Source: Tridacna crocea (lineage: Eukaryota; Mollusca; Bivalvia; Cardiida; Cardiidae). From it: a stretch of 64,000 nucleotides of DNA. Shown here piece by piece: positions 1-64,000 of the stretch (the first letter of the stretch is position 1; each line of letters begins with the position of its first letter). The notes under the pieces were generated by a model. The model was not told where the DNA came from, ran no database searches, and saw only the letters and a list, made by a program, of their open reading frames with translations. The stretch covers positions 59,960,192 through 60,024,191 of the forward strand of contig OX031061.1 of the NCBI GenBank assembly GCA_943736015.1, given 5' to 3'. Made by a program: the position numbers and the translations under genes.

Positions 1-1276
1 TATACGCCATCGCAAGCGTCTGCTGCAAGAAAACATTTCAAGGGAGGGGGGCTAAAGGGAGTAAAAAGTCCTTACCGTATGTACTTTGAACGCTTGCTGT
101 TGAACATGAAAGGAAAAGCAAAAACAAGAACAATAGATTCATCCCCTTAACCTGTCGAATAAGTTAAATGAAATTTTGTAGGTTATAGTAGAATCCGAAA
201 TTTTGCTATTTCAAAGTTACCTTTCAGGGTAAAATACCTCTTTTTCGGACAGTGTAAATCTGAGAGCAGACTGCATGTTCTTTGCAGTCTTGTCTTGATC
301 TGCACTGACCACAGAAGCGCCTAGGTCGCGTTTAGCAGCCGAAGCGTTCAGAAACAAAACTGTTAACGCAAACAATAGGCATCACTGAACTTCCTTTTCG
401 GGACATAACATTTAACTTCCGGAAGTGGAGACGCATTTTGAGCCTTGCTATGTGAATAGGGGGCTTCACACATCTGCAAAAAGTATCGACTCAGGTCACC
501 CTGCGAGAAATGAAGTGTCCGAGGACCAGTCTACCTCAGGATTGCTCAGTGCGTTAGGAAAAAATAAAGCGAAATTTTATAGGTGCATATGCAGACCTTT
601 GAATGTCCATTGATCCATCACAGAATAATATATTTTTTCGTGGTCAATCATTGAACACATATAAAAGCATATTGGTGCATCGCCGGTATTACGAAATAGC
701 GAAATTTTGTACACCGTTACTATAAATAGCACGTTGGTGACATCCCTCTTAATTCTTTGTAGTAAGGCTTATAATTTAGTTTAAAGAGGGATTCAGCAAT
801 ATACTATTTATAGCAAGGGTGTCCGATAATGAAGTAAATCTTTAATCCCGTGACAGATCAATGAAAAATTCTTTATCCCGTGATAGACCAATGGAATTTC
901 AGAGGCCAAATATCCATAGTTATGTGATGTCTTGCGTGGTATCATGCATTAAGGAGATACATTAAGCTCCCTTTTGTCAGAGCATAAATCATTGATAATG
1001 CAACCTTCCCTGTCCGTTTGCTTGGCTCTTTATCCGACCACAGCAAAAGTTCGATTTCCAAATTAAAAGCCTTCGCACGCTAAAATCCGTTAATTCTTTA
1101 CCAAACGACACAATCTCAGAGATGTCCAAATTGAAAGTATCTGCAGACGACAATTTACATGGGACTCAAATGATTGAAATTTGTTTTGAAAATGGATGAA
1201 AACTATTAGTATGTGGATAGCTTTTTCTTCCGGGTCGTTAGTGTGTTGCAGCATTAAATGCTGCTAAACTGATGGG
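1..1276. other. Left flank, no gene recognised
   Basis: I see no supported gene. Around 240-310 lies a short dispersed repeat containing 'tcttgatctgcactgacc'; similar pieces recur near 8830, 13550, 15360, 49230 and 60430. At 711-751 and 783-822 two roughly 40-base imperfect inverted arms (around 'ctataaatag') could fold into a hairpin. A 62-codon open frame at 425-613 has no recognisable feature and I do not call it. Confidence 0.5.
711..822. repeat. Small imperfect hairpin or foldback repeat
   Basis: Left arm 711-751 and right arm 783-822 are imperfect reverse complements of each other (both contain ctataaatag near one end and a run reading ccctctt at the loop side). The loop is about 30 bases. 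It may be a short MITE relic; no target-site duplication was established. Confidence 0.45.
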
Positions 1277-1280
1277 CATA

Positions 1281-1331
1281 CTACGGTGGCACAAAAGTGA
1301 CATGGAAGATATATTTTATACTACGTGCGCA
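1281..1331 (+). repeat. Left terminal inverted repeat of ISL2EU-like element
   Basis: 51 bases identical to the reverse complement of 12889-12939. After that the right end lacks four bases (cgca) relative to the left end, but the similarity continues into the palindrome arrays. Confidence 0.92.
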
Positions 1332-1668
1332 CGCAGTAGCTAATACATGCGCACGTAATAACTAATACGTGCGCACGTAATACTATTGCGTGCGCACGTA
1401 TTAGCTAATACGTGCGCACGTATTAACTAATACGTGCGCACGCAGTAGCTAGTACGTGCGCACGCAGTAGCTAATACGTGCGCACGTAATAACTAATACG
1501 TGCGCACGTAATACTATTGCGTGCGCACGTATTAGCTAATACGTGCGCACGTATTAACTAATACGTGCGCACGCAGTAGCTAGTACGTGTGCACGCAGTA
1601 GCTAATACGTGCGCACGTATTAACTAATACGTGCGCACGTAATAACTATTACGTGCGCACGTATTAAT
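1321..1668. repeat. Left subterminal palindrome array (16 units)
   Basis: Sixteen units centred on the self-complementary core GTGCGCAC are spaced about 21-22 bases apart. Most are flanked by TA..TA to give TACGTGCGCACGTA. Variant half-sites (ACGC, GCGT, GTGTGCAC) recur in order, and a block of about 130 bases (from 1331, again from 1462) is repeated, so the array grew by duplication of several units at once. By analogy with other transposons these are likely transposase binding sites; that is inference. Confidence 0.85.
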
Positions 1669-1738
1669 CGACCAATCAGACCTCTACCCCTATGATGTCA
1701 CTCTGGTAAACAAATATCAGTCGCGCTGCATTTTCACC

Positions 1739-2140
1739 ATGCCTCGAGTAAATTATTGTGTTCCTTTGTGTACTGCCGAATCTAAAGGTAACCTACCTTT
1801 TTATCGGCTTCCTAAGAAAGGAAGGCGTGAAAGACAGACTTGGATAAGGCTGATTCGGAACGAAAACTTGCGAACGGAGTCTCAATGGACCAGCGTGTGC
1901 AGTCTCCACTTTGTTAATGGACGCAAGACATATGATGACTCTTGTCCTACAATCTTTCCAAGGTCGCAATATTGGGAGAAAGTAATTTACACGTATAACA
2001 ACAGATCTGACCCTGCAAGACCGAAATTCAGATCACTCAAAATGGTTCAGCCTCAGTCTTACAGGAAAAGACAGAAAACTGGTGAAGACGGAAGTACAGC
2101 AAGAGAAAAAAGGATGAGAAAAAGACTTTTTGATACACAG
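1739..2140 (+). CDS. ISL2EU transposase exon 1: THAP zinc-finger domain
   Basis: This exon encodes the sequence-specific DNA-binding domain of the transposase. It starts at an ATG in good context (caccATG) 71 bases after the palindrome array. The first ~85 residues form a C2CH THAP domain: Cys7 and Cys11, then the VCSLHF segment with the Cys and His of the second pair, then the SCPTIFP tail typical of the domain. The rest is basic (KRQK, EKRMRKR), a likely nuclear localisation signal. The exon ends at cacag|gtatac (donor at 2141) in phase 0. An open frame runs on to 2161, but that is intron read-through. The THAP assignment is firm; the exon end is inferred from the donor and the matching phase of exon 2. 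Confidence 0.85.
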
Positions 2141-2206
2141 GTATACCATATATTCTTTTAAATCAATAGATGCAAATGGATGCATATTTTGGACAATAAC
2201 CAACCA

Positions 2207-2384
2207 ATCATTTTTTTTACCAAACGAGCCCGACTTTAAAACGACCATGTGAAAGAAACATTTTGAAAAGATTATAGTAACCAACAATTTTTCCTTAACC
2301 CACAATGTTTTCATACCTGTCAGTGACAAATATGTCATCGGCAAAGTTGGATGTGTCAAATATTGTCTGTTGTTTGGTCAAGGG
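2207..2384. repeat. TTAA-type MITE, degenerate copy
   Basis: Sits in intron 1 of the transposase gene. The left end resembles tttaccaaacgag and the right end reads gtttggtcaaggg followed by TTAA (2385-2388). The central palindrome is strongly diverged. Confidence 0.5.
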
Positions 2385-2451
2385 TTAAAATCACAACCCG
2401 TAACTTACTAAGATTAAAGTTCAATCAAACAAACTAACAGCAAATCAGCTT

Positions 2452-2657
2452 AGTTCTTTACCAAACAACAAAGTTTTTAAATGGACCACATTCGAAGCAT
2501 TTGCAGACAACACATCATACCAAATGATGATTTATGTTGCCACTCCTATAGAAAACATTGTGAGAAAAGGAGAAAATGCTGTTTAACAGCATTTCTCCTT
2601 TTCCCATCTGGTTTTCAAAATGCTTCTTCCATATGGTTGTTAAAAGCTGGTATTGGC
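2452..2657. repeat. TTAA-type MITE
   Basis: Begins ctttaccaaacaac and is followed by TTAA (2658-2661). It has the family's central palindrome (ggagaaaatgctg ... cagcatttctcc) at about 2565-2610 and the family segment 'gcatttgcagacaac'. Confidence 0.65.
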
Positions 2658-2661
2658 TTAA

Positions 2662-3165
2662 CTCTTTACCACACAATCCTACCTTGTAACGACCCAACGA
2701 AGGCATGGGCGGCTCCACAGGGGGGGACTGGGGGTCCGGACACCCCTGGAATTTTGGCAAAAATGCGGTTGCCGGATTCGTGAAATGGTACTGGTTTGAT
2801 ATTGCACAGCATTTATGTAAAATACAGCCATAACTTTAAAAAAGAAAGGTTCTAAATGTGGAGACTTCCTCATGGTTAGAACTGGAAACGTTGACTTTTC
2901 TTGTAAACGGCTTACATCCACTGAAATCCGGAAACCAAAGTATCATATAATAAGACAAGTGTGTTTTCGGTGGGACCCCCCCCCCCTGAGAAAGATATCT
3001 GGATCCGCGCTTGGAAGGGGTGTTGTCGAAAGATTTTGAATGCTGGTTACCGGCATATTCTCCTTTTCCCAAAAGGTTTTCCACCTTTCCCAAAACAATT
3101 TTGATTTTTTAGTCACCTTTAATTTGTCATCTGCAAGTGCTTTGAATTAGGACTAGTTTAAAGAG
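2662..3165. repeat. TTAA-type MITE split by another repeat
   Basis: The left end of a MITE (ctctttaccacacaatcc) starts directly after a TTAA that it shares with the previous copy. After about 40 bases it is broken by an unrelated block of roughly 330 bases (about 2704-3035) that contains a run of C and 'ggatccgcgcttgg'. The right half of the palindrome and the family tail (atctgcaagtgctttgaat) then resume. This indicates a nested insertion or replacement. Confidence 0.5.
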
Positions 3166-3474
3166 GGTAGTCCACTGGCCTAACATTGAAAGGATTCAGT
3201 CTGTCTCTTGCTATTTCACAATATTTTGTCTAAAATATTACCCTTGATCTTGATGGTGTAGTTTACTTGATTGAAGGATTGTTTAACTGGTATCACATAT
3301 TCATGTATTTCCCGGGTTTCTGTAGTACAAGGCTGGTGCCCTGAAGTGTCTTGCCCAGGACACTCCAATAAAAAACATAGTGTATCCAGTGACGCTTTAA
3401 CTCGGAGCCTCCACTATCTTTTGGTCCACATGAAGGTGTTATTTTTTCTTTTCATACTGTATTGTCTATTTCAG

Positions 3475-3591
3475 GCAAATATCAGTACCTTAAATGTGGA
3501 GAGAACATCATATACAGTAAGCTTGGATGAATCTACAATCGCAGATGAAAATCATTTGTTGTTAGAGACAGTCGGACAGCCAAATGCTCAG
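3475..3591 (+). CDS. ISL2EU transposase exon 2 (linker)
   Basis: A 117-base exon, 39 codons in phase 0 at both ends, bordered by a polypyrimidine acceptor (tctatttcag) and a donor at 3592 (gttata). It encodes an acidic linker (NVERTSYTVSLDES ... QPNAQ) between the THAP domain and the catalytic part. It is in phase with exon 1 (ends 2140) and exon 3 (starts 4386). I recognise no domain here; the exon is supported by phase and splice borders only. Confidence 0.65.
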
Positions 3592-4088
3592 GTTATAATA
3601 TTGTCTTTTTCTTAACTCTTTACCAGGCAAGAAATTTTTATGAAAGAGTCTGTAAATAACAGTTAAAATGTTACACAAAATATGCATCTTGTAGGGTTGA
3701 AAACTTTGTGGTTACTGGTACAAGTATTTTTGTCTTTTCCCAAAGTTAACTTTAAATTGTCAATGTTTTAAGATTTAGAATAAATTTTGTAACATTTATA
3801 ACCCATGATGTTATCTTGCATTGTGGTTGAGAAAAACTGGCAAGACTGTAGCATAGCATTTCAGAGCCCTAGCATCGTACAAAGTTTTAGTTTTGGTTGC
3901 AGATTACAAATGTTATCAAAAGTATGAAGTTTGTTTCCCCTACAGGAGAAAGAAGTATGGAAAAAGGAGGAAATACAGAACACAAGCATTTTCTCCCTTT
4001 TTCACTCCTCAGCTTTTGATAGGTTCATAAAAGACCTGATTCTTTGCTTTGGCAAGATGAACAAATACCTAAAAAAACAGCTGGTTAA

Positions 4089-4309
4089 CCCTTTACCCCA
4101 TAAGGCATTTCTGTGGTATCTCTAATTGACCCTAAATAACAACAAGGATGAAGCCGTTTCTTATATGTATATGTTACCTTTTGACAGCATAGAAAACATT
4201 GTGACAAAAGGTGAAATTGCTTGTCACGAGCAATTTCACCTTTTGCCACAATGTTTTCCATAGGCTCCTGCAAGCAATGAGTAGAAATGAGTATCTATGG
4301 AGTAAAGGG
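4089..4309. repeat. TTAA-type MITE, intact ends
   Basis: Flanked by TTAA at 4085-4088 and 4310-4313. The ends are mirror images (CCCTTTACCCCATA / TATGGAGTAAAGGG with small differences). The central palindrome is a near-perfect inverted repeat (gtgacaaaaggtgaaattgc and its complement). Length is 221 bases, lying in transposase intron 2. Confidence 0.8.
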
Positions 4310-4385
4310 TTAAGGAACAAAATCAAGTCAAAAAGACTTGTGCCTTTATGACTATTATATTCCAAATCATAATTTTGTATTTCAG

Positions 4386-5547
4386 GAAAAAGCCTGCAAA
4401 AACCAAAAGGGTAGTACGGTAATAGTAAAAGACAAACTTCAACAGCTGCTCCAAAATATTCTAAAGAAATTATCCTCTCAAGATTCTGACCCTGATCCAA
4501 ACAGTATAAGGGAATTACAAGCCCTGCTGATTGTTGTGACCAAATTGCTTATGAATGTGAAAGAGCAGTTGGACTGTGTGGTTGAGTTAAGACATTATGA
4601 CAGATTTTTCCTAAAAAGGTTTGAGGGAAGTGATTCGGACATTAGGTTTTTGGACAGGATTTTACTCCTACCAGGCTTTGATGACATTCTATCATAATAT
4701 GCTGGAGCAGGAAGCAAAATGTTTACAGTACTGGGGCGCAAATAACTCAACCACTAAAGATGGAGACAGTTTGAAATGTGGCAGAAAGAGAACACTTATT
4801 CCAATGGATGAAATGTTCATGACCCTAGTGAAACTAAGGCAAGGCTCTGCCAACTTGGATCTGGCAGAGAGGTTTGGTATTAGTGAAATCCATGTGTCAC
4901 GCATATTTATTACATGGGTGAGCTTTATGCACAGTGTCTTGTGTAGTTTAGACATTTGGATGTCAAGGGGAAAAATAAGGCGTAACAGTCCAAATATATT
5001 CAAGGAAATTTACCAGGATGTACAGATTATAATTGACTGTACAGAAATATCACTGGAAAGACCATCTGACTTTGAGGTACAGGCAGCAACTTACTTCACG
5101 TACAAGAGTTGCAACAGGTTGAAAGACCTCATTGGTATAAGTCCAAATGGAATTCCGACATTCGTTTCAGATCTTTTCGAAGGGATTATTTCTGACAATC
5201 AGATAATTTTTGATAGTGGATTGGTAGAAAAACTTCAGGAGGGAGATGCCATCATGGCAGACCGTGGATTTACAGGATGGGAGTCTCTTGCAAAACATAA
5301 AATTAGACTTGTAACGCCACATTTCTTGAGCAATAAAGACCAAATGCAAATACAGAATCTTGTTGAATCTGTTTCTATTGCTCGTGTCAGAATTCATGTT
5401 GAAAGGCTCATGGGGCGCTTGAAGCAGTGGGTCATTTTGTCTTCTAAAGTGCCTATCACTTTTTGGAAGCACATTAATCACATCTTCAAGTTGTGTGTAA
5501 TGTTGGTTTTATTTTGGCCCCCATTAGTAGATAAGGACTCTGAGTAA
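4386..5547 (+). pseudogene. ISL2EU transposase exon 3: coiled coil, HTH and DDE catalytic domain (frameshifted)
   Basis: This exon holds the catalytic core of a cut-and-paste transposase of the DDE_Tnp_4 type. It opens at acceptor gtatttcag in phase 0 with a Leu-rich helical stretch (KLQQLLQNILKKL). The conserved IRF...TGFYSYQAL region follows, then a helix-turn-helix (LDLAERFGISEIHVSRIF) and the catalytic triad: Asp in IIIDCTE (about 5035), Asp in IMADRGF (about 5260), Glu in HVERLMGR (about 5401). The frame changes between IRF and TGFYSY at a run of five T (4647-4651). Reading one T fewer restores continuity, and the exon length of 1162 also has one surplus base. This is either a disabling insertion in this copy or a sequencing error. 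The stop is at 5545-5547. Confidence 0.88.
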
Positions 5548-5564
5548 ATTGATGAGTGAGTGCA

Positions 5565-5620
5565 GAACCATTCTAAGTGCCTATACATGTACATTGTATA
5601 GGCACTTAGAATGGTATTGA
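5565..5620. repeat. Perfect hairpin 3' of the transposase gene
   Basis: ccattctaagtgcctataca at 5569-5588 is followed after a few bases by its reverse complement ending attctaa/ggtattg near 5614. It lies about 20 bases past the transposase stop. It could be a small MITE core or a fortuitous hairpin in the 3' UTR. Confidence 0.5.
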
Positions 5621-5839
5621 ACTCATCCAACAAAATGGTGATGATATATGTACTTTTCAAAAGAATTATGAATGCAGAGCAGTCATTATTTAACAAAGTG
5701 AACTTGTCATCTGCAGATACAATTTTGACAAAGGTCTGAAATTTTGTCGTCTGGTAAAGATTTGAACCTTTATCCTGCAATGCCAACTGTCAACTCCTCT
5801 TGGAAATAATGCATTTGAAAACTTTTAAGTTTTAATTAA

Positions 5840-6000
5840 CCCTTTCCCAAACAAGCTCTGGTTTTTACTTGTCTGCCATACAAATCTTTTGAAAATACTG
5901 TGGGAAAGGAGAAATTGCTTGTAATGAGTGAAACTTAAAATTATCGTCTGCAAGCCCTTTCAATTGAGAAGAGTCTAAAATTTGTCGTTTGGGACAGGGT
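5840..6000. repeat. TTAA-type MITE, internally deleted
   Basis: Flanked by TTAA (5836-5839 and 6001-6004) with ends CCCTTTCCCAAAC and GTTTGGGACAGGG. The second arm of the central palindrome is missing, leaving only 161 bases. It lies between the two convergent genes. Confidence 0.75.
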
Positions 6001-6274
6001 TAATAATTAATCTTTCTGTGCAAATGTGTTCCATTTTTACCCACCTATTACTTGTCAGTAAAACAAATGTTAGCTATTAAAGGTTTCTCTGGAAAAGGGA
6101 AAAGCATCCACTTTCATAAATCTGACTGCAGGCTAACCAGAGTCTAAATTTTTCACTTACATTTTATTTCCATTTTCATCAAGACAAATGTTTTGAAGAA
6201 GTAACAATTACTAAATTTCAAAATTTTTTATTAAAATGGCACATTTTATAAACATGGTGAGTAAGTGTTGTGAA

Positions 6275-7092
6275 TTTCAATCTATTACCACACAGTCCTG
6301 AATTAAGCATTTCACTATAAGAAACTTTTGAAAACATTGTGGAAAGATAGAAAAAGTGCTGGTAACCAGCATTTTCTCCCTTTCCAAGTTTCCTTTCTTT
6401 AGATGAGAGACAAATTTCATATTTCATTGACATTTTATTTGTGATCTGCTAATGCTTTCAAAGTGAGTAAGTCTACAATTCTGTCATCTAGTAAAATAAA
6501 TTATGTGTCAACTTTCCGTAGTCTTTTTTACATAATATATATTATGTTTATCAGTGAAAGTCTTAAATGGAAGAAAAAATGCATAATTGTAGACATTGTG
6601 GACATCTTAAATTAACACATTACCAAATAACCTTGAGTTTTGATTATCATAAGAAAGAAAGCTCTAGAAAACTTTGTGAGAAAAGGAGGAATTCATTTAA
6701 ATGCTGGTTACCAGTAGTTTCTATTTTCTCACAAGTGCTCTAGGTTTTACCTAACGACAAATTTTTAGATTTGTCCAAATTCGGCAGACGACAATATAAA
6801 CGTGATTCAAAAACTGAAACTTGACTTTAGATGTGTAGAAAAAATTTTGGGAAAAGGAGAAAATGCTGGTTACCAACATTTTCTCCTTTTCCTGCGATGT
6901 TTTCAGAAGGTTGCTTCCTCTGGGTCGTAAAAACCAGAGATTGTTTGGTAGAGGGATAAATGCAAATTCTTTGTTCTAACACATAGCATACAATCCCATC
7001 TTTTAACACTCCTTAGAAAGAAGGCTTTTCGAAAAAATTGTAGGAAAAGGAAAAAGTAATGGAAACATTTTCTCCTTTTCCCACAATGTTTT
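6275..7092. repeat. Cluster of at least four TTAA-type MITE copies
   Basis: Copies or parts with the family core lie at about 6280-6505, 6611-6800, 6838-6960 and 6990-7092. Examples are 'ggaaaaggagaaaatgctgg' at about 6853 and its complement shortly after. Boundaries are uncertain because copies abut or are truncated. The last copy supplies the present stop codon of the YqaJ gene (see findings). Confidence 0.6.
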
Positions 7093-7821
7093 CTACCACT
7101 CAAGACCTATTTTTATCCTTTTTTTATAAAACCCCTGAGCAACCAAAGTAGGTACAATGTTCATTGTGTGGAAGTCCAACAACTTTTCTTTCACTTTTTC
7201 CCAAAAACTTGGATCAAAGTTCACACGAAGTATCAAAACTTCCTCATCTTCTTTAGTGAAAAGAACAAAGTCACACCATCTTCGTTTAGTCACTCCCATT
7301 TGCATTTGAATTTGATAGTAATGAGAATGGCTTTCTTTCATAATGATTGTTTCTCCAAATGCTTTAAGTGAAAACTGGCTAGAAGACCTTTTTCTTTCAA
7401 TGGCTTCTTTAGGTGAAATATCTCTACAAGAATAAATACACTTAATTTCAACCAATCCATGTGGATCTTTCTCTGAAGGATCTGTAATCAGGCCATTAGG
7501 ACTAGCAGCAAGCTGCCCAAATTCCAAATCAACAAACAAACCACACCCACAGACTGTTATATTTACACCTTGTGCTGCTTTCTGCTGCCTGTATTTAACG
7601 ACAACTTCATTATCTATCCCATATTTGACAGCTGGAATGGATGTCAATTTTGGTTTTCTTATCTGAATAATATCTTTAACTAGGGTTCCAATATTTCCCT
7701 TTCCGACAAACTTTTTCGCCTTGCTTGCTGTAATCCTGCCTTTCTTGTGCCTGAACCACAATGGGTTATTTGCTTGTCCACGAGTTTGCTTTTCGATTTC
7801 TTTCTGTCGTGCCTCTGTGAC
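7093..7821 (-). pseudogene. ISL2EU gene 2 exon 5: YqaJ-type nuclease domain
   Basis: Encodes a YqaJ / lambda-exonuclease-like (PD-(D/E)XK superfamily) domain. Read from the acceptor at 7822 (ctttatag) in phase 0, it begins VTEARQK, then EKQTRGQANNPLW and the diagnostic RITASKA box. Then come YGIDNE (likely catalytic Glu), AASPNGLI, LVEIKC (the E-x-K catalytic pair) and YYQIQMQMG. In most family members the third motif is SPDGL, and its Asp is catalytic; here it is Asn. This exon has no internal stop, but upstream exons do, so the gene as a whole is scored as broken. The stop lies where a MITE has inserted. It is convergent with the transposase gene. Family assignment is strong. Confidence 0.85.
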
Positions 7822-7873
7822 CTATAAAGGCAATAAATTAGCTGTTATCATTTATCGACTGCTTTCAAGTTAA

Positions 7874-8091
7874 CTCTTTATCACACAATCCCGACTTTTA
7901 ATGACCCTGAGAAAAAAACCTTTTAGAAAACCCTATGGGAAAAGGAGAAAATGCTGGTAACCAGCATTTCATCCTTTTCACACATTGTTTTTGACCCTGC
8001 TGGAAAAAAAATCAACCTTTTTCTTTCTTTACTAAACCTAATGTAAAATATTGCAGATGAAAAATGTTGCTTGCTTAAAGATTTGATGTCT
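7874..8091. repeat. TTAA-type MITE
   Basis: Between TTAA at 7870-7873 and TTAA at 8092-8095. Left end ctctttatcacacaatccc; central palindrome gaaaatgctggtaaccagc. It lies in intron 4 of gene 2. Confidence 0.75.
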
Positions 8092-8095
8092 TTAA

Positions 8096-8295
8096 CCCTT
8101 TACCAAACAATCCCTGGTTTTCAGGACTCCAGAGACAGAAGTTGTTTGAAAACATGGTAACCAGCATTTTCTCCTTTTCCCACAATGTTTTCTACCCTTC
8201 ACAAATTAAATTTCATTTTTTGTGTCACATTAATTTTGTCGTCTGCAAAAGCTTTCAATTTGGACAAGTCTAAAACTTTGTTGTTCCGTAAGGAG
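8096..8295. repeat. TTAA-type MITE
   Basis: Directly adjacent to the previous copy and sharing the TTAA at 8092-8095; the right TTAA is 8296-8299. Begins CCCTTTACCAAACAATCC and ends TTGTTCCGTAAGGAG. One palindrome arm is shortened. Confidence 0.78.
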
Positions 8296-8337
8296 TTAAC
8301 AGAACTTTATGTTAACTTTCTTACTGAGGTCATTTAA

Positions 8338-8558
8338 TCCATTACCACACTATCCCTACATTCGACGATCCTGAGAAAGAAGCCTTTAGAAAACATTCTG
8401 GGAAAAGGAGAAAATGCTGGTTACCAGCATTTTCTCCTTTTCCCACAATGTTTTCTACCCTTCACAACACATATTTCAAATTTTCAGTCATTTTTATTTT
8501 GTTGTCTGCAATTGCTATCGATTTGGACCGGCCTAAAATATTGTCCTTTTGTGATGAG
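8338..8558. repeat. TTAA-type MITE
   Basis: Flanked by TTAA at 8334-8337 and 8559-8562. Carries a long perfect central palindrome (ggaaaaggagaaaatgctgg and its complement). Length 221 bases, the same as the copy at 4089-4309. Confidence 0.8.
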
Positions 8559-8612
8559 TTAAACTGAGGTTGTTGATAAAAAATTATAAGATAAAGTCTT
8601 ATATGTAAATAC

Positions 8613-8708
8613 CTTAAGTTTTTGACAAACTATTTCCTCTGGAAGTTGATGAGTATTAATCCTCTCTTCTTCACCTTCACTAGCAGTATCAGTGCTTGAG
8701 TTAAGAAT
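8613..8708 (-). pseudogene. ISL2EU gene 2 exon 4
   Basis: A 96-base exon (32 codons, phase 0-0) between acceptor cattttcttcag and donor gtattt. It encodes an acidic stretch followed by THQLPEEIVCQKLK, which runs directly into VTEARQK of the next exon; such a segment commonly precedes YqaJ domains in these transposon proteins. Identified by phase, splice borders and fit with neighbours, not by a named domain. Confidence 0.6.
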
Positions 8709-9146
8709 CTGAAGAAAATGAATTAAATAGTTTTTCATGTATGTTGCGTTATTTTTTATCCTTTTTATCCTTTGCTTTTCATTCTAACCTTCACAATGCT
8801 AAAATCAAGTAAACTTGCTTTTACCATCAGTGCAGATCAAGATCAGACTACACAGAGCATGCAGACTAATCTTTGATCTATATTGTCCAATACCTTACTA
8901 CAGGTTATGGTTGAAACAACCTTGCACAATGTTTGAAAAAAGTTCATCATGTTTACTCAGCATTGTAAATGTTGACAAAAGTCAACGTAAATGTTAAAGA
9001 ATACATTTGTCAACCACCTGAAAGATTGGCACAGTGCTGTCCCTGTGATTATTTTCAACAATGAAAAAGACACTGCATGTAAATGTTACTTATTTCAAAG
9101 AAGCTCCAAGAATGGTTTTCATCAATGTTGAAATTTTAGTGCTTAC

Positions 9147-9310
9147 CATCAGCAAGCCTGTTTCATGAAGTAATTGCTTTAAGTCTTCTTTTAAGGCAGT
9201 GGTATCTAAGATGGCCTTTTTCATTCGTACACTGTACCCATCATAGTTTTCAAGAGGTCTTTTTCGTCATACAGAGCGTCCAAATACATGTTTTTGGACA
9301 ACACGAACAC
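9147..9310 (-). pseudogene. ISL2EU gene 2 exon 3, with in-frame stop
   Basis: A 164-base exon with acceptor cccatttcag and donor gtaagc. It joins exon 2 in phase (one base plus two) and ends in phase 0 at ...ETGLLM. The reading frame matching both neighbours contains TGA at 9269-9267 (inside GRSV*RKRPLENYDGY). A single C-to-T change from CGA would explain it. No domain is recognised. Confidence 0.6.
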
Positions 9311-9732
9311 CTGAAATGGGAGAATCAGATTTTTTGTAAAAATGTTAAAAGAACACAGTTTGATTAGCATGGATCTTTTGTTCACCAAACATTTTGGTTT
9401 CCATTCTTAGTCCAAGTTTATTTCCAAATGCATAACAGGGTTGGTGAGGCTCAGTGGTTAAAGCTTGTAATCTCAGACCTGTGAGGTATTGTGGTCACAC
9501 TGATTGTGGTTCAAAGTTTCAAGTCCCAACAACAGACCTTCTGGTCACATGAGAAATATAAAATGAAAAAAAAAATTGTCGAAAGCGGCAGCAAACATTA
9601 TAAATACACTTCGAAAGCGATGCAAAGCATCACACAAATGTCACAAATTTTCAGAACAAATGGGGAAAGCTTCTGATGTTTGTTGTAGTACTGTACATCG
9701 TATAATGAAAATGCACAAGACCTCTATTTTAA

Positions 9733-9900
9733 CTCTACCACACAATCCTGACTTTTAACAACCCAAACAAAGAAGCATTTTGAAAACATTGTGGGAAAAG
9801 GAGAAAATGCTGATAACCAGCATTTTCTCCATTTCCCGCATTGTTTTCTACCCTATCAAAGACATTTTATAAATTTTTTATCACAACTGGACAATGTAAA
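9733..9900. repeat. TTAA-type MITE, right end lost
   Basis: TTAA at 9729-9732 is followed by ctctaccacacaatcctgac and a near-perfect central palindrome at about 9795-9830. The right terminus is not recognisable because it runs into the A-rich sequence before gene 2 exon 2. Confidence 0.65.
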
Positions 9901-9910
9901 AAAAAAATAC

Positions 9911-10549
9911 CTCTTTTTATGGGTTTGGTTAGCTTCTTTGCTTTTCTTGAAGGCAGGTGCTATTTCTGTTCCTTGGAAGTGCAGCTTTCTGGTGCATCAT
10001 TTAAAGATTGAAAGTCCAATAGGCCAAAAAGTACAATGGCTATATGATTGCACTTTCCTCCAAGTCCTGCTGCACATAAATCTGCACTTTCCTTTCATAA
10101 CTTCACCAGTGCTGTTTTTTAAAACTAAATCTGTTTGAAATGTCTTGCTCTTGTATGATGACAACACCATTCCACTGACATGTGTGTAGTCTTCCAGTTT
10201 ATTAAATTTTACTTCACTTACATGACCAGATTTAAAAAAGTTAAAACCTTTCCTCAGTGGTTTCTGGGCAATAGGTAAATCTGTGATTGTAACAGAGTCT
10301 TCAATGTCAGAGTCTGCAGCATGAACTATCATTAATTTTCTTTTAACTAGATAGTCAACTATGCAAGCATAGTTGAAACCTCTTGGAATAGAATCCATAT
10401 TTGTTGTCCAGTTTCTCAGTAATGGAAGTGGAAAATTAATATCTTTATGGATTCCGCAGTCTACCTCAGTTAACACATTCTGACTACATTCTGATCCATC
10501 CGGGTCAACAACAAACTTTGAAAGTCCATTCTCTTGAAGATCTTTCACC
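9911..10549 (-). pseudogene. ISL2EU gene 2 exon 2: SWIM-like zinc-finger region (frameshift and stop)
   Basis: A 639-base exon between acceptor atatttcag and donor gtattttt. It opens RVKDLQENG (second half of a SAP-like motif begun in exon 1). About 150 ordinary residues follow, then a SWIM-like zinc-binding segment: a Cys in KGKCRF, then AAGLGGKCNH in another frame. The frame changes by one base between these, near 10068. The exon length is also one base too long for its flanking phases, so a 1-base insertion is likely. Downstream, TAG interrupts KEQK*HLPS where related proteins usually have Trp. Zn-finger plus YqaJ order fits ISL2EU second proteins. Confidence 0.68.
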
Positions 10550-10902
10550 CTGAAATATCAAACAATGCACAATATTTTAAAAGTTATTCTGTACATCAAG
10601 TGTAGAATGTTACTAGTCTTAGCTTCTATGTGATAGGCTTTTCAAGTTATAAGTATGCTAGCCTATATTTAGATATATTTATAAATAAATAAATCATTAA
10701 TAAATGCCGTTTACAGGTGTTAAATTTATTAATTACAGCTGAATGGGAATCTAGTGCATATTGCTTAAGTTTGCATATGCTGAAGTCATCTTTTTCCACA
10801 TTGGTTTAGACCAAATACAGAAAATATTCTTGTGGAAAATAACTAGAGGCGCTTGAGCGCCTGTATCGCTCCACAGGCCTGATTTTTCTGTAACGGTGAA
10901 GA

Positions 10903-11120
10903 GAAGTTTTTAACAATTACCATTCATTACTGCATTTTAAGAAAAAAGGCTATGAAAAACATTGTGAGAAAAGAAGAAAATAAAAGTAACCTGCATTTTC
11001 TTAGTTTTACACAATAATTTCTACCCTTTTTGATACAAGTTTTACTAATTTGAAGATTTATGTTGTCTGCAACATCTTTCAATTATGGCCAGTTATAAAA
11101 ATTTTGTCGTCTGGTTATAG
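10903..11120. repeat. TTAA-type MITE
   Basis: The right end ctggttatag is followed by TTAA at 11121-11124. The core palindrome is diverged (aaacattgtgagaaaagaag). The left end is uncertain. Confidence 0.55.
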
Positions 11121-11124
11121 TTAA

Positions 11125-11330
11125 CTCATTACCAAACGACAACATTTTAGGGTTGTCCAAATGGAAAGCATTTGCAGATGAAAAAATAAAAGTGACTGAA
11201 AATTTGAAAGTTGTTTTGTGAAGGGTAGATAACATTGTGGGAAAAGGTTACCAGCATTTTCTCCTTTTCCCACAATCTTTTCTAAAGTCTTCTTTGTCAG
11301 GGATCAGTTTGATTGGATAACAAAATGCCT
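11125..11330. repeat. TTAA-type MITE
   Basis: Starts directly after the TTAA it shares with the previous copy: ctcattaccaaacgacaac. The core is ggttaccagcattttctcc, and the left palindrome arm is shortened. The right end is not well defined. Confidence 0.6.
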
Positions 11331-11471
11331 CATCACAACAGTAAAGCCCTGTCCCTCTTTGTACTAGGTCACCAGTAGGTCAACAAACCTTTACCAGAAC
11401 TAATCAAAGTGCAGAGGTTCTCTTGTTTTATATGAAAAGGATTATAGATTATGTAAAGCAACCATCTTTAA

Positions 11472-11695
11472 CTCTTTACCAAACGACAATATTTGGGATG
11501 TGACCAAACTGAAAGCATTTGCAGACAACAAATTAAACATTGATGAAATGATGATTTCTCTCTTTGATGGAGTAGAAAACACTGAGGGAAAAGGAGAAAA
11601 TGCTGATTACCAGCATTTTCTCCTTTTCCAAGAGTGTTTCCAAAGAGTTCTTCTTTAGGGTCATTAAAAGTCAGGATTGTATGGTAAAGACTTAC
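11472..11695. repeat. TTAA-type MITE
   Basis: TTAA at 11468-11471, then ctctttaccaaacgacaata. A nearly perfect central palindrome lies at about 11585-11625, and the right end is gtatggtaaag. Confidence 0.7.
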
Positions 11696-12445
11696 CACCA
11701 TAGGAACTAACCTGCAATACAACAATGAAATCAAAACAAACAGTTTGAGAGAAGAAATTTTTCAAAGATTTTACTTTATACCATAAAAGGAAAATGAGTC
11801 TCCCATAAAAGCCGTGTTTTTTGATGGATTTTTTTTTTTTAAGGAATTCTGTAGACCTCTATCTAAGGAACATTCCTGCAAAATAGTGATGCTATCAAAT
11901 TAGTGGTTTGGGAGGAGAAGATTTTTAAAGGTTTTTTACTTTGGTTGCCATGGAAACCAGAATTATTCATGGAACACAGTTATTTGAAGGAATTTGAAAG
12001 AGGACCACCTAAGGAACATTCCTGTGAAATTTGGTAAAAATCCAGGCAATAGTTTCTGAGGAGAAGTTTTTTAAAGAAAAAGTTTACGGACGCACGCACG
12101 GAGGCACGAATGGACGGACGAACAGACGGACGCACGACCGACACAACGCCATGACAATAGCTCGCTGGCCTTCGGCAAGTGGAGCTAAAAACCGCCAGCA
12201 CATAGAAGAAAATGGATCTTAGGGGAACCGCGAATCGTAGGCCAAAACATCAAAGTTACGGACCCGTAACCATTGGAATTCCCTTTCAAAAGAATATCCA
12301 CAACTTAGGCTTTGGATGCATGATAAACAGTTTAGTGTATAATCAGTCTATATGGGCGATGTCTGAAAACATAAGGACGGCGATTCAAACTCGCTCATAG
12401 TCACAGCTCGTCGCGCTAGTCGGCAAGATATTTCTCCTAATTTAC

Positions 12446-12606
12446 CTGTTAGTAAATCTCTTTTTTGAACAACTTGTGTTCCCCGCAAAGCCTCAACAAT
12501 TCAGCCTTCTTGCGAGATCCTTTGCATCGTTGTCCTCAACAACTGGATCAGGTAGTACGGCGCCTTTTATATCTTCTTCTCATAGTTTCACTATTCTGTC
12601 CACCAT
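12446..12606 (-). pseudogene. ISL2EU gene 2 exon 1: SAP-like N-terminus (decayed)
   Basis: On the minus strand, a frame reading DAKDLARRLNC*GFAGN ends at donor ctaacag|gtaaat with two bases left over. Exon 2 supplies the third base, giving RVKDLQENG. The combined pattern (Leu-x2-x-Leu, R/GF-G, K-K, RV) resembles a SAP DNA-binding motif. This frame has TGA at two places where CGA (Arg) would fit, and a GGG run near the ATG at 12607-12605 where one base puts the start out of frame. It lies about 150 bases inside the right palindrome array, as expected for a first exon. This is inference from phase and weak similarity. Confidence 0.42.
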
Positions 12607-12757
12607 AATTATTGCAATCCAAGATTCCCCCCAAATAATCCCACAATGCAACGCGATAAACAACGCGTGACGGTTTGAGGCCTATTCACAATCAATAAAT
12701 GTCTACTTCCATCTTGAAACAATGGCTTCCGTTCATGATTCTGATTGGTGGATTATT

Positions 12758-12900
12758 ACGTGCGCACGTAATAACTAATACGTGCGCACGTATTAGATAC
12801 TGCGTGCGCACGCAGTAGCTATTACGTGCGCACGTATTAGTTAATACGTGTGCACGTATTAGTTATTACGTGCGCACGTAATAGCTACTGCGCACGTAGT
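12758..12900. repeat. Right subterminal palindrome array (7 units)
   Basis: Seven units of the same GTGCGCAC-centred palindrome, arranged as a shorter mirror of the left array. One unit carries GTGTGCAC and the last is truncated next to the terminal repeat. The arrays are asymmetric in length (16 versus 7). Confidence 0.85.
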
Positions 12901-12939
12901 ATAAAATATATCTTCCATGTCACTTTTGTGCCACCGTAG
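12889..12939 (-). repeat. Right terminal inverted repeat of ISL2EU-like element
   Basis: Perfect inverted match to 1281-1331. The flanking CATA (12940-12943) matches the bases before the left terminus. Confidence 0.92.
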
Positions 12940-12943
12940 CATA

Positions 12944-13160
12944 CCCTTTGAAAATGAAGACAACATTGTGGATAAATGAGAAAATGCTAGTTAATTTACC
13001 AGCATTTTCCCATTTTCCCACAATGGTTTCAATAATATATTCCCCCTGAGGGTCGATGAAGATATGCAGTAAAAGATTCCTCTTTACCAAACAATCCCGA
13101 GTTTTGAGGACACTGAAGCAGACGTCTTTTGTCCTCATTTTTCTACAATTTTTATAATTT
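12944..13160. repeat. TTAA-family MITE relic
   Basis: Immediately outside the right transposon end. The palindrome gagaaaatgctag ... accagcattttcccat is present at 12978-13010, and the right end resembles ttaccaaacaatcccgag reversed within the family. No clear TTAA borders. Confidence 0.5.
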
Positions 13161-15240
13161 TATCAAAGACATGTTCCGTAATTTGAGCAACATTTTAACT
13201 ATCATTTGCAAATGTCTAGGATTCGGACATGTCTAACATTTGGCCACAAAATTTAAGACTCGTTCAACTGGAAAGCTTTCGCAAACATGGTAGAAAAAGT
13301 GGTTCTTTAACTTAGCGTAGCTTTAATGACTTAATTTGGACCTATAATGCTAGAAAATATAGTAGAAAAAGGAGTAATTCTAGTTTCAAGCACTTCCTCC
13401 TTTTCTGTCAAGTTTTTCAAAAACTCCTCTCCACAGTGTCCTTAAAATAAGGCATTGTTTGGATCAGCTCATGAATACATGAAAAAGATTCTTACGAAAG
13501 ACCCCAAATATCGAGATTTCTGGAGGATAAATCTAAGTGTATCGGGCAGTTTGATATCGGGTAGTGTAAATCCAAGATCATACTGCAGTCTGATTCTGAC
13601 CTTCACTTTTTTCAACCTTGTGTTTAACGGCGGTTCACATCCAAATGCTTTTAAACACCATCTCAGTCATAACTGCTGACATATTCCTGCGTTAAGTGGG
13701 TTACAGAAGTACTTGGTCAAAGCTCTGTGCAGCGTTTATACTCAAGGAAACCCTTTCGTAACCAGGGATGCAAAAAGGAATAGAATTCAGGACGTCTCTA
13801 TGATAAGTTCGCCGCCTCAACTACTTTCTGACGAAGGATAGAAATCTTTATTTTAGTAAGACATTTGGCAATGTTACCTTTTCCGTCATATTGTAAACAG
13901 TCCCCAAGTCTGGGCTTTATTTGATTCCCTGAGATTTTCTTGTCCAAATTGTTTTTATATAAGTGTGTATATTCGTGTCTGTGCCCTTGACAAGTCCAAA
14001 AGAAATACTGCTGGAAAGGGAATATTTACTTGTTATTAGTTACTACATTCTGTTTTCTTTTCCATAAGAGGAAATGGTTGTTCGTTATCTCAAAACAGAA
14101 GTTCGAACGAAATAATAGGTGATCCAAACAAATCCATTTTATTTTCTCGAAGTAGCAAAGTAGTATTTTGATATATCTAATGAGACTATCATTATTTGAA
14201 AATAAATTGTTATTTATTTTTCTCGAAACAGGATTTTGTAATAAACAATACATTTTTTTTATAGAATAAGTATTTCGGTATGAAGAAAAGGAATGTGTGT
14301 AACTCGTGACACCTATTGTGCTCCGAAAACAAAGAGGTTTTTCGCCATCATTTTATGGGATAGTTGTGCTTTCCGTAATTAGTAACGTTAATAGCTTTTA
14401 TTTGATATAGAACTAACCTGTGGCATATAAGATCAACCTCTCTGTATTTTGTCTACCAGATACAAGTCTAAATAAAATGCTTTGAGTAAAGTGTTACTTC
14501 ACCGCCATGACTTAATATACGTTTGAAAGCAGGATCTTGCAAGTGACAGGAAAAGTGAGTGGCCCTTAGACCCTAAACAGCTCCTCATCTGTACGCAGTT
14601 CAATCAAGACCATACAATACTACACAAAAACTGCAGCAAAATCCACAGCCGGATTATCAGTCTACATGGTCTGATACTTTTGTATTTAGTATTGACCGCA
14701 AAACAGCCGTAAAGTAATGATATACCAGACCTTTTCACTATATAACAATGGCGTTTAGTCTTTCTTGAGATGGATAAACAGTAAAAAAATAGAGTCTTCA
14801 CCACACGATCCCGTGTTCTCATGGTTCCTTTCGAATACATCGCACGCAGGGAAAGAATACCCTGGTGATCAGCGTTTCTTCTTTTATCTACAATGTTTTC
14901 CATCCCTATAACTCTTTACCAAACAGCGAAACTATGGACTGGTCCAAACTAAAAACATTAATTTTGCAGGAACAAAATAAACATGACTCAAGAAAACAAG
15001 ATGTCGATGCATGGGTAGAAAACATTGAACAACAAGATGAAAACATTGGTAACAGACATTTTTCCCTTTTCCCAGAATGCCCTCTATCTTAGGGTCATCA
15101 AAAGTCCGGATTGCATGGAAAAGACTTAAGATCTTTGTGCCCATAGATTCGCTCTGGAGTTTCTATAAATATCTCGTCAAATTTCTATGGATTCTACAGC
15201 ATCAGCAGAGACTTTTTGGGCCTAATGTAGAACCAGTCAG
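13161..15240. other. Intergenic stretch with MITE relics, no gene
   Basis: MITE-core remnants occur near 13355-13420, 14790-14905 and 14909-15130 (the last begins ctctttaccaaacagcg). The stretch 13460-14780 shows nothing I can recognise beyond a short dispersed repeat near 13550 (tccaagatcatactgcagtc). The open frames of 60-100 codons are A/T-rich chance frames. Confidence 0.5.
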
Positions 15241-15243
15241 CGG

Positions 15244-15470
15244 ATCTTGATCTATGCCGTCTACAAAAGTGATCTGTGTTGCATAAAGTGTTGGCAGAAG
15301 GGTTCAAATGAAGCTGCACAACGTTACCTTCATGTTACAATGCCAGACATTCTCTGCAGTCTGATCTTGATCTGTGCCGTCTACAAGTTATCCATGTTTA
15401 ATAAAGTGTTGGCAGAAGGGTTCAAATGAAACTGTACAACCTTACCTTTTTGTTAAAGTGCCAGAAATGT
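15244..15470 (+). repeat. Tandem duplication of ~117 bases
   Basis: Two successive copies share 'ttgatctgtgccgtctacaa' (the first copy reads atgccg), then 'aagtgttggcagaagggttc' and the following 40 bases. The second copy begins near 15361. Divergence is moderate. Confidence 0.7.
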
Positions 15471-15529
15471 CGACATGTCCAAGGCGATAACATTAACATA
15501 ATGGTTGATTTAGTATGGCTTACATAATG

Positions 15530-15660
15530 GCATTTATCTCTGGAAAGGTAGAAAACAATGTGGAAAGAGGAGAAAATGCTGGTTGCCAGCATTTGTTCCT
15601 TTTTCCACATTTTTTAAAGGACACTTTTTCATCAGGGTTGTTACAACACGGCATCATGTA
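15530..15660. repeat. TTAA-family MITE relic
   Basis: Core palindrome agaggagaaaatgctggttg ... ccagcatttgttcct at 15565-15603, without recognisable ends. Confidence 0.55.
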
Positions 15661-16158
15661 GTAATGCTTTAAGAGTTTATCAACATTCCTTCCTGTCCAC
15701 ACTTCTTCAATTAAGGATGTTATTAACAATAAAATTAACACTGTATTGAATGAATGGCTGAATACATCAAAACAGCTTATCTCAAGTTGTATAGAAAGGA
15801 ATTTTTAAATGGTGTGAAAAAAATGATATGTGGAATTATTTTCAGTGTAATCGTATGCTATGCTGATTTTTCCAAAGGTCTTCTTGGTAAATATACTTGT
15901 TTATTTTAACCCTTCCAGTGCAGCAGACGAAAACCGGGGCATTTTGCAGACATCATAGAATGAGATCAGACAACATAGAACGTTTAGTCTGATCTTGAAT
16001 CTATAACTTGTTCTGTCAAAACTATCAGATTTAAGATTTACACTTTTTTTTATTTCACATCGATTGAGAAACAATAAAGTTGAAATAACTTTTACTTATC
16101 TGTCTCGATTGTCTTTCCTGTGAACTAACGCTTAGGCAAATGAAAAATCTCGAAGTTG

Positions 16159-16231
16159 ACACCACTCCTGAGTATCGAACTCAGGACCTCATTTTTATGA
16201 GATTGACGTTCTACTTCACGACCTTAGACAC
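16159..16231 (-). pseudogene. tRNA-Met-like relic (tRNA-derived)
   Basis: On the minus strand this reads as a tRNA-like body. It has an A-box-like ggtcgtgaagtag, an anticodon-loop region CTCATAA (CAT anticodon in the position of tRNA-Met), and a perfect T arm in which cctgag and ctcagg pair around TTCGATA. The two ends of the acceptor stem do not pair, so it cannot be a functional tRNA. It may be the head of a tRNA-derived SINE or a lone pseudogene. Judged by eye only. Confidence 0.45.
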
Positions 16232-16860
16232 ATCTAATGTCAATTAATCATGATTTTTAGTGTTTGCTTAGGCGTCAAAAAAAGGGTGGAGTCGAGAGGA
16301 AGGGTGAAATAGCAAACAGGCAATATTTATATTTTTTATCACAAGAAGAATAAGGTAATAGTACTCAAACAAACACCGACACAATAATCTACCACTCAGG
16401 TTAAAAAAAATACTGCCCTTGCCACTAAAGTTCTGTCCCGTTTTCATTGTAGAAGTATAATTTGAAAGTCTCAAGTATATGTACATGCATGTATGGTTTC
16501 ACTCTGAAATACTGACTGGAAACCTATGTAATCAAACTATAGTAGTGGATTCGTAATAGAAAAGAGTTACTTCCACTATGATATTATCCTACAAAATTTG
16601 CTACCATTAAAAATGAGTATTATTGAACTACTTTCACCGAGCCACCTTTTTCCTTTTTGTCCATATTAGAATTACCATTTATAAATTTAAAACCACTACT
16701 TCTCATTACAAAGGGAGAAAATAAATACCCCTCTTTTCTGGAAACTAACATAAGTATCAACAAATAATTTCAAGATATATATATAGGAATTCCTGGTCGG
16801 TTAAAAATGTGCAAAAGTATTATATTTGTACTAATGCTTATCCATCTACTATCAAGAAAT

Positions 16861-16958
16861 TTTATGCCATGTTGCGCTAGAAGTACTACGGGTCTACAAC
16901 CTAGTAAGTTTTATGCCATGTTGCGCTAGAAGTACTACGGGTCTACAACCTAGTAAGT
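16861..16958 (+). repeat. Perfect 49-base tandem duplication
   Basis: The unit beginning tttatgccatgttgcgctag is present twice head to tail (16861-16909 and 16910-16958) without visible differences, implying a very recent slippage or duplication. Confidence 0.9.
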
Positions 16959-17089
16959 AAACTGTTAATCAAGCACCATTTCCGACTGAGTGAAACATGT
17001 AAAAAGAAAGGAGCGTTTCATACATTATGTTTGCTACATGTACATAGATGTTTCTGAATTTAATAAATAAACTTTATTCTGCCCATTCT

Positions 17090-18340
17090 GTATCAAACGA
17101 AGCTATGTTTCAACGCATTTTGTAATAAAACTGCAACATGTAATAAGTATTACAAAATGCGTTGTGATTACATGAAATGTAATAAAAAGTTATGCAACGC
17201 GTTTTGTAATAAACTTGCAAAATGTAATAATCTTTGTTTCCTGGGCCCAAGTTCTAAGATGTTGAATAGAAGGACAGACTTCTTTTAATTTTAATAGATA
17301 AAGGTTTTATCATATGCTTAAAAAACTTCGATCACATTAAAACGCCTTGAACATTTATTTTCCTTCATTATCATGTATACTAGCTATGATCGAATGAAAA
17401 ATATCTAATGTCATCATTTAGAATTATTACAAAATACGTTGCAATTATATGAATTGTTATAAATGTTTTCACGACGCATATTGTAATAAACTTGCAATTT
17501 GTAATAATCTTTTATCCCGGAACCCCACTTCTCATTTTTTTTTGAAAGACAGAGACTTTGATCGATTAAGAATTTGTCATAAACTTATAAACTTCAATCA
17601 CATTTACACACACTGATTTTTTTTTTCATTCATAATCATATTAGGTAGTTGCATGTATGATCAAAACAAGACAATCTACTATCAGTCATGATTTAAGAAT
17701 TATTACAAAATGCGTTGCAATTGCATAAATTGTTACAAATGTTTTCACGACGCATTTTGTAATAAACCTGCAATTTGTAATAATCTTTTATCGCAGGACC
17801 CCAGTTCTAAAATTTTTGATAGAAAGACAAAAAAAACTGATTGATTAAGGATTTTTCATAAGATTAATAACTTCGATCACATTTGCACAGATGGAATATT
17901 TTTTGCATTTATTATCATATCTAGTAGTTTTAGAGTTAGTACAAAATGCGTTGCAATTACATAAGTTGTTATAAGTGTTTTCACGACGCATTTTGTAATA
18001 AAATTGCAATTTGTAATAATCTTTTATCCTAGAACTCCAGTTCTAAAATTTCTTATAGAAAGACAAATACTTTGATTAATTAAGAGTTTGTCATCGGCTT
18101 AATAACTTCGATCAACTTTACACACATTGAATATGTATTGCATTCATTATCATATTAAATAGCTGCATGTATGATCAAAACAAGAAAATCTACTATCAGT
18201 CCTGATTTAGAATTATTACAAAATGCGTTGCAATTATATGCATTGTTATAAGTGTTTTCACGACGCATTTTGTAATAAAATTGCAATTTGTAATAATCTT
18301 TCATTTCAGAACCCCAATTCTAAAATCTTTGATAGAAAGA
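17090..18340 (+). repeat. Satellite-like tandem array, period ~240-275
   Basis: Each unit contains ttacaaaatgcgttgcaatt, about 35 bases, its partial complement acgacgcattttgtaataaa, then aatttgtaataatcttt, an A/T spacer and cttcgatcaca. Unit starts lie near 17425, 17697, 17937 and 18211, with a more diverged unit before 17225. Each unit therefore carries an internal inverted repeat around CGCATTTTGTAAT. No open frame is shared between units. Confidence 0.82.
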
Positions 18341-18584
18341 CAGAGCATTTGATTGATTAAGGATTTGACATAAAATTCATAACTTCTAAAGTATTAACAA
18401 GACGTTAATATTCATTAGAACAGGCCCCCGAGCTTACGAGTTCAATACAGTATATTCCCATATAAGTGCTATAATCTTTTTATAAATTACTTTGATATAG
18501 TTTACATATTAATTTCCTCGATATTTAACAGTATTTTCATCGAATTCGTTGATATATCGTTTTAAAAACATACTTATTCATCCA

Positions 18585-18784
18585 AAAAGTTCGAATCGCC
18601 AGTAGGACCAGTTTCTTTCCTAGAATAGATAATTGACATTGTGAAAGGATTCATTCCTCTCTCACCACTGATCGATGTTTCGACGATGTGAGAAAGCGGC
18701 GAGTGGCTTAAAAATAATATTGTACGAAGTACTGGTGAAATGAAAACCTAGAAAAGATAGGAACAGGGGAACAGGTCGTCGCAA
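18585..18784 (+). repeat. Truncated copy of the Ig-locus duplicated unit (5' part)
   Basis: From gttcgaatcgccagtaggac to ggtcgtcgcaa it matches the sequence just downstream of each Ig-like exon (32165-32360, 40040-40225, 47115-47330). The matching exon itself is absent upstream. It is interrupted at 18784 by the LTR retrotransposon and resumes at 26710. Confidence 0.85.
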
Positions 18785-19639
18785 TGTAACCCCTCTTCTT
18801 CTTGGTGATAACAATGTTTATGTTTCCAAATGGGGGTGCGTAGGTTCGTCTAGGTCAATGTTACACTTTATGTCATTTTGGGCCGTAAAATAAAACAGGA
18901 AGACAGCAACATTAGTACTAGATTCTATATTCTGTAGTATCTTTCAATAGTTCTTTTTGTTTTACATCCTGAAAATACATAATTAAGAAAACAATGTGGC
19001 AGCAGTTCTTTGACAATAACAAATAATAATGACATAATAAACTGCTCTTACTACAGAAACATCATACAAATACATGTTCAATTTGATTATTAAAAAACGG
19101 TAAAATACAATACAATATCAATATCAACTACGCAGATCCGGATCAAACAACAATACAAAGGAATACATTTCTAATACTTACTAAACAATGTGAATAGATG
19201 TATTTCTGCTCAACTAAGTTATTGTTCTCTATCTCTCTATCGAATCTACATGTACCAATCAATCATTCCTGCAAAACAAATGGTAACGAACGGTAAGGAG
19301 TTAGTTAAAGAAGATGGATTTAAGGGTCTTTAAAATTTGGCGGGTTCGCGGAAAAATGTGACAGAGGGAAAATAAAGTAAAACCAACAAGATCACAACCG
19401 AAAACACAATCGAAACAATCGGAAGATACATGAAGATGATAATGATCGAATCTCATTACATACCGACTCTTTATTGTAGTGATATCAACAAAATATGAAT
19501 TTTTAACTTCAATGGAAAACTTCCATTTCAATAGACAAAGACGCAAAAAGACAGCTGATTTCTATTCAGGTCACGTGATCGGTTCGGCTTCCTAAAAATA
19601 GACTGGTGCGGACTAAAACCCCAAAACCATCCAGTTACA
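18785..19639 (-). repeat. 3' LTR
   Basis: 855 bases, same length as the other LTR. Starts TGTAACCCC and ends ATCCAGTTACA on the plus strand. Differences seen against the other LTR: t/c after TGTAACCCC, a/g near 18911, t/c near 18980, a/g near 19332 and c/t near 19613. Confidence 0.95.
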
Positions 19640-19641
19640 TA

Positions 19642-19655
19642 CTCCCCCTCCTTCC
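19642..19655 (-). promoter_or_regulatory. Polypurine tract next to the 3' LTR
   Basis: On the minus strand, a purine run reading ggaaggagggggagta directly precedes the TGTAAC of the 3' LTR. This is the expected plus-strand DNA primer site. A second similar run (aaagaggaggagag) occurs at about 19812-19828. Confidence 0.75.
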
Positions 19656-19983
19656 GAAATGACGACCCGTCATTTACAACGCAGCAAAAGGAAAACAATC
19701 ACAACAAACTTTGCGTGAAAGCAATACAAAATTATCCAATGAAACGGTCGCGTGCAAATACAAATGATAAAACTAAACACAAATAACTTCACAATCTTCG
19801 TCTGTACAATTCTCTCCTCCTCTTTCCGAAATGCGTTTACGCATCTTAGACATGGATTTACTTACGTCAAACCCTTGTACTGTCTGAAAAGAAAAACTTT
19901 GTATTAATAAAACAGATCTGCATAGTAACATTAAACAGTAAAAGACACTGAAAAAAAAAAGCGTGTAGGCCTACATAAAAAAA

Positions 19984-20697
19984 TCACTTTATAACAGCAC
20001 TCAAGACGATATTCATTGCCTCCTGGTCTAGATCACGGAACACTCCGGATTTGATCAAAGTATCTAGTTTTGTGACTCTGCTATCTACAGGTCGAACCAT
20101 CTGGTAAGTAACGGCGTCTCCGTATCTGTCTGGAGGTCTTTTTTGTCTTGTCGATCGTCTTTGCACTGGTACCGGAGGATTATCAACATTCTCTCTGTCT
20201 TTGTCGTTGTCGTCTTTTCTTGTATTTATGTCGGAAGTATCTCTTGTTCTACTTTGTCTCTCCTGTTCTTCAATATCATATCTTTCATCTTGACTATCTT
20301 TTACTCTCTTTTCAAACTGTCTTTCCTCTGAACTTCTCGATTCCTGAGTTTCTTGCACTGTTATGTTTCGGTCTGTTGCTTCTTCTTTCCTCTGGTCGAG
20401 CTCTGACTCTACTTCAGCGGTCCTTATCTCCCCACTTCTCTGCTCTTCAATTTCTCTCCCACTAGAAACTGTATTGTTTCTAGGAGTTTTGAGGCTGCAT
20501 TGTTCTACCCACACGATGTCAGATTCTTCCTCTGAATCATCTTCTTCTTCCTCTACCTGAACTTCTTCTACTTCCTTTTCTCTCTCTATTTCTTCTCCAT
20601 CTGCGCTTGGATAAGCTGAAGGAAGATAGGCGTCCCCATCTCTGTCTGTATTTCTTACAAATCCAGTTCCTTCACTCATTCCAACTTCTTTCTCCAT
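19984..20697 (-). CDS. Third frame of the retrotransposon (acidic C-terminal extension of Pol or ORF3)
   Basis: 237 codons. The first part is very acidic (EEDDSEEESDIVW), the middle is charged and Gln/Arg-rich, and the end has RRSTRQKRPPDRYG, a motif often found at the C-terminal end of Gypsy Pol proteins. No signal peptide or membrane segment, so not an envelope-like protein. The same frame is open upstream of its ATG through 20754 and into the pol gene up to a slippery A-run at 20823-20817. It is therefore more likely the continuation of Pol than a separate protein. It ends at 19984, 345 bases before the 3' LTR. Confidence 0.75.
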   Translation of the reverse strand: MEKEVGMSEGTGFVRNTDRDGDAYLPSAYPSADGEEIEREKEVEEVQVEEEEDDSEEESDIVWVEQCSLKTPRNNTVSSGREIEEQRSGEIRTAEVESELDQRKEEATDRNITVQETQESRSSEERQFEKRVKDSQDERYDIEEQERQSRTRDTSDINTRKDDNDKDRENVDNPPVPVQRRSTRQKRPPDRYGDAVTYQMVRPVDSRVTKLDTLIKSGVFRDLDQEAMNIVLSAVIK

Positions 20698-20753
20698 GAC
20701 GTCATGGTCTCTTACTTTCGATGCATCGATGTTTTGATCATCTCTGTCCTCAT

Positions 20754-23700
20754 CTAATTCTTCATCATTTTCTTCTTCCTCAACTTTGAAAAGAAGATTT
20801 CTGTGTAGGGTCTTTCCTTTTTTCCGCTTTCTGACTTTACTTTAAACACAGGAATCTCTGGTCTAGGTTGTTCTATCACCTTATATGTTTCTTCTTCAAA
20901 CTTGTCCGCTATTTTGTGCTTTCCATCAAAAGCAACTCTTTTCACTAATACTGTATCTCCTACAGATATCTGCACTGCTTTAGCTTTCCTATCATAGAAC
21001 TTCTTATTTTTGTCTTTGGCCCTTTCTGTATGTTTCTCAACTATTTCTTTCGTCTTGTCCATTCTGTCTTTTAATTCGTTGAGATAATCTTTTGTGGTTG
21101 GCTTTGACGGCTCTATCACTGGTTTGTACTGTACATCTATTGGTAGTTTTGGTTTTCTGGAAAACATTAGTTCGTACGTTGATATTTTTGTTGTTTCGTG
21201 AGGCGTACTGTTGTAATAGAAAACCAATGAACTGATGTACTTTTTCCAGTCTTCCTTTTGTTCGTTTTCGAGTGTTCCCAACATATCTAGGAGCGTCCTA
21301 TTAAATCTTTCAGGTCCAGCATTTCCCTGAGGATGGTATGTTGTTGTATGAGACTTTTTGATGTTGGTGATTTTACAGATTTCTTTCATGATTTCACTTT
21401 CGAAATTTGCTCCTTGATCCGAATGTAGTGTGGCTGGGATCCCATAATGAACTATGAAATTGTTGAAAAATGCCTCTGCTGTTGTTTTTGCCGTTTGGTT
21501 CCTGGTTGGTATGGCTAGAGCGTACTTCGTGAAATGGTCTGTGATGACTAAAATGTTCGTTATTCCTCCTTTGGATGGTTCTAGCGTGAGGTAATCAAAA
21601 CAGACTAGTTCCAGCGGATAGGTGGTGTGTACGTTGACGAGCGGCGCTCTCTCGTTTGTCGAAGACTTTCTTCTGAGGCAACGATCACATTTATTCACCC
21701 ATTTGTCTACATCAGCTGACATTCCAGGCCAGTAAAATCTTTCACGAAGTAGCTTGAGTGTACGATCTTTTCCAGGATGGCCGACATCGTTGTGTAAACC
21801 TTGCAGTGTCTCTTTTCGGTACTTTGATGGAAGGACAAGTTGATCTATTTCTCTGTCATTATCTTTGACCGTTCTAAAAAGTATTCCTCTTCTCATCTTA
21901 AAGTTCTTGTATTGCTTCTTCATCGTCAAATCTTCCTTTCCATATACATTCGTTGGTACTCTTTTGTCAATCACTGCTAATCTCCATCTATCGATGAGTG
22001 CATCTTCTCTCTGTGCTCGTCTTACTTCTCTAACTTCTCTTTGAGTAAGTGATTGTCCTGGTGTTTCTGTCGCGTCTACAATGTTTATGTTTAAAGCCGG
22101 GCGGGTCTCTATAAATGGCGGAGGAGTAATGGAGGAACATATCGTCTTTATTGTTTTGTCATCTATTTTGACGCATTCTTTGTCGTTATTTGTCTCACTC
22201 TTTTCTGATGGATACCTGTTCATGGAATCTGCATCTACATTTCTCAAACCTGGTCTGTAGTAGATGTCGAAAGTGAATTCTCCCAGAGCTGAGGCCCATC
22301 GATGTCCCGTTGCATCTAGTTTCGCTGATGTAAGAATGTAGGTTAACGGGTTGTTGTCTGTTAAGACTATAAAATGATTTAGAGTGAGGTAGTCTGCAAA
22401 CTTCTCTGTGACTACCCACTTTAGCGCAAGGAACTCCAGCTTAAATGCGCTATAATTCTTTTCCGTCTTTGTCAAAGATCGGCTGGCATAAGCTATCACT
22501 TTTTTCTGATTTTCTTGTGTCTGATACAGTACTGCTCCAAGACCTTTTCTTGATGCGTCCGTATGAAGCTCGAATGGCAGACTGAAATCAGGATATGCCA
22601 GAATCGGTGGAGATGACAGTATCACTTTCAGTTTTTCAAATGTCTCTTGTTCTCTGTCTGACCATGTCCACTGATGTGTCTTCTTGTTGTTTTTCTTTGT
22701 CATAGTCGGTGGTAAAAGATCTGCTAAAGGTCGAGTGATTTTACTGAAGTCCTTTATAAATCTTCTATAATATCCAGCAAATGCTAGGAAGGATTGCAGT
22801 TCATCGGCATTTGAAGGAATTGGCCATTTCTTTATTTTGTCGATTTTTTCGGGGTCTGTCTCTATTCCATCTGCGCTTACGACTTGTCCCAAGAAGCCAA
22901 CCTTTTCTTGAATAAAGGTACATTTTTCCGGCGACAATTTTAAATTGCACTGTTTAAGTCGTGTTAAGACAAGATCCAAACGATGGAGATGCTCTTCAAA
23001 GGTGTCCGCAAAAACAATTAAGTCGTCAAGGTAGATGACGCAAATTGTCATGTTATAATCACCGAGGCATTCTTCCATAAGTCGCTGGTACGTCGCTGGC
23101 GAATTTGACAGACCGAAAGGCATCCGGTTATACTCATAGAATCCAAGTGGACCTACGGTAAACGCAGTTCTCTCTTTGTGTGACTCTTCTATTTCTACCT
23201 GGTGATATCCAGATTTCATATCGATCGTGCTGAAATACTTGCTTCCTTTTAACACGTCGAATATTTCTTCGATTCTCGGAAGAGCATAGGAATCTTTCAC
23301 TGTTCTGGAGTTTAAATTCCTGTAGTCTACACACATCCTAAGAGATCCATTCTTTTTCCGCACTAATACAACATTGCTCGCCCATGGAGACTTTGACTTT
23401 TTTATAATTCCAGCAGACAATAATTGTTCCAGATGGTTTCTGACTTCATCGATCATCATCGGTGGTATTCTGCGATGCTTCTCCTTGAATGGCGTTTCTT
23501 TTCCCTCCATGAGATCTATTCGATGTTTAATCATGTCACAATGGCCTATATCGTCGTCACTTGTTGAGCATATGTCACTATGTTTCGTAAGAAGATCTTT
23601 CAATAACTCTTTCTCTTCTTTAGAAAGTAGATTATTTTTATCTATTGAGAGGAGTTTCATGATGTCTGGTTCAGTAACATTTGTGATATCGTCATCTATT

Positions 23701-24476
23701 TCCTCGGCAATTGTGACCGACTGCAGTTCGCATAAACAAGTCTTTGGTGAAATTGTCACTGTCATTGTTGTAAGGTTTGACAAAGTTACTACCAGTTCCT
23801 TTCTTTTTCCTTTCTCGAATTGCACTAGAGCAGGCGTTACATCTACATATGAAGGTATGCCACTATCCTCAGTCTCGTGGGTTATTGCCAGTGTGCTGGG
23901 ATGGTTAAGTTCTTTGTCCGTGTAACCCTTGATCTCTTTACTTTCATTTGGCCTCAGTATAATCTTTTCCTTTTCTGCACTTCTTACTACCGCTATTCTA
24001 TTATTCATCTTCTTCATCTCTTTTTCTCTAACTATGATAGCTCTGAAGCTCAGATACCATGGCGTGTAAAGTTTGGCTTTCTGTAGAAATTGTTGTCCAA
24101 ATTCTTGTTTACAGTCACCTATATATTCTTGTAATACGTTGGTTCCAAGTATAATTGGTGTTCTCTTCGAGTAAACTGTTTCTGGAACAACAAGTAGCAA
24201 ACATCTCTTTTCGTGCGATCCAGGGACTCCATATGGTATCTTTATGTCAGCTTCAATATATCCTAGGTATGGTAGTTGACTTCCATCAGCGCATTCAATG
24301 TTTAAAATTCTCTCTGTCTTTTGAAGAGTCGCTTGAGGAAGGTTTTCTTTTACAAAAGATTCTGAGATAACGCTGACGCAGCTTCCAGTGTCCAACAATG
24401 CCTTTGTTTTTATGCCATTTATGTCTAATTCTGCCTCATTTGGTTCTCCAACTAATTTGGGATCTCTGGAATCCAT
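20754..24476 (-). CDS. Gypsy Pol: protease, reverse transcriptase, RNase H, integrase
   Basis: 1240 codons from the first ATG; the frame is open a further ~11 codons upstream, to the gag frameshift site. Protease: LLDTGS at residues 28-32. Reverse transcriptase: Asp419 in STIDMKSGYHQ, FGLSNSPATYQ at 454-464, YLDD at 482-485. RNase H: Asp640 (HTDAS), Glu681, Asp707. Integrase: zinc site His895, His900, Cys930, Cys933; catalytic Asp961, Asp1020, Glu1056, giving DD35E spacing. No internal stop or missing catalytic residue, so this could still encode active enzymes. The last ~20 codons diverge from the usual integrase end, while the -1 frame gives the expected LHRNLLFKV. The enzymes copy the element's RNA into DNA and insert it. 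Confidence 0.96.
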   Translation of the reverse strand: MDSRDPKLVGEPNEAELDINGIKTKALLDTGSCVSVISESFVKENLPQATLQKTERILNIECADGSQLPYLGYIEADIKIPYGVPGSHEKRCLLLVVPETVYSKRTPIILGTNVLQEYIGDCKQEFGQQFLQKAKLYTPWYLSFRAIIVREKEMKKMNNRIAVVRSAEKEKIILRPNESKEIKGYTDKELNHPSTLAITHETEDSGIPSYVDVTPALVQFEKGKRKELVVTLSNLTTMTVTISPKTCLCELQSVTIAEEIDDDITNVTEPDIMKLLSIDKNNLLSKEEKELLKDLLTKHSDICSTSDDDIGHCDMIKHRIDLMEGKETPFKEKHRRIPPMMIDEVRNHLEQLLSAGIIKKSKSPWASNVVLVRKKNGSLRMCVDYRNLNSRTVKDSYALPRIEEIFDVLKGSKYFSTIDMKSGYHQVEIEESHKERTAFTVGPLGFYEYNRMPFGLSNSPATYQRLMEECLGDYNMTICVIYLDDLIVFADTFEEHLHRLDLVLTRLKQCNLKLSPEKCTFIQEKVGFLGQVVSADGIETDPEKIDKIKKWPIPSNADELQSFLAFAGYYRRFIKDFSKITRPLADLLPPTMTKKNNKKTHQWTWSDREQETFEKLKVILSSPPILAYPDFSLPFELHTDASRKGLGAVLYQTQENQKKVIAYASRSLTKTEKNYSAFKLEFLALKWVVTEKFADYLTLNHFIVLTDNNPLTYILTSAKLDATGHRWASALGEFTFDIYYRPGLRNVDADSMNRYPSEKSETNNDKECVKIDDKTIKTICSSITPPPFIETRPALNINIVDATETPGQSLTQREVREVRRAQREDALIDRWRLAVIDKRVPTNVYGKEDLTMKKQYKNFKMRRGILFRTVKDNDREIDQLVLPSKYRKETLQGLHNDVGHPGKDRTLKLLRERFYWPGMSADVDKWVNKCDRCLRRKSSTNERAPLVNVHTTYPLELVCFDYLTLEPSKGGITNILVITDHFTKYALAIPTRNQTAKTTAEAFFNNFIVHYGIPATLHSDQGANFESEIMKEICKITNIKKSHTTTYHPQGNAGPERFNRTLLDMLGTLENEQKEDWKKYISSLVFYYNSTPHETTKISTYELMFSRKPKLPIDVQYKPVIEPSKPTTKDYLNELKDRMDKTKEIVEKHTERAKDKNKKFYDRKAKAVQISVGDTVLVKRVAFDGKHKIADKFEEETYKVIEQPRPEIPVFKVKSESGKKERPYTEIFFSKLRKKKMMKN
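20817..20823 (-). promoter_or_regulatory. Candidate -1 ribosomal frameshift site near the end of pol (A AAA AAG)
   Basis: On the minus strand the pol frame reads gga aaa aag, so the heptamer A AAA AAG is in the register required for -1 slippage. A -1 shift here enters the frame that continues without stops into the third ORF. The alternative is loss of one A from the run in this copy. Confidence 0.5.
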
Positions 24477-24508
24477 GCTTATGTTCGATCCCGCAGCATA
24501 AGCATTTA

Positions 24509-25612
24509 TTAGTTTGGGCAGTTTGCTTGTTTATGTCCCTGTTTATTGCATTTGTAGCAAGTAATGTTGTTTTGTCTGTTCAGTGAGGGGCAATTCCTTT
24601 GTATATGTCCTTTATTGTTGCATAAATAGCATGTTGGTTGGAATGTTTGGTTGGCAAGAGGTCGTTGTTGTTGACTATAATTTCCTCTTTCTCTATATCC
24701 TTCGCCTCTGCCTCTGTATCCTCTATATCCTCTACCTCTACCTCTATAAAAGTTTTGCTGGGTTTGTTCCTTTTCTTTTTGACTATTCTCCAGCTTTTCA
24801 ATCCTTTCGTTTAATTTTGTCAACAACTGTTTTATTTCAGTCATCTCAGATGAAGGAGTTGCTGCTTTGCAAACACTAGCTTCACTGTGATCTGAATCCT
24901 TCAAACTCGACTCCAGTTTCCTAAGTTCTTTCTTAAACTCATCATAGTCTTTTATCTTTTCACAATGATAAATAGACAGATGTTTCAAGTCTCTATTCAG
25001 GCCAGCATGTAACACCTCCTTCAGAATGACAGTATCTGATCTCCGAATGGCTTTTAACACTACTGCCTGGTCAAATAACTCCTCCAGTCTAGATGCATAT
25101 GAAGCAACACTCTCCTTAGGATTTTGTTGACAGCCATAAAATTTCCTCATGATGCTTTCTATGGATTCAACCGATCCATAGTCACTGTCAAACTTTTCTA
25201 TTATATCTCTGACGCTAATGTGTGGTCCAAGATGTCTGATCTTGTCACTAGCCTTGCCCTTGCAAGCCCTCCGAATTCCCAATAGTATTTGTTCCTCCTT
25301 AAATACTTTGTCACAAAGTAGAGCTTCTATTTCGTATCTAAATGTTTCCCAAGTGATCTCTCCTTTCCCTTCTTTTCCATAAAACACTGATAATTTGGGA
25401 TAATTATAAGCTCCATACTTTGTAGAGGGATCAAAATGTTCTTCATGCTCTTCATGTTTTTCACTGAAAGCGTGTAAAAGCTTTGTGATGTCCTCAACTG
25501 ATCCTAATCTGGGCTTGATGCCTAACAGATGAAGAGCTTGTAATAATTTTTCTTCCTCCTCCGATATTCCTCCCGTAGCCATTTCTAATTTTTCTTCCTC
25601 CTTTCTATCCAT
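24509..25612 (-). CDS. Gypsy Gag with two CCHC zinc knuckles
   Basis: 367 codons from an ATG at 25612-25610. The N-terminal half is charged, followed by a capsid-like region with YPKLSVFYGKEG and WETFRYEIEALL. That pattern resembles the Gag fold also seen in PNMA-type domesticated proteins. An RG-rich stretch (GRGRGYRGYRGRG) at about 291-303 and two zinc knuckles follow: Cys328-Cys331-His336-Cys341 and Cys352-Cys355-His360-Cys365. It ends TAA at 24511-24509 immediately after the heptamer CCCAAAC. It packages the element RNA into virus-like particles. Complete frame, no damage seen. Confidence 0.93.
   Translation of the reverse strand: MDRKEEEKLEMATGGISEEEEKLLQALHLLGIKPRLGSVEDITKLLHAFSEKHEEHEEHFDPSTKYGAYNYPKLSVFYGKEGKGEITWETFRYEIEALLCDKVFKEEQILLGIRRACKGKASDKIRHLGPHISVRDIIEKFDSDYGSVESIESIMRKFYGCQQNPKESVASYASRLEELFDQAVVLKAIRRSDTVILKEVLHAGLNRDLKHLSIYHCEKIKDYDEFKKELRKLESSLKDSDHSEASVCKAATPSSEMTEIKQLLTKLNERIEKLENSQKEKEQTQQNFYRGRGRGYRGYRGRGEGYRERGNYSQQQRPLANQTFQPTCYLCNNKGHIQRNCPSLNRQNNITCYKCNKQGHKQANCPN
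24512..24518 (-). promoter_or_regulatory. gag-pol -1 frameshift site (C CCA AAC, next to the gag stop)
   Basis: On the minus strand gag ends tgC CCA AAC TAA. The heptamer fits X XXY YYZ in gag register, and pol is in the -1 frame and open from here. This is the arrangement expected for programmed -1 frameshifting. I did not look for the downstream pseudoknot by computation. Confidence 0.75.
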
Positions 25613-25854
25613 TGTCTTGTTCTATTCTGTTGTAGTTTTGTTCTATTTCTCACACCTCGTTCGTGTCGTTTGTAAGTAAATGGCTGATGAATGTATCACT
25701 GTTTATCAGCTATGTCCGTGTAGTTTGATGTCACTCTTTAATTAGTGTCTTTTTATATTAATCAGTAAGGTGCAAAACTTTTGAGCACTGTCTGTATTAG
25801 AAATCAAACGCTGTGTATTATAGGTAAGTAGGTCACTAACCGGTGGGCGCCATT
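25613..25854 (-). promoter_or_regulatory. Retrotransposon 5' leader
   Basis: 242 bases between the 5' LTR and the gag ATG. I see the primer binding site at its start and no other feature. Confidence 0.7.
25841..25852 (-). promoter_or_regulatory. Primer binding site, tRNA-Lys-like
   Basis: Two bases after the 5' LTR the minus strand reads TGGCGCCCACCG. Its first eight bases are the usual TGGCGCCC complementary to the 3' end of tRNA-Lys; the match weakens after that. Confidence 0.7.
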
Positions 25855-26709
25855 TGTAACCCCCCTTCTTCTTGGTGATAACAATGTTTATGTTTCCAAA
25901 TGGGGGTGCGTAGGTTCGTCTAGGTCAATGTTACACTTTATGTCATTTTGGGCCGTAAAATAAAACAGGAAGACAGCAACGTTAGTACTAGATTCTATAT
26001 TCTGTAGTATCTTTCAATAGTTCTTTTTGTTTTACATCCTGAAAATACACAATTAAGAAAACAATGTGGCAGCAGTTCTTTGACAATAACAAATAATAAT
26101 GACATAATAAACTGCTCTTACTACAGAAACATCATACAAATACATGTTCAATTTGATTATTAAAAAACGGTAAAATACAATACAATATCAATATCAACTA
26201 CGCAGATCCGGATCAAACAACAATACAAAGGAATACATTTCTAATACTTACTAAACAATGTGAATAGATGTATTTCTGCTCAACTAAGTTATTGTTCTCT
26301 ATCTCTCTATCGAATCTACATGTACCAATCAATCATTCCTGCAAAACAAATGGTAACGAACGGTAAGGAGTTAGTTAAAGAAGATGGATTTAAGGGTCTT
26401 TGAAATTTGGCGGGTTCGCGGAAAAATGTGACAGAGGGAAAATAAAGTAAAACCAACAAGATCACAACCGAAAACACAATCGAAACAATCGGAAGATACA
26501 TGAAGATGATAATGATCGAATCTCATTACATACCGACTCTTTATTGTAGTGATATCAACAAAATATGAATTTTTAACTTCAATGGAAAACTTCCATTTCA
26601 ATAGACAAAGACGCAAAAAGACAGCTGATTTCTATTCAGGTCACGTGATCGGTTCGGCTTCCTAAAAATAGACTGGTGCGGATTAAAACCCCAAAACCAT
26701 CCAGTTACA
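25855..26709 (-). repeat. 5' LTR
   Basis: 855 bases, the mate of 18785-19639. On the minus strand it begins TGTAACTGGATGG and ends GGGGTTACA. It should hold promoter and polyadenylation signals; I did not assign a specific TATA box. Confidence 0.95.
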
Positions 26710-27471
26710 GCAATATAACTGAAATAATGCTAAAAGTGATTCTAAAGATTTTTCAAACATACAAACATAGTTGCGTGTGATTGACTGTAATAATATCGTT
26801 TTATCTGTATTCATAAGTTACAATAGTGGCTGATAAAAACTTAGATCCTTCGTAAACTCTAACCATGAAGAAATGTAAATGTATTGCTACGTTTAGGTAA
26901 TTTTTAATGACGTTTAACGCACTAATCAAGCCATGCTCCGTCAAAACGGGGGCTTAATGCATCTCCGTCATTCTTGGTACAAGGCAAATCTTTATATAAA
27001 TGTGGATCCAAAACATCCATTTTTCTCTTTACGTGGGTTGCCAATGTCCATAGCCTCTGAGGCAATGATTTAACTCTGGACCTCCAAGACCCGAGGCAAA
27101 CGTTCAACCATATCGTTAGACTGTTTAACAATTGTATTCTACAAGAAAGTCTTTGCAGACATTGACTAACAAGAATATGAATTCTGGCCCTTCTTATTTC
27201 CCTCTTTCTGTGATGTTTCTCCTCCTGAACCTTTTCAATCACAAAAGCAGATGCATGGAGAGAAACTTTTGATTACTTTTGGGGAAGTTGATTTATTGAT
27301 ACTTTACAAATAGACTTCATTTCCTATTAATAACCTATCCTTTGTTTGGAAAATGTTAAATCTTCAGAACAGTTACGAATAATGGAACTTATCGGTGTCG
27401 TTTTTCAAAAACGTACTTGTGAAAAATGAAAACTTCTACCTCATCACATTAAAAAACATAAAGCAATTATA

Positions 27472-28503
27472 CAGTCAAACCTGTATAAGACAGCCAGCTC
27501 TGGGACTGACCCAAAGTGGCTGTCTTATACAGGTGGCTGTCTTATCCAGGTTCTATAACCGAGGTGACTCATTACGTCCAAATTTTGGACTGACCCAACT
27601 TGAAAGACGCTACAGGCAATAGATTTGATGTGGCCAAAAATCATGTAACTTTTACATTTTTTTCGGGATTGTTTGGACAAGAGCTAATAACCCATCTGAA
27701 TGACTTGAGAATCCACCAAAATTATTAAATTATTGGACATTTCCCGATTAACTCTTTACCAGCCTACAAAATTTTAGATTGGTCAAAATTCAAAGCATAA
27801 GTAGATGACAAAATTAGAGTGAGTCAAACATTGAAATTTGTTTAGGGAAGGGTAGAAAACATTGTGAGAAAAGGAGAAAAAGATGGTTATCAGCATTTTC
27901 TCCTTTTCCCACAATGTTTTTAGAGAGTTTCTTCTCGAGAGTCGTCAAACGTAGCTATTGTGTGGTAATGGCGGTAATGGGTTAAAGAAAAAAAATCTAA
28001 AAACATAATTAATTTACTCAGGAAGATAAGGTACAGTCCTTATTTTATAATCTACAATTTATGTCACAGTCTGGTAGAAATGCTTTACGAAGATGGAGAG
28101 AGCTATTGTCTCAAATTTGCCTCGACAAAATCATTCATACGTGTCAGCCATAATAAGTGTGAAATGGATTATCAAAAATACGCATTAATGTGTTAAAATC
28201 TGGTCTGTATCGGTTTTCAAATCCATCATATTGTTATACAATGATCGATAATTGAATAATGACACCTGTCAAACTGTGACAATCTCCGACCCATTTTAGG
28301 TGGTCATCATAAAATTTTGGTGGCGCGTTTATGCAGGTTTCGGCCGATTTTCGGACCCAAAAGTACCGGCCGTTGGCCGGGTCATGCAGGTGGCGTTCTT
28401 ATCAAGGTTCATTTTAGAGTAAATTGCATTGGGGATGTACGGAAGTGTCTCACTTAAGCAGGTGGCGCTCTTATACAGGTGGCCGATCGGGCAGGTTTGA
28501 CTG
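27472..28503. mobile_element. Tc1/mariner-pogo-like non-autonomous element, 1.03 kb
   Basis: Terminal inverted repeats CAGTCAAACCTGT at the left and ACAGGT...GGTTTGACTG at the right. Flanking TA dinucleotides lie at 27470-27471 and 28504-28505. The subterminal sequence repeats 'ggtggc(t/g)(g/c)tcttat'. No transposase frame. A TTAA MITE is nested at 27752-27981. The paralogous position near 32923-32935 (caattatgtaagaattaat) lacks it. Confidence 0.82.
27752..27981. repeat. TTAA-type MITE nested in the pogo-like element
   Basis: Flanked by TTAA at 27748-27751 and 27982-27985. Ends ctctttaccagcctac and gcggtaatggg; central palindrome around 27870-27915. Confidence 0.82.
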
Positions 28504-28599
28504 TATAAGAATTAATCATGATTTCAAGAATCTTTTGCTTTGTATTTAACAGAATACTTCATCCTGGACTGTGACTATCAAGGATATATTCTTTTTCTA

Positions 28600-29430
28600 T
28601 ACATAAATATGAGTGTGGTAATATGTACCTTTAATGTAAAAGGCATGTAAAATAAAGAAAAGAGAATACAGATCTTTCAATGTTTGAAAACAATTTTTTC
28701 CAAATGTTTGCTGCAAGAAACTCTTGTTGCATACCCATTAAAAACACTGGAAAAAAGAATGGAATGGGATTTTTTTCAGCGGGACCAAAACAAAGAAGAC
28801 GTAGCCATTCTAGTAAATGAAAAGTTGAATATCAAAATTAAAGAATGGCGTTTGGTGACCATGGACATAACTATCCAGGAAAAAGAATTTGTAATGATAA
28901 ATATTTATGGACCAAATCATGATAATGATAATGTCATTTTTGAAAAACTTAATGAAATAATTCACATTGATAATACATATTATTATTAGAGGGGAATGTT
29001 ACACAGTTTTAAACACAAATATCGATAAGAGAAAATAAAAATGCAGAAATAAAATACACAAAATTATTGAAGATCATAACCTCGTAGACATTTGGAAAGT
29101 TAGAAGACAACATACTTGGCATCCAAATACAAAACCAATAATAATCATTAGGCTTGATTATTTTTTTACTTCAAATTATTTTAATAATATTGTGAAAGAA
29201 TGTAAAATAAAATCAGGAAACAAAACAGATCATTCCATTGTTGTATTAGATGTTAATTGCAACATACCACTAAAGGACCTAGATATTTCAAATTCAATAA
29301 TTCCTTCCTACTTGACGAAACATTTATTAAAATAATAAAGGAATTGTATTAATGAAATTATACAGAAAACAATTGTAACCCAAACACATTATGGGATGTA
29401 CATTTACTTTGGGAGTGTATGCATGCTCAA
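28600..29430 (+). pseudogene. LINE fragment: L1-like endonuclease region joined to 3' end
   Basis: Broken frames read CTFNVKG, then LQETL, KEFVMINIYGPN, and later LVDIWKVRRQHTWHP, RLDYFF and KTDHSIV. These are the successive motifs of an apurinic-endonuclease domain at the start of L1-clade ORF2. At about 29390-29425 the sequence jumps to hLLWEC (cattta ctttgggagtg), the 3'-proximal Cys motif that also occurs at 36905-36930. The reverse transcriptase is missing, and there are several stops and frameshifts. Dead copy. Confidence 0.75.
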
Positions 29431-29890
29431 ACAAGTCCTTATTTAGTCATCAGTTAGTATTCTCCATTAGATCTTAGTGGTGGTTACTTAAAACGAATAT
29501 CTTGTAACCGTTGTATTACTGCATGTTTTGACATACAAAATATCTTTAATTCTGTCAAGCAATGCCCATACCTGTGCATTTTTATACATGCAAAACCGTG
29601 TATGTCATGTTAAGTTCATGACTGTTGACATGTGTCCATCTCTGATAGAAATGATTGACAGGACCTCTTGTTGTTTGACTATTAATACCGAGCTGTCTTC
29701 TGTCCAGGTCAGTTAATGTTTGATTTAGGTCTTGCACGCTACAACTCTTGTACTTTACAGTTAGCTCTCGCATTTGCTCCTATTAAACATTAGGTCTAGT
29801 AGTATTGTTTAGAAACTGAGACTGAAATTTTTAGTATTTCATTAAAGACAGTCTTTTAAAATCTAATTGTTTTCCTTGTCTATAGTGTCA
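29431..29890. other. No gene recognised
   Basis: A/T-rich intergenic sequence between the LINE fragment and a composite repeat. I see nothing in it beyond short chance frames. Confidence 0.4.
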
Positions 29891-30440
29891 CACTACTTGC
29901 CCTATAGGGAAATGAAAAAAAAATCTTCTTCTCTGAAACCGCTGGTCAGATTTTGAAGTAATTTCACAGCAATGTTCCTTTCGTAACCGTTTCCAAAATT
30001 TGCTCGAAAAATTTTGATTCATTCAGAAACATGGCTCTGGTGAATGGGGGCTACTTGAACTATACAGAAGTGAAGAAATATTTAAACTTCTTCTTCTCTG
30101 AAATGGCTGGTAACATTTTGAAATAATTTAAAAAATTTACAAATTTACAAAACAACAACCGTTTGTTGGGACCTGCATGTGGTGCTCTTGTTTGACTCAT
30201 GTTTTTAGTGGCTATCGAGCATGTGCTTTTCTTCAAGAATTTGTCCCTGGATGATCTATCCAAAGATTAACTTGCAAATTCGGATTCATCAAAATCATTG
30301 CTGGGGTGAGGACAGTAGGAGTGGTGACAGATTTTGAAATTACTTTTACAGGTAACCTTTTCAAAATCCCTTGGAATTTTCAATACCTCAAAAAAATGGC
30401 TATGGTCCTCTAAAAAACTCAGGTAAGCGATCTTGGCCCT
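29890..30440. repeat. Composite repeat with ~150-base tandem units, 5'-truncated
   Basis: Units begin cttcttctctgaaaccgctg and contain aatttcacagcaatgttcc. The end reads agctcaggtaagcgatcttgg then cctcttgttatctta, as in the longer copies at 37333-38690 and 44086-45340. This copy belongs to Ig-locus unit A. Confidence 0.7.
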
Positions 30441-30624
30441 CTTGTTATCTTATTTTTTACCTCTTTTTTCTTTCTTTTTTCAAGTTGTATACTAATAGAA
30501 GATATCATTTTCAAATTAATTGTTTTTAAAAAATATACCAATGTTTTTGAATGTTGTATTGCAGTATGCAGTTTGTATGTATTTTGTGGAAAATAAATGA
30601 AAAAATATAGTATTTTTTTTATAT

Positions 30625-31210
30625 TCCTTACCATACAATGACCCTGAGGGAGAAAGCTTTTGAGAACGATGTGGGAAAATTAGAATATGCTGGAAACCAG
30701 TATTACCTCTTTTTCCCGCAATGGTTCTAAAATTTCTTTCACGAATACCACCATTTAGCTACGTTCTATTGGTCGTCTGGAAATGCTTTCAGTATGGACT
30801 TCTCTAAAATATTTTCACCTGAAACGTTAACGACGTATATGACAAATGTTCACGCGCATCCTACTGTGCATGTATTTTTGTCGTGGATATTGAATCAAAA
30901 GTACTCCTATGTACTGTTTGCAAATCATGGTAATACTACTGCTGCACAGACACACGTAGCATTTACTTTGGGTAGTATTGGTGAAGAGGAAAAAATCATG
31001 AAATAATCAAAATGCTGCTGACACGGCCTTACACACACACCAAAAAAAAGAAAAGAAATGCAGAAAATTTAAAGATATGGAGGTATAATCGTTTTCACTT
31101 TAAAAAAATATTGTCGGAAAAGAAGAAATCGCTCCTATTGAGCAATTTCTCCTTTTCCCACTGTGTCTGCTTAGCTTTTACCTATTCTTTACCCTTAAAA
31201 ACGCAACTTC
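30625..31210. repeat. TTAA-family MITE relics inside Ig-locus unit A
   Basis: 30625-30790 (ccttaccatacaatgaccc ... gaaaccagtattacctc) and 31090-31200 (ggaaaagaagaaatcgctcc with its complement) are MITE-like hairpins. Their equivalents lie at the same relative positions in unit C (45565-45725, 46040-46130), and the first also in unit B (38910-39075). They therefore predate the duplications. Confidence 0.65.
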
Positions 31211-31767
31211 CACAGTGGCCTCCAACCTTGTTTTCTAACAAAATAAGCACAAATAGATGTTTCCAATTATAAACACTGTGATAGTGGAAATTTTAAGGAA
31301 AAATTGTCCGTTGAAAAGTGCTTATTTATTTGATATTAACCTGTCAAATTATCTTTCCTCAATGGTCTATGTATAACATGCATATTTGTGCATTAACCAT
31401 GCTCAAACCAGGCTTTGTATAAATTATTGTGCAAAAATATATCAATTTGCATCAAAACGATGTATATTTGCACATTGTTCCTGATATTTTCTTGTTTAAG
31501 TGCCTGTTAAAGTAAAACGCTTTTAGCCAAATATCAGCTGAATTTAGGATCTGTATATACCTTTTTACAAGGCAAATTTCTAAGAAACGAGCCCGGAGAC
31601 TTTCATCTTTTTAACTGTAATCCCCCAGAGACATGATGAGCTTTGTATGTGTCAGAAAAAAAAGTCATATACGTCGTTAAATGACTACGAGATGGATTCG
31701 TGAAGCGGGCGACATGGAGCACGGACAGTAAGAATTGTGGTTTACTTTAGCAGTTTTATCTTTACAG

Positions 31768-32079
31768 TTCCTCCTAGTATCCCAACGTTCCTCAACACCA
31801 TGGATATAGACGGATGTGAAAGTTGCATAAATGTTAAGATCAATACCAATGCTGACATTACATGCCAAGTCCTAGAAGGAGGGACACTTCCGGTTAGTGT
31901 GAAAATTGTAATTGCCGGAGAAGAAGTAGGCAAATGTAACTTTGATAAATCATCCTACACCAAATGCAAAATGACAGAATATATCACCAGCAGTCTGCAT
32001 TTAAAAGAAATTCGCTGCGAGGCAGTAAATGAGGCCATTAGTGACCCGCTCTCTACTTCGACCAAGTTATACGTTGTTG
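31768..32079 (+). CDS. Ig-like domain exon, copy A
   Basis: A 312-base exon with borders tctttacag and gtaggt, phase 1 at both ends, as is usual for Ig-domain exons. It encodes about 104 residues beginning PPSIPTFLN. The canonical Ig cysteine pair is Cys33 (DITCQV) and Cys84 (EIRCEAVN), and the strand-F/G pattern and VVG end suit a domain border. The conserved Trp is absent. Four extra cysteines (17, 20, 57, 67) suggest additional disulfides. An extracellular, ligand-binding role is inferred from the family. Two further copies lie at 39643 and 46727; copy A differs from B at 6 residues and from C at 8 by my count. Confidence 0.78.
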
Positions 32080-32164
32080 GTAGGTATGGTGACGTAGTTC
32101 TCAACGTTACTCTGTCCTTTTTCGCTTGATTCTTACCCGGTTTAGCATGAAACCCATGAGGTCA

Positions 32165-32980
32165 TAAGTTCAAATCGCCAGTAGGGCCAGTTTCTTTCCT
32201 AGGATAGATCATTGACATTGTGACAGTATTCATTCCTCTCTCACCACTGATCGATGTTTCGACGATGTGGGAAAACAGCGAGTGGCTTAAGAATAATATT
32301 GTGCGAAGCACTGGTTAAATGAAAATCTAGAGAAGATAAGACCAGTTGAACTGGTCGTCGCAATATGACTGAAATGATATTGAAATTGGCTTTAAAGATT
32401 TTTCAAACTTACAGTTAAAAACAGCTGCGTGTGGTTGACTGTAAAACACATTGTTTTATCGGTATTTACAAATTACAATTGTGGCTGATCAAAACGTGGA
32501 TTCTTCATAAACTATAACCATGAAGAAATGTAAATGTATGGATAGTTTTTTAATGGTGTTAAATGCACTTATCATGCCATGCTTAATGCATCTCCGTTAT
32601 TCATGATACAAGGCAAAGTCTAACAAGAACATGAATTCTGGTCCTTCTTTTTTCCCCCTCTTTCTATGATGTTTCTCGTCCTAAACCTTTTCAATCACAG
32701 TTGCGATATGCATGGAGAGCAACTTTTGATGACATTGCAGGAAACTGATTCACTGATCCTTTACAAATAGACTTCATCTCCTATTCATAGTCAATCTTTT
32801 GTTTGCCAAATGTTAATTTTTCAGTTACAGTTACGAAAAATGGAATTATCGGTGGCGTTTTTCAAAAACATATTAGTGAAAAAAAGTTTACCTCATCACA
32901 TGAAAAAACTTAAAGCAATTATGTAAGAATTAATCATACAATGAAGATAAATACCAAATATTAAAGTTCAATGCCAAATA
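32165..32980 (+). repeat. Conserved downstream part of Ig-locus unit A
   Basis: Contains 'ttcaaatcgccagtagggcc', 'gatcgatgtttcgacgatgt' and 'ggtcgtcgcaatatgactg'. The same order follows copies B and C and appears, split, at 18585-18784 / 26710-28560. It shows the uninterrupted target sites of the LTR retrotransposon (near 32361) and of the pogo-like element (near 32930). Confidence 0.8.
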
Positions 32981-33299
32981 ATTCTGACAGGGTATGTAAC
33001 TGCAAAAAGCATTTTTTCTATTCCCAAAATGCTTTTACAAACCTTCTTATTCAGGGTCATTGAAAGTCAGGATTTTATGGTAAGGAATTGAATTAACTTG
33101 GAAGGCCAGGCATTAATTTCCTGGTCAAAATGGTGGTCGAATGACAGTTTAAAACATCATTCGCTCATCGGTAAGACACAAATGAGATTTGTCCAGTAAC
33201 TTTCGATCAAATGTCAAAGGACGTTGGCTGAGACAGTAATCAAGCCAGCGCAAACTGGGAACTCTAGACTAACTGCAGCTCCCAACGTTACTGACTGAT

Positions 33300-34910
33300 C
33301 TATCGGGGATCAACAAGTCCAGTATAAGGTAACCCCTTTTTCTGTGACACATCTTACAGAAGAAAATTGTATCAAAAGACTATCCAAAGGAAAACATGTT
33401 TGAAGTTTCATAAATGCCAAGGACTTTAGAAGATATCCGTCAAGGTAGATGAACGGGCAAACTGACTAATTGGTCCATAATGAAATTATACATTTAGTCC
33501 CCTTTTTCGATAACATGTCCTTTCATGAAATAAAATCAAACAACTATTGTCTGTCGCTTAACAAAATGAAGTTTAATTACATTGTGTCCTGTACTGAACG
33601 AGATATTGCTCTATAGTGAAAATTTACACCAAGTCCCCCTTTTTTCAATGACATGACATTTAATGAAATAAGGTAAAAAATTGTTATTGGCAAACTTTCA
33701 TAAGGAACACACGTACAAAGTTTCTATCTTGTTTCAGAACAGAGGAATTTCCTTCTTTGTTCCCATGTTCAAACTTGTGACCACGAGTGCTGGGCCAGTT
33801 TGGACCCCAGGATCATCGTATAAACAAACTTGGTAGAGGTCCACTAGAAGACGCTACATACGAAATATCAAAGCTCTATGACTTCCAGTTTGAGAGATTT
33901 TTTTTTCAAAGTTTTTCTCTTTGTTCCTATGTTTCGAAATTGTGACCCCCGGGAGGGACCAGTTTGGACCCCAGCGACATAATTTGAATAAAGTTAGTAG
34001 AGGTCAATTAGCACATACTACATACCAAATGTCAAAGGTTTACTACTTCTTGTTTCAGTGAAGAATAATTTAAAATTTTTCCTTCTTTGTTCCTATGTTT
34101 CAAATCATCATATGACTAATCGTGGTAGAGGTGTACTAGGAGATGCTACAGACCAAATATAAAAGCTCTGGACCTTCTAGTTTCAGAAAAGAAGAATTTT
34201 AAAGATTTCCTTTTGTGTTCCTATGTTTCAAACTTGTGACCCCTGGGGCGGAGCCAGTTTTGACCCCAGGGGCATCATATAAACAATCTTGGTAAATGTC
34301 TACTAGGAGATGCTACATACCAAATATCAAAGCTCTGCATCTTCTAGTTTCAGAGAAGAAGAATTTATATTTTTTCCTTCTTTGTTCCTATGTTTCAAAT
34401 TTGCGACCAAGGGACGGGGCCAGTTTTGACCCCAGGGGCATCATATGAACAATCTTTGTAAGGGTCTACTAGGAGATGCTACATACCAAATATCAAAGCT
34501 CTGCACCTTCTATTTTTCAGAGAAGAAAACTTTTAAAGTTTTCCTTCTTTGTTCCTATGTTTCATACATGTGAGCCCCGTGGCGGGGCCAGTTATGACCC
34601 CAGGGGCATCATATGAATATTCTTGGTAGAGATCTACTGGAAGATGCTTCATACCAAATATCAAAGCTCCGCACCTTCTAGTCTCAGAGAAGAAGAATTT
34701 CGAATTTTTCCTTCTTTCTTCCTATTTATTGAAACTTGTGACCCCCGAGGCGAGGCCAGATTTGACCCCAGAGGCATCATATGAACAATCTTGGTAGGGG
34801 TCTACTAGGAGATGCTGCATACCAAATATCAAAGCTCTGCACCTTCTAGTTTCAGAGAAGAATCTTAAAGATTTCTTTCTTTGTTCCTATGTTTCATACT
34901 TTTGAACCCC
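33300..34910. repeat. Composite repeat with tandem ~150-base units
   Basis: After a lead of about 400 bases with repeated 'ccccctttttt..gataacatg' elements, about eight units follow from 33730. Each has ttccttctttgttcctatgt, gaccccaggggcatcatat and 'accaaatatcaaagctctg'. The same family lies in reverse orientation at 42296-43460. No coding frame is conserved across units. Confidence 0.8.
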
Positions 34911-37330
34911 GAGGCGGAACAAGTTCTGATGGATCTACTATAGAATTTTGTAAAGCATTTTGGGGCTATTTAAGTACTCACTTCATTAATTTGATGAATT
35001 CCTCTTTCAAAACAAACCCTTTAACGACATTGCAAAAGCAAGGTTTAATAACCTTTATTCCAAAAAAGGGAAAATAACTGGATACACTTTCTAACTGGCG
35101 GCCAAAAACTTTGTTAAATACTTATTATAAGATTGCAATAAAGTCTATAGCAAACAGAATTTAAAAAAAATATCTTCAATTATAAATCATTCACAAAGAG
35201 GCTTTATCCGAGGTAAGTACATCGGGAAAATATACGAGCAATACAAGAATGTATTGAATACCACAACAAAGTAAATGAACCAGGGCTTGTGTTCTTTGCA
35301 TATTTTGAAAATTTGCATAACAATATAGATCATGACTTCATGTACAAATTCCTAGAAACATTAAATTTGGTGAAGATCTTATAAAATCCGTTAAATTATT
35401 TTATAAAGATATAAACAGTACAATTATAAATAATGATAATATTCGGAAAGATTTTTAATTGAACGTGGAGTGCACCAAGGCTGTCCACTATCTTGTTCAT
35501 TATTCATATTTTGTTCGGAAATACTAGCAGTAACATTAAAAAGAATAAAGATATCATGGAAATTAATGTGGAAAATAACGAAATAAAGCAAAATATGTTT
35601 GCTGATGATGCTACATTTCTAACAGACGGATCAAAAAAGTCTTTTGAATTACAAATCTACGTTTCAACAGAGTATGGTAAAATTTCTTGTTTGAAACTTA
35701 ATACCAAGAAATAAACTATTCTAAGAGTAGGTAGCCTAAAGGATACGCAATTACAGTTCTGCATTTGTAAACGATTCGTCTGGACATCAGATTCAGCAAA
35801 AACGTTAAGAATTACCTTCTCAAACTAAGCACATGTCATAATAGAAAAAAATATCACTCCAAAAGTTCAAGGATTTAAAACCGTTCTAAAGCAGTGGCAA
35901 CAAAGAAAACTTACACTACTGGGAAAAGTTACAGTTATAAAAATCTTTGCACCACCCAAGATCATCAACCCCCTTACAGTATTACAAAATCCACCAGAAA
36001 ACATGTTGCATGATATAGATGAAAGTATTTTTCACTTCTTATGGGAGAGTAAAATGGACAAACTGAAACGATCAATAGTAACACTTTCAGTTGAAAATGG
36101 TGGCACAGCAGTTCCAGATACATACATGTATGCACTAGTTAAATCACTGAAAGCAAATTGTATTAAAAGATATTTGAATGAAAATAACACAGGACAATGG
36201 AAAATATACTTCTCTAAATCACTAAACCATTTTGGTGGTAATTTGATTTTTGAATGTAATCTAAAAGAAAAGGATATTAAAACGTTACGCTCCAACCATG
36301 TTTTTCTAACAGATGTGTTAAAAGCATGGAATAGAATTAAAAACAGTTTAGCCAACAATAACGTTAAGAAAGAAATCTTTTGGAATAATACAAGTATAAA
36401 ATGTAATGGCGAGACATCTTTAACAATAAGTGGTAAGTTAGAAAAATAAAATTTTTAGAACAGTTGTTCGATTTTCGAAGACTCAAACATCTTTATGACA
36501 TTAGACCGGAATACTTTTTGAAATATTACAACTTGTTTGGAAGCATGCATATTAGAATGAAAAATGAAATAAAACCACAACAACCGGTGAACGCAGAAAA
36601 TAAGCAAGTGCTTAATTAAATTAGGGGAATAAACAAAGCAAACAAATTATTATATAAAATCCAATTAAAAAGAAATAATTCATCAAGAACATCCGAAGAA
36701 AATTGGGAAAAAATATTTGGAAAGAGAGTTAACTGGAAAAGTGCATACACAATACTTTATGAAAAAACGATAGATACAACTTTAAGATGTTTCCAATACA
36801 AACTTTTGACAAGAATCCTCCCAATAAACAAACTTCTCTTCAAACAAAAGATTGAACCTACCAATTTATGTAATTTTTGTGCAAGTAATGCGGAAACTAT
36901 AGAACATTTACTGGGAGTGGATGCATGCTCAAACAATTTAGAATAGTGTACTTTCTTACAAGTAAACAAACGAAGGTGAAATTTCAATTAAAAAAATAAT
37001 TATTCGAATTGCAGGTACCACAGTAAAGCATTTTGTCTTGAGATATATAATAATACTTGTTAAGTAGTTCATATTTAAAATGAAAATAACAAACCAGGTA
37101 CAAAACTGTCATATGTTTATCAATTACTTTAACAAACATCTAGAAATAGAACAGGCCGTAGCATTATCAAAAGACCAATTAAACCGATTTGATAAAAATG
37201 GGCAAACTTTTTGTAATTTGCATTTTTTTTCTTCGCCTTACAGTAAATATAACATAACTTAAAGTGAATAAACCTCTTAGTGACAGTTCAGGATCTTTCT
37301 CTTTCTCTCTCTTTCTCTCTGTCCCTATTT
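34911..37330 (+). pseudogene. L1-like LINE, 5'-truncated ORF2 with CT-rich tail
   Basis: Broken frames give SDGSTIEF, GLITFIPKKGK and NWRPKTLLNTYYKIA (reverse transcriptase motifs 0-2). FADDATFL (about 35598, the catalytic FADD box) follows, then later the C-terminal LCNFCAS...AETIEHLL Cys/His motif. Many stops and frameshifts, so inactive. It starts abruptly inside the composite repeat at 34911. The 3' UTR ends in a CTTTCT-rich tract (37294-37320). The same 3' UTR with a CT tract is found alone at 40298-40488. Confidence 0.78.
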
Positions 37331-37332
37331 TT

Positions 37333-38690
37333 TAGCTTGCTTGAGCACAACTTGCTCAAGGGGAGCTTTCAGGATCACCCGGTGTCCGTCGTACGTCGTC
37401 CGTCGTGTGTCTTCCGTCGTGCGTCTTCAATAATTTTTTAAACATCAACTGCTCCTAAACCGCTGGGCCAATTTAAAGCAAACTTGCATTGAACGTTCCT
37501 TGGGACATCCTCTTTTATAAAAATTCACAGAATTTGATTCGATCAAAAATTCTGGTTGCCATGGCAACCAAATGGAATTTTCTGAGAAATTCTTAAAAAA
37601 TCTTCTTCTCTGAAATCACGGGTCAGATTTCAAAAATAATTTCAGAGAGATGTTCCTTTAGTGATCTTTCTTATAAATTGTTTGCGAAATTTTGATCCGT
37701 CAAGAAAGATGGCTCTGGTGAATGTTGGCTTCTTGCAATGTACAGAAATGAAGGATTTTTATTTTAATCATTTTTCTCTGAAACTACTGGTCAGATTTTG
37801 ATATAATTTCATAGCAATGTTCCTTGGGTGACCATTTTTAAATGTTGTTCGCGAAATTTTGATCCGTCAAGAAACACGGCTCTGGTGAATGGGGGATACT
37901 TACACCTTAGGGAAACAAAGAAATCCTTAAAAATTCTTTTTCTCTGAAACCGCTGGTCAGATTTCGAAACAATTTCACAGCAATGTTTCTTTTGAAACCC
38001 TTTTCAAAAACCGCTTGCAAAATTTTGTTCCGTCAAGAAATATGGTTCTAGTGAATTGGGCCTACTTGCACTATACAGAAATGAAGAAATTTATAAAAAA
38101 TTCTTCTGCTCTGAAACGGCTGGTCAGATTTAGCAATAATTTCACAGAAATATTCCTTAAATGACCCTTTCCAAAGACTGTTCGTGGAATGTTGATCCGT
38201 CAAGAAACATGGCTCTGGTGAATGGGGGCTACTTGCACTATAGGAGAATAGAGAAATTCTAAATAATTCTTTTTCTCTGAAACTGCTAGTCAGATTTTAA
38301 AATAATTTCACAGAAATAATCCTTGGATTACCATTTTCAAAAATTGTTCGTGAAATTATGATCCTTCGAAAAACAACAGACACTGTTGGCACCTGCATTT
38401 CGTGCTCTTGTTCGACTTATGTTTATGTCGCTATCGAGCATATGCTCTTCTTCAATAATTTGTCATAGGGTGATCTATCCAAAAATTTATTTGCAAAATT
38501 CTGATTCATCAAAATCATTGCTGTGGTGATGACTCTGGGGGAGGTGACAGATTTTGAAATGACTTTTACATGTGACATTTTTAAAATCGTTTGAAAGTTT
38601 CAATTCCTCAAAAAAATGGCTAGGGTGCTCTCAAAAACTCAGATGAGCGATTCAGGGCCATCTTCGACCTCTTGTTATCTTATTTTTTTC
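37333..38690. repeat. Composite repeat with ~150-base tandem units
   Basis: Starts agcttgcttgagcacaactt, followed by a gtccgtcgt-rich block. Several units of 'ctgaaaccgctggtcagatt' / 'gatccgtcaagaaacatggc' follow, and it ends ctcagatgagcgattcaggg. A closely related copy is 44086-45340, and the 3' half is at 29890-30440. Probably a non-autonomous mobile element; no terminal motif settles its class. Confidence 0.72.
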
Positions 38691-38788
38691 CCTTTTTCTC
38701 TTCTTTTTAAGTTAGAAAAAATAGCAATGTATATAAATATTGTGTACTGATACAACATAATCATTTTCAAATGAATTGAATTTGAAAA

Positions 38789-38811
38789 ATAATAATAATA
38801 ATAATAATAAT
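38789..38811 (+). repeat. (AAT)n microsatellite
   Basis: About eight AAT units in succession. Confidence 0.9.
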
Positions 38812-38904
38812 ATACCAATGTTTAAGAATGTTGTAAATTGCAGTATGCAGTATGTATGTATTTTGTGGAAAATAAATGAAAAAAAAAGTAGTATTTTTTT
38901 TTCT

Positions 38905-39640
38905 ATTCCTTTACCATACAATGGCCCTGAGGGAGAAAGCTTTTGAGAACACTGTGGGAAAATGAGAATATGCTGGAAACCAGTATTTTCTCCTTTTCCC
39001 GCAATGGTTCTACAATTTCTTTCACGAATGCCACCATTTAGCTATGTTCAATTGGTCGTCTGCAAAAGCTTTCAGTATGGACTTCCAAAGTGACCTCCAA
39101 TTTTGTTTTCTAACAACATAAGGACGAATAGATGTTTCCAATTATAAATACTATGATTGTGGAAGCTATAAGGAAAATCTGTGCGTTGGAAAGTGCTCAT
39201 TTATTTGATATTAACCGGTCAAATTATCTTCCCTACATGGTCTATGTATAACATGCATATCTGTGAACTAACCATGCTCAAACAAGGCTTTGTATACATA
39301 TTTGCAAAAATATATGGATTTTTATCAAAATGATGTGTATTTAATAATATTTTTCCTGTTAATTTCCTGTTGATCTGCCTGTTAAAGTAAGACGCTTTTA
39401 ACCAAATATCAGCTGAACTTTGGATCTGTATATACCTTTTTCCAAGGCAAATTTCTAAGAAATGAGAAAGGTGACCTTCATCTTTTTAACTGTAATCCCT
39501 CAGAGACATGATGAGCTTTGTATGTGTCAGAAAAAAAAGTCATATACGTCGTTAAATGACTACGAGATGGATTCGTGAAACGGGCGACATGGAGCACGGA
39601 CAGTAAGAATTGTGGTTTACTTTAGCAATTTTATCTTTAC
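38905..39640 (+). other. Ig-locus unit B upstream part, with internal deletion
   Basis: Matches unit A from about 30620 and unit C from about 45560, but lacks the ~400 bases corresponding to 30805-31210. The junction lies in 'tatggacttccaaagtg' near 39080. Confidence 0.75.
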
Positions 39641-39642
39641 AG

Positions 39643-39954
39643 TTCCTCCTAGTATCCCAACGTTCCTCAACACCATGGATATAGACGGATGTGAAAGTTG
39701 CATAAATGTTAAGATCAATACCGATGCTGACATTATATGCCAAGTCCTAGAAGGAGGGACACTTCCGGTTACTGTGAAAATTGTAATTGCCGGAGAAGAA
39801 GGAGGCAAATGTAACTTTGATAAATCATCCTACACCAAATGCAAAATGACAAAATATATCACCAGCAGTCTGCATTTAAAAGAAATTCGCTGCGAGGCAG
39901 TAAATGAGGCCATTAGTGAACCGCTCTCTACTTCGACCAAGTTATATGTTGTTG
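39643..39954 (+). CDS. Ig-like domain exon, copy B
   Basis: Same borders, length (312) and phases as copy A. Compared with A the changes are Asn28Asp, Thr32Ile, Ser44Thr, Val54Gly, Glu71Lys and Asp93Glu. Both canonical and all four extra cysteines are kept, and the frame is open, which argues for selection or very recent duplication. It is either one of three consecutive Ig domains in a single protein or an alternatively spliced exon; the sequence cannot distinguish these. Confidence 0.78.
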
Positions 39955-39955
39955 G

Positions 39956-40297
39956 TAGGTATGGTGACATAGTTCTCAACGTTACTCTGTTCTTTTTCAT
40001 TTGATTCGTACCCGGTTTAGCATGAAACCTATGTGGTCATAAGTTCGAATCGCCAGTAGGACCAGTTTCTTTCCTAGAATAGATAATCGAACATGTAAAA
40101 GGATTCATTCTTCTCTCACCACTGATCGATGTGAGAATGCGGCTAGTGGCTTAAGAATAATATTGTGCAAAGCACTGGTTAAATGAAAATCTAGCGAAGA
40201 TAACAGCAGTTGAACTGGTCTTCGCAATATAACTGAAATAAAAGTGAAAGTGGTTCTATAGATTTTTCAAACATACAGTTTAAATAGCTGCGTGTGG
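39956..40297 (+). repeat. Conserved downstream part of Ig-locus unit B
   Basis: Matches 32080-32440 (ttcgaatcgccagtaggacc ... cttcgcaatataactgaaat) and is broken off by a LINE 3' end at 40298. Confidence 0.75.
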
Positions 40298-40488
40298 TTG
40301 ACTGTAGCATTATCAAAAGATTTATTAAACCGATTTAATAACAAATGAGCAAAGTTTTTTCACATTTTTTTTCTTTGCCTTAAAGTAAATATAGCATAAC
40401 ATAAAGAGATTAAACCATTTTTAGTCACATTTCAGGATCTCTCTCTCTCTCTCTCTCTCCTTCTCTCTCTCTCTCTCTCTCTCTCTAT
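40298..40488 (+). mobile_element. LINE 3' end only, with (CT)n tail
   Basis: 'tagcattatcaaaaga' to 'tttcaggatctctctct' matches 37150-37320 of the longer LINE. The (CT)n tract at 40439-40487 occupies the position of that LINE's tail. Strong 5' truncation is typical of LINE insertion. Confidence 0.65.
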
Positions 40489-40490
40489 TT

Positions 40491-42295
40491 TTAGCTTACC
40501 TGAGCACGAAGTGCTAAAGGGTAGGCTTTTGTGATCGTCGTCCGTCGACTGTCGTGCGTCGTCCGTCTTGCGTCATCCGTCATGCGTCGTCCACAATTTC
40601 TTTAAATATCTTCTCCTCCTAAACCACTGGGCTAATATTGATGAAACTTGGCAGGGATGTTCCTTGGGTCAAGCTCTACCGACATTGTTCAAGAGATTGA
40701 ATTCCATAGCAAACCAAAAGGAAAACCTAGAAGGCCCTGAAGGGCCTGAATATGCTCTACTGGCAGAGATTTTGCTTTTAAATCAAGCATACATCAGGAA
40801 TTCATTATGCAAAGAGACAAAAAATTGACATTTTCAACTCAAAATGGCTACTTTTCCATTACTGTTTGTTGATTTTTTTTCAAACTCAACGGGGATAAAA
40901 AGCTATTGATGGGATAAATAAGCTGAAAAATTCACAAAAATCTGATCACAAATAAAAACTTTACAATGTAAATAAGCAATGAAATTGTTCAACTTGAAAT
41001 GACTAGTTTTCCCATACTGTTTGTTGGATGTTTTTCAAAATTAATAGGATTTAACCTATTGATGATATAAACAAGCTATGCAAATTTCATGAAAATCTGA
41101 AAAAAAAATGCAGACTTTATCGCATAAACAAGAAATGAAAGTTTTCAACTTCAAATGCCTACTTTTCCCATACTGTTTATGTTTTTTTTTCAAAATTCAT
41201 AGGGTTGGAGCTATTGGTAAGATAAATAGACTCTGCAAGTTTCATGGAAATCTGACCACAAATACAGACTTTATCCCATAAATAAGAAATGGAAATTTTA
41301 AACTTGTAATGGCTACTTTTCCCATACTTTTTGTTGGATGTTTTTCAAAATCAATGGGGTTGAAGCTATTGCTAAGATAAACAAACTATGCAAGTTTCAT
41401 GGAAATCTGACCACAATTACAGACTTTATTGCGTAAACAAGAAATGGAAATTTTTAAAATTGAAATGGCTACTTTTCCCATACTGTTCGTCGGATTTTTT
41501 TCAAAATCAATAGGGTTAAAGCTATTGATAAGATAAACAAACGATGTAAGTTTCATGAAAATCTGACCAAAAATGAAGACTTTATCGCGTAAACAAGAAA
41601 TGAAGGTTTTAAACTTGACATTGCTACTTTTCCCATACTGCTTATTGGATTTTTTTCAAAATCAATAGGGTTGAAGCTATTGATAAGATAAACAAACTAT
41701 GCAAGTTTCATGGAAATCTGACCTCAAATACAGACTTTATCGAGTAAACAAGAAATGGAAATTTTAAATCTGAAATGGCTACTTTTCCAAAACTGTTTGT
41801 CGGATTTTTTTAAAAATCAATAGGGTTAAAGCTATTGACGAGATAAACCCTGTAAGTTTCATAAAAATCTGACCAAAAATGAAGACTTTATCGGGTAAAC
41901 AAGAAATGAAGGTTTTAAACTTGACATTGCTACTTTTCCCATACTGCTTATTGGATTTTTTTCAAAATCAATAGGGTTGAAGCTATTGATAAGATAAACA
42001 AACTATGCAAGTTTCATGGAAATCTGACCTCAAATACAGACTTTATCGAGTAAACAAGAAATGGAAATTTTAAATCTGAAATGGCTACTTTTCCAAAACT
42101 GTTTGTCGGATTTTTTTAAAAATCAATAGGGTTAAAGCTATTGACGAGATAAACCCTGTAAGTTTCATAAAAATCTGACCAAAAATGAAGACTTTATCGC
42201 GTAAACAAGAAAAAGACTAACGGACGGACGGACGGACGACGGAAACCACGCCATGACATAAGCTCTGCTGGCTGAAAGCCAGTAGAGCTAAAAAT
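40491..42295. repeat. Composite repeat with ~150-base tandem units and a 306-base higher-order repeat
   Basis: Begins agcttacctgagcacgaagt and a cgtccgtc block; ends gaaagccagtagagct. About nine units contain ggctacttttcccatactgt, 'aaaatcaatagggtt' and 'agactttatcgcgtaaacaa'. Two 306-base blocks (41575-41880, 41881-42186) are nearly identical. No coding capacity. Confidence 0.8.
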
Positions 42296-43460
42296 AGCAA
42301 AATCTTTGAAAGTCTTTTTCTCTGAAACTGGAAAGCGCAGAGCTTTGATATTTGGTATGTAACATCTCCTGTGAGACGTCTACCAAGCTGGTTCATATGA
42401 TGCTCCTGGGGTCAAAGCTGGCCCCCACCCCGGGGGTCACAAATTCGAAACATAGGAACAAAGAAAGAAAACTTTAAACTTCTTCTTCTCTGAAACTAGA
42501 ACGTGTAGACCCTTGATATTTGGTATGTAGCATCTCCTTGAAGACCTCTACCAAGATTGTTCATAATTATGATGCCCCTGGGATCCAAACTAGCCCATCC
42601 CGAGGGTCATAAGTTCGAAACATTAAAACAAAGAAGGAAGAATTTAAAATTCTTCTTCTCTGAAACTGGAAGGAGTAGAGCTTTGATATTTTATATATAG
42701 CATCTTCTATTAGATCTCTGCCAAGTTTGTCCACATGATGTCCCTGGGGTCCTAACTGGCTCCGCGTCAGGGGCCACAAGTATAAACATTGGAACAAAGA
42801 AGGAAAACTTTAAAACTCTTCTTCTCTCAAACTAGAAGGTGTAGAGCTTTGATATCTGGTATGTAGCATTTCTTTGTAGACCTCTATCAAGTTTGTTTAT
42901 ATGATGTCCCTGGGGTCAAAACTGCAACCGCCCCGGGGGTCGTAGCTCGAAATATAGGATCAAAGAAGGAAAACTTTAAAATTCTTCTTCTCTTAAACTA
43001 GAAAGTGTAGAGCTTTGATGTTTTGTATGTAGCACCTACTAGTGGACCTCTACCAAGTTTGTTCATATGATGCCCTTGGGGTCAAAACTGGTCCCACCCC
43101 GGGGGTCACAAATTCGAAACATAGGAACAAAAAATGACATCTTTAAATTATTTTTCTCTTAAACTGGAAGGTGTACAGCTTTGATACTTTGTATGTAGCA
43201 TCTCCTAGTAGACCTCAACCAGGTATGTTCATATAATGCCCCTAGGGTCATAACTGGCCCCGCCCCGGCGTTCACAATTTTAAACATGGGAACAAAAAAG
43301 GAAATATTTGAGATTCTTCTTCTCTGAAACTAGAAGGTGTAGAGCTTTGATATTGGTATGTAGGATCTAATAGTGGACCTCTACCAAGTTTGTTCATATG
43401 ATGCCCCAGGGATAAAAAATGGCCTGGCCCGGCGGTCACAAGTTTTAAACAGTTCTAAAG
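42296..43460. repeat. Tandem ~150-base units, inverted relative to 33730-34900
   Basis: About eight units with 'agagctttgatatttggtat', gttcatatgatgcccctggg and 'aacataggaacaaagaagga', the reverse complement of the family at 33730-34900. It abuts the previous repeat directly. Confidence 0.8.
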
Positions 43461-44085
43461 GAAGACTTTAAAATTCTTCAGAGTGCTTTGCTATTTGGAA
43501 TGTAGTGAAGCTGTTCTAAGTTTGTTAGCTCTCCTGAGCACAAGTTCAGTGAGGACAAAATTGGATCACCTTGGGTCGTAAACTAGGTTACAATGTTAAA
43601 TTAAAGACATACATTGTGAGGCCACATTTCTTGCTCAGCTGATTTGAAAATTGGTCAGAATGTTTGTCTTCATAAAAATCTCACGTGAATCTGCATTTAG
43701 TGCTTGTCCGGAATATAACTTTATCTCAAGTCAGAACGAATTAAAACTTGATATGCAAGAACAATACCTCTACCTAACACGGATTTTGAGTAATTCCACT
43801 TTGATCTTCACTTTTACAGTATTTCTTGCTTATCCAGAATGGAAATTAGAAGTCTCAAGCCAAGTTGACTTGCGACTTTGTTGTATTGCCTGCCCTTTGC
43901 AACTATTATACCTCCTCGACAACTGCCGGTGGGATAGGCATATATTGCAACACTTTGCCGCTCTTGCATTATCATTTGGCCTTGAACTTCAATATTTTGT
44001 ATTTATCTTCATTGTAGACCTTTACTGCGTAGTACTCAGGTGAGCGATATAGGACCATCACGGTCGTCTTGTTTTTTTAGCTCAC
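43461..44085. other. No gene recognised
   Basis: Contains a short AGCTCTCCTGAGCAC start at about 43530, related to the composite repeats, and the end-like 'ctcaggtgagcgatatagga' at 44036. A 130-codon open frame at 43651-44043 has no recognisable domain and lies within this repeat-like block. Confidence 0.4.
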
Positions 44086-45340
44086 CTGGGAACAACGTGC
44101 TCAAGGGGAGCTTTTTAGGATGACACGGTGTCCGTCGTCCGTCGTGAGTCTTCCGTCGTCAACAATTCTTTAAACATCAACTCCTAAACCGCTGTGCTAA
44201 TTTGGACCAAACTTGACTGGCATGTTCCTTGGAAGATCCTCTTTAAAACTTGTTCGCAGAACTTGATTCTATAAAAAATGAATTTTCTGAGAATTTTTTT
44301 AAAAATCTTCTCTGAAACCGCTGGTCAGATTTCAAAAATAAATTGTTTGCGAAATTTTGATCCGTTAAGAAACATGGCTCTGGAGAATGGAGGCTTCTTG
44401 CAATATACAGAAATGAAGGATTTTTTAAAAATTCTTCTCTGAAACAGCTGGTCAGATTTTGAAATGATTTCATAGCAATGTTCCTTTTTCAAAAACTGTT
44501 CGCGAAATTTTGACCCGTCAAGAACATGGCTCTGGTGAATCGGGGCTACTTGCACTATAGGGAAATGAAGAAATTCTTAAAAAATCTTCTCTGAAGAAAC
44601 CGCTGGTGAGATTTTGAAATAATTTCACAGCAATGTTGCTTGCGTGACCATTTTCAAAAAGTGTTCGCAAAATTTTGATCCATTAAGAAACATAGCTCTG
44701 GTGAATGGAGGCTACTTGCACTATACAGAAATGAAGAAATTCTTTAGAATTCTTCTTCTCTGAAACGGCTGGTCAGATTTTGAAACAATTTCACACAGAT
44801 ATTCCTTAAATTACCCTTTCCAGAGAGTGTTCGCGAAATTTTTATCCGTCAAGAAACATGGGTCTGGTGAATGGGGACTACTTGCATTATACGGAAATAG
44901 AGAAATTCTAAACAAGCCTTTTTCTCTGAAACTGCTGGTCAGATTTCTGAATAATTTCACAGAAATAATCCTTGGATGACCCTTTTCAAAAAGTGTTCGT
45001 GAAATTATAATCATTCGAAAAACAACTGCCATTTGTTGGCACCTGCATGTGGTGCTCTTGTTTGACTGATGTTTTTAGTCGCTATCGAGCCTGTGCTCCT
45101 CTTCAATAATTTGTCTTTGGGTCATCTATCCAAAAATTTATTTGCAAAATTCTGATTCATCAAAATCATTGCTGTGGTGATTACTCCGGGGGAGGTGACA
45201 GATTTTGAAATGACTTTTACAGGTGACCTTTTCAAAATGGCTTGGAAGTTTCAATACCTTAAAAAAATGGCTATAGTGCCTCAAAACCTCCGGTGAGCGA
45301 TGCAAGGCGATCTTGGTCCTCTTGCTATCTTATTTTTTTC
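44086..45340. repeat. Composite repeat with ~150-base tandem units
   Basis: Starts agctcacctgggaacaacgt; units share aaaccgctggtcagattttg; ends ccggtgagcgatgcaaggcg then 'cctcttgctatctta'. Close relative of 37333-38690, belonging to Ig-locus unit C. Confidence 0.72.
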
Positions 45341-46724
45341 CCTTTTCTCTTCTTTTTAAGTTAGAAAATTATAGCAATGTATACAAATATTGTATACTGA
45401 TACAATATATCATTTTCAAATGAATTGTATCTAAAAAAAAAAAAAAAATAATAAAATAATAATATACCAATATTTTTTGGTTTTTGAATGTTGTATTGCA
45501 GCATCCACTATGTATGTTTTTTGTGGAAAATAAATGAAAAGCAAAAAAACTATTTTTTATATACTGTACAATGGCCCTGTGGGAGAAAGCTTTTGAGAAC
45601 ACTAGGTAAATGAGAATATGCTGGAAACCAGTATTTTCTCCTTTTCCCGCAATGGTTCTACATTTTTTTCACGAGTACCACTTCTTAGCTACGTTCAATT
45701 GGTCGTCTGGAAATGCTTTCAGTATGGACTTCTCTAAAATATTTTCACCTGAAACGTTAACGACGTATATGACAAATGTTCGCGCGCATCCTACTGTGCA
45801 TGTATTTTTGTCGTGGATATTGAATTAAAAGTGCTCCTATGTACTGTTTGCAAATCATGGTAATACTATTGGTGCACAGACACACGTAGCATTTACTTTG
45901 GGTAGTATTGGTGAAGAGGAAAAAATCATGAAATAATCCAAATGTTGCTGACACGGCCTTACACAAACACACACAAAAAAAGAAAAGGAAATGCAGAAAA
46001 TTTAAAGATATGGAGGTATAATCGTTTTCACTTTAAAAATTATTGTCGGAAAAGAAGAAATCGTTCCTATTGAGCAATTTCTCCTTTTCCAACTGCGTCT
46101 GCCAAGCTTTTACCTATTCTTTATCCTTAAAAAAGCAACTTCCAAAGTGGCCTCCAACCTTGTTTTCTAACAAAATAAGCACAAATAGATGTTTGCAATT
46201 ATAAACACTATGATTGTGGAAGTTTTAAGGAAAATCGGTCCGTTGAAAAGTGCTTATTTATTTGATATTAACCCGTCATATGATCTTCCCTCAATGGTCT
46301 ATGTATAACTTGCATATTTGTACATTAACCATGCACAAACCAGGCTTTGTATACATTTTTCTCCAAAAATATATGATTTTTTATCAAAATGATGTATATT
46401 TCAATATTGTTTCCTGTTATTTTCCTGTTGAACGGCCCGTTAAAGTAAGACGATTTTAGCCAAATATAAGCTGAACTTTGGATCTGTATTTACCTTTTTC
46501 CAAGGCAAATTTCTAAGAAACGAGCCCGGAGACTTTCATCTTTTTAACTGTAATCGCCCATAGACATGATGAGCTTTGTATGTGGAAAGTTTTGAAAAAA
46601 ACCTGTTCGTTAGAAAAAGATTGTCATATACGTCGTTAAATGACTACGAGATGGATTCGTGAAACGGGCGACATGGAGCACGGACAGTAAGAATTGTGGT
46701 TTACTTTAGCAGTTTTATCTTTAC
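45341..46724 (+). other. Ig-locus unit C upstream part
   Basis: Parallel to 30440-31767: an A-tract, a MITE relic (45565-45725), the block agtatggacttctctaaaat at 45720, a second MITE-like hairpin (46040-46130), and 'ccaaatataagctgaacttt'. Kept at high similarity to unit A. The frames seen in this block in A and C do not continue in B. Confidence 0.65.
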
Positions 46725-46726
46725 AG

Positions 46727-47038
46727 TTCCTCCTAGTATCCCAACGTTCCTCAACACCATGGATATAGACGGATGTGAAAGTTGCACTAATGTTAAGATC
46801 AATACCGATGCTGACATAATATGCCAGGTCCTAGAAGGAGGGACACTTCCGGTTACTGTGAAAATTGTAATTGCCGGAGAAGAAGGAGGCAAATGTAACT
46901 TTGATAAATCAGCCTACACCAAATGTAAAATGACAAAATATATCACCAGTAGTCTGCATTTAAAAGAAATTCGCTGCGAGGCAGTAAATAAGGCCATTAG
47001 TGACCCGCTCTCTACTTCGACCAAGTTATACGTTGTTG
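46727..47038 (+). CDS. Ig-like domain exon, copy C
   Basis: 312 bases, phase 1-1, same splice borders as A and B. Compared with A it has Ile21Thr, Asn28Asp, Thr32Ile, Ser44Thr, Val54Gly, Ser63Ala, Glu71Lys and Glu89Lys; all six cysteines are kept. It is the copy closest to the transmembrane exon (48204) and therefore the one most likely to be membrane-proximal among the three. Confidence 0.78.
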
Positions 47039-47111
47039 GTAGGTATGGTGACGTAGTTCTCAACGTTACTCTGTTCTTTTTCGCTTGATTCGTACCCGGT
47101 TTAGCATGAAA

Positions 47112-47345
47112 CCTATGAGGTCATAAGTTCGAATCACTAATAGGGCGATTTTTTTCCTAGAATTGATAATCGACATTGTGACAGGATTCATTCTTCTCTC
47201 ACCACTGATCGATGTTTCGACGATGGTTATGTGAGAAAGCAGTATGTGGCTTAAGAATAGTATTGTGCGAAGCACTGGTTAAATGAAAATCTAGAGAAGA
47301 TAATCTTGAACAGGTGAACAGGTCGTCGGAATATAACTGAAAAAT
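47112..47345 (+). repeat. Conserved downstream part of Ig-locus unit C
   Basis: Matches 32165-32375 with several changes (ttcgaatcactaataggg ... aggtcgtcggaatataactg). Confidence 0.7.
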
Positions 47346-47397
47346 AATGCTGAAATAAGTAAAAAAGTTTTAAAACACTTTTTCCCACCACGTAAGA

Positions 47398-47581
47398 AAA
47401 ACCTTCTATACCGATTTCGAAAATGACGCCGACAGGTGCTTTTAATTTGAAGGAGCTTGAGCTGTCATTTTGCAATACGGTCGAAGACAGGAAGAAGATT
47501 TCGGTACTTATAATTGTAAAGCGGCCACGGAATATTTCAATAAGGCTATCGCAAATTCAATTCTAAGTATTGCATCTACAG
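47398..47581 (+). pseudogene. Second half of another Ig domain (one-base frame disruption)
   Basis: Between acceptor-like cacgtaag and donor aca|ggtatg. One frame gives TGAFNLKELELSFC; after one surplus base another gives QEEDFGTYNCKAATEYF, with the classic Ig D-x-G-x-Y-x-C motif. The exon is 184 bases where phase 1-1 needs a multiple of three, so the shift matches a single-base insertion near 47485. It could instead be a sequencing error, or the true acceptor could lie elsewhere. The first half of this Ig domain was not found. Confidence 0.6.
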
Positions 47582-48203
47582 GTATGAAGTTAACACTTAA
47601 GCTGCTAAAAGCACAGCATTTTGATCTTGATATACACTATCCAAAAAGGAGAAATTCTTTACAAAAATGCATTGAATGCGCATATTTTTGTTTTTCTATC
47701 AGCTTGAATGTTTCATTTAACTTATTTAGTGGATGAAGGCTGAAAGGTTAAATTATCACTTGATCATGGTCATTAAAACTCGGGATTGCGTGGAAACTGT
47801 TAAAGCAACGTCCTCTCCTTTACTAGCATTTGCAGTCATTATATATTAAGATAATACTTTTTGACATTTGATCGACAGTGTCTGCTTTCCTGAGAAATTG
47901 TAGATAAAAGCAATCCTGATAATACCAAATTTTGGTCTTTTCCCTAGGCTGAGAACGTCCAGATTATTCATTTGCCTCTGCAAGGATTAATCTTTAAAAG
48001 CATTCCAGTTATTTCTAGCATTTTTTTTTTTGCTCAAGCAAGTTTAGGAGTATCCTCGGGCAAGACAAGGCATCATAAAAGAACTTGTAAAATGGAAAGA
48101 ATACATAAGTAATTGAATTGTCACCCTGATATTTCTGAAATGCCTATGAAAACCGCGCACTTTCATTCAACTTATTTCACAAATTTTATTTTACCGGCTA
48201 AAG

Positions 48204-48344
48204 ATAAGAAAATCTCTGAGAGCAGGGAGAAGACTCTTCCATCGAAATCTATTGGTATCGGTGCTGCAGCGGGAGTTGTCGTTCTAGTGCTTGTGGTCAT
48301 TTTGGTAATAAAAAGGAGAAGAAATACAGATGGAGATAAAACAG
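48204..48344 (+). CDS. Transmembrane exon of the Ig-like receptor
   Basis: A 141-base, phase 1-1 exon (acceptor ggctaaag, donor acag|gttggc). It encodes a short charged stalk (KKISESREKTLPSK), one hydrophobic helix of about 21 residues (IGIGAAAGVVVLVLVVILVI) and a basic stop-transfer KRRRN. It is a single-pass, type I-like membrane anchor, which fits the preceding Ig exons and following cytoplasmic exons. The donor is not a strong consensus, but phase and composition support it. Confidence 0.75.
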
Positions 48345-48389
48345 GTTGGCTAAGAAAAAAAAAGTTATGTCTTCGCAATCGGTAGGGAA

Positions 48390-48560
48390 ATATCTTGAAA
48401 AAAGAGGGTTCTTAGTTCGAAACCCTAGTTCGGCAAATTTCTTTACGAGGATTGATGTTGGTCATTACGACAGGATTCATTGATTCCTCAACGGTGATCA
48501 CTGTTCGCGGTGTAACTGAAATAATGTTGAAAACAACGCACAAGCAGTTAATCAACGAAT
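48390..48560 (+). repeat. Diverged copy of the unit-associated dispersed repeat
   Basis: 'ttagttcgaaaccctagttc ... gacaggattcattgattcc ... gtgtaactgaaataatgttg' resembles 32165-32390. This shows that the 3' part of the Ig unit is itself an interspersed repeat (possibly tRNA-derived, since gttcgaatc resembles a B box). Confidence 0.5.
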
Positions 48561-48864
48561 TTTGTTATCTTACGTACGCTTGAGATAAGAATTTTGTGAT
48601 GTCGTATGTGGCATCATCTATACCTCTTTGAGGGAAGTGAATCAGGTTTTATTAATGGAAACTACACTTTGTAAATATTTTGTTTGCATTTAGTGTTTTG
48701 TGATAAAACTACTCTGACATTCTACCGCTTAAATTGCGTTATCGTATGAAAAGAACAGACATGCCAAATGGCTAGTTCAATAACAATACTGTTGAATGGT
48801 CTAATAAGATATCATCCCAGCTGATGTCATATCCTAATTACATGTATGTCTGCGAATATTTCAG

Positions 48865-48937
48865 CCAGTGAAAACATTCCAATGGATGCTTCAAAAGGTC
48901 CTGCTATACTCAACGAACCGAGAGATGAACAAAATGG
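48865..48937 (+). CDS. Cytoplasmic exon 1 of the Ig-like receptor
   Basis: 73 bases, acceptor cgaatatttcag, donor gtcagt, phase 1 in and phase 2 out. Encodes SENIPMDASKGPAILNEPRDEQN, acidic and proline-bearing, with no hydrophobic segment. It joins the phase-1 end of the transmembrane exon and the following 26-base exon without breaking frame. Confidence 0.62.
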
Positions 48938-51900
48938 GTCAGTTCATTGATACAATTCACGGATCGTATTTATCAAATATTTATCTCTAAACCTTTTAAC
49001 GCAATAGGAGAAAACAAAAGCTCAAATCACGGACGGTATAGATCAAGACCAAGCTAAACGTTAAGTGCAGTCTAGATCCGTATTCATGGATCATCCTTAA
49101 CCCTTATCCTACTGTATATATGAAGTAAAACTTTAAAGACGATAACAAAAATAGGAACGACGTCAGTCTAAATGTATATATCGGAGAAACATATCTCCAT
49201 ATTGGGCAGTGTAGATCAAAGATGAGAATGCAGAGAACGTGCAGTCTGATCTTGATCTAACTTGTCCTCTAAAGGTTAAAGATTCGCACTTAGTAGCAAA
49301 GATATTACTAGTATTTTGTCAAATTTTCGAGGATTTTCTTCATTAGAGATTGAAACAACTTCTGATTGCCTAAACCAAGTAGTTTAGCCAATTAGAATTT
49401 GTATAACTTTCAAAATTAGATGATTATTTCATTTATTTGGCTCTGAAAAAGTCACGGTAATCCATCCATCAATGAATTATGATCATGATCCTACAGGTGG
49501 TGAATAAAAAGCTAGAGAGCAAAATAAAGCATTTAATGGGGATATATTTAGTTCAATGCATGTCTACTGTCCAAACCTTAAAGATAATCAGAATTGTGAT
49601 AACCATAAGTTAAAGATAAATGGATAATGTTTCGTAATCTAGCTTCGATCATCAGAAAGTTTTGCCACAGAGGACAAGCTTTCGTTGCTGTCGATGTTGT
49701 TGTTTTTGATAAACTTCTTAGAAGGCTTTATACATGTATATGAGCTATGCTCTGTGTAAAAGGACAAAACGTATCTGCAAAATATATCGACCAATATCAG
49801 CCTTTGCATAGTTTATGGTATTCCATATACCACCTCGGAGTAAAATTTTACGATTTTTTATTAATTCAGATTGATTTTTTTCGAATTCATTACAATATTA
49901 AAATGTATAAATGAACAAAAAAAAAAAAATCTTAAAGACACTGTGAGGTTTGAAAGCTATTCCAAATGAAGGGTATAAAAACAATTCTCATCCAAGCACT
50001 GTAACTGTGGTCGTCTGTTGCTTTAACAGCAAAAACTTCTCAACTTTTGAAGCATACTTTCATTGAGGTTTCATCTGAACGATTCAGATTCAGAGACATG
50101 CACAAATTTGTTTCCGCTGTATTTTCTTTTCCACGCCCAACCATACATGGTTTCCTGAAACCCAGAGAAACGTTGACTCACAGTATGTGGTACGATGTTT
50201 CGCAATAGGATAGAGATCCATGGATGGATTGTATGAGCAGTTAAAATTCCATAAGAAGGCTCCAAAGTATTGCTGTTGATTATTTTTTACGGTCAAAGGG
50301 ACACTGTGTCTTTATGATTACCATCCTATGATTGTGACCAAAATACAATTGAGCAATTCTGAGCGAACTAAAAAATTCATAGCGAAAAACAATTTAAAGA
50401 CAAACCAAGAAAGACATTCGAGTCTAAGTGTAAGGCGGTTTCGAACAGATATCTCAACAAAAGTGGTAAAAAGCATGAAGTCATGCCGAATTAAAATTGA
50501 AATGAAATTTTCGATAACAGACATCATGTAAGAGAAAATTGGACAAATCAGTTTAGAAATGGAATGAAATTGACAAAAGCGATATCAAAAGAAAGGCATA
50601 GATTTATATTATCTATCTAAAGTAAGGTATAGATTTATATTTTTAAGCGTAAAACGGGACCTCATATTTTAACAGAAGTGTGGTTTATCTGGTTATGCTT
50701 GCTTCAGAACAAAAAAACTTAAGGTCTCAGTAAAGTCCAACTGAATAAACAACCTCTTTATAAAATAAAAGTAAATTTTATATTAACCGTGTAAAAATAT
50801 GGCGATTATTATGACTTACATGATATGTAAAAGTGCAGTTTGTCAAAGGTCCAGGCAAGTCAGAAAAGAAGAATGTTGAAACTAGAACAATACCTACCAT
50901 GACGCATTATATGTTTGTTAACATCAGTGACCGCCCCTGATTAACCGGTATTTCGTCGTAAATCTCCGCACTGACGTAAGATTGATGTAAGCATCACATG
51001 ATTACTCAAAGCGTTGAACTGTCATTCATTTGATCCTTTTGTCCCTATTCTTTGCTTGAAAAACGTAAGTTTATCGACATTGTAAACAGAACGACTACAC
51101 AGGGTGATCATTGCTCGATCAATGGCATCTCTGAAACCTACGGGCTTGTCCATGCATTTTCGCACCCGTATATCACGACAACCAATGCAGTAACTGACAC
51201 GTTTGAGTTTTCTCTGATCTTACAGGTGTGTGTTGTCATGTGATGTGATGGGTTACCCGATATATTTTTGAGTTACAAATAGTAAAAATTACCTATTTTG
51301 GACTCTACAAGAACTGAAACATTACTGGAATGGGCAAAATTCAGTGGATCCCCATGAACCCAAAACTACCTATACATCAAGATTTAGTCAGTTGTTCGAC
51401 AAAATGGACTGTATGGATCAATAATTTTGTGTTGACTTGCTTTCTTGGTAAAGTACATCACGGACAGCAGATTATTGATCATATATAAAACAATGTGTCC
51501 AGCTGTGTTAATTATGTTAATTATCAAACACGACCTCACAGACATTTGTCGGTCTTGTTCACATTTTTTTAAAGACTTTAATCGACAAAGCCTTTACTTA
51601 TCGTGTTCATGATATGCGGGTGACCCAGGTCCATCAAAACCTTTATGTTGTAGTAAGTCATCGGTAACAGTGACAGATTAACAGTAAAATTTCCCTAGAC
51701 TATTCTAAACAAGTAAGCGTACTTTATCAGAAATATTATCTTGCTGTAATGTTGTCTCTTGAATCCTGATGGCTACGAAGTTAACCAGTTGCTAATGCTG
51801 ATTTTCCTACATGTCTTTTGTACATGCATGTCTTGGTTAGGCTTCACTTTACCTCTCCCAGTTGTGGTATATATGCTATTAACTTGGCGTCGCCTAAGCA

Positions 51901-52073
51901 TTTTACTGCATAGATCTATGTAAATAGATCTAGTAGTAGAATGAAAACCAGGGCAACAAAAATCTGTAAATGAATAGATAAAGACACCGATAAAATGTCG
52001 GTTGGTGCAAGTTAAGATGTTGCTTTGTCATGGTTCTTAAACAATCTGTTTAGATTCATCTTCTATCTTTCAG
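48938..52073 (+). other. Intron of the Ig-like receptor (inferred)
   Basis: About 3.1 kb of A/T-rich sequence. A short dispersed repeat (cagtctgatcttgatctaac) lies near 49235. I see no exon, element end or RNA gene in it. Confidence 0.45.
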
Positions 52074-52099
52074 GTCCGATGCCTATGACTCCATTATTG
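52074..52099 (+). CDS. Cytoplasmic micro-exon 2
   Basis: 26 bases between a strong acceptor (cttctatctttcag) and a good donor (gtatgt), phase 2 in and phase 1 out, the only combination that fits both neighbouring exons. Encodes SDAYDSII. Tyr followed three residues later by Ile gives a Y-x-x-I site, although Asp at -2 is not the ITIM consensus. It is short, so support comes mainly from borders and phase. Confidence 0.5.
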
Positions 52100-52109
52100 G
52101 TATGTATTT

Positions 52110-52460
52110 AGTCCAGTCAAATTGTGAGAAGACCCAAAACAAATTGCAACAAAAACACTTTTTTTGTTTTCAACATCCTTAGAGACACCTTTTTAACATA
52201 TGTAAAGTAGGACGAAATCGGAGGATATGAAATTTGACTTTTTAAGCTTTTTTGAATTCGTATGAATTTTGCCATTTTAAGCTTTATTACAGCTCATCTC
52301 GCAGGTTTTACATGTAATTCCTACTCGACTTTTCTCATGAAAGTAACAGTAAAACCCACTAGCAACTTGTTACAACATGTCCACCATGATTTACATACAA
52401 GGCAGCATTCCTTCTGTCAATTTAGTTCTACATTGGAGTTGGTTTACCCCACCCACTAAT
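52110..52460 (+). repeat. Inverted-pair repeat, left copy
   Basis: Shares in order 'ttagtccagtcaaa', 'acccaaaac.aattgcaaca', 'agtaggacgaaatcggagga' and 'ttaccccacccactaatac' with the reverse complement of 55410-55770. Confidence 0.7.
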
Positions 52461-53734
52461 ACAAAGGGAGGGACCACTGTACATATACAGTAAACTATGG
52501 TTGGACCGTTGAAATGGGTATTTTACATTTATATTGTGAATAAATTTTTGTTTTTTGAAATACTGATTAGTACTTCAGACCATATTTTTTCTCTTTAATT
52601 GTACAGAAAGTTGTCAGTAACACTTTGTTAAAGTAGTGGACCCATAATACATGTGTTTCTAGTGCAGCATGGCATAATATTTCTTGACCACTGATAAAGA
52701 CTGATTTATACAGATTTAATACTTTTGCACATTTTTAACCAACCAGAAATTCCTTTGATGTCTATCTTCAAATTATCTGTTGATACTTTTGTTTGTTTCC
52801 AGAAAAGGGAGGTAATTATCACATCTCTTTGTAATGAGAATAGAGTGGTTTTAGGTTTATAAATGATAATTCCAGGAAGGACAAAAATGAAAAACTGGCT
52901 CGATGAAAGTAGTACAAAAATACTCATTTTTAACATCAGCAAATGTTGTAGGATAATAATATAGTGGAAATACCTGTTTTCTATTACGGGTCCACTACGT
53001 TAAGTGGCATATAAATTTGGTGTTGAAGAAGCGGTAGTTTTGCGGTCCGAATATAATATAGCCATTTGACTGCCATTCCACATAATCGTTGCATGCTAAT
53101 CATCATGTGACATTCCAACTTGCATTTGCAAACTAGCATGAAAACTAGATCATAGGCTACGTATCTGTGTAAGTAAATACCGCAAAAGACCTCTTTTAGT
53201 GTTCTTCCTACAAATGGATACGTTAGCAGATACTGACTTACTCTTTACAGATATTTAAAGTGCAGAGTTCCACAGAGATACACTGGGGATATTGCCTATG
53301 TAGAATTATCATCAAGATAACATATAGATCTTTTAATATTTAAGCATTGTATGATAAAAAAAAAAAAAAAATAACTTGTAGAAATATGATACGTCATGAT
53401 TGTCTGTCCTCAGTTCACTTGCAAGATGTAACTGGGATCAATAAAAATTATCAAACATGTCTGTTTCACTGGACTTGTGAATTCTACTCTTCTTCAGAGG
53501 CCTAAAGTTAAGTGTGCCCTACATGGATAATTCAACTTTTCAGGATTTTTTCCCATCATCTCCACCTGCCATTCATGGTAATAATGTAAAAGAAAAAGTG
53601 TGCCTTTATTCGGAATCGGGGCAAAATGGGACAGCACCAGCCTAGTGGCAGTTGCAAATGAACAAGAAAAGCTGAAAACTTTTTTAGTAGTCAGAGCTTG
53701 TTGGTGGTGAAGGTACAACTTACAAGTTAACGGC

Positions 53735-53759
53735 AACAACAACAACAACAACAACAACA
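53735..53759 (+). repeat. (CAA)n microsatellite
   Basis: Eight CAA units in succession. Confidence 0.9.
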
Positions 53760-54425
53760 AATGTCCAGGCATCTTTTCAAATAGGCACTGTCTTTTATTT
53801 ATGATCAGGGTATCGGGCGATTTCTGTGCAGGCACCAGGCGGCAGAAGTCTTTTCTGACTGGAGCCGACCGGCTTACACGCAACTAATGAAAGTTGTGAT
53901 TACAAAATTCTCTGTTGTCGGGATTTTGTCACTGCATGGTTCGTAACTTATCGATTAGTCTTTCCTATATATAAGATACGTCCGAGGCATGGACCTACTG
54001 GTTGGCTAGAAAAAAAAAATTAACATAGTGCACACCTAAGTTCAAAAGATGCGATAGAACCTAAATCATCTTCTATATATGCCCGATGTCATTCAGTTAT
54101 CATAAAAGACCTGCTGGTATTTTTTATAAAGAGTACGTTTTGGACAACCCTTGCTTATGGATTTGAACACATACATGCAAATATCATTTGCTTAACTTAG
54201 AAAGTGAGTCCCTCATCAAGTTTGATAGACACCAATCACAAAACCAGTATTATGTTTTTTTCTTAACTTAAAATGGCTACGAATTAGATAAGAAATTGTT
54301 GCTGGAATGCAAAATAAGATGAGAAACAGAACATTATATGGTTGAATAAGGAAACTTTGTATCTGTGAGTTATAAATCTAAGTTATAAGACTTGCAATCA
54401 TTGGTTCATATGAAAATTGACTTAA

Positions 54426-54642
54426 CCCTTTCCCAAACGACAAATTTTGGACCCTTCCAAACCGAAAGAGTTTGCAGACGACAATTTTAGATTTGGAGAA
54501 AATTGCAGAAAGTTCTCAAAAAGGGTAGAAAACTGTAGGAAAAGGAGAAATTGCTCGTTACGAGCCATTTCTCCTTTTTCCACAGTGTAATCAAAGACTT
54601 TTACTGCAGACACGTAAAAACCAGGGCTTGTTTGGGAAAGGG
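54426..54642. repeat. TTAA-type MITE, best-preserved ends
   Basis: The ends are perfect inverted repeats CCCTTTCCCAAAC and GTTTGGGAAAGGG, each flanked by TTAA (54422-54425, 54643-54646). The central palindrome is ggaaaaggagaaattgctcg and its complement. 217 bases, no coding capacity. The TTAA target and CCCTTT start suggest mobilisation by a piggyBac-type transposase (inference). Confidence 0.88.
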
Positions 54643-54873
54643 TTAATATGCCTCTGCAGTTGATAGCGGTATATTACCTTTTATTAAAATGGTGTTTCAA
54701 GGTTTGCTTATTTTTAGAAAAAGCAATAGGTTAAGTGTAAAACAACAACAACAACAAAAAAAAAGGTTGAACATTTTGTTAATTTTCATAGTTTGAATTA
54801 TTACCTGCATCTTGTCAAAAACATCCTAACACAGTTTTCTAACTGTATCTGAAGTTAAATCACAATAATTCAA

Positions 54874-55168
54874 GTTTATTCCTACGTTTTTCGTTGGAGT
54901 GTTGTTTGGCAGGACACTTCAGAGCACAAGCCTATTACTGGTGAAACCAAAGAAATACACGAATATGTGAGCTGTCACAGTGGAATGATTGAAAAAAAGC
55001 TGATTGTTGCATAAAAGGGTGTTTATTCCTACGTTTTTCGTTGGAGTGTTGTTTGGCAGGACACTTCAGAGCACAAGCCTATTACTGGTGAAACCAAAGA
55101 AATACACGAATATGTGAGCTGTCACAGTGGAATGATTGAAAAAAAAGCTGATTGTTGCATAAAAGAGT
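54874..55168 (+). repeat. 147-base tandem duplication
   Basis: Copies at 54874-55020 and 55021-55168 (gtttattcctacgtttttcg ...) are identical except for one base in an A-run, so very recent. Confidence 0.92.
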
Positions 55169-55409
55169 ATTCAACCAAACATTCAAGTTTATTCATGAAC
55201 AATTTTGTTGTTTTACAAAATCTATAATAAGACCCAGATTCGGCATTCAGATTCCATCACATGACATTTTGCCAGACTTTATCAAATGACAGCCATTGAA
55301 AGAATGTGTGTAGGCTTTTAATAAGGATTTATCATCATAAAGGGAATGATCATGCACATAGCAGTTCACTTCCCCACCCAAAAAATGACACTGAAATTCT
55401 AATACAAAA

Positions 55410-55770
55410 AGTAGTGGGTGGGGTAAGTTGATATTGGCTCTTTCTTTTTTTTAAGTAGAAAAACACAAAGAAGAAAGAAAAATATTTAAAAAAAACTAGA
55501 TAATTAAACACCAGAGTTATCAGAAAATGTTACATGCAATAGAAAGCTCAAAACAGTTCGAATATTTGTAAAATTTACTCATAAGTTACTATTTGTACAC
55601 AAAGTTGGGGCTGGAAACAAAACGCGCGAAAAAATCGAATTTCATATCTTCCGATTTCGTCCTACTTTTTATATATTGTTTAGGAAGGGTAACCGCTCAT
55701 AAAAATCAACAAATGGCTTATGTTGCAATTAGTTTTGGGTTAAGCCCTTTTTTTCATTATTTTGACTGGA
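55410..55770 (-). repeat. Inverted-pair repeat, right copy
   Basis: Reverse-complement relative of 52110-52460, similar over most of its length with indels. Together they could fold the intervening ~3 kb in pre-mRNA. Confidence 0.7.
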
Positions 55771-56261
55771 CTAATTTCAATATCTATTGATCTTCGTGTT
55801 CAAGACTGGCAGAACAGCACCTTTTCATTCTAGCTCTAGTTCATTCTAATCTTCCACCAAGTTTAATGTAAAAGTGTCGGAGTAACCTAGTGGAAGATTG
55901 TATTAAGTGAAAATAAAGAGCACATGAAGACCAACGGGTCTTTTTTTTTTTAACATAACAGTAAAAACCGTTTAACCCGTACAAAGTAAAGTTCTATAGC
56001 TTGTAACAACATTTCCACGAACAAAATTTAATGAAATAATGTGTATCATATAGATGTAAAATATTTTTTTAAAATCCGAATGAATAAAACAAGATAAATT
56101 AAGTCACTGTATTATCAACTTTCTGCTACTGTATTTTTTTAGGATTTTTTTTCTCTCAAAACTATTGAAGTTGACAATATCAGAAATTGAGAACAATATA
56201 GCAACTTAATTCATAGTGTTGCATTACTAGTTCTACACGAAAATCATGTGATTTTTTATAG

Positions 56262-56420
56262 TAACAACCTATGCAAATGTAGATAATAGAGATCAAGGTA
56301 GCGAAAACGTCAAAACTGCTGGACCTAGTTCGCTGAAAGCCGAAGCAAATACTTCTGAGCCGGTGCCCATACCAGAGGAACAAGATGAGGATCTAAGAGA
56401 CACTGAAACTATAAGAACAG
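56262..56420 (+). CDS. Cytoplasmic exon 3, ITSM-like tyrosine motif
   Basis: 159 bases, phase 1-1 (acceptor ttttttatag, donor aacag|gttt). Starts TTYANVDNRDQGSEN and continues with an acidic, proline-bearing tail (EPVPIPEEQDEDLRD). TTYANV fits the T-x-Y-x-x-V/I switch motif (ITSM); Y-A-N also fits Grb2-type SH2 binding. Motif assignment is by pattern and the function is inference. Confidence 0.65.
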
Positions 56421-57116
56421 GTTTTATAAAATTTGTAGTCTTATTGGCCTGAATGTTTCACTTTATTTCTTACCCGACATCTAAGGGAACCATCAGCTTC
56501 CTCATTCATATTTAGATTCGGTGGATATATTCTTTAAAAAATCACGTATTCTCCAACCATTCTAAACGGCAGTAAGACTACTTCTGGAAACAATTCTTAA
56601 TTCCTAAGTAATTAGATTAGCAACTATACAAATCTCGTACATATAGAATACTAGGTAATAAAATGATTGGTCATTGCCGACTCTGAACTGGAGGTAATTC
56701 TTAGTGCTATGATATCCCTGAAAATTTTCCGGATAAAATATCCCACGCAATAGAAAGAAGGTCCGTATCTACACAGAGTTAAATACGATTCCAAATATGG
56801 TATGATGACGAAATTTTGGTACCAAACACGCATGCATTGGTTTGCGGTTTTCTGTGACAAAATCGTACGCAATTATATTCATGCACCATCCATATAAATG
56901 AAGTTATTATCGACTAATTCATTATCTTTTAAACTTTGTTTATTGACTTCTTCATTTAACCTGCTCCTGACCTTTATGCTGAACATATAAGTAGGCATAT
57001 AAATCGAACTCCATATTGACATTCGGAAAGTAATCTATACACGGAAAGGCGCTTATATACAAAAGTAAGAATTTTCATTGATTCAAAATTAAGAAATATT
57101 TCTGTGACTATTTCAG

Positions 57117-57191
57117 ACATACCGAATGCCGCTCCGTGCGATGCCGAGAGTAAAAATACAATTTTAATTTATGTAAACAATGTTGATCTGG
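57117..57191 (+). CDS. Cytoplasmic exon 4, tyrosine motif
   Basis: 75 bases, phase 1-1 (acceptor gactatttcag, donor gtcagg). Encodes IPNAAPCDAESKNTILIYVN followed by NVDL. The tyrosine is followed by V-N-N, a Y-x-N type site; the context (YVNNVD beside YANVD in exon 3) suggests the two exons are related by duplication. Confidence 0.6.
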
Positions 57192-57479
57192 GTCAGGTTA
57201 AATGAAGTAATACCATTTTTTACGAAAATGTCACTAATTCAAATTCTTTGTCGTTGAAAGTTACAGGTATATAATGAAAGTATTACAGTACAATATTGTA
57301 GAAACTTTTCTGGTGCTTGTAATTAACTTATCGCAGCGTAAGAACATTTTTACATCTCGCGCGACCTTCGGTTTGGTGCCATATCAAATTTTCTCACACT
57401 CCTTTAATCAAATACAACGTCCAGGAAAAGTGCTAAAACAGAATATTCCGCACCATTTCCCTAGCAAGACTTAATTCGT

Positions 57480-58580
57480 ATAATGTGTATCTATAAGATA
57501 GTATAACGATTATTAACCACATTATTTCTGTATGTGGTACTCATATTCGTTCCCATATACTATTACAGGTATAAGACGGCCGTTTTTATGTTCATTCTGA
57601 AGGGCAAAATGCACATTTTATTATCCGATCTATTATGTAAGATCCTTTTTTCTTCATCCGATTATTAGTATATGACACTTATTCGCATATTTAATCAAAG
57701 ATTTAAAATGTTCCTTTAACATACCAAATCAGCAATGTAAGATAGCCATTTGTTTGTTTTCATTTCAGATCAATTTTGTGGGAAGCTCATTTTTAATTCT
57801 CAGTTATTGTTTAAGATAGGCCTACTTGTTACAATGTCCGATAAATAGTGTAAATTGCACGTTTCCTTTTTTGTATCAAGGGTAAAACGATGCTTGTTTC
57901 CATATCCAATTAATTGTGTAAGATTTTCATTTCCATGTTCGTTCCATGGTTCTAGGTTTACTTAAAACTGTAAGATGCTCTTTTGTATATGTGGTAAAGA
58001 TAGTAGGATTCTCGTTCTAATATCAGATCAATTGACCAGTTTTTCTTTTCCACGTTCATTCAATACTTGTAAGATGCTTGTTTTTGTATTAGTTAAATTA
58101 CTCGTTCTCAAATCAAATCCTGGGTGTATGGTACTCGTATCCGAGATTAAAAATAATTTTAGATGGTAGTTTTCTTATCCAAACAATGAAATATGATAGA
58201 TTTGTTCCTATCTGCAGGAAATAGTGCAAGATACTCATTCCCAACTCCGACTAGAAGCTCGTTTAATCATTTATTAGTGCAAAATGATCGCTTTCAAACT
58301 AAATAGTGAAAGGTGCTAGAATTCTTAAAATACACGTTTACATATCAAATCCTTAGTGTAAGATCTTGCTTCCGTATCTTATAACAAGAGTATGATGCTT
58401 AATTCAATATCAAATCTATAGTGTAATGCACTCGTCCCTATATCCTCATAAAAGCAAAAGATGCCAGTGAATGAGGTGGGCAATTAAGGGCGCACTGTTC
58501 CATATACAATTAAATGTTTCAGATGTTTCTATGCTTAATCAATCATGTAGAATGCTCGTGAAGAGTTTTAAGCGTTAATT
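57480..58580 (+). repeat. Highly diverged tandem array in the last intron
   Basis: A loose ~45-60 base motif built around 'gtgtaagatgctcgttcc' and 'atatcaaat' recurs many times, for example near 57735, 57820, 57910, 57975, 58065, 58250, 58355 and 58430. Individual copies are too diverged for unit borders. Confidence 0.5.
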
Positions 58581-58644
58581 GTACATAATCAATGAGACTT
58601 GATACGCAGTAATTGACCGTCATTACCTCTTATTCTATTAACAG

Positions 58645-58721
58645 GCACAGGTTGGCAACCCGGAACCAAAGACCTTGTTTATGCTGATCTAGACATTCCA
58701 ACAGAAAGGGAAGCAATTTGA
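58645..58721 (+). CDS. Last recognised cytoplasmic exon, ITIM-like motif
   Basis: Acceptor ttctattaacag, entered in phase 1, ending at TGA 58719-58721. Encodes TGWQPGTKDLVYADLDIPTE then REAI. LVYADL matches the ITIM consensus (I/V/L/S-x-Y-x-x-L/V/I). After the stop, broken frames still read like a tail (see findings), so the stop may be secondary. ITIMs recruit SH2 phosphatases in vertebrate receptors; the same role here is inference. Confidence 0.68.
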
Positions 58722-58859
58722 AATCCGCCGAGTCACACACCGAATATATGTAAACAGACTTTAGTAAAGTTGCTGAACAACTGTCTGAACCGCCAGATAG
58801 TGAATCAGAGATTATTTACGCCCATCAGGAATATTTCGTAATTGGGATTGTTATCTAAC

Positions 58860-59070
58860 TTTAATTTGTAATCAAGAGTTTAACGACCCTGGCGGAAATA
58901 GCTTTTGAGAACATTGTTGGAAAAGGAGAAACTGCTGGTCTCCTTTTCCCACAACTTTCTCTAGTCTGGCACATGCAAAGCCTAAACACAGGAGTCACAT
59001 GTAATGTGTTGTTTTCAAATGCAGTCAGTATTATGCTAGTCTAAAACTGCATTGTCTTGTAAAGGCTTAA
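58860..59070. repeat. TTAA-family MITE relic
   Basis: Core ggaaaaggagaaactgctgg with a shortened complement; the right end is cttgtaaagg followed by cttaact. Lies just 3' of the Ig-like gene. Confidence 0.6.
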
Positions 59071-59339
59071 CTCTTACGGCACCATATGCGCTGTCAAAAA
59101 ATAAAGGAACACATGTCCTCAATTTTATCACAAACCTATTCTTTCAGTGCAAGACAATGCAAATAATGTTATTCAGTGAAAAGAGTTCATTCAGTCCAAA
59201 ACGATTTGGTTTGCATAGAAGATGTGAGGTAAGAGAGTACGTTGATGGTTTTTAGAGCGCAAATACTGGATGTTCAGCACGATGAAATATTTGAACTGCT
59301 TTTTTGGCTGTTCCTTTGATATTTCTGGGGAATAATACG

Positions 59340-60123
59340 AATTATGGACATTTCGTACCAAAACCAGTTCGTACCAGTCATTTCGTACCATAGGATTGGT
59401 CATTTCGTACCATAAGGTTGGTCATTTCGTACCATGAAATTACCATTTCGTACCATAGGATCGGTCATTTCGTACCATGATATCATCATTTCATAATATA
59501 CGTGTGGTCATCTTGAATCATGATTTCACCGAGAAAAGATATTTAAATAATAGAAAATGACAGTCGAACTTAGATGTAAAAAAGTTTATTTGATTAGATA
59601 ATAATACTTGCAATATACGATAAGTTTATAATAGATATATAAACGAAAACATAATGGAAGAATGTATGGATGAATGTTGCAATGATGATTTTTTCCCTTT
59701 TACATTCGTCGTTTCTCTTTCAATTTTGTAACAAATATAATTAATGGCAAACACCAAACAAATTATTTTGAAATTCTTATTACCAATCTTGTAACAAACA
59801 GTAACGAAACAATGTGATTATCTATCATCTGTGTCAAACATCGATTGTTTCCTTTAATTGATTGGCGAATTTTCAATTCATATACGTATGCAACAAACTT
59901 TTAAAACTTTTTGCAATTATAAAAGCAACATTTTTATTTCTTTTTTTTTTTTTTAAATTCACCGAAAAATACTTTGTAATAATCGTTGGGTAAATAAACT
60001 TTAAACTTGGTACAAATTCTAAGTTATGGTACGAAATTGTAATATTATGGTACGAAATGGCCAGTGCATGGTACGAAATGGTAATTCTTTGGTACGAAAT
60101 GGTTATGGTACGAAATGACTGTA
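59340..60123. mobile_element. Non-autonomous element with inverted arrays of CATTTCGTACCA
   Basis: The left side (59352-59480) has six or more copies of CATTTCGTACCA in one orientation; the right side (60020-60118) has five in the other orientation (tggtacgaaatg). About 540 A/T-rich bases without coding potential separate them. The right end is gaaatgactg. Target duplication not resolved. By structure it is a MITE-like foldback element with subterminal repeats. Confidence 0.65.
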
Positions 60124-62090
60124 TACCTTTCTGGGCAGTGTGTATATATGTTCAATATCATGTTCAACCCTATTTGATGGCTGAAAATTCAGTCCACTGA
60201 AGCCGATTTTCATTATTGACTTAACAAGTGGACACAAAAGATCTACGGCCAATTGCACATTCTATGCCTTCTGGATCTGCTTTCACCAACCATTCTTAAA
60301 AAATGCCTTAATCTTAAATATTTTCTTAACGAAATGGTTTAGGCATTAAAATACTTTCAAAGTTCAGAAAATTCTGGAGATTATGACAAAGAATTTTTCA
60401 AAGAATGGTCGGTGCATATGGACTCTGATCTTGATCTTAGCTCTCGTCAAATGTTCCTTTTTTTCCATGGTGATAAAAGGATACAACTTTCCCAGGCGAC
60501 AAGAAATAGACCTCTTATTAAAAAAGTAATATTTTAACGACGACAAAATAACAGGGTAAATGTGCCTCAAGTGACAAAGATTGTGGAGTCGTAGGAGACA
60601 CAATGGGAAAAGAGAAAATGCTAAGTACATCTACCTACGAGCAAAATTTGTGTAAGTTTTACGTAACTATTGTATAGTATTATACATCTGCCACGAGGTA
60701 CGAGATAAAAGTTATGATTGTAAAAAAAAAGACTATTGCGATGAATCAAAGTTTCTTGGAAATCTTATCTTATCATTTTATCTAAGCCATGTGGTTTAGC
60801 CAATCAAAAGTCGTGTAACCTTGGGATGTTCGATAATAAGACACAGAAAGTTTTCAAGAATGGTTGGGTATACGGACCCTGGTAGGTGATTCTCGTAAAA
60901 ACAATATACTTTCTGTTTTTGTACTTTCCCTTGGTGTAAGTATCCATTGCGAAGAGTGCATGTGTATATGGCATTCGACATATACCCCGGGTGATCCGTT
61001 GGTCCCTCGGCTGTATCCGATAGCTTGATAAGCACCTACATGGTATGTTTCTTTGCCGGAAATACTCTAGTTAGATAGATAGATGTGAGTAACTTCATCG
61101 ACGTTGTTTGTGTCGTTGCTACATGTAAGTGACTTACAGGGACGCGTTCATGTATAAGATCACGTGATTGGTAGTTCAGATGGAAACGTCGGTTAAACAG
61201 ACGAGGTAAGATATAGGTATGGAATCGATGAGTTGTGACGGATGGTGTATATGGTAAGCACTTGCCAAACTCAGTCGAGAAGTACACAAATCAATTTGTT
61301 TCCGGTTTTAGGATTTGTTAACTCAAGACAGAGGAAACTGGTAAAAATATACATGAGTAATTCTCTGTGAAAAGGGGTTCTAAATCTTCTGCAAAAAGTA
61401 TCGACCATAGTCAACCTGCGCAATCCGTTCAGGTTCCCACATCAATTTTCTGCATGTCAAAGGACTTTTCCACTTCATGATTCTGTAGCTTGTTGTACAA
61501 AAAGAATCTTATGGATCCATAGTTATGTAGCTCCCTTTTTGCTAAAGCATTGCTCACATGTATGTATGTTTCCAAAGGTTTCCTTCAAAGTTCAACCTAG
61601 ATAGTAATCAAATAATATTGTTGGATATGCAAAGGTGCAAATTTGAAGAGAACGCAAAAACTTATCATATTAATCTTATTAGAAACGTAGAGGTAAAGAC
61701 AGCGTAAAAAATGTCTTCAAATCAAATCTATCGGTAAATTACTACAAAAGCGCAATAATGTGTTTCAATGACGAAGAATGTGTTGGAGAAAAAGATATTG
61801 CGGGAAAAGGAGAAAATGCCAAATTTGTGTGTCTGACTTTATGACATGTCCCTTTTGTAATTTTGTAGTTATGGTACTGTATTTTTTTGTTGATAATTAA
61901 GGTCTACGTTCCGTAACTCTCAAATCAAAAGACGGAAGCCAGCGAGATTGGCCGAATATCCTTGACAAAATGTTACATGAAATTTACCAATGAGTTAGTG
62001 AGTTTAAAGCCCCTCTCATAATAAAGACAAAACGACAAAATTTTGATAATCTCAAGGCCAAAGATCACAATACTGTTGGACAAGCAAATG
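60124..62090. other. No gene recognised
   Basis: Fragments of the TTAA MITE core occur near 60605 and 61800. 61378-61530 resembles 470-640 of the left flank ('tctgcaaaaagtatcgac'), so a dispersed repeat is present at both window ends. Otherwise nothing is visible. Confidence 0.45.
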
Positions 62091-62094
62091 ATGC

Positions 62095-63220
62095 TAGTAA
62101 ATAGATAACAATGGATAGTGACGTGCTGTGGCAGGGAAGGATATTCGTTGCATTCTGTGTCAGTGAGGGGGTCGTGTATTTCTCACGGTAATGTATTTTC
62201 TCTACGAATGTTTTTCAAAGTCGTTGTCTGCGCATGTCATTATTCCAAGATTCGACCTGTCTTATATCACGCATCACTCTCCCCAAAGTTTGGGGGATTG
62301 TAGTAATATGCAGTGTAAAGTAGCAATGGAAAAATGGCTTTTTATCAACACGTTAAAGGAGAAATCAGGCCTGTTTTAGCTCATTATGACTGACATTCAT
62401 TTGCTGTTGCGTGTATATGTAAACATGTATGTGTTGCTAATTACAAGCATTATAAGCCATTATAAGGGCAAATCTCATAAAGTCGTCTTTTATCTTTAAA
62501 GATTATCTTGTCTTTACTCTGCAAGAAATACGGCTATCCAATATGAATAGTAACGAGTTATTGCGGGGAAGGATATTCGTTGCTTTTTGTGTCAATGAAG
62601 CGGGGTGTGCATTTCTCATGGTTATATGTTTCTCTACGAAACGTGTTTCAACGTATGAACAAGTAAGCAATTTGAGAATAATTTAGCAGACCACCCACCC
62701 ACCCTGGTACAAAATAACTTACGGCTCAATACCTGATTAAGGATTTTTTGAAATTACAGATGTTGGCAAATTTTTGTGGAATTACACTTTTAGAGACTTG
62801 ATGTTCGGCCAGTATTTTGAGGACCTGATGTCGTTTTTACAAGTTGAAACCCTTCAGAAAATCATAAAAAAATCATAAAAGGTAAAAAGTTTTTTTTAAG
62901 CCTTCTTCTGTTTCCCAAGGAAGACTTTACCATGTTTTTTTTTTTTTTTTGTTACCTGTTATTTGTATTATGTTTGCGAATAATTTGTAGCTTATTTGGG
63001 GCTTTTGGGCTTTTTGGGGCTAGCTATTGACATTTGAGCAACCTATTACGACTGACATTCATTTGTTGGTTATAAATAATTTGTGTATTGTGAAGATCTA
63101 TGTATTGCTGTTACAAGCCGCAGCCATTCTAAGGGCAAACCTCATTAAATCGTGCTTTATCTTTAAAGATTCTTTTGTTTCGACTTCGTCCCGAATAACC
63201 AGTATATTCTATCTTTACCA
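62095..63220 (+). repeat. Diverged direct duplication, ~450-680 base unit
   Basis: 'gggaaggatattcgttgc' occurs at about 62135 and 62567. 'gactgacattcatttg', 'ttataaggg/ctaagggcaaa' and 'ttatctttaaagatt' occur at about 62390-62510 and again at about 63050-63175. The second unit contains an inserted T-rich block. Confidence 0.65.
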
Positions 63221-63239
63221 GTATGTTAAGTATACTTTC

Positions 63240-64000
63240 CCAGCCAAACAACAAATTTTCAGCTACTCTTAAAATGTCATCTGCAAAAGTTTTAATGTAG
63301 AAGGCCCTATTTTTTTCTTTTGAAAAGGATTTTGTAAATTGTTACCAAGATGGAAAACATTATGGAAAAGTAAAAAATTGTTGAATACCAGTATTTTCTC
63401 CTCTTCCATCAATGCTTTCAAAAGTCTCTTCCTAAAGATTTTTCAAGGTTAGTACTTGGATCTAAAAGGCCCAGGTTTTCACTGAAAAGAATATTTCTAA
63501 AAACTCGTTACTCTCTCACTAAATTGTCTTTGGGACAAAATGGTAATTTACTTTCAAGAAATAAGTCATCTCATAGTACAATTACCGTTTTAAACCTATC
63601 ATAATTGAATGCATTTCTAGGCTAGAACTGTTTATTTGGCCTAAATGTTGAACCCTGTCTTTAACCCGTTACCATACCTTTCCAAATGCTGTTTAACAAG
63701 CCTGAGAAATAGTCCATTTAACTTATTGTTCGAAAAGGAGAAACTTTCTTGATTTTTAACACAAAGAAAAAAACTTCAGATTTGCCAAAATTGAATGCAT
63801 TTTCGGACAACAATTTAGGCTTGGTTTCATCGATGGAACCTGTCTAGAATAGAATAAAAGAGAAAGAAAAGAGAGGAAAAAAAGAAAGTGTCAGCACAAA
63901 ATTCACATTTTCCTACGAAAAGTTTATAAGCCTTCTACCTACAACTGTATAGGCTTTTAAACATCATTTTTGTGTTCTAAAGGACTAAATCTTAGTTTCT
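63240..64000. repeat. TTAA-family MITE relics at the right edge
   Basis: 63240-63480 contains 'atctgcaaaagttttaat', ggaaaacattatggaaaag and 'ccagtattttctcctcttcc'. 63660-63860 begins taacccgttaccatacc and has ggagaaactttc. Both are old and lack clear borders. No gene seen. Confidence 0.5.

Follow-up and report, generated by a model that had tools for sequence, protein, structure and literature searches.

A tandem array of Ig-type single-pass receptor genes with ITIM-bearing tails in a giant clam

Does a chain of small exons in the genome of a giant clam (Tridacna) belong to an inhibitory immune receptor, and does the gene stand alone? The stretch of 64,000 nucleotides analysed here (C6:59960192-60024191, hereafter the window) carries what a preliminary description took to be a single gene of SLAM/PD-1 plan, with an Ig-like exon, one membrane helix and a tail bearing ITSM and ITIM motifs. 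COX1 (97%) places the sequence in Tridacna. The features of the gene, in window positions, are:

31768..32079, + strand: copy 1 of the first-Ig (IgA) exon, phase 1-1, borders intact
39643..39954, + strand: copy 2 of the IgA exon, phase 1-1, borders intact
46727..47038, + strand: copy 3 of the IgA exon, phase 1-1, the Ig-like exon of the preliminary description
47461..47582, + strand: truncated remnant of the second, canonical Ig (IgB) exon
48204..48344, + strand: transmembrane (TM) exon, phase 1-1, with a 20-residue hydrophobic run and then KRRR
48865..48937, + strand: 73-base tail exon, phase 1-2
52074..52099, + strand: 26-base tail exon with DAYDSI, phase 2-1, present in 7/7 genes
56262..56420, + strand: 159-base tail exon with TTYANV, phase 1-1; the other six genes have ATYAN(T/A)
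58645..58721, + strand: last coding exon with the ITIM LVYADL; it stops at TGA, where the paralogues read on
58724..58828, + strand: counterpart of the lost tail end, unread here and with one TAA inside; the paralogues' version has NEYMSI and IIYANQ

The Ig, TM, 73-, 26-, 159-base and last exons have AG/GT borders (the last an acceptor only) and join in one continuous frame. Junctions were compared with those of three fetched paralogues, at 58.53, 59.65 and 60.17 Mb. Borders and phase of the first five exons are kept in all three, and exon lengths are the same or off by exactly 3 bases, the two such changes (141 to 144 and 159 to 162) both belonging to the gene at 60.17 Mb. The last exon lies in the fetched stretch of two of the three, that of the third being located beyond it by a separate search. 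When every gene that has the 159-base exon is considered (seven in total), the acceptor and phase of the last exon hold in the window and 5/6 paralogues. The exception is the 60.17 gene, whose corresponding acceptor would break the phase; an AG that restores it follows 7 bases later. For the 59.20 unit, the visible borders fail to link a 159-like exon to the ITIM frame. The chain first proposed from the window is upheld, less one exon and one motif assignment (below).

The window gene belongs to a set of about 21 Ig-type receptor genes, of single-pass type, that are arranged in tandem. Related genes occupy C6 from 58.46 to 60.20 Mb, all on the same strand, and scanning this region gives 25 IgA exon matches, 21 TM exons and 19 tail-end matches, which alternate along the array as 21 gene units, the window holding one gene copy. 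The array, the two extra IgA copies and the IgB remnant were missed by the single-gene chain of the preliminary description. Tail Ka/Ks is 0.30-0.42 in 5/6 pairs (Fisher p 4.5e-5 to 0.005), which shows purifying selection between older paralogue pairs; the sixth pair, the window copy and its 98% twin, gives 0.81 (p 0.72). Paralogues, selection and the 21-unit array together uphold the initial proposal insofar as it describes a single-pass Ig-type receptor of an invertebrate whose ITIM-bearing tail is spread over small exons.

The intact IgB exon passes Pfam Ig_3 in 2/2 paralogues tested; no other canonical Ig domain was seen among the family members. Judged by a domain over the family threshold, membership of the Ig superfamily is carried by this paralogue exon; IgA stays below threshold and the window IgB is broken. 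Compared with L037, a deletion has removed from the window IgB its acceptor and the first ~156 of 279 bases, so that the remnant is probably not spliced. IgA appears only weakly Ig-like: the label given to the exon at 46727-47038 is backed by sub-threshold Ig_3 matches in 5/25 family members (best E 0.0086), and comparison with a profile of Ig domains gives a probability of 1.3% and E 0.041, with the two cysteines aligned. A profile search of the PDB has its best match (E 0.27) to the unrelated RavZ, with a Dscam Ig at 0.76, and fold prediction from the three window copies yields no usable fold (pLDDT 32). DUF6145, matched by 6/25 members (E 0.0047) under the cut-off, is taken as a chance match. 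Among the exons tested, V-set stays under its Pfam cut-off in the IgB exons of two paralogues and is unlisted for IgA, and no sushi domain is seen (the 5' part of the gene lies outside them). A wide protein search returns three matches to Ig proteins, two from fish and the third an unnamed protein. Of the marks of a type I membrane receptor, the helix is visible in the sequence; scanning for a 5' end or signal peptide gave no convincing leader exon. One candidate leader is common to the genes at 59.65 and 60.17 Mb, but the window offers no convincing counterpart, and the frames of the two genes diverge soon after it.

In the window copy three IgA exons, the TM exon, DAYDSI, TYAN and the ITIM remain, but IgB is gone and, with the tail end, so are the final two tyrosine sites; the copy is therefore a receptor in reduced form or one in decay. 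Since the split from its twin it has accumulated 9 replacement changes and 2 silent ones, a pattern that fits relaxed constraint. That the family is real and the window copy a pseudogene, with its IgB broken, its tail shortened and no start exon seen, is a serious prospect somewhat short of an even chance. The deletion in IgB, the TGA in the last exon followed by a TAA in its lost continuation, and the excess of replacement changes argue for it; against it, the six remaining chain exons hold open frames and borders, and IgB is a 1-1 exon, so that skipping it preserves the frame. Ka/Ks of the window copy against the 59.65 and 60.17 genes (0.41-0.42) also speaks for constraint, although these values reflect mostly history older than the damage.

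A cytoplasmic ITIM, [I/V/L/S]xYxx[I/V/L], occurs in 10/10 last exons read, that is 7/7 of the subfamily (three of them identical in last-exon protein) and 3/3 distant ones read by eye, and takes the forms LVYADL, VVYADL, LVYAEL and SVYTDL. Splice phase suits the ITIM frame in 8/10 of these exons by the borders seen, the acceptor alone having been seen for the distant 59.94 and 58.61 Mb exons counted among the eight; the other two are those at 60.17 Mb, with its shifted acceptor, and at 59.20 Mb. An ITIM in one copy is weak evidence, because shuffling the window tail produces one or more ITIM cores by chance in 9.7% of cases; the weight of the case is on conservation across copies. Shuffles in which every tyrosine fits Yxx[ILV] or YxN make up 0.7%, a post hoc figure given little weight as the pattern was picked after the tail had been seen. 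YxN sites are also kept (ATYAN, and C-terminal YANQ, YSNQ or YVNQ), as are YxxI sites, and the tyrosine of the 159-base exon is found in 7/7 genes and in a shortened form in three more. A complete tail has five tyrosine sites, two of them YxN and one a full ITIM. An ITAM (YxxL/I, 6-12 residues, YxxL/I) is rejected: YADL and YMSI are 18 residues apart in the 59.65 tail, and the window tail has no second YxxL/I within range. Searching a protein collection with the tail gives nothing at E <= 10 among 1333 candidates. The charge expected of a paired receptor is likewise absent, no charged residue being present in the membrane run of the 8 TM exons read (of 21), and signalling via the receptor's own tail is therefore expected.

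The reading we favour, with modest confidence, is that the array encodes ITIM/YxN-tailed Ig-type single-pass receptors that would act in haemocytes as inhibitory or re-routing receptors. A surface ligand would be bound by the outer Ig domains; once the receptors cluster, a Src-type kinase would phosphorylate the tail, the phosphorylated ITIM could recruit SHP2 and the YxN sites a Grb2-type adaptor, and haemocyte activation would be damped or re-routed. A candidate SHP2 gene exists in the genome, with SHP2-like SH2 exons at C17:1.121-1.124 Mb, the best match being 83% identical over residues 45-102; a second match contains TAG. A role like that of CD22, LILRB or Botryllus FcoR, through SHP2 and Grb2, is likely. 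The direction of signalling is not readable from motifs alone, and the inhibitory role is an inference.

The same array might instead encode adhesion or activating receptors whose tail serves mainly as a Grb2/Src-type scaffold. ITIM-like motifs exist outside immunity, and YxN sites outnumber the full ITIM two to one in the complete tail. This is an unlikely but respectable alternative, against which stands the ITIM as the site kept in every last exon read, three of these without the tail end.

The SLAM/PD-1 plan itself, with ITSM, IYVNNV and ITIM, is largely refuted and now very improbable, although its motifs are in frame in the window. The ITSM pattern TxYxx[V/I] fits 1/7 genes: of the seven read, the window copy alone has the fitting TTYANV, and ITSM is withdrawn as a family feature. 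IYVNNV fits neither ITSM nor ITIM, and the 75-base exon proposed to carry it (57117..57191, + strand) is dispersed-repeat sequence within a ~1-kb insertion (window about 56874-57880) that is absent from the 59.65 gene. This sequence has at least 150 genomic matches (207 candidates), 34 of the 150 listed at E <= 0.01; among the matches listed it occurs on contigs C1-C18 and both strands, three times in the array. The window reading frame is open both with and without the exon, which we reject. In addition, no V-set match exceeds the cut-off in the exons tested, and the window IgB has lost its front. Finally, a chance chain in non-coding DNA, of short exons (e.g., 26 bases) easily found by eye, is refuted by junctions and phase kept in paralogues, the alternating order over 21 units and selection on the tail, much as the preliminary description had judged from the splice fit.

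Several known systems share part of this plan. In the oyster Crassostrea gigas, reference titles in a review speak of IgIT signalling and of an inhibitory CgIgIT2, while the review text gives CgIgIT2 five Ig domains and an ITAM (PMC11999971). Like these, the clam genes encode a bivalve Ig receptor that has a single membrane helix and carries an immunoreceptor tyrosine motif; by description, they differ in forming 21 array units where the oyster genes are described as individual ones, in the ITIM and YxN sites of the tail and in a divergent first domain. Botryllus FcoR is, as its source describes it, a clustered family of 53 loci whose tails bear ITIM, hemITAM or YxxI/L/V core motifs (PMC12065747). 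It resembles the array as a clustered multigene set of Ig receptors with tail tyrosine motifs, but its domains are of V-type Ig, sushi and C2 Ig kinds, whereas the clam exons tested show neither V-set nor sushi (their 5' part unseen), and its cluster is linked to allorecognition, at most a putative role of the clam array. Hydractinia Alr, described as a large Ig-type gene complex including candidates with ITIM/ITAM motifs (PMC12065747; PMC11999971), is similar by description in both respects and differs in being cnidarian with V-set and I-set domains. Among vertebrate receptors, CD22 and LILRB have an Ig ectodomain, one helix and ITIM, and CD22 combines ITIMs with a Grb2 YxN site (PMC5302901); it has three ITIMs to one in the clam tail, and no homology is claimed. 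A CD22-like ITIM and YxN tail, in a clustered family as in FcoR or mammalian LILR, is a closer functional parallel than SLAM and PD-1. A literature search largely outside subscription journals found no paper on a giant-clam Ig/ITIM array, and the main text of the T. maxima genome paper (PMC11700175) contains "immunoglobulin" 0 times.

Clustered ITIM-tailed Ig receptors have been described for mammals, for one tunicate and for one cnidarian, and oyster has single Ig receptors with such motifs. To these the 21 units in the giant clam would add a mollusc, with a receptor cluster of birth-and-death type in a host that harbours photosynthetic algae. More speculatively, and with small probability, the array may be a germline-coded, fast-reshuffled recognition system of a photosymbiotic animal, in which IgA modules are copied and exchanged between genes while tails are constrained and the receptors set tolerance of algal symbionts or of self; if so, it would be the equivalent in a mollusc of the NK-receptor or allorecognition clusters of other animals. 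The array would allow ITIM-type braking in symbiont tolerance or self recognition to be tested directly, and offers a case of outer module turnover with a conserved inner switch.

The exon chain at window 46727-58721 is, judged from comparison with its relatives, coding sequence rather than a chance succession of exons, because its borders and phases are shared with paralogues and its tail is constrained in five of six pairwise comparisons (Ka/Ks 0.30-0.42; Fisher p 4.5e-5 to 0.005). The remaining pair, the window copy and its close twin at 58.53 Mb of the same contig (C6), has a tail Ka/Ks of 0.81 from 11 changes (p 0.72). The Ig-like, transmembrane (TM), 73-, 26- and 159-base exons and the last exon all occur at the borders and phases first proposed. 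The first five have identical borders in the three paralogues fetched (genes at 58.53, 59.65 and 60.17 Mb), with lengths equal or different by exactly one codon. The acceptor and phase of the last exon are retained in the window and in five of six paralogues; in the 60.17 Mb gene (stretch L062) one extra base would shift the corresponding acceptor out of phase, and 7 bases further on there is an AG in phase. The preliminary description had considered chance unlikely given the splice fit, including that of the 26-base exon, and this exon, encoding DAYDS(I/V), is indeed present in all seven genes with a full 159-base exon.

The proposed 75-base tail exon with IYVNNV (57117-57191) is the part of the chain that did not stand, and it is rejected as a family exon on account of its dispersed-repeat matches and its location within roughly 1 kb of DNA (window about 56874-57880) that is inserted relative to the 59.65 Mb gene. 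From 207 candidates 150 matches were listed, on both strands of contigs C1-C18 (3 within the array and 147 outside); 34 of those listed have E <= 0.01, and the weakest, with E up to 1.8, could be chance matches. One copy, on C2, shares 83% identity with the window DNA across 90 bases and 87% across 63. The exon is of phase 1-1 and its omission leaves the reading frame unchanged; splicing of the stretch as a repeat-derived exon may occur, an option that gained no support in this analysis. The repeat itself, unnamed and dispersed, contains an open frame some 25 codons long. A 125-base direct duplication (54874-54998 and 55021-55145) is probably very recent, since its halves are 100% identical. 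Other elements of the window are:

1709-2158, + strand, THAP domain (domain match)
4615-5544, + strand, DDE_Tnp_4/HTH_Tnp_4 transposase (domain match)
7096-7821, - strand, YqaJ or viral-type alkaline exonuclease domain (domain match)
20754-25621, - strand, two long reading frames with a gag and pol look, Ty3/Gypsy-type retrotransposon (by eye)

The family was located in one haploid assembly (1.05 Gb, 31 contigs) and forms a same-strand array at C6 58.46-60.20 Mb; the window spans C6:59960192-60024191. The translated COX1 of contig 31 is 97% identical to a Tridacna derasa entry, against 84% for the runner-up, in a collection clustered at 90%, which identifies the genus but not the species. Matches to the 159-base exon (10, of which 7 are full and 3 partial), to the opening part of the last exon (7) and to the final stretch of the tail (19, with a TAA inside 4, the window's included) all fall in the array, on the + strand. 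Of 24 TM matches 21 belong to the array, and the three that lie outside it are weak; the first Ig-like exon, IgA, has 28 matches, 25 of them within the array (one being partial) and the other three at 19.3-19.6 Mb of the same contig. The contig order is that of units of IgA, the second Ig exon (IgB) where matched, TM and last exon; IgB counts are lower bounds, as 150 of 604 candidates were scored. An IgA match precedes 19 of the 21 TM exons, and for 19 of the 21 a last exon comes before the next TM. The window and 58.53 Mb units are the most similar two (98% identity across 8.5 kb), with three IgA exons and a broken IgB in common. A second, more distant group lies on the - strand at C6:19.27-19.56 Mb (L034-L036), where three IgA relatives at 28-33% identity have Ig_3 matches in their vicinity.

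Sequence-level reading covered 8 of the 21 TM exons and 10 of the 19 last exons. The ITIM assigned to LVYADL is borne out, being kept in all ten last exons read, including three distant units, with the qualification that the last-exon protein is identical in three of the seven subfamily copies. The distant readings, from 3 of 12 distant last exons, give LVYAEL or SVYTDL as the ITIM and YSNQ or YVNQ as the C-terminal end; in two of the three, phase 1 is accepted into the ITIM frame. In the 59.20 Mb unit (L063, L073) the donor of the 159-like exon cannot be joined to the last-exon acceptor in that frame, which calls for a border or exon beyond those seen. In the 58.98 Mb gene (L060) the VYADL segment is tandemly duplicated (VVYADL, then IVYADL). 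Because the last exon of the 59.65 Mb gene reads past the window's stop (GSGWQPGTKDLVYADLDLPTEGETIRNSAEPHNEYMSIDFSKVREQLPKPLDNESEIIYANQ), the full tail motifs are DAYDSI, ATYANT, LVYADL, NEYMSI and a C-terminal YANQ; the last two tyrosine sites are gone from the window, 58.53 and 58.98 Mb copies.

The reading of TTYANV as an ITSM applies to the window copy alone, and as a family feature it is rejected (one of seven genes fits): ATYANA is found in two genes (58.53 and 58.98 Mb) and ATYANT in four, and the changes that make the ITSM look derived on the window's own branch. YxN motifs are Grb2-type sites. The conserved part of the motif is Y-A-N, a YxN site and hence of Grb2 type by motif, as such sites are classed in passages of a published account (PMC5302901).

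The outer part is less uniform. In two paralogues IgB is a canonical Ig domain (Ig_3, E 9e-12 and 3e-11); that of the window is missing about 195 bases when aligned with stretch L037, a size taken from two aligned blocks, and the deletion removed its acceptor and roughly the leading 156 of 279 bases. IgA, of which the window has three copies, carries two invariant cysteines 51 apart plus further invariant cysteines, and the window copy is without the tryptophan. Ig matches to it are sub-threshold and confined to a minority of family members, PDB and profile searches gave no convincing match and structure prediction no usable fold; by sequence it appears weakly Ig-like. Because the window IgB is broken and IgA weakly Ig-like, the ectodomain of this copy depends on the domain whose identity is less secure. 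The 59.65 and 60.17 Mb genes (L037, L039, L042, L045) differ from each other at 2 of 69 silent sites in IgA (Ks 0.03) and at 29 of 89 in the tail (Ks 0.43), and the 3.8 kb before IgA are 96.7% identical; in these two genes IgA and its upstream flank seem to have undergone recent exchange or conversion, with tails long diverged. Arrays of satellite-like repeats of roughly 155 and 166 bases lie between IgA copies (33722-45031) and may drive the IgA exon duplications.

Derived changes since the split from the twin number 9 replacement and 2 silent on the window branch, and 5 and 3 on the twin branch. Because of this 9 to 2 ratio and the loss of IgB and the tail end, the window copy may be either a receptor in reduced form or a gene in decay; we lean slightly toward a living family with the window copy under relaxed constraint.

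Clustered Ig receptors with such motifs are described outside vertebrates in a published passage on Botryllus FcoR and Hydractinia Alr (PMC12065747), and among bivalves oyster IgIT/CgIgIT2 are Ig receptors carrying motifs of this kind (PMC11999971); for CgIgIT2 the review's text describes the motif as an ITAM, and a title it cites describes the protein as inhibitory. Oyster CgSiglec-1 is reported to have two I-set domains and, by a cited title, inhibitory activity (PMC5877582). The nearest worked example is CD22, whose single tail works both through an ITIM and through a Grb2 YxN site (PMC5302901). The demonstrated part of the clam mechanism comprises the plan, the constraint, the motifs and a SHP2-like gene carried by the genome; beyond these, the outer part would bind a ligand, the tail tyrosines would be phosphorylated, SHP2 and Grb2 would be recruited to the tail and cell activation would be damped.
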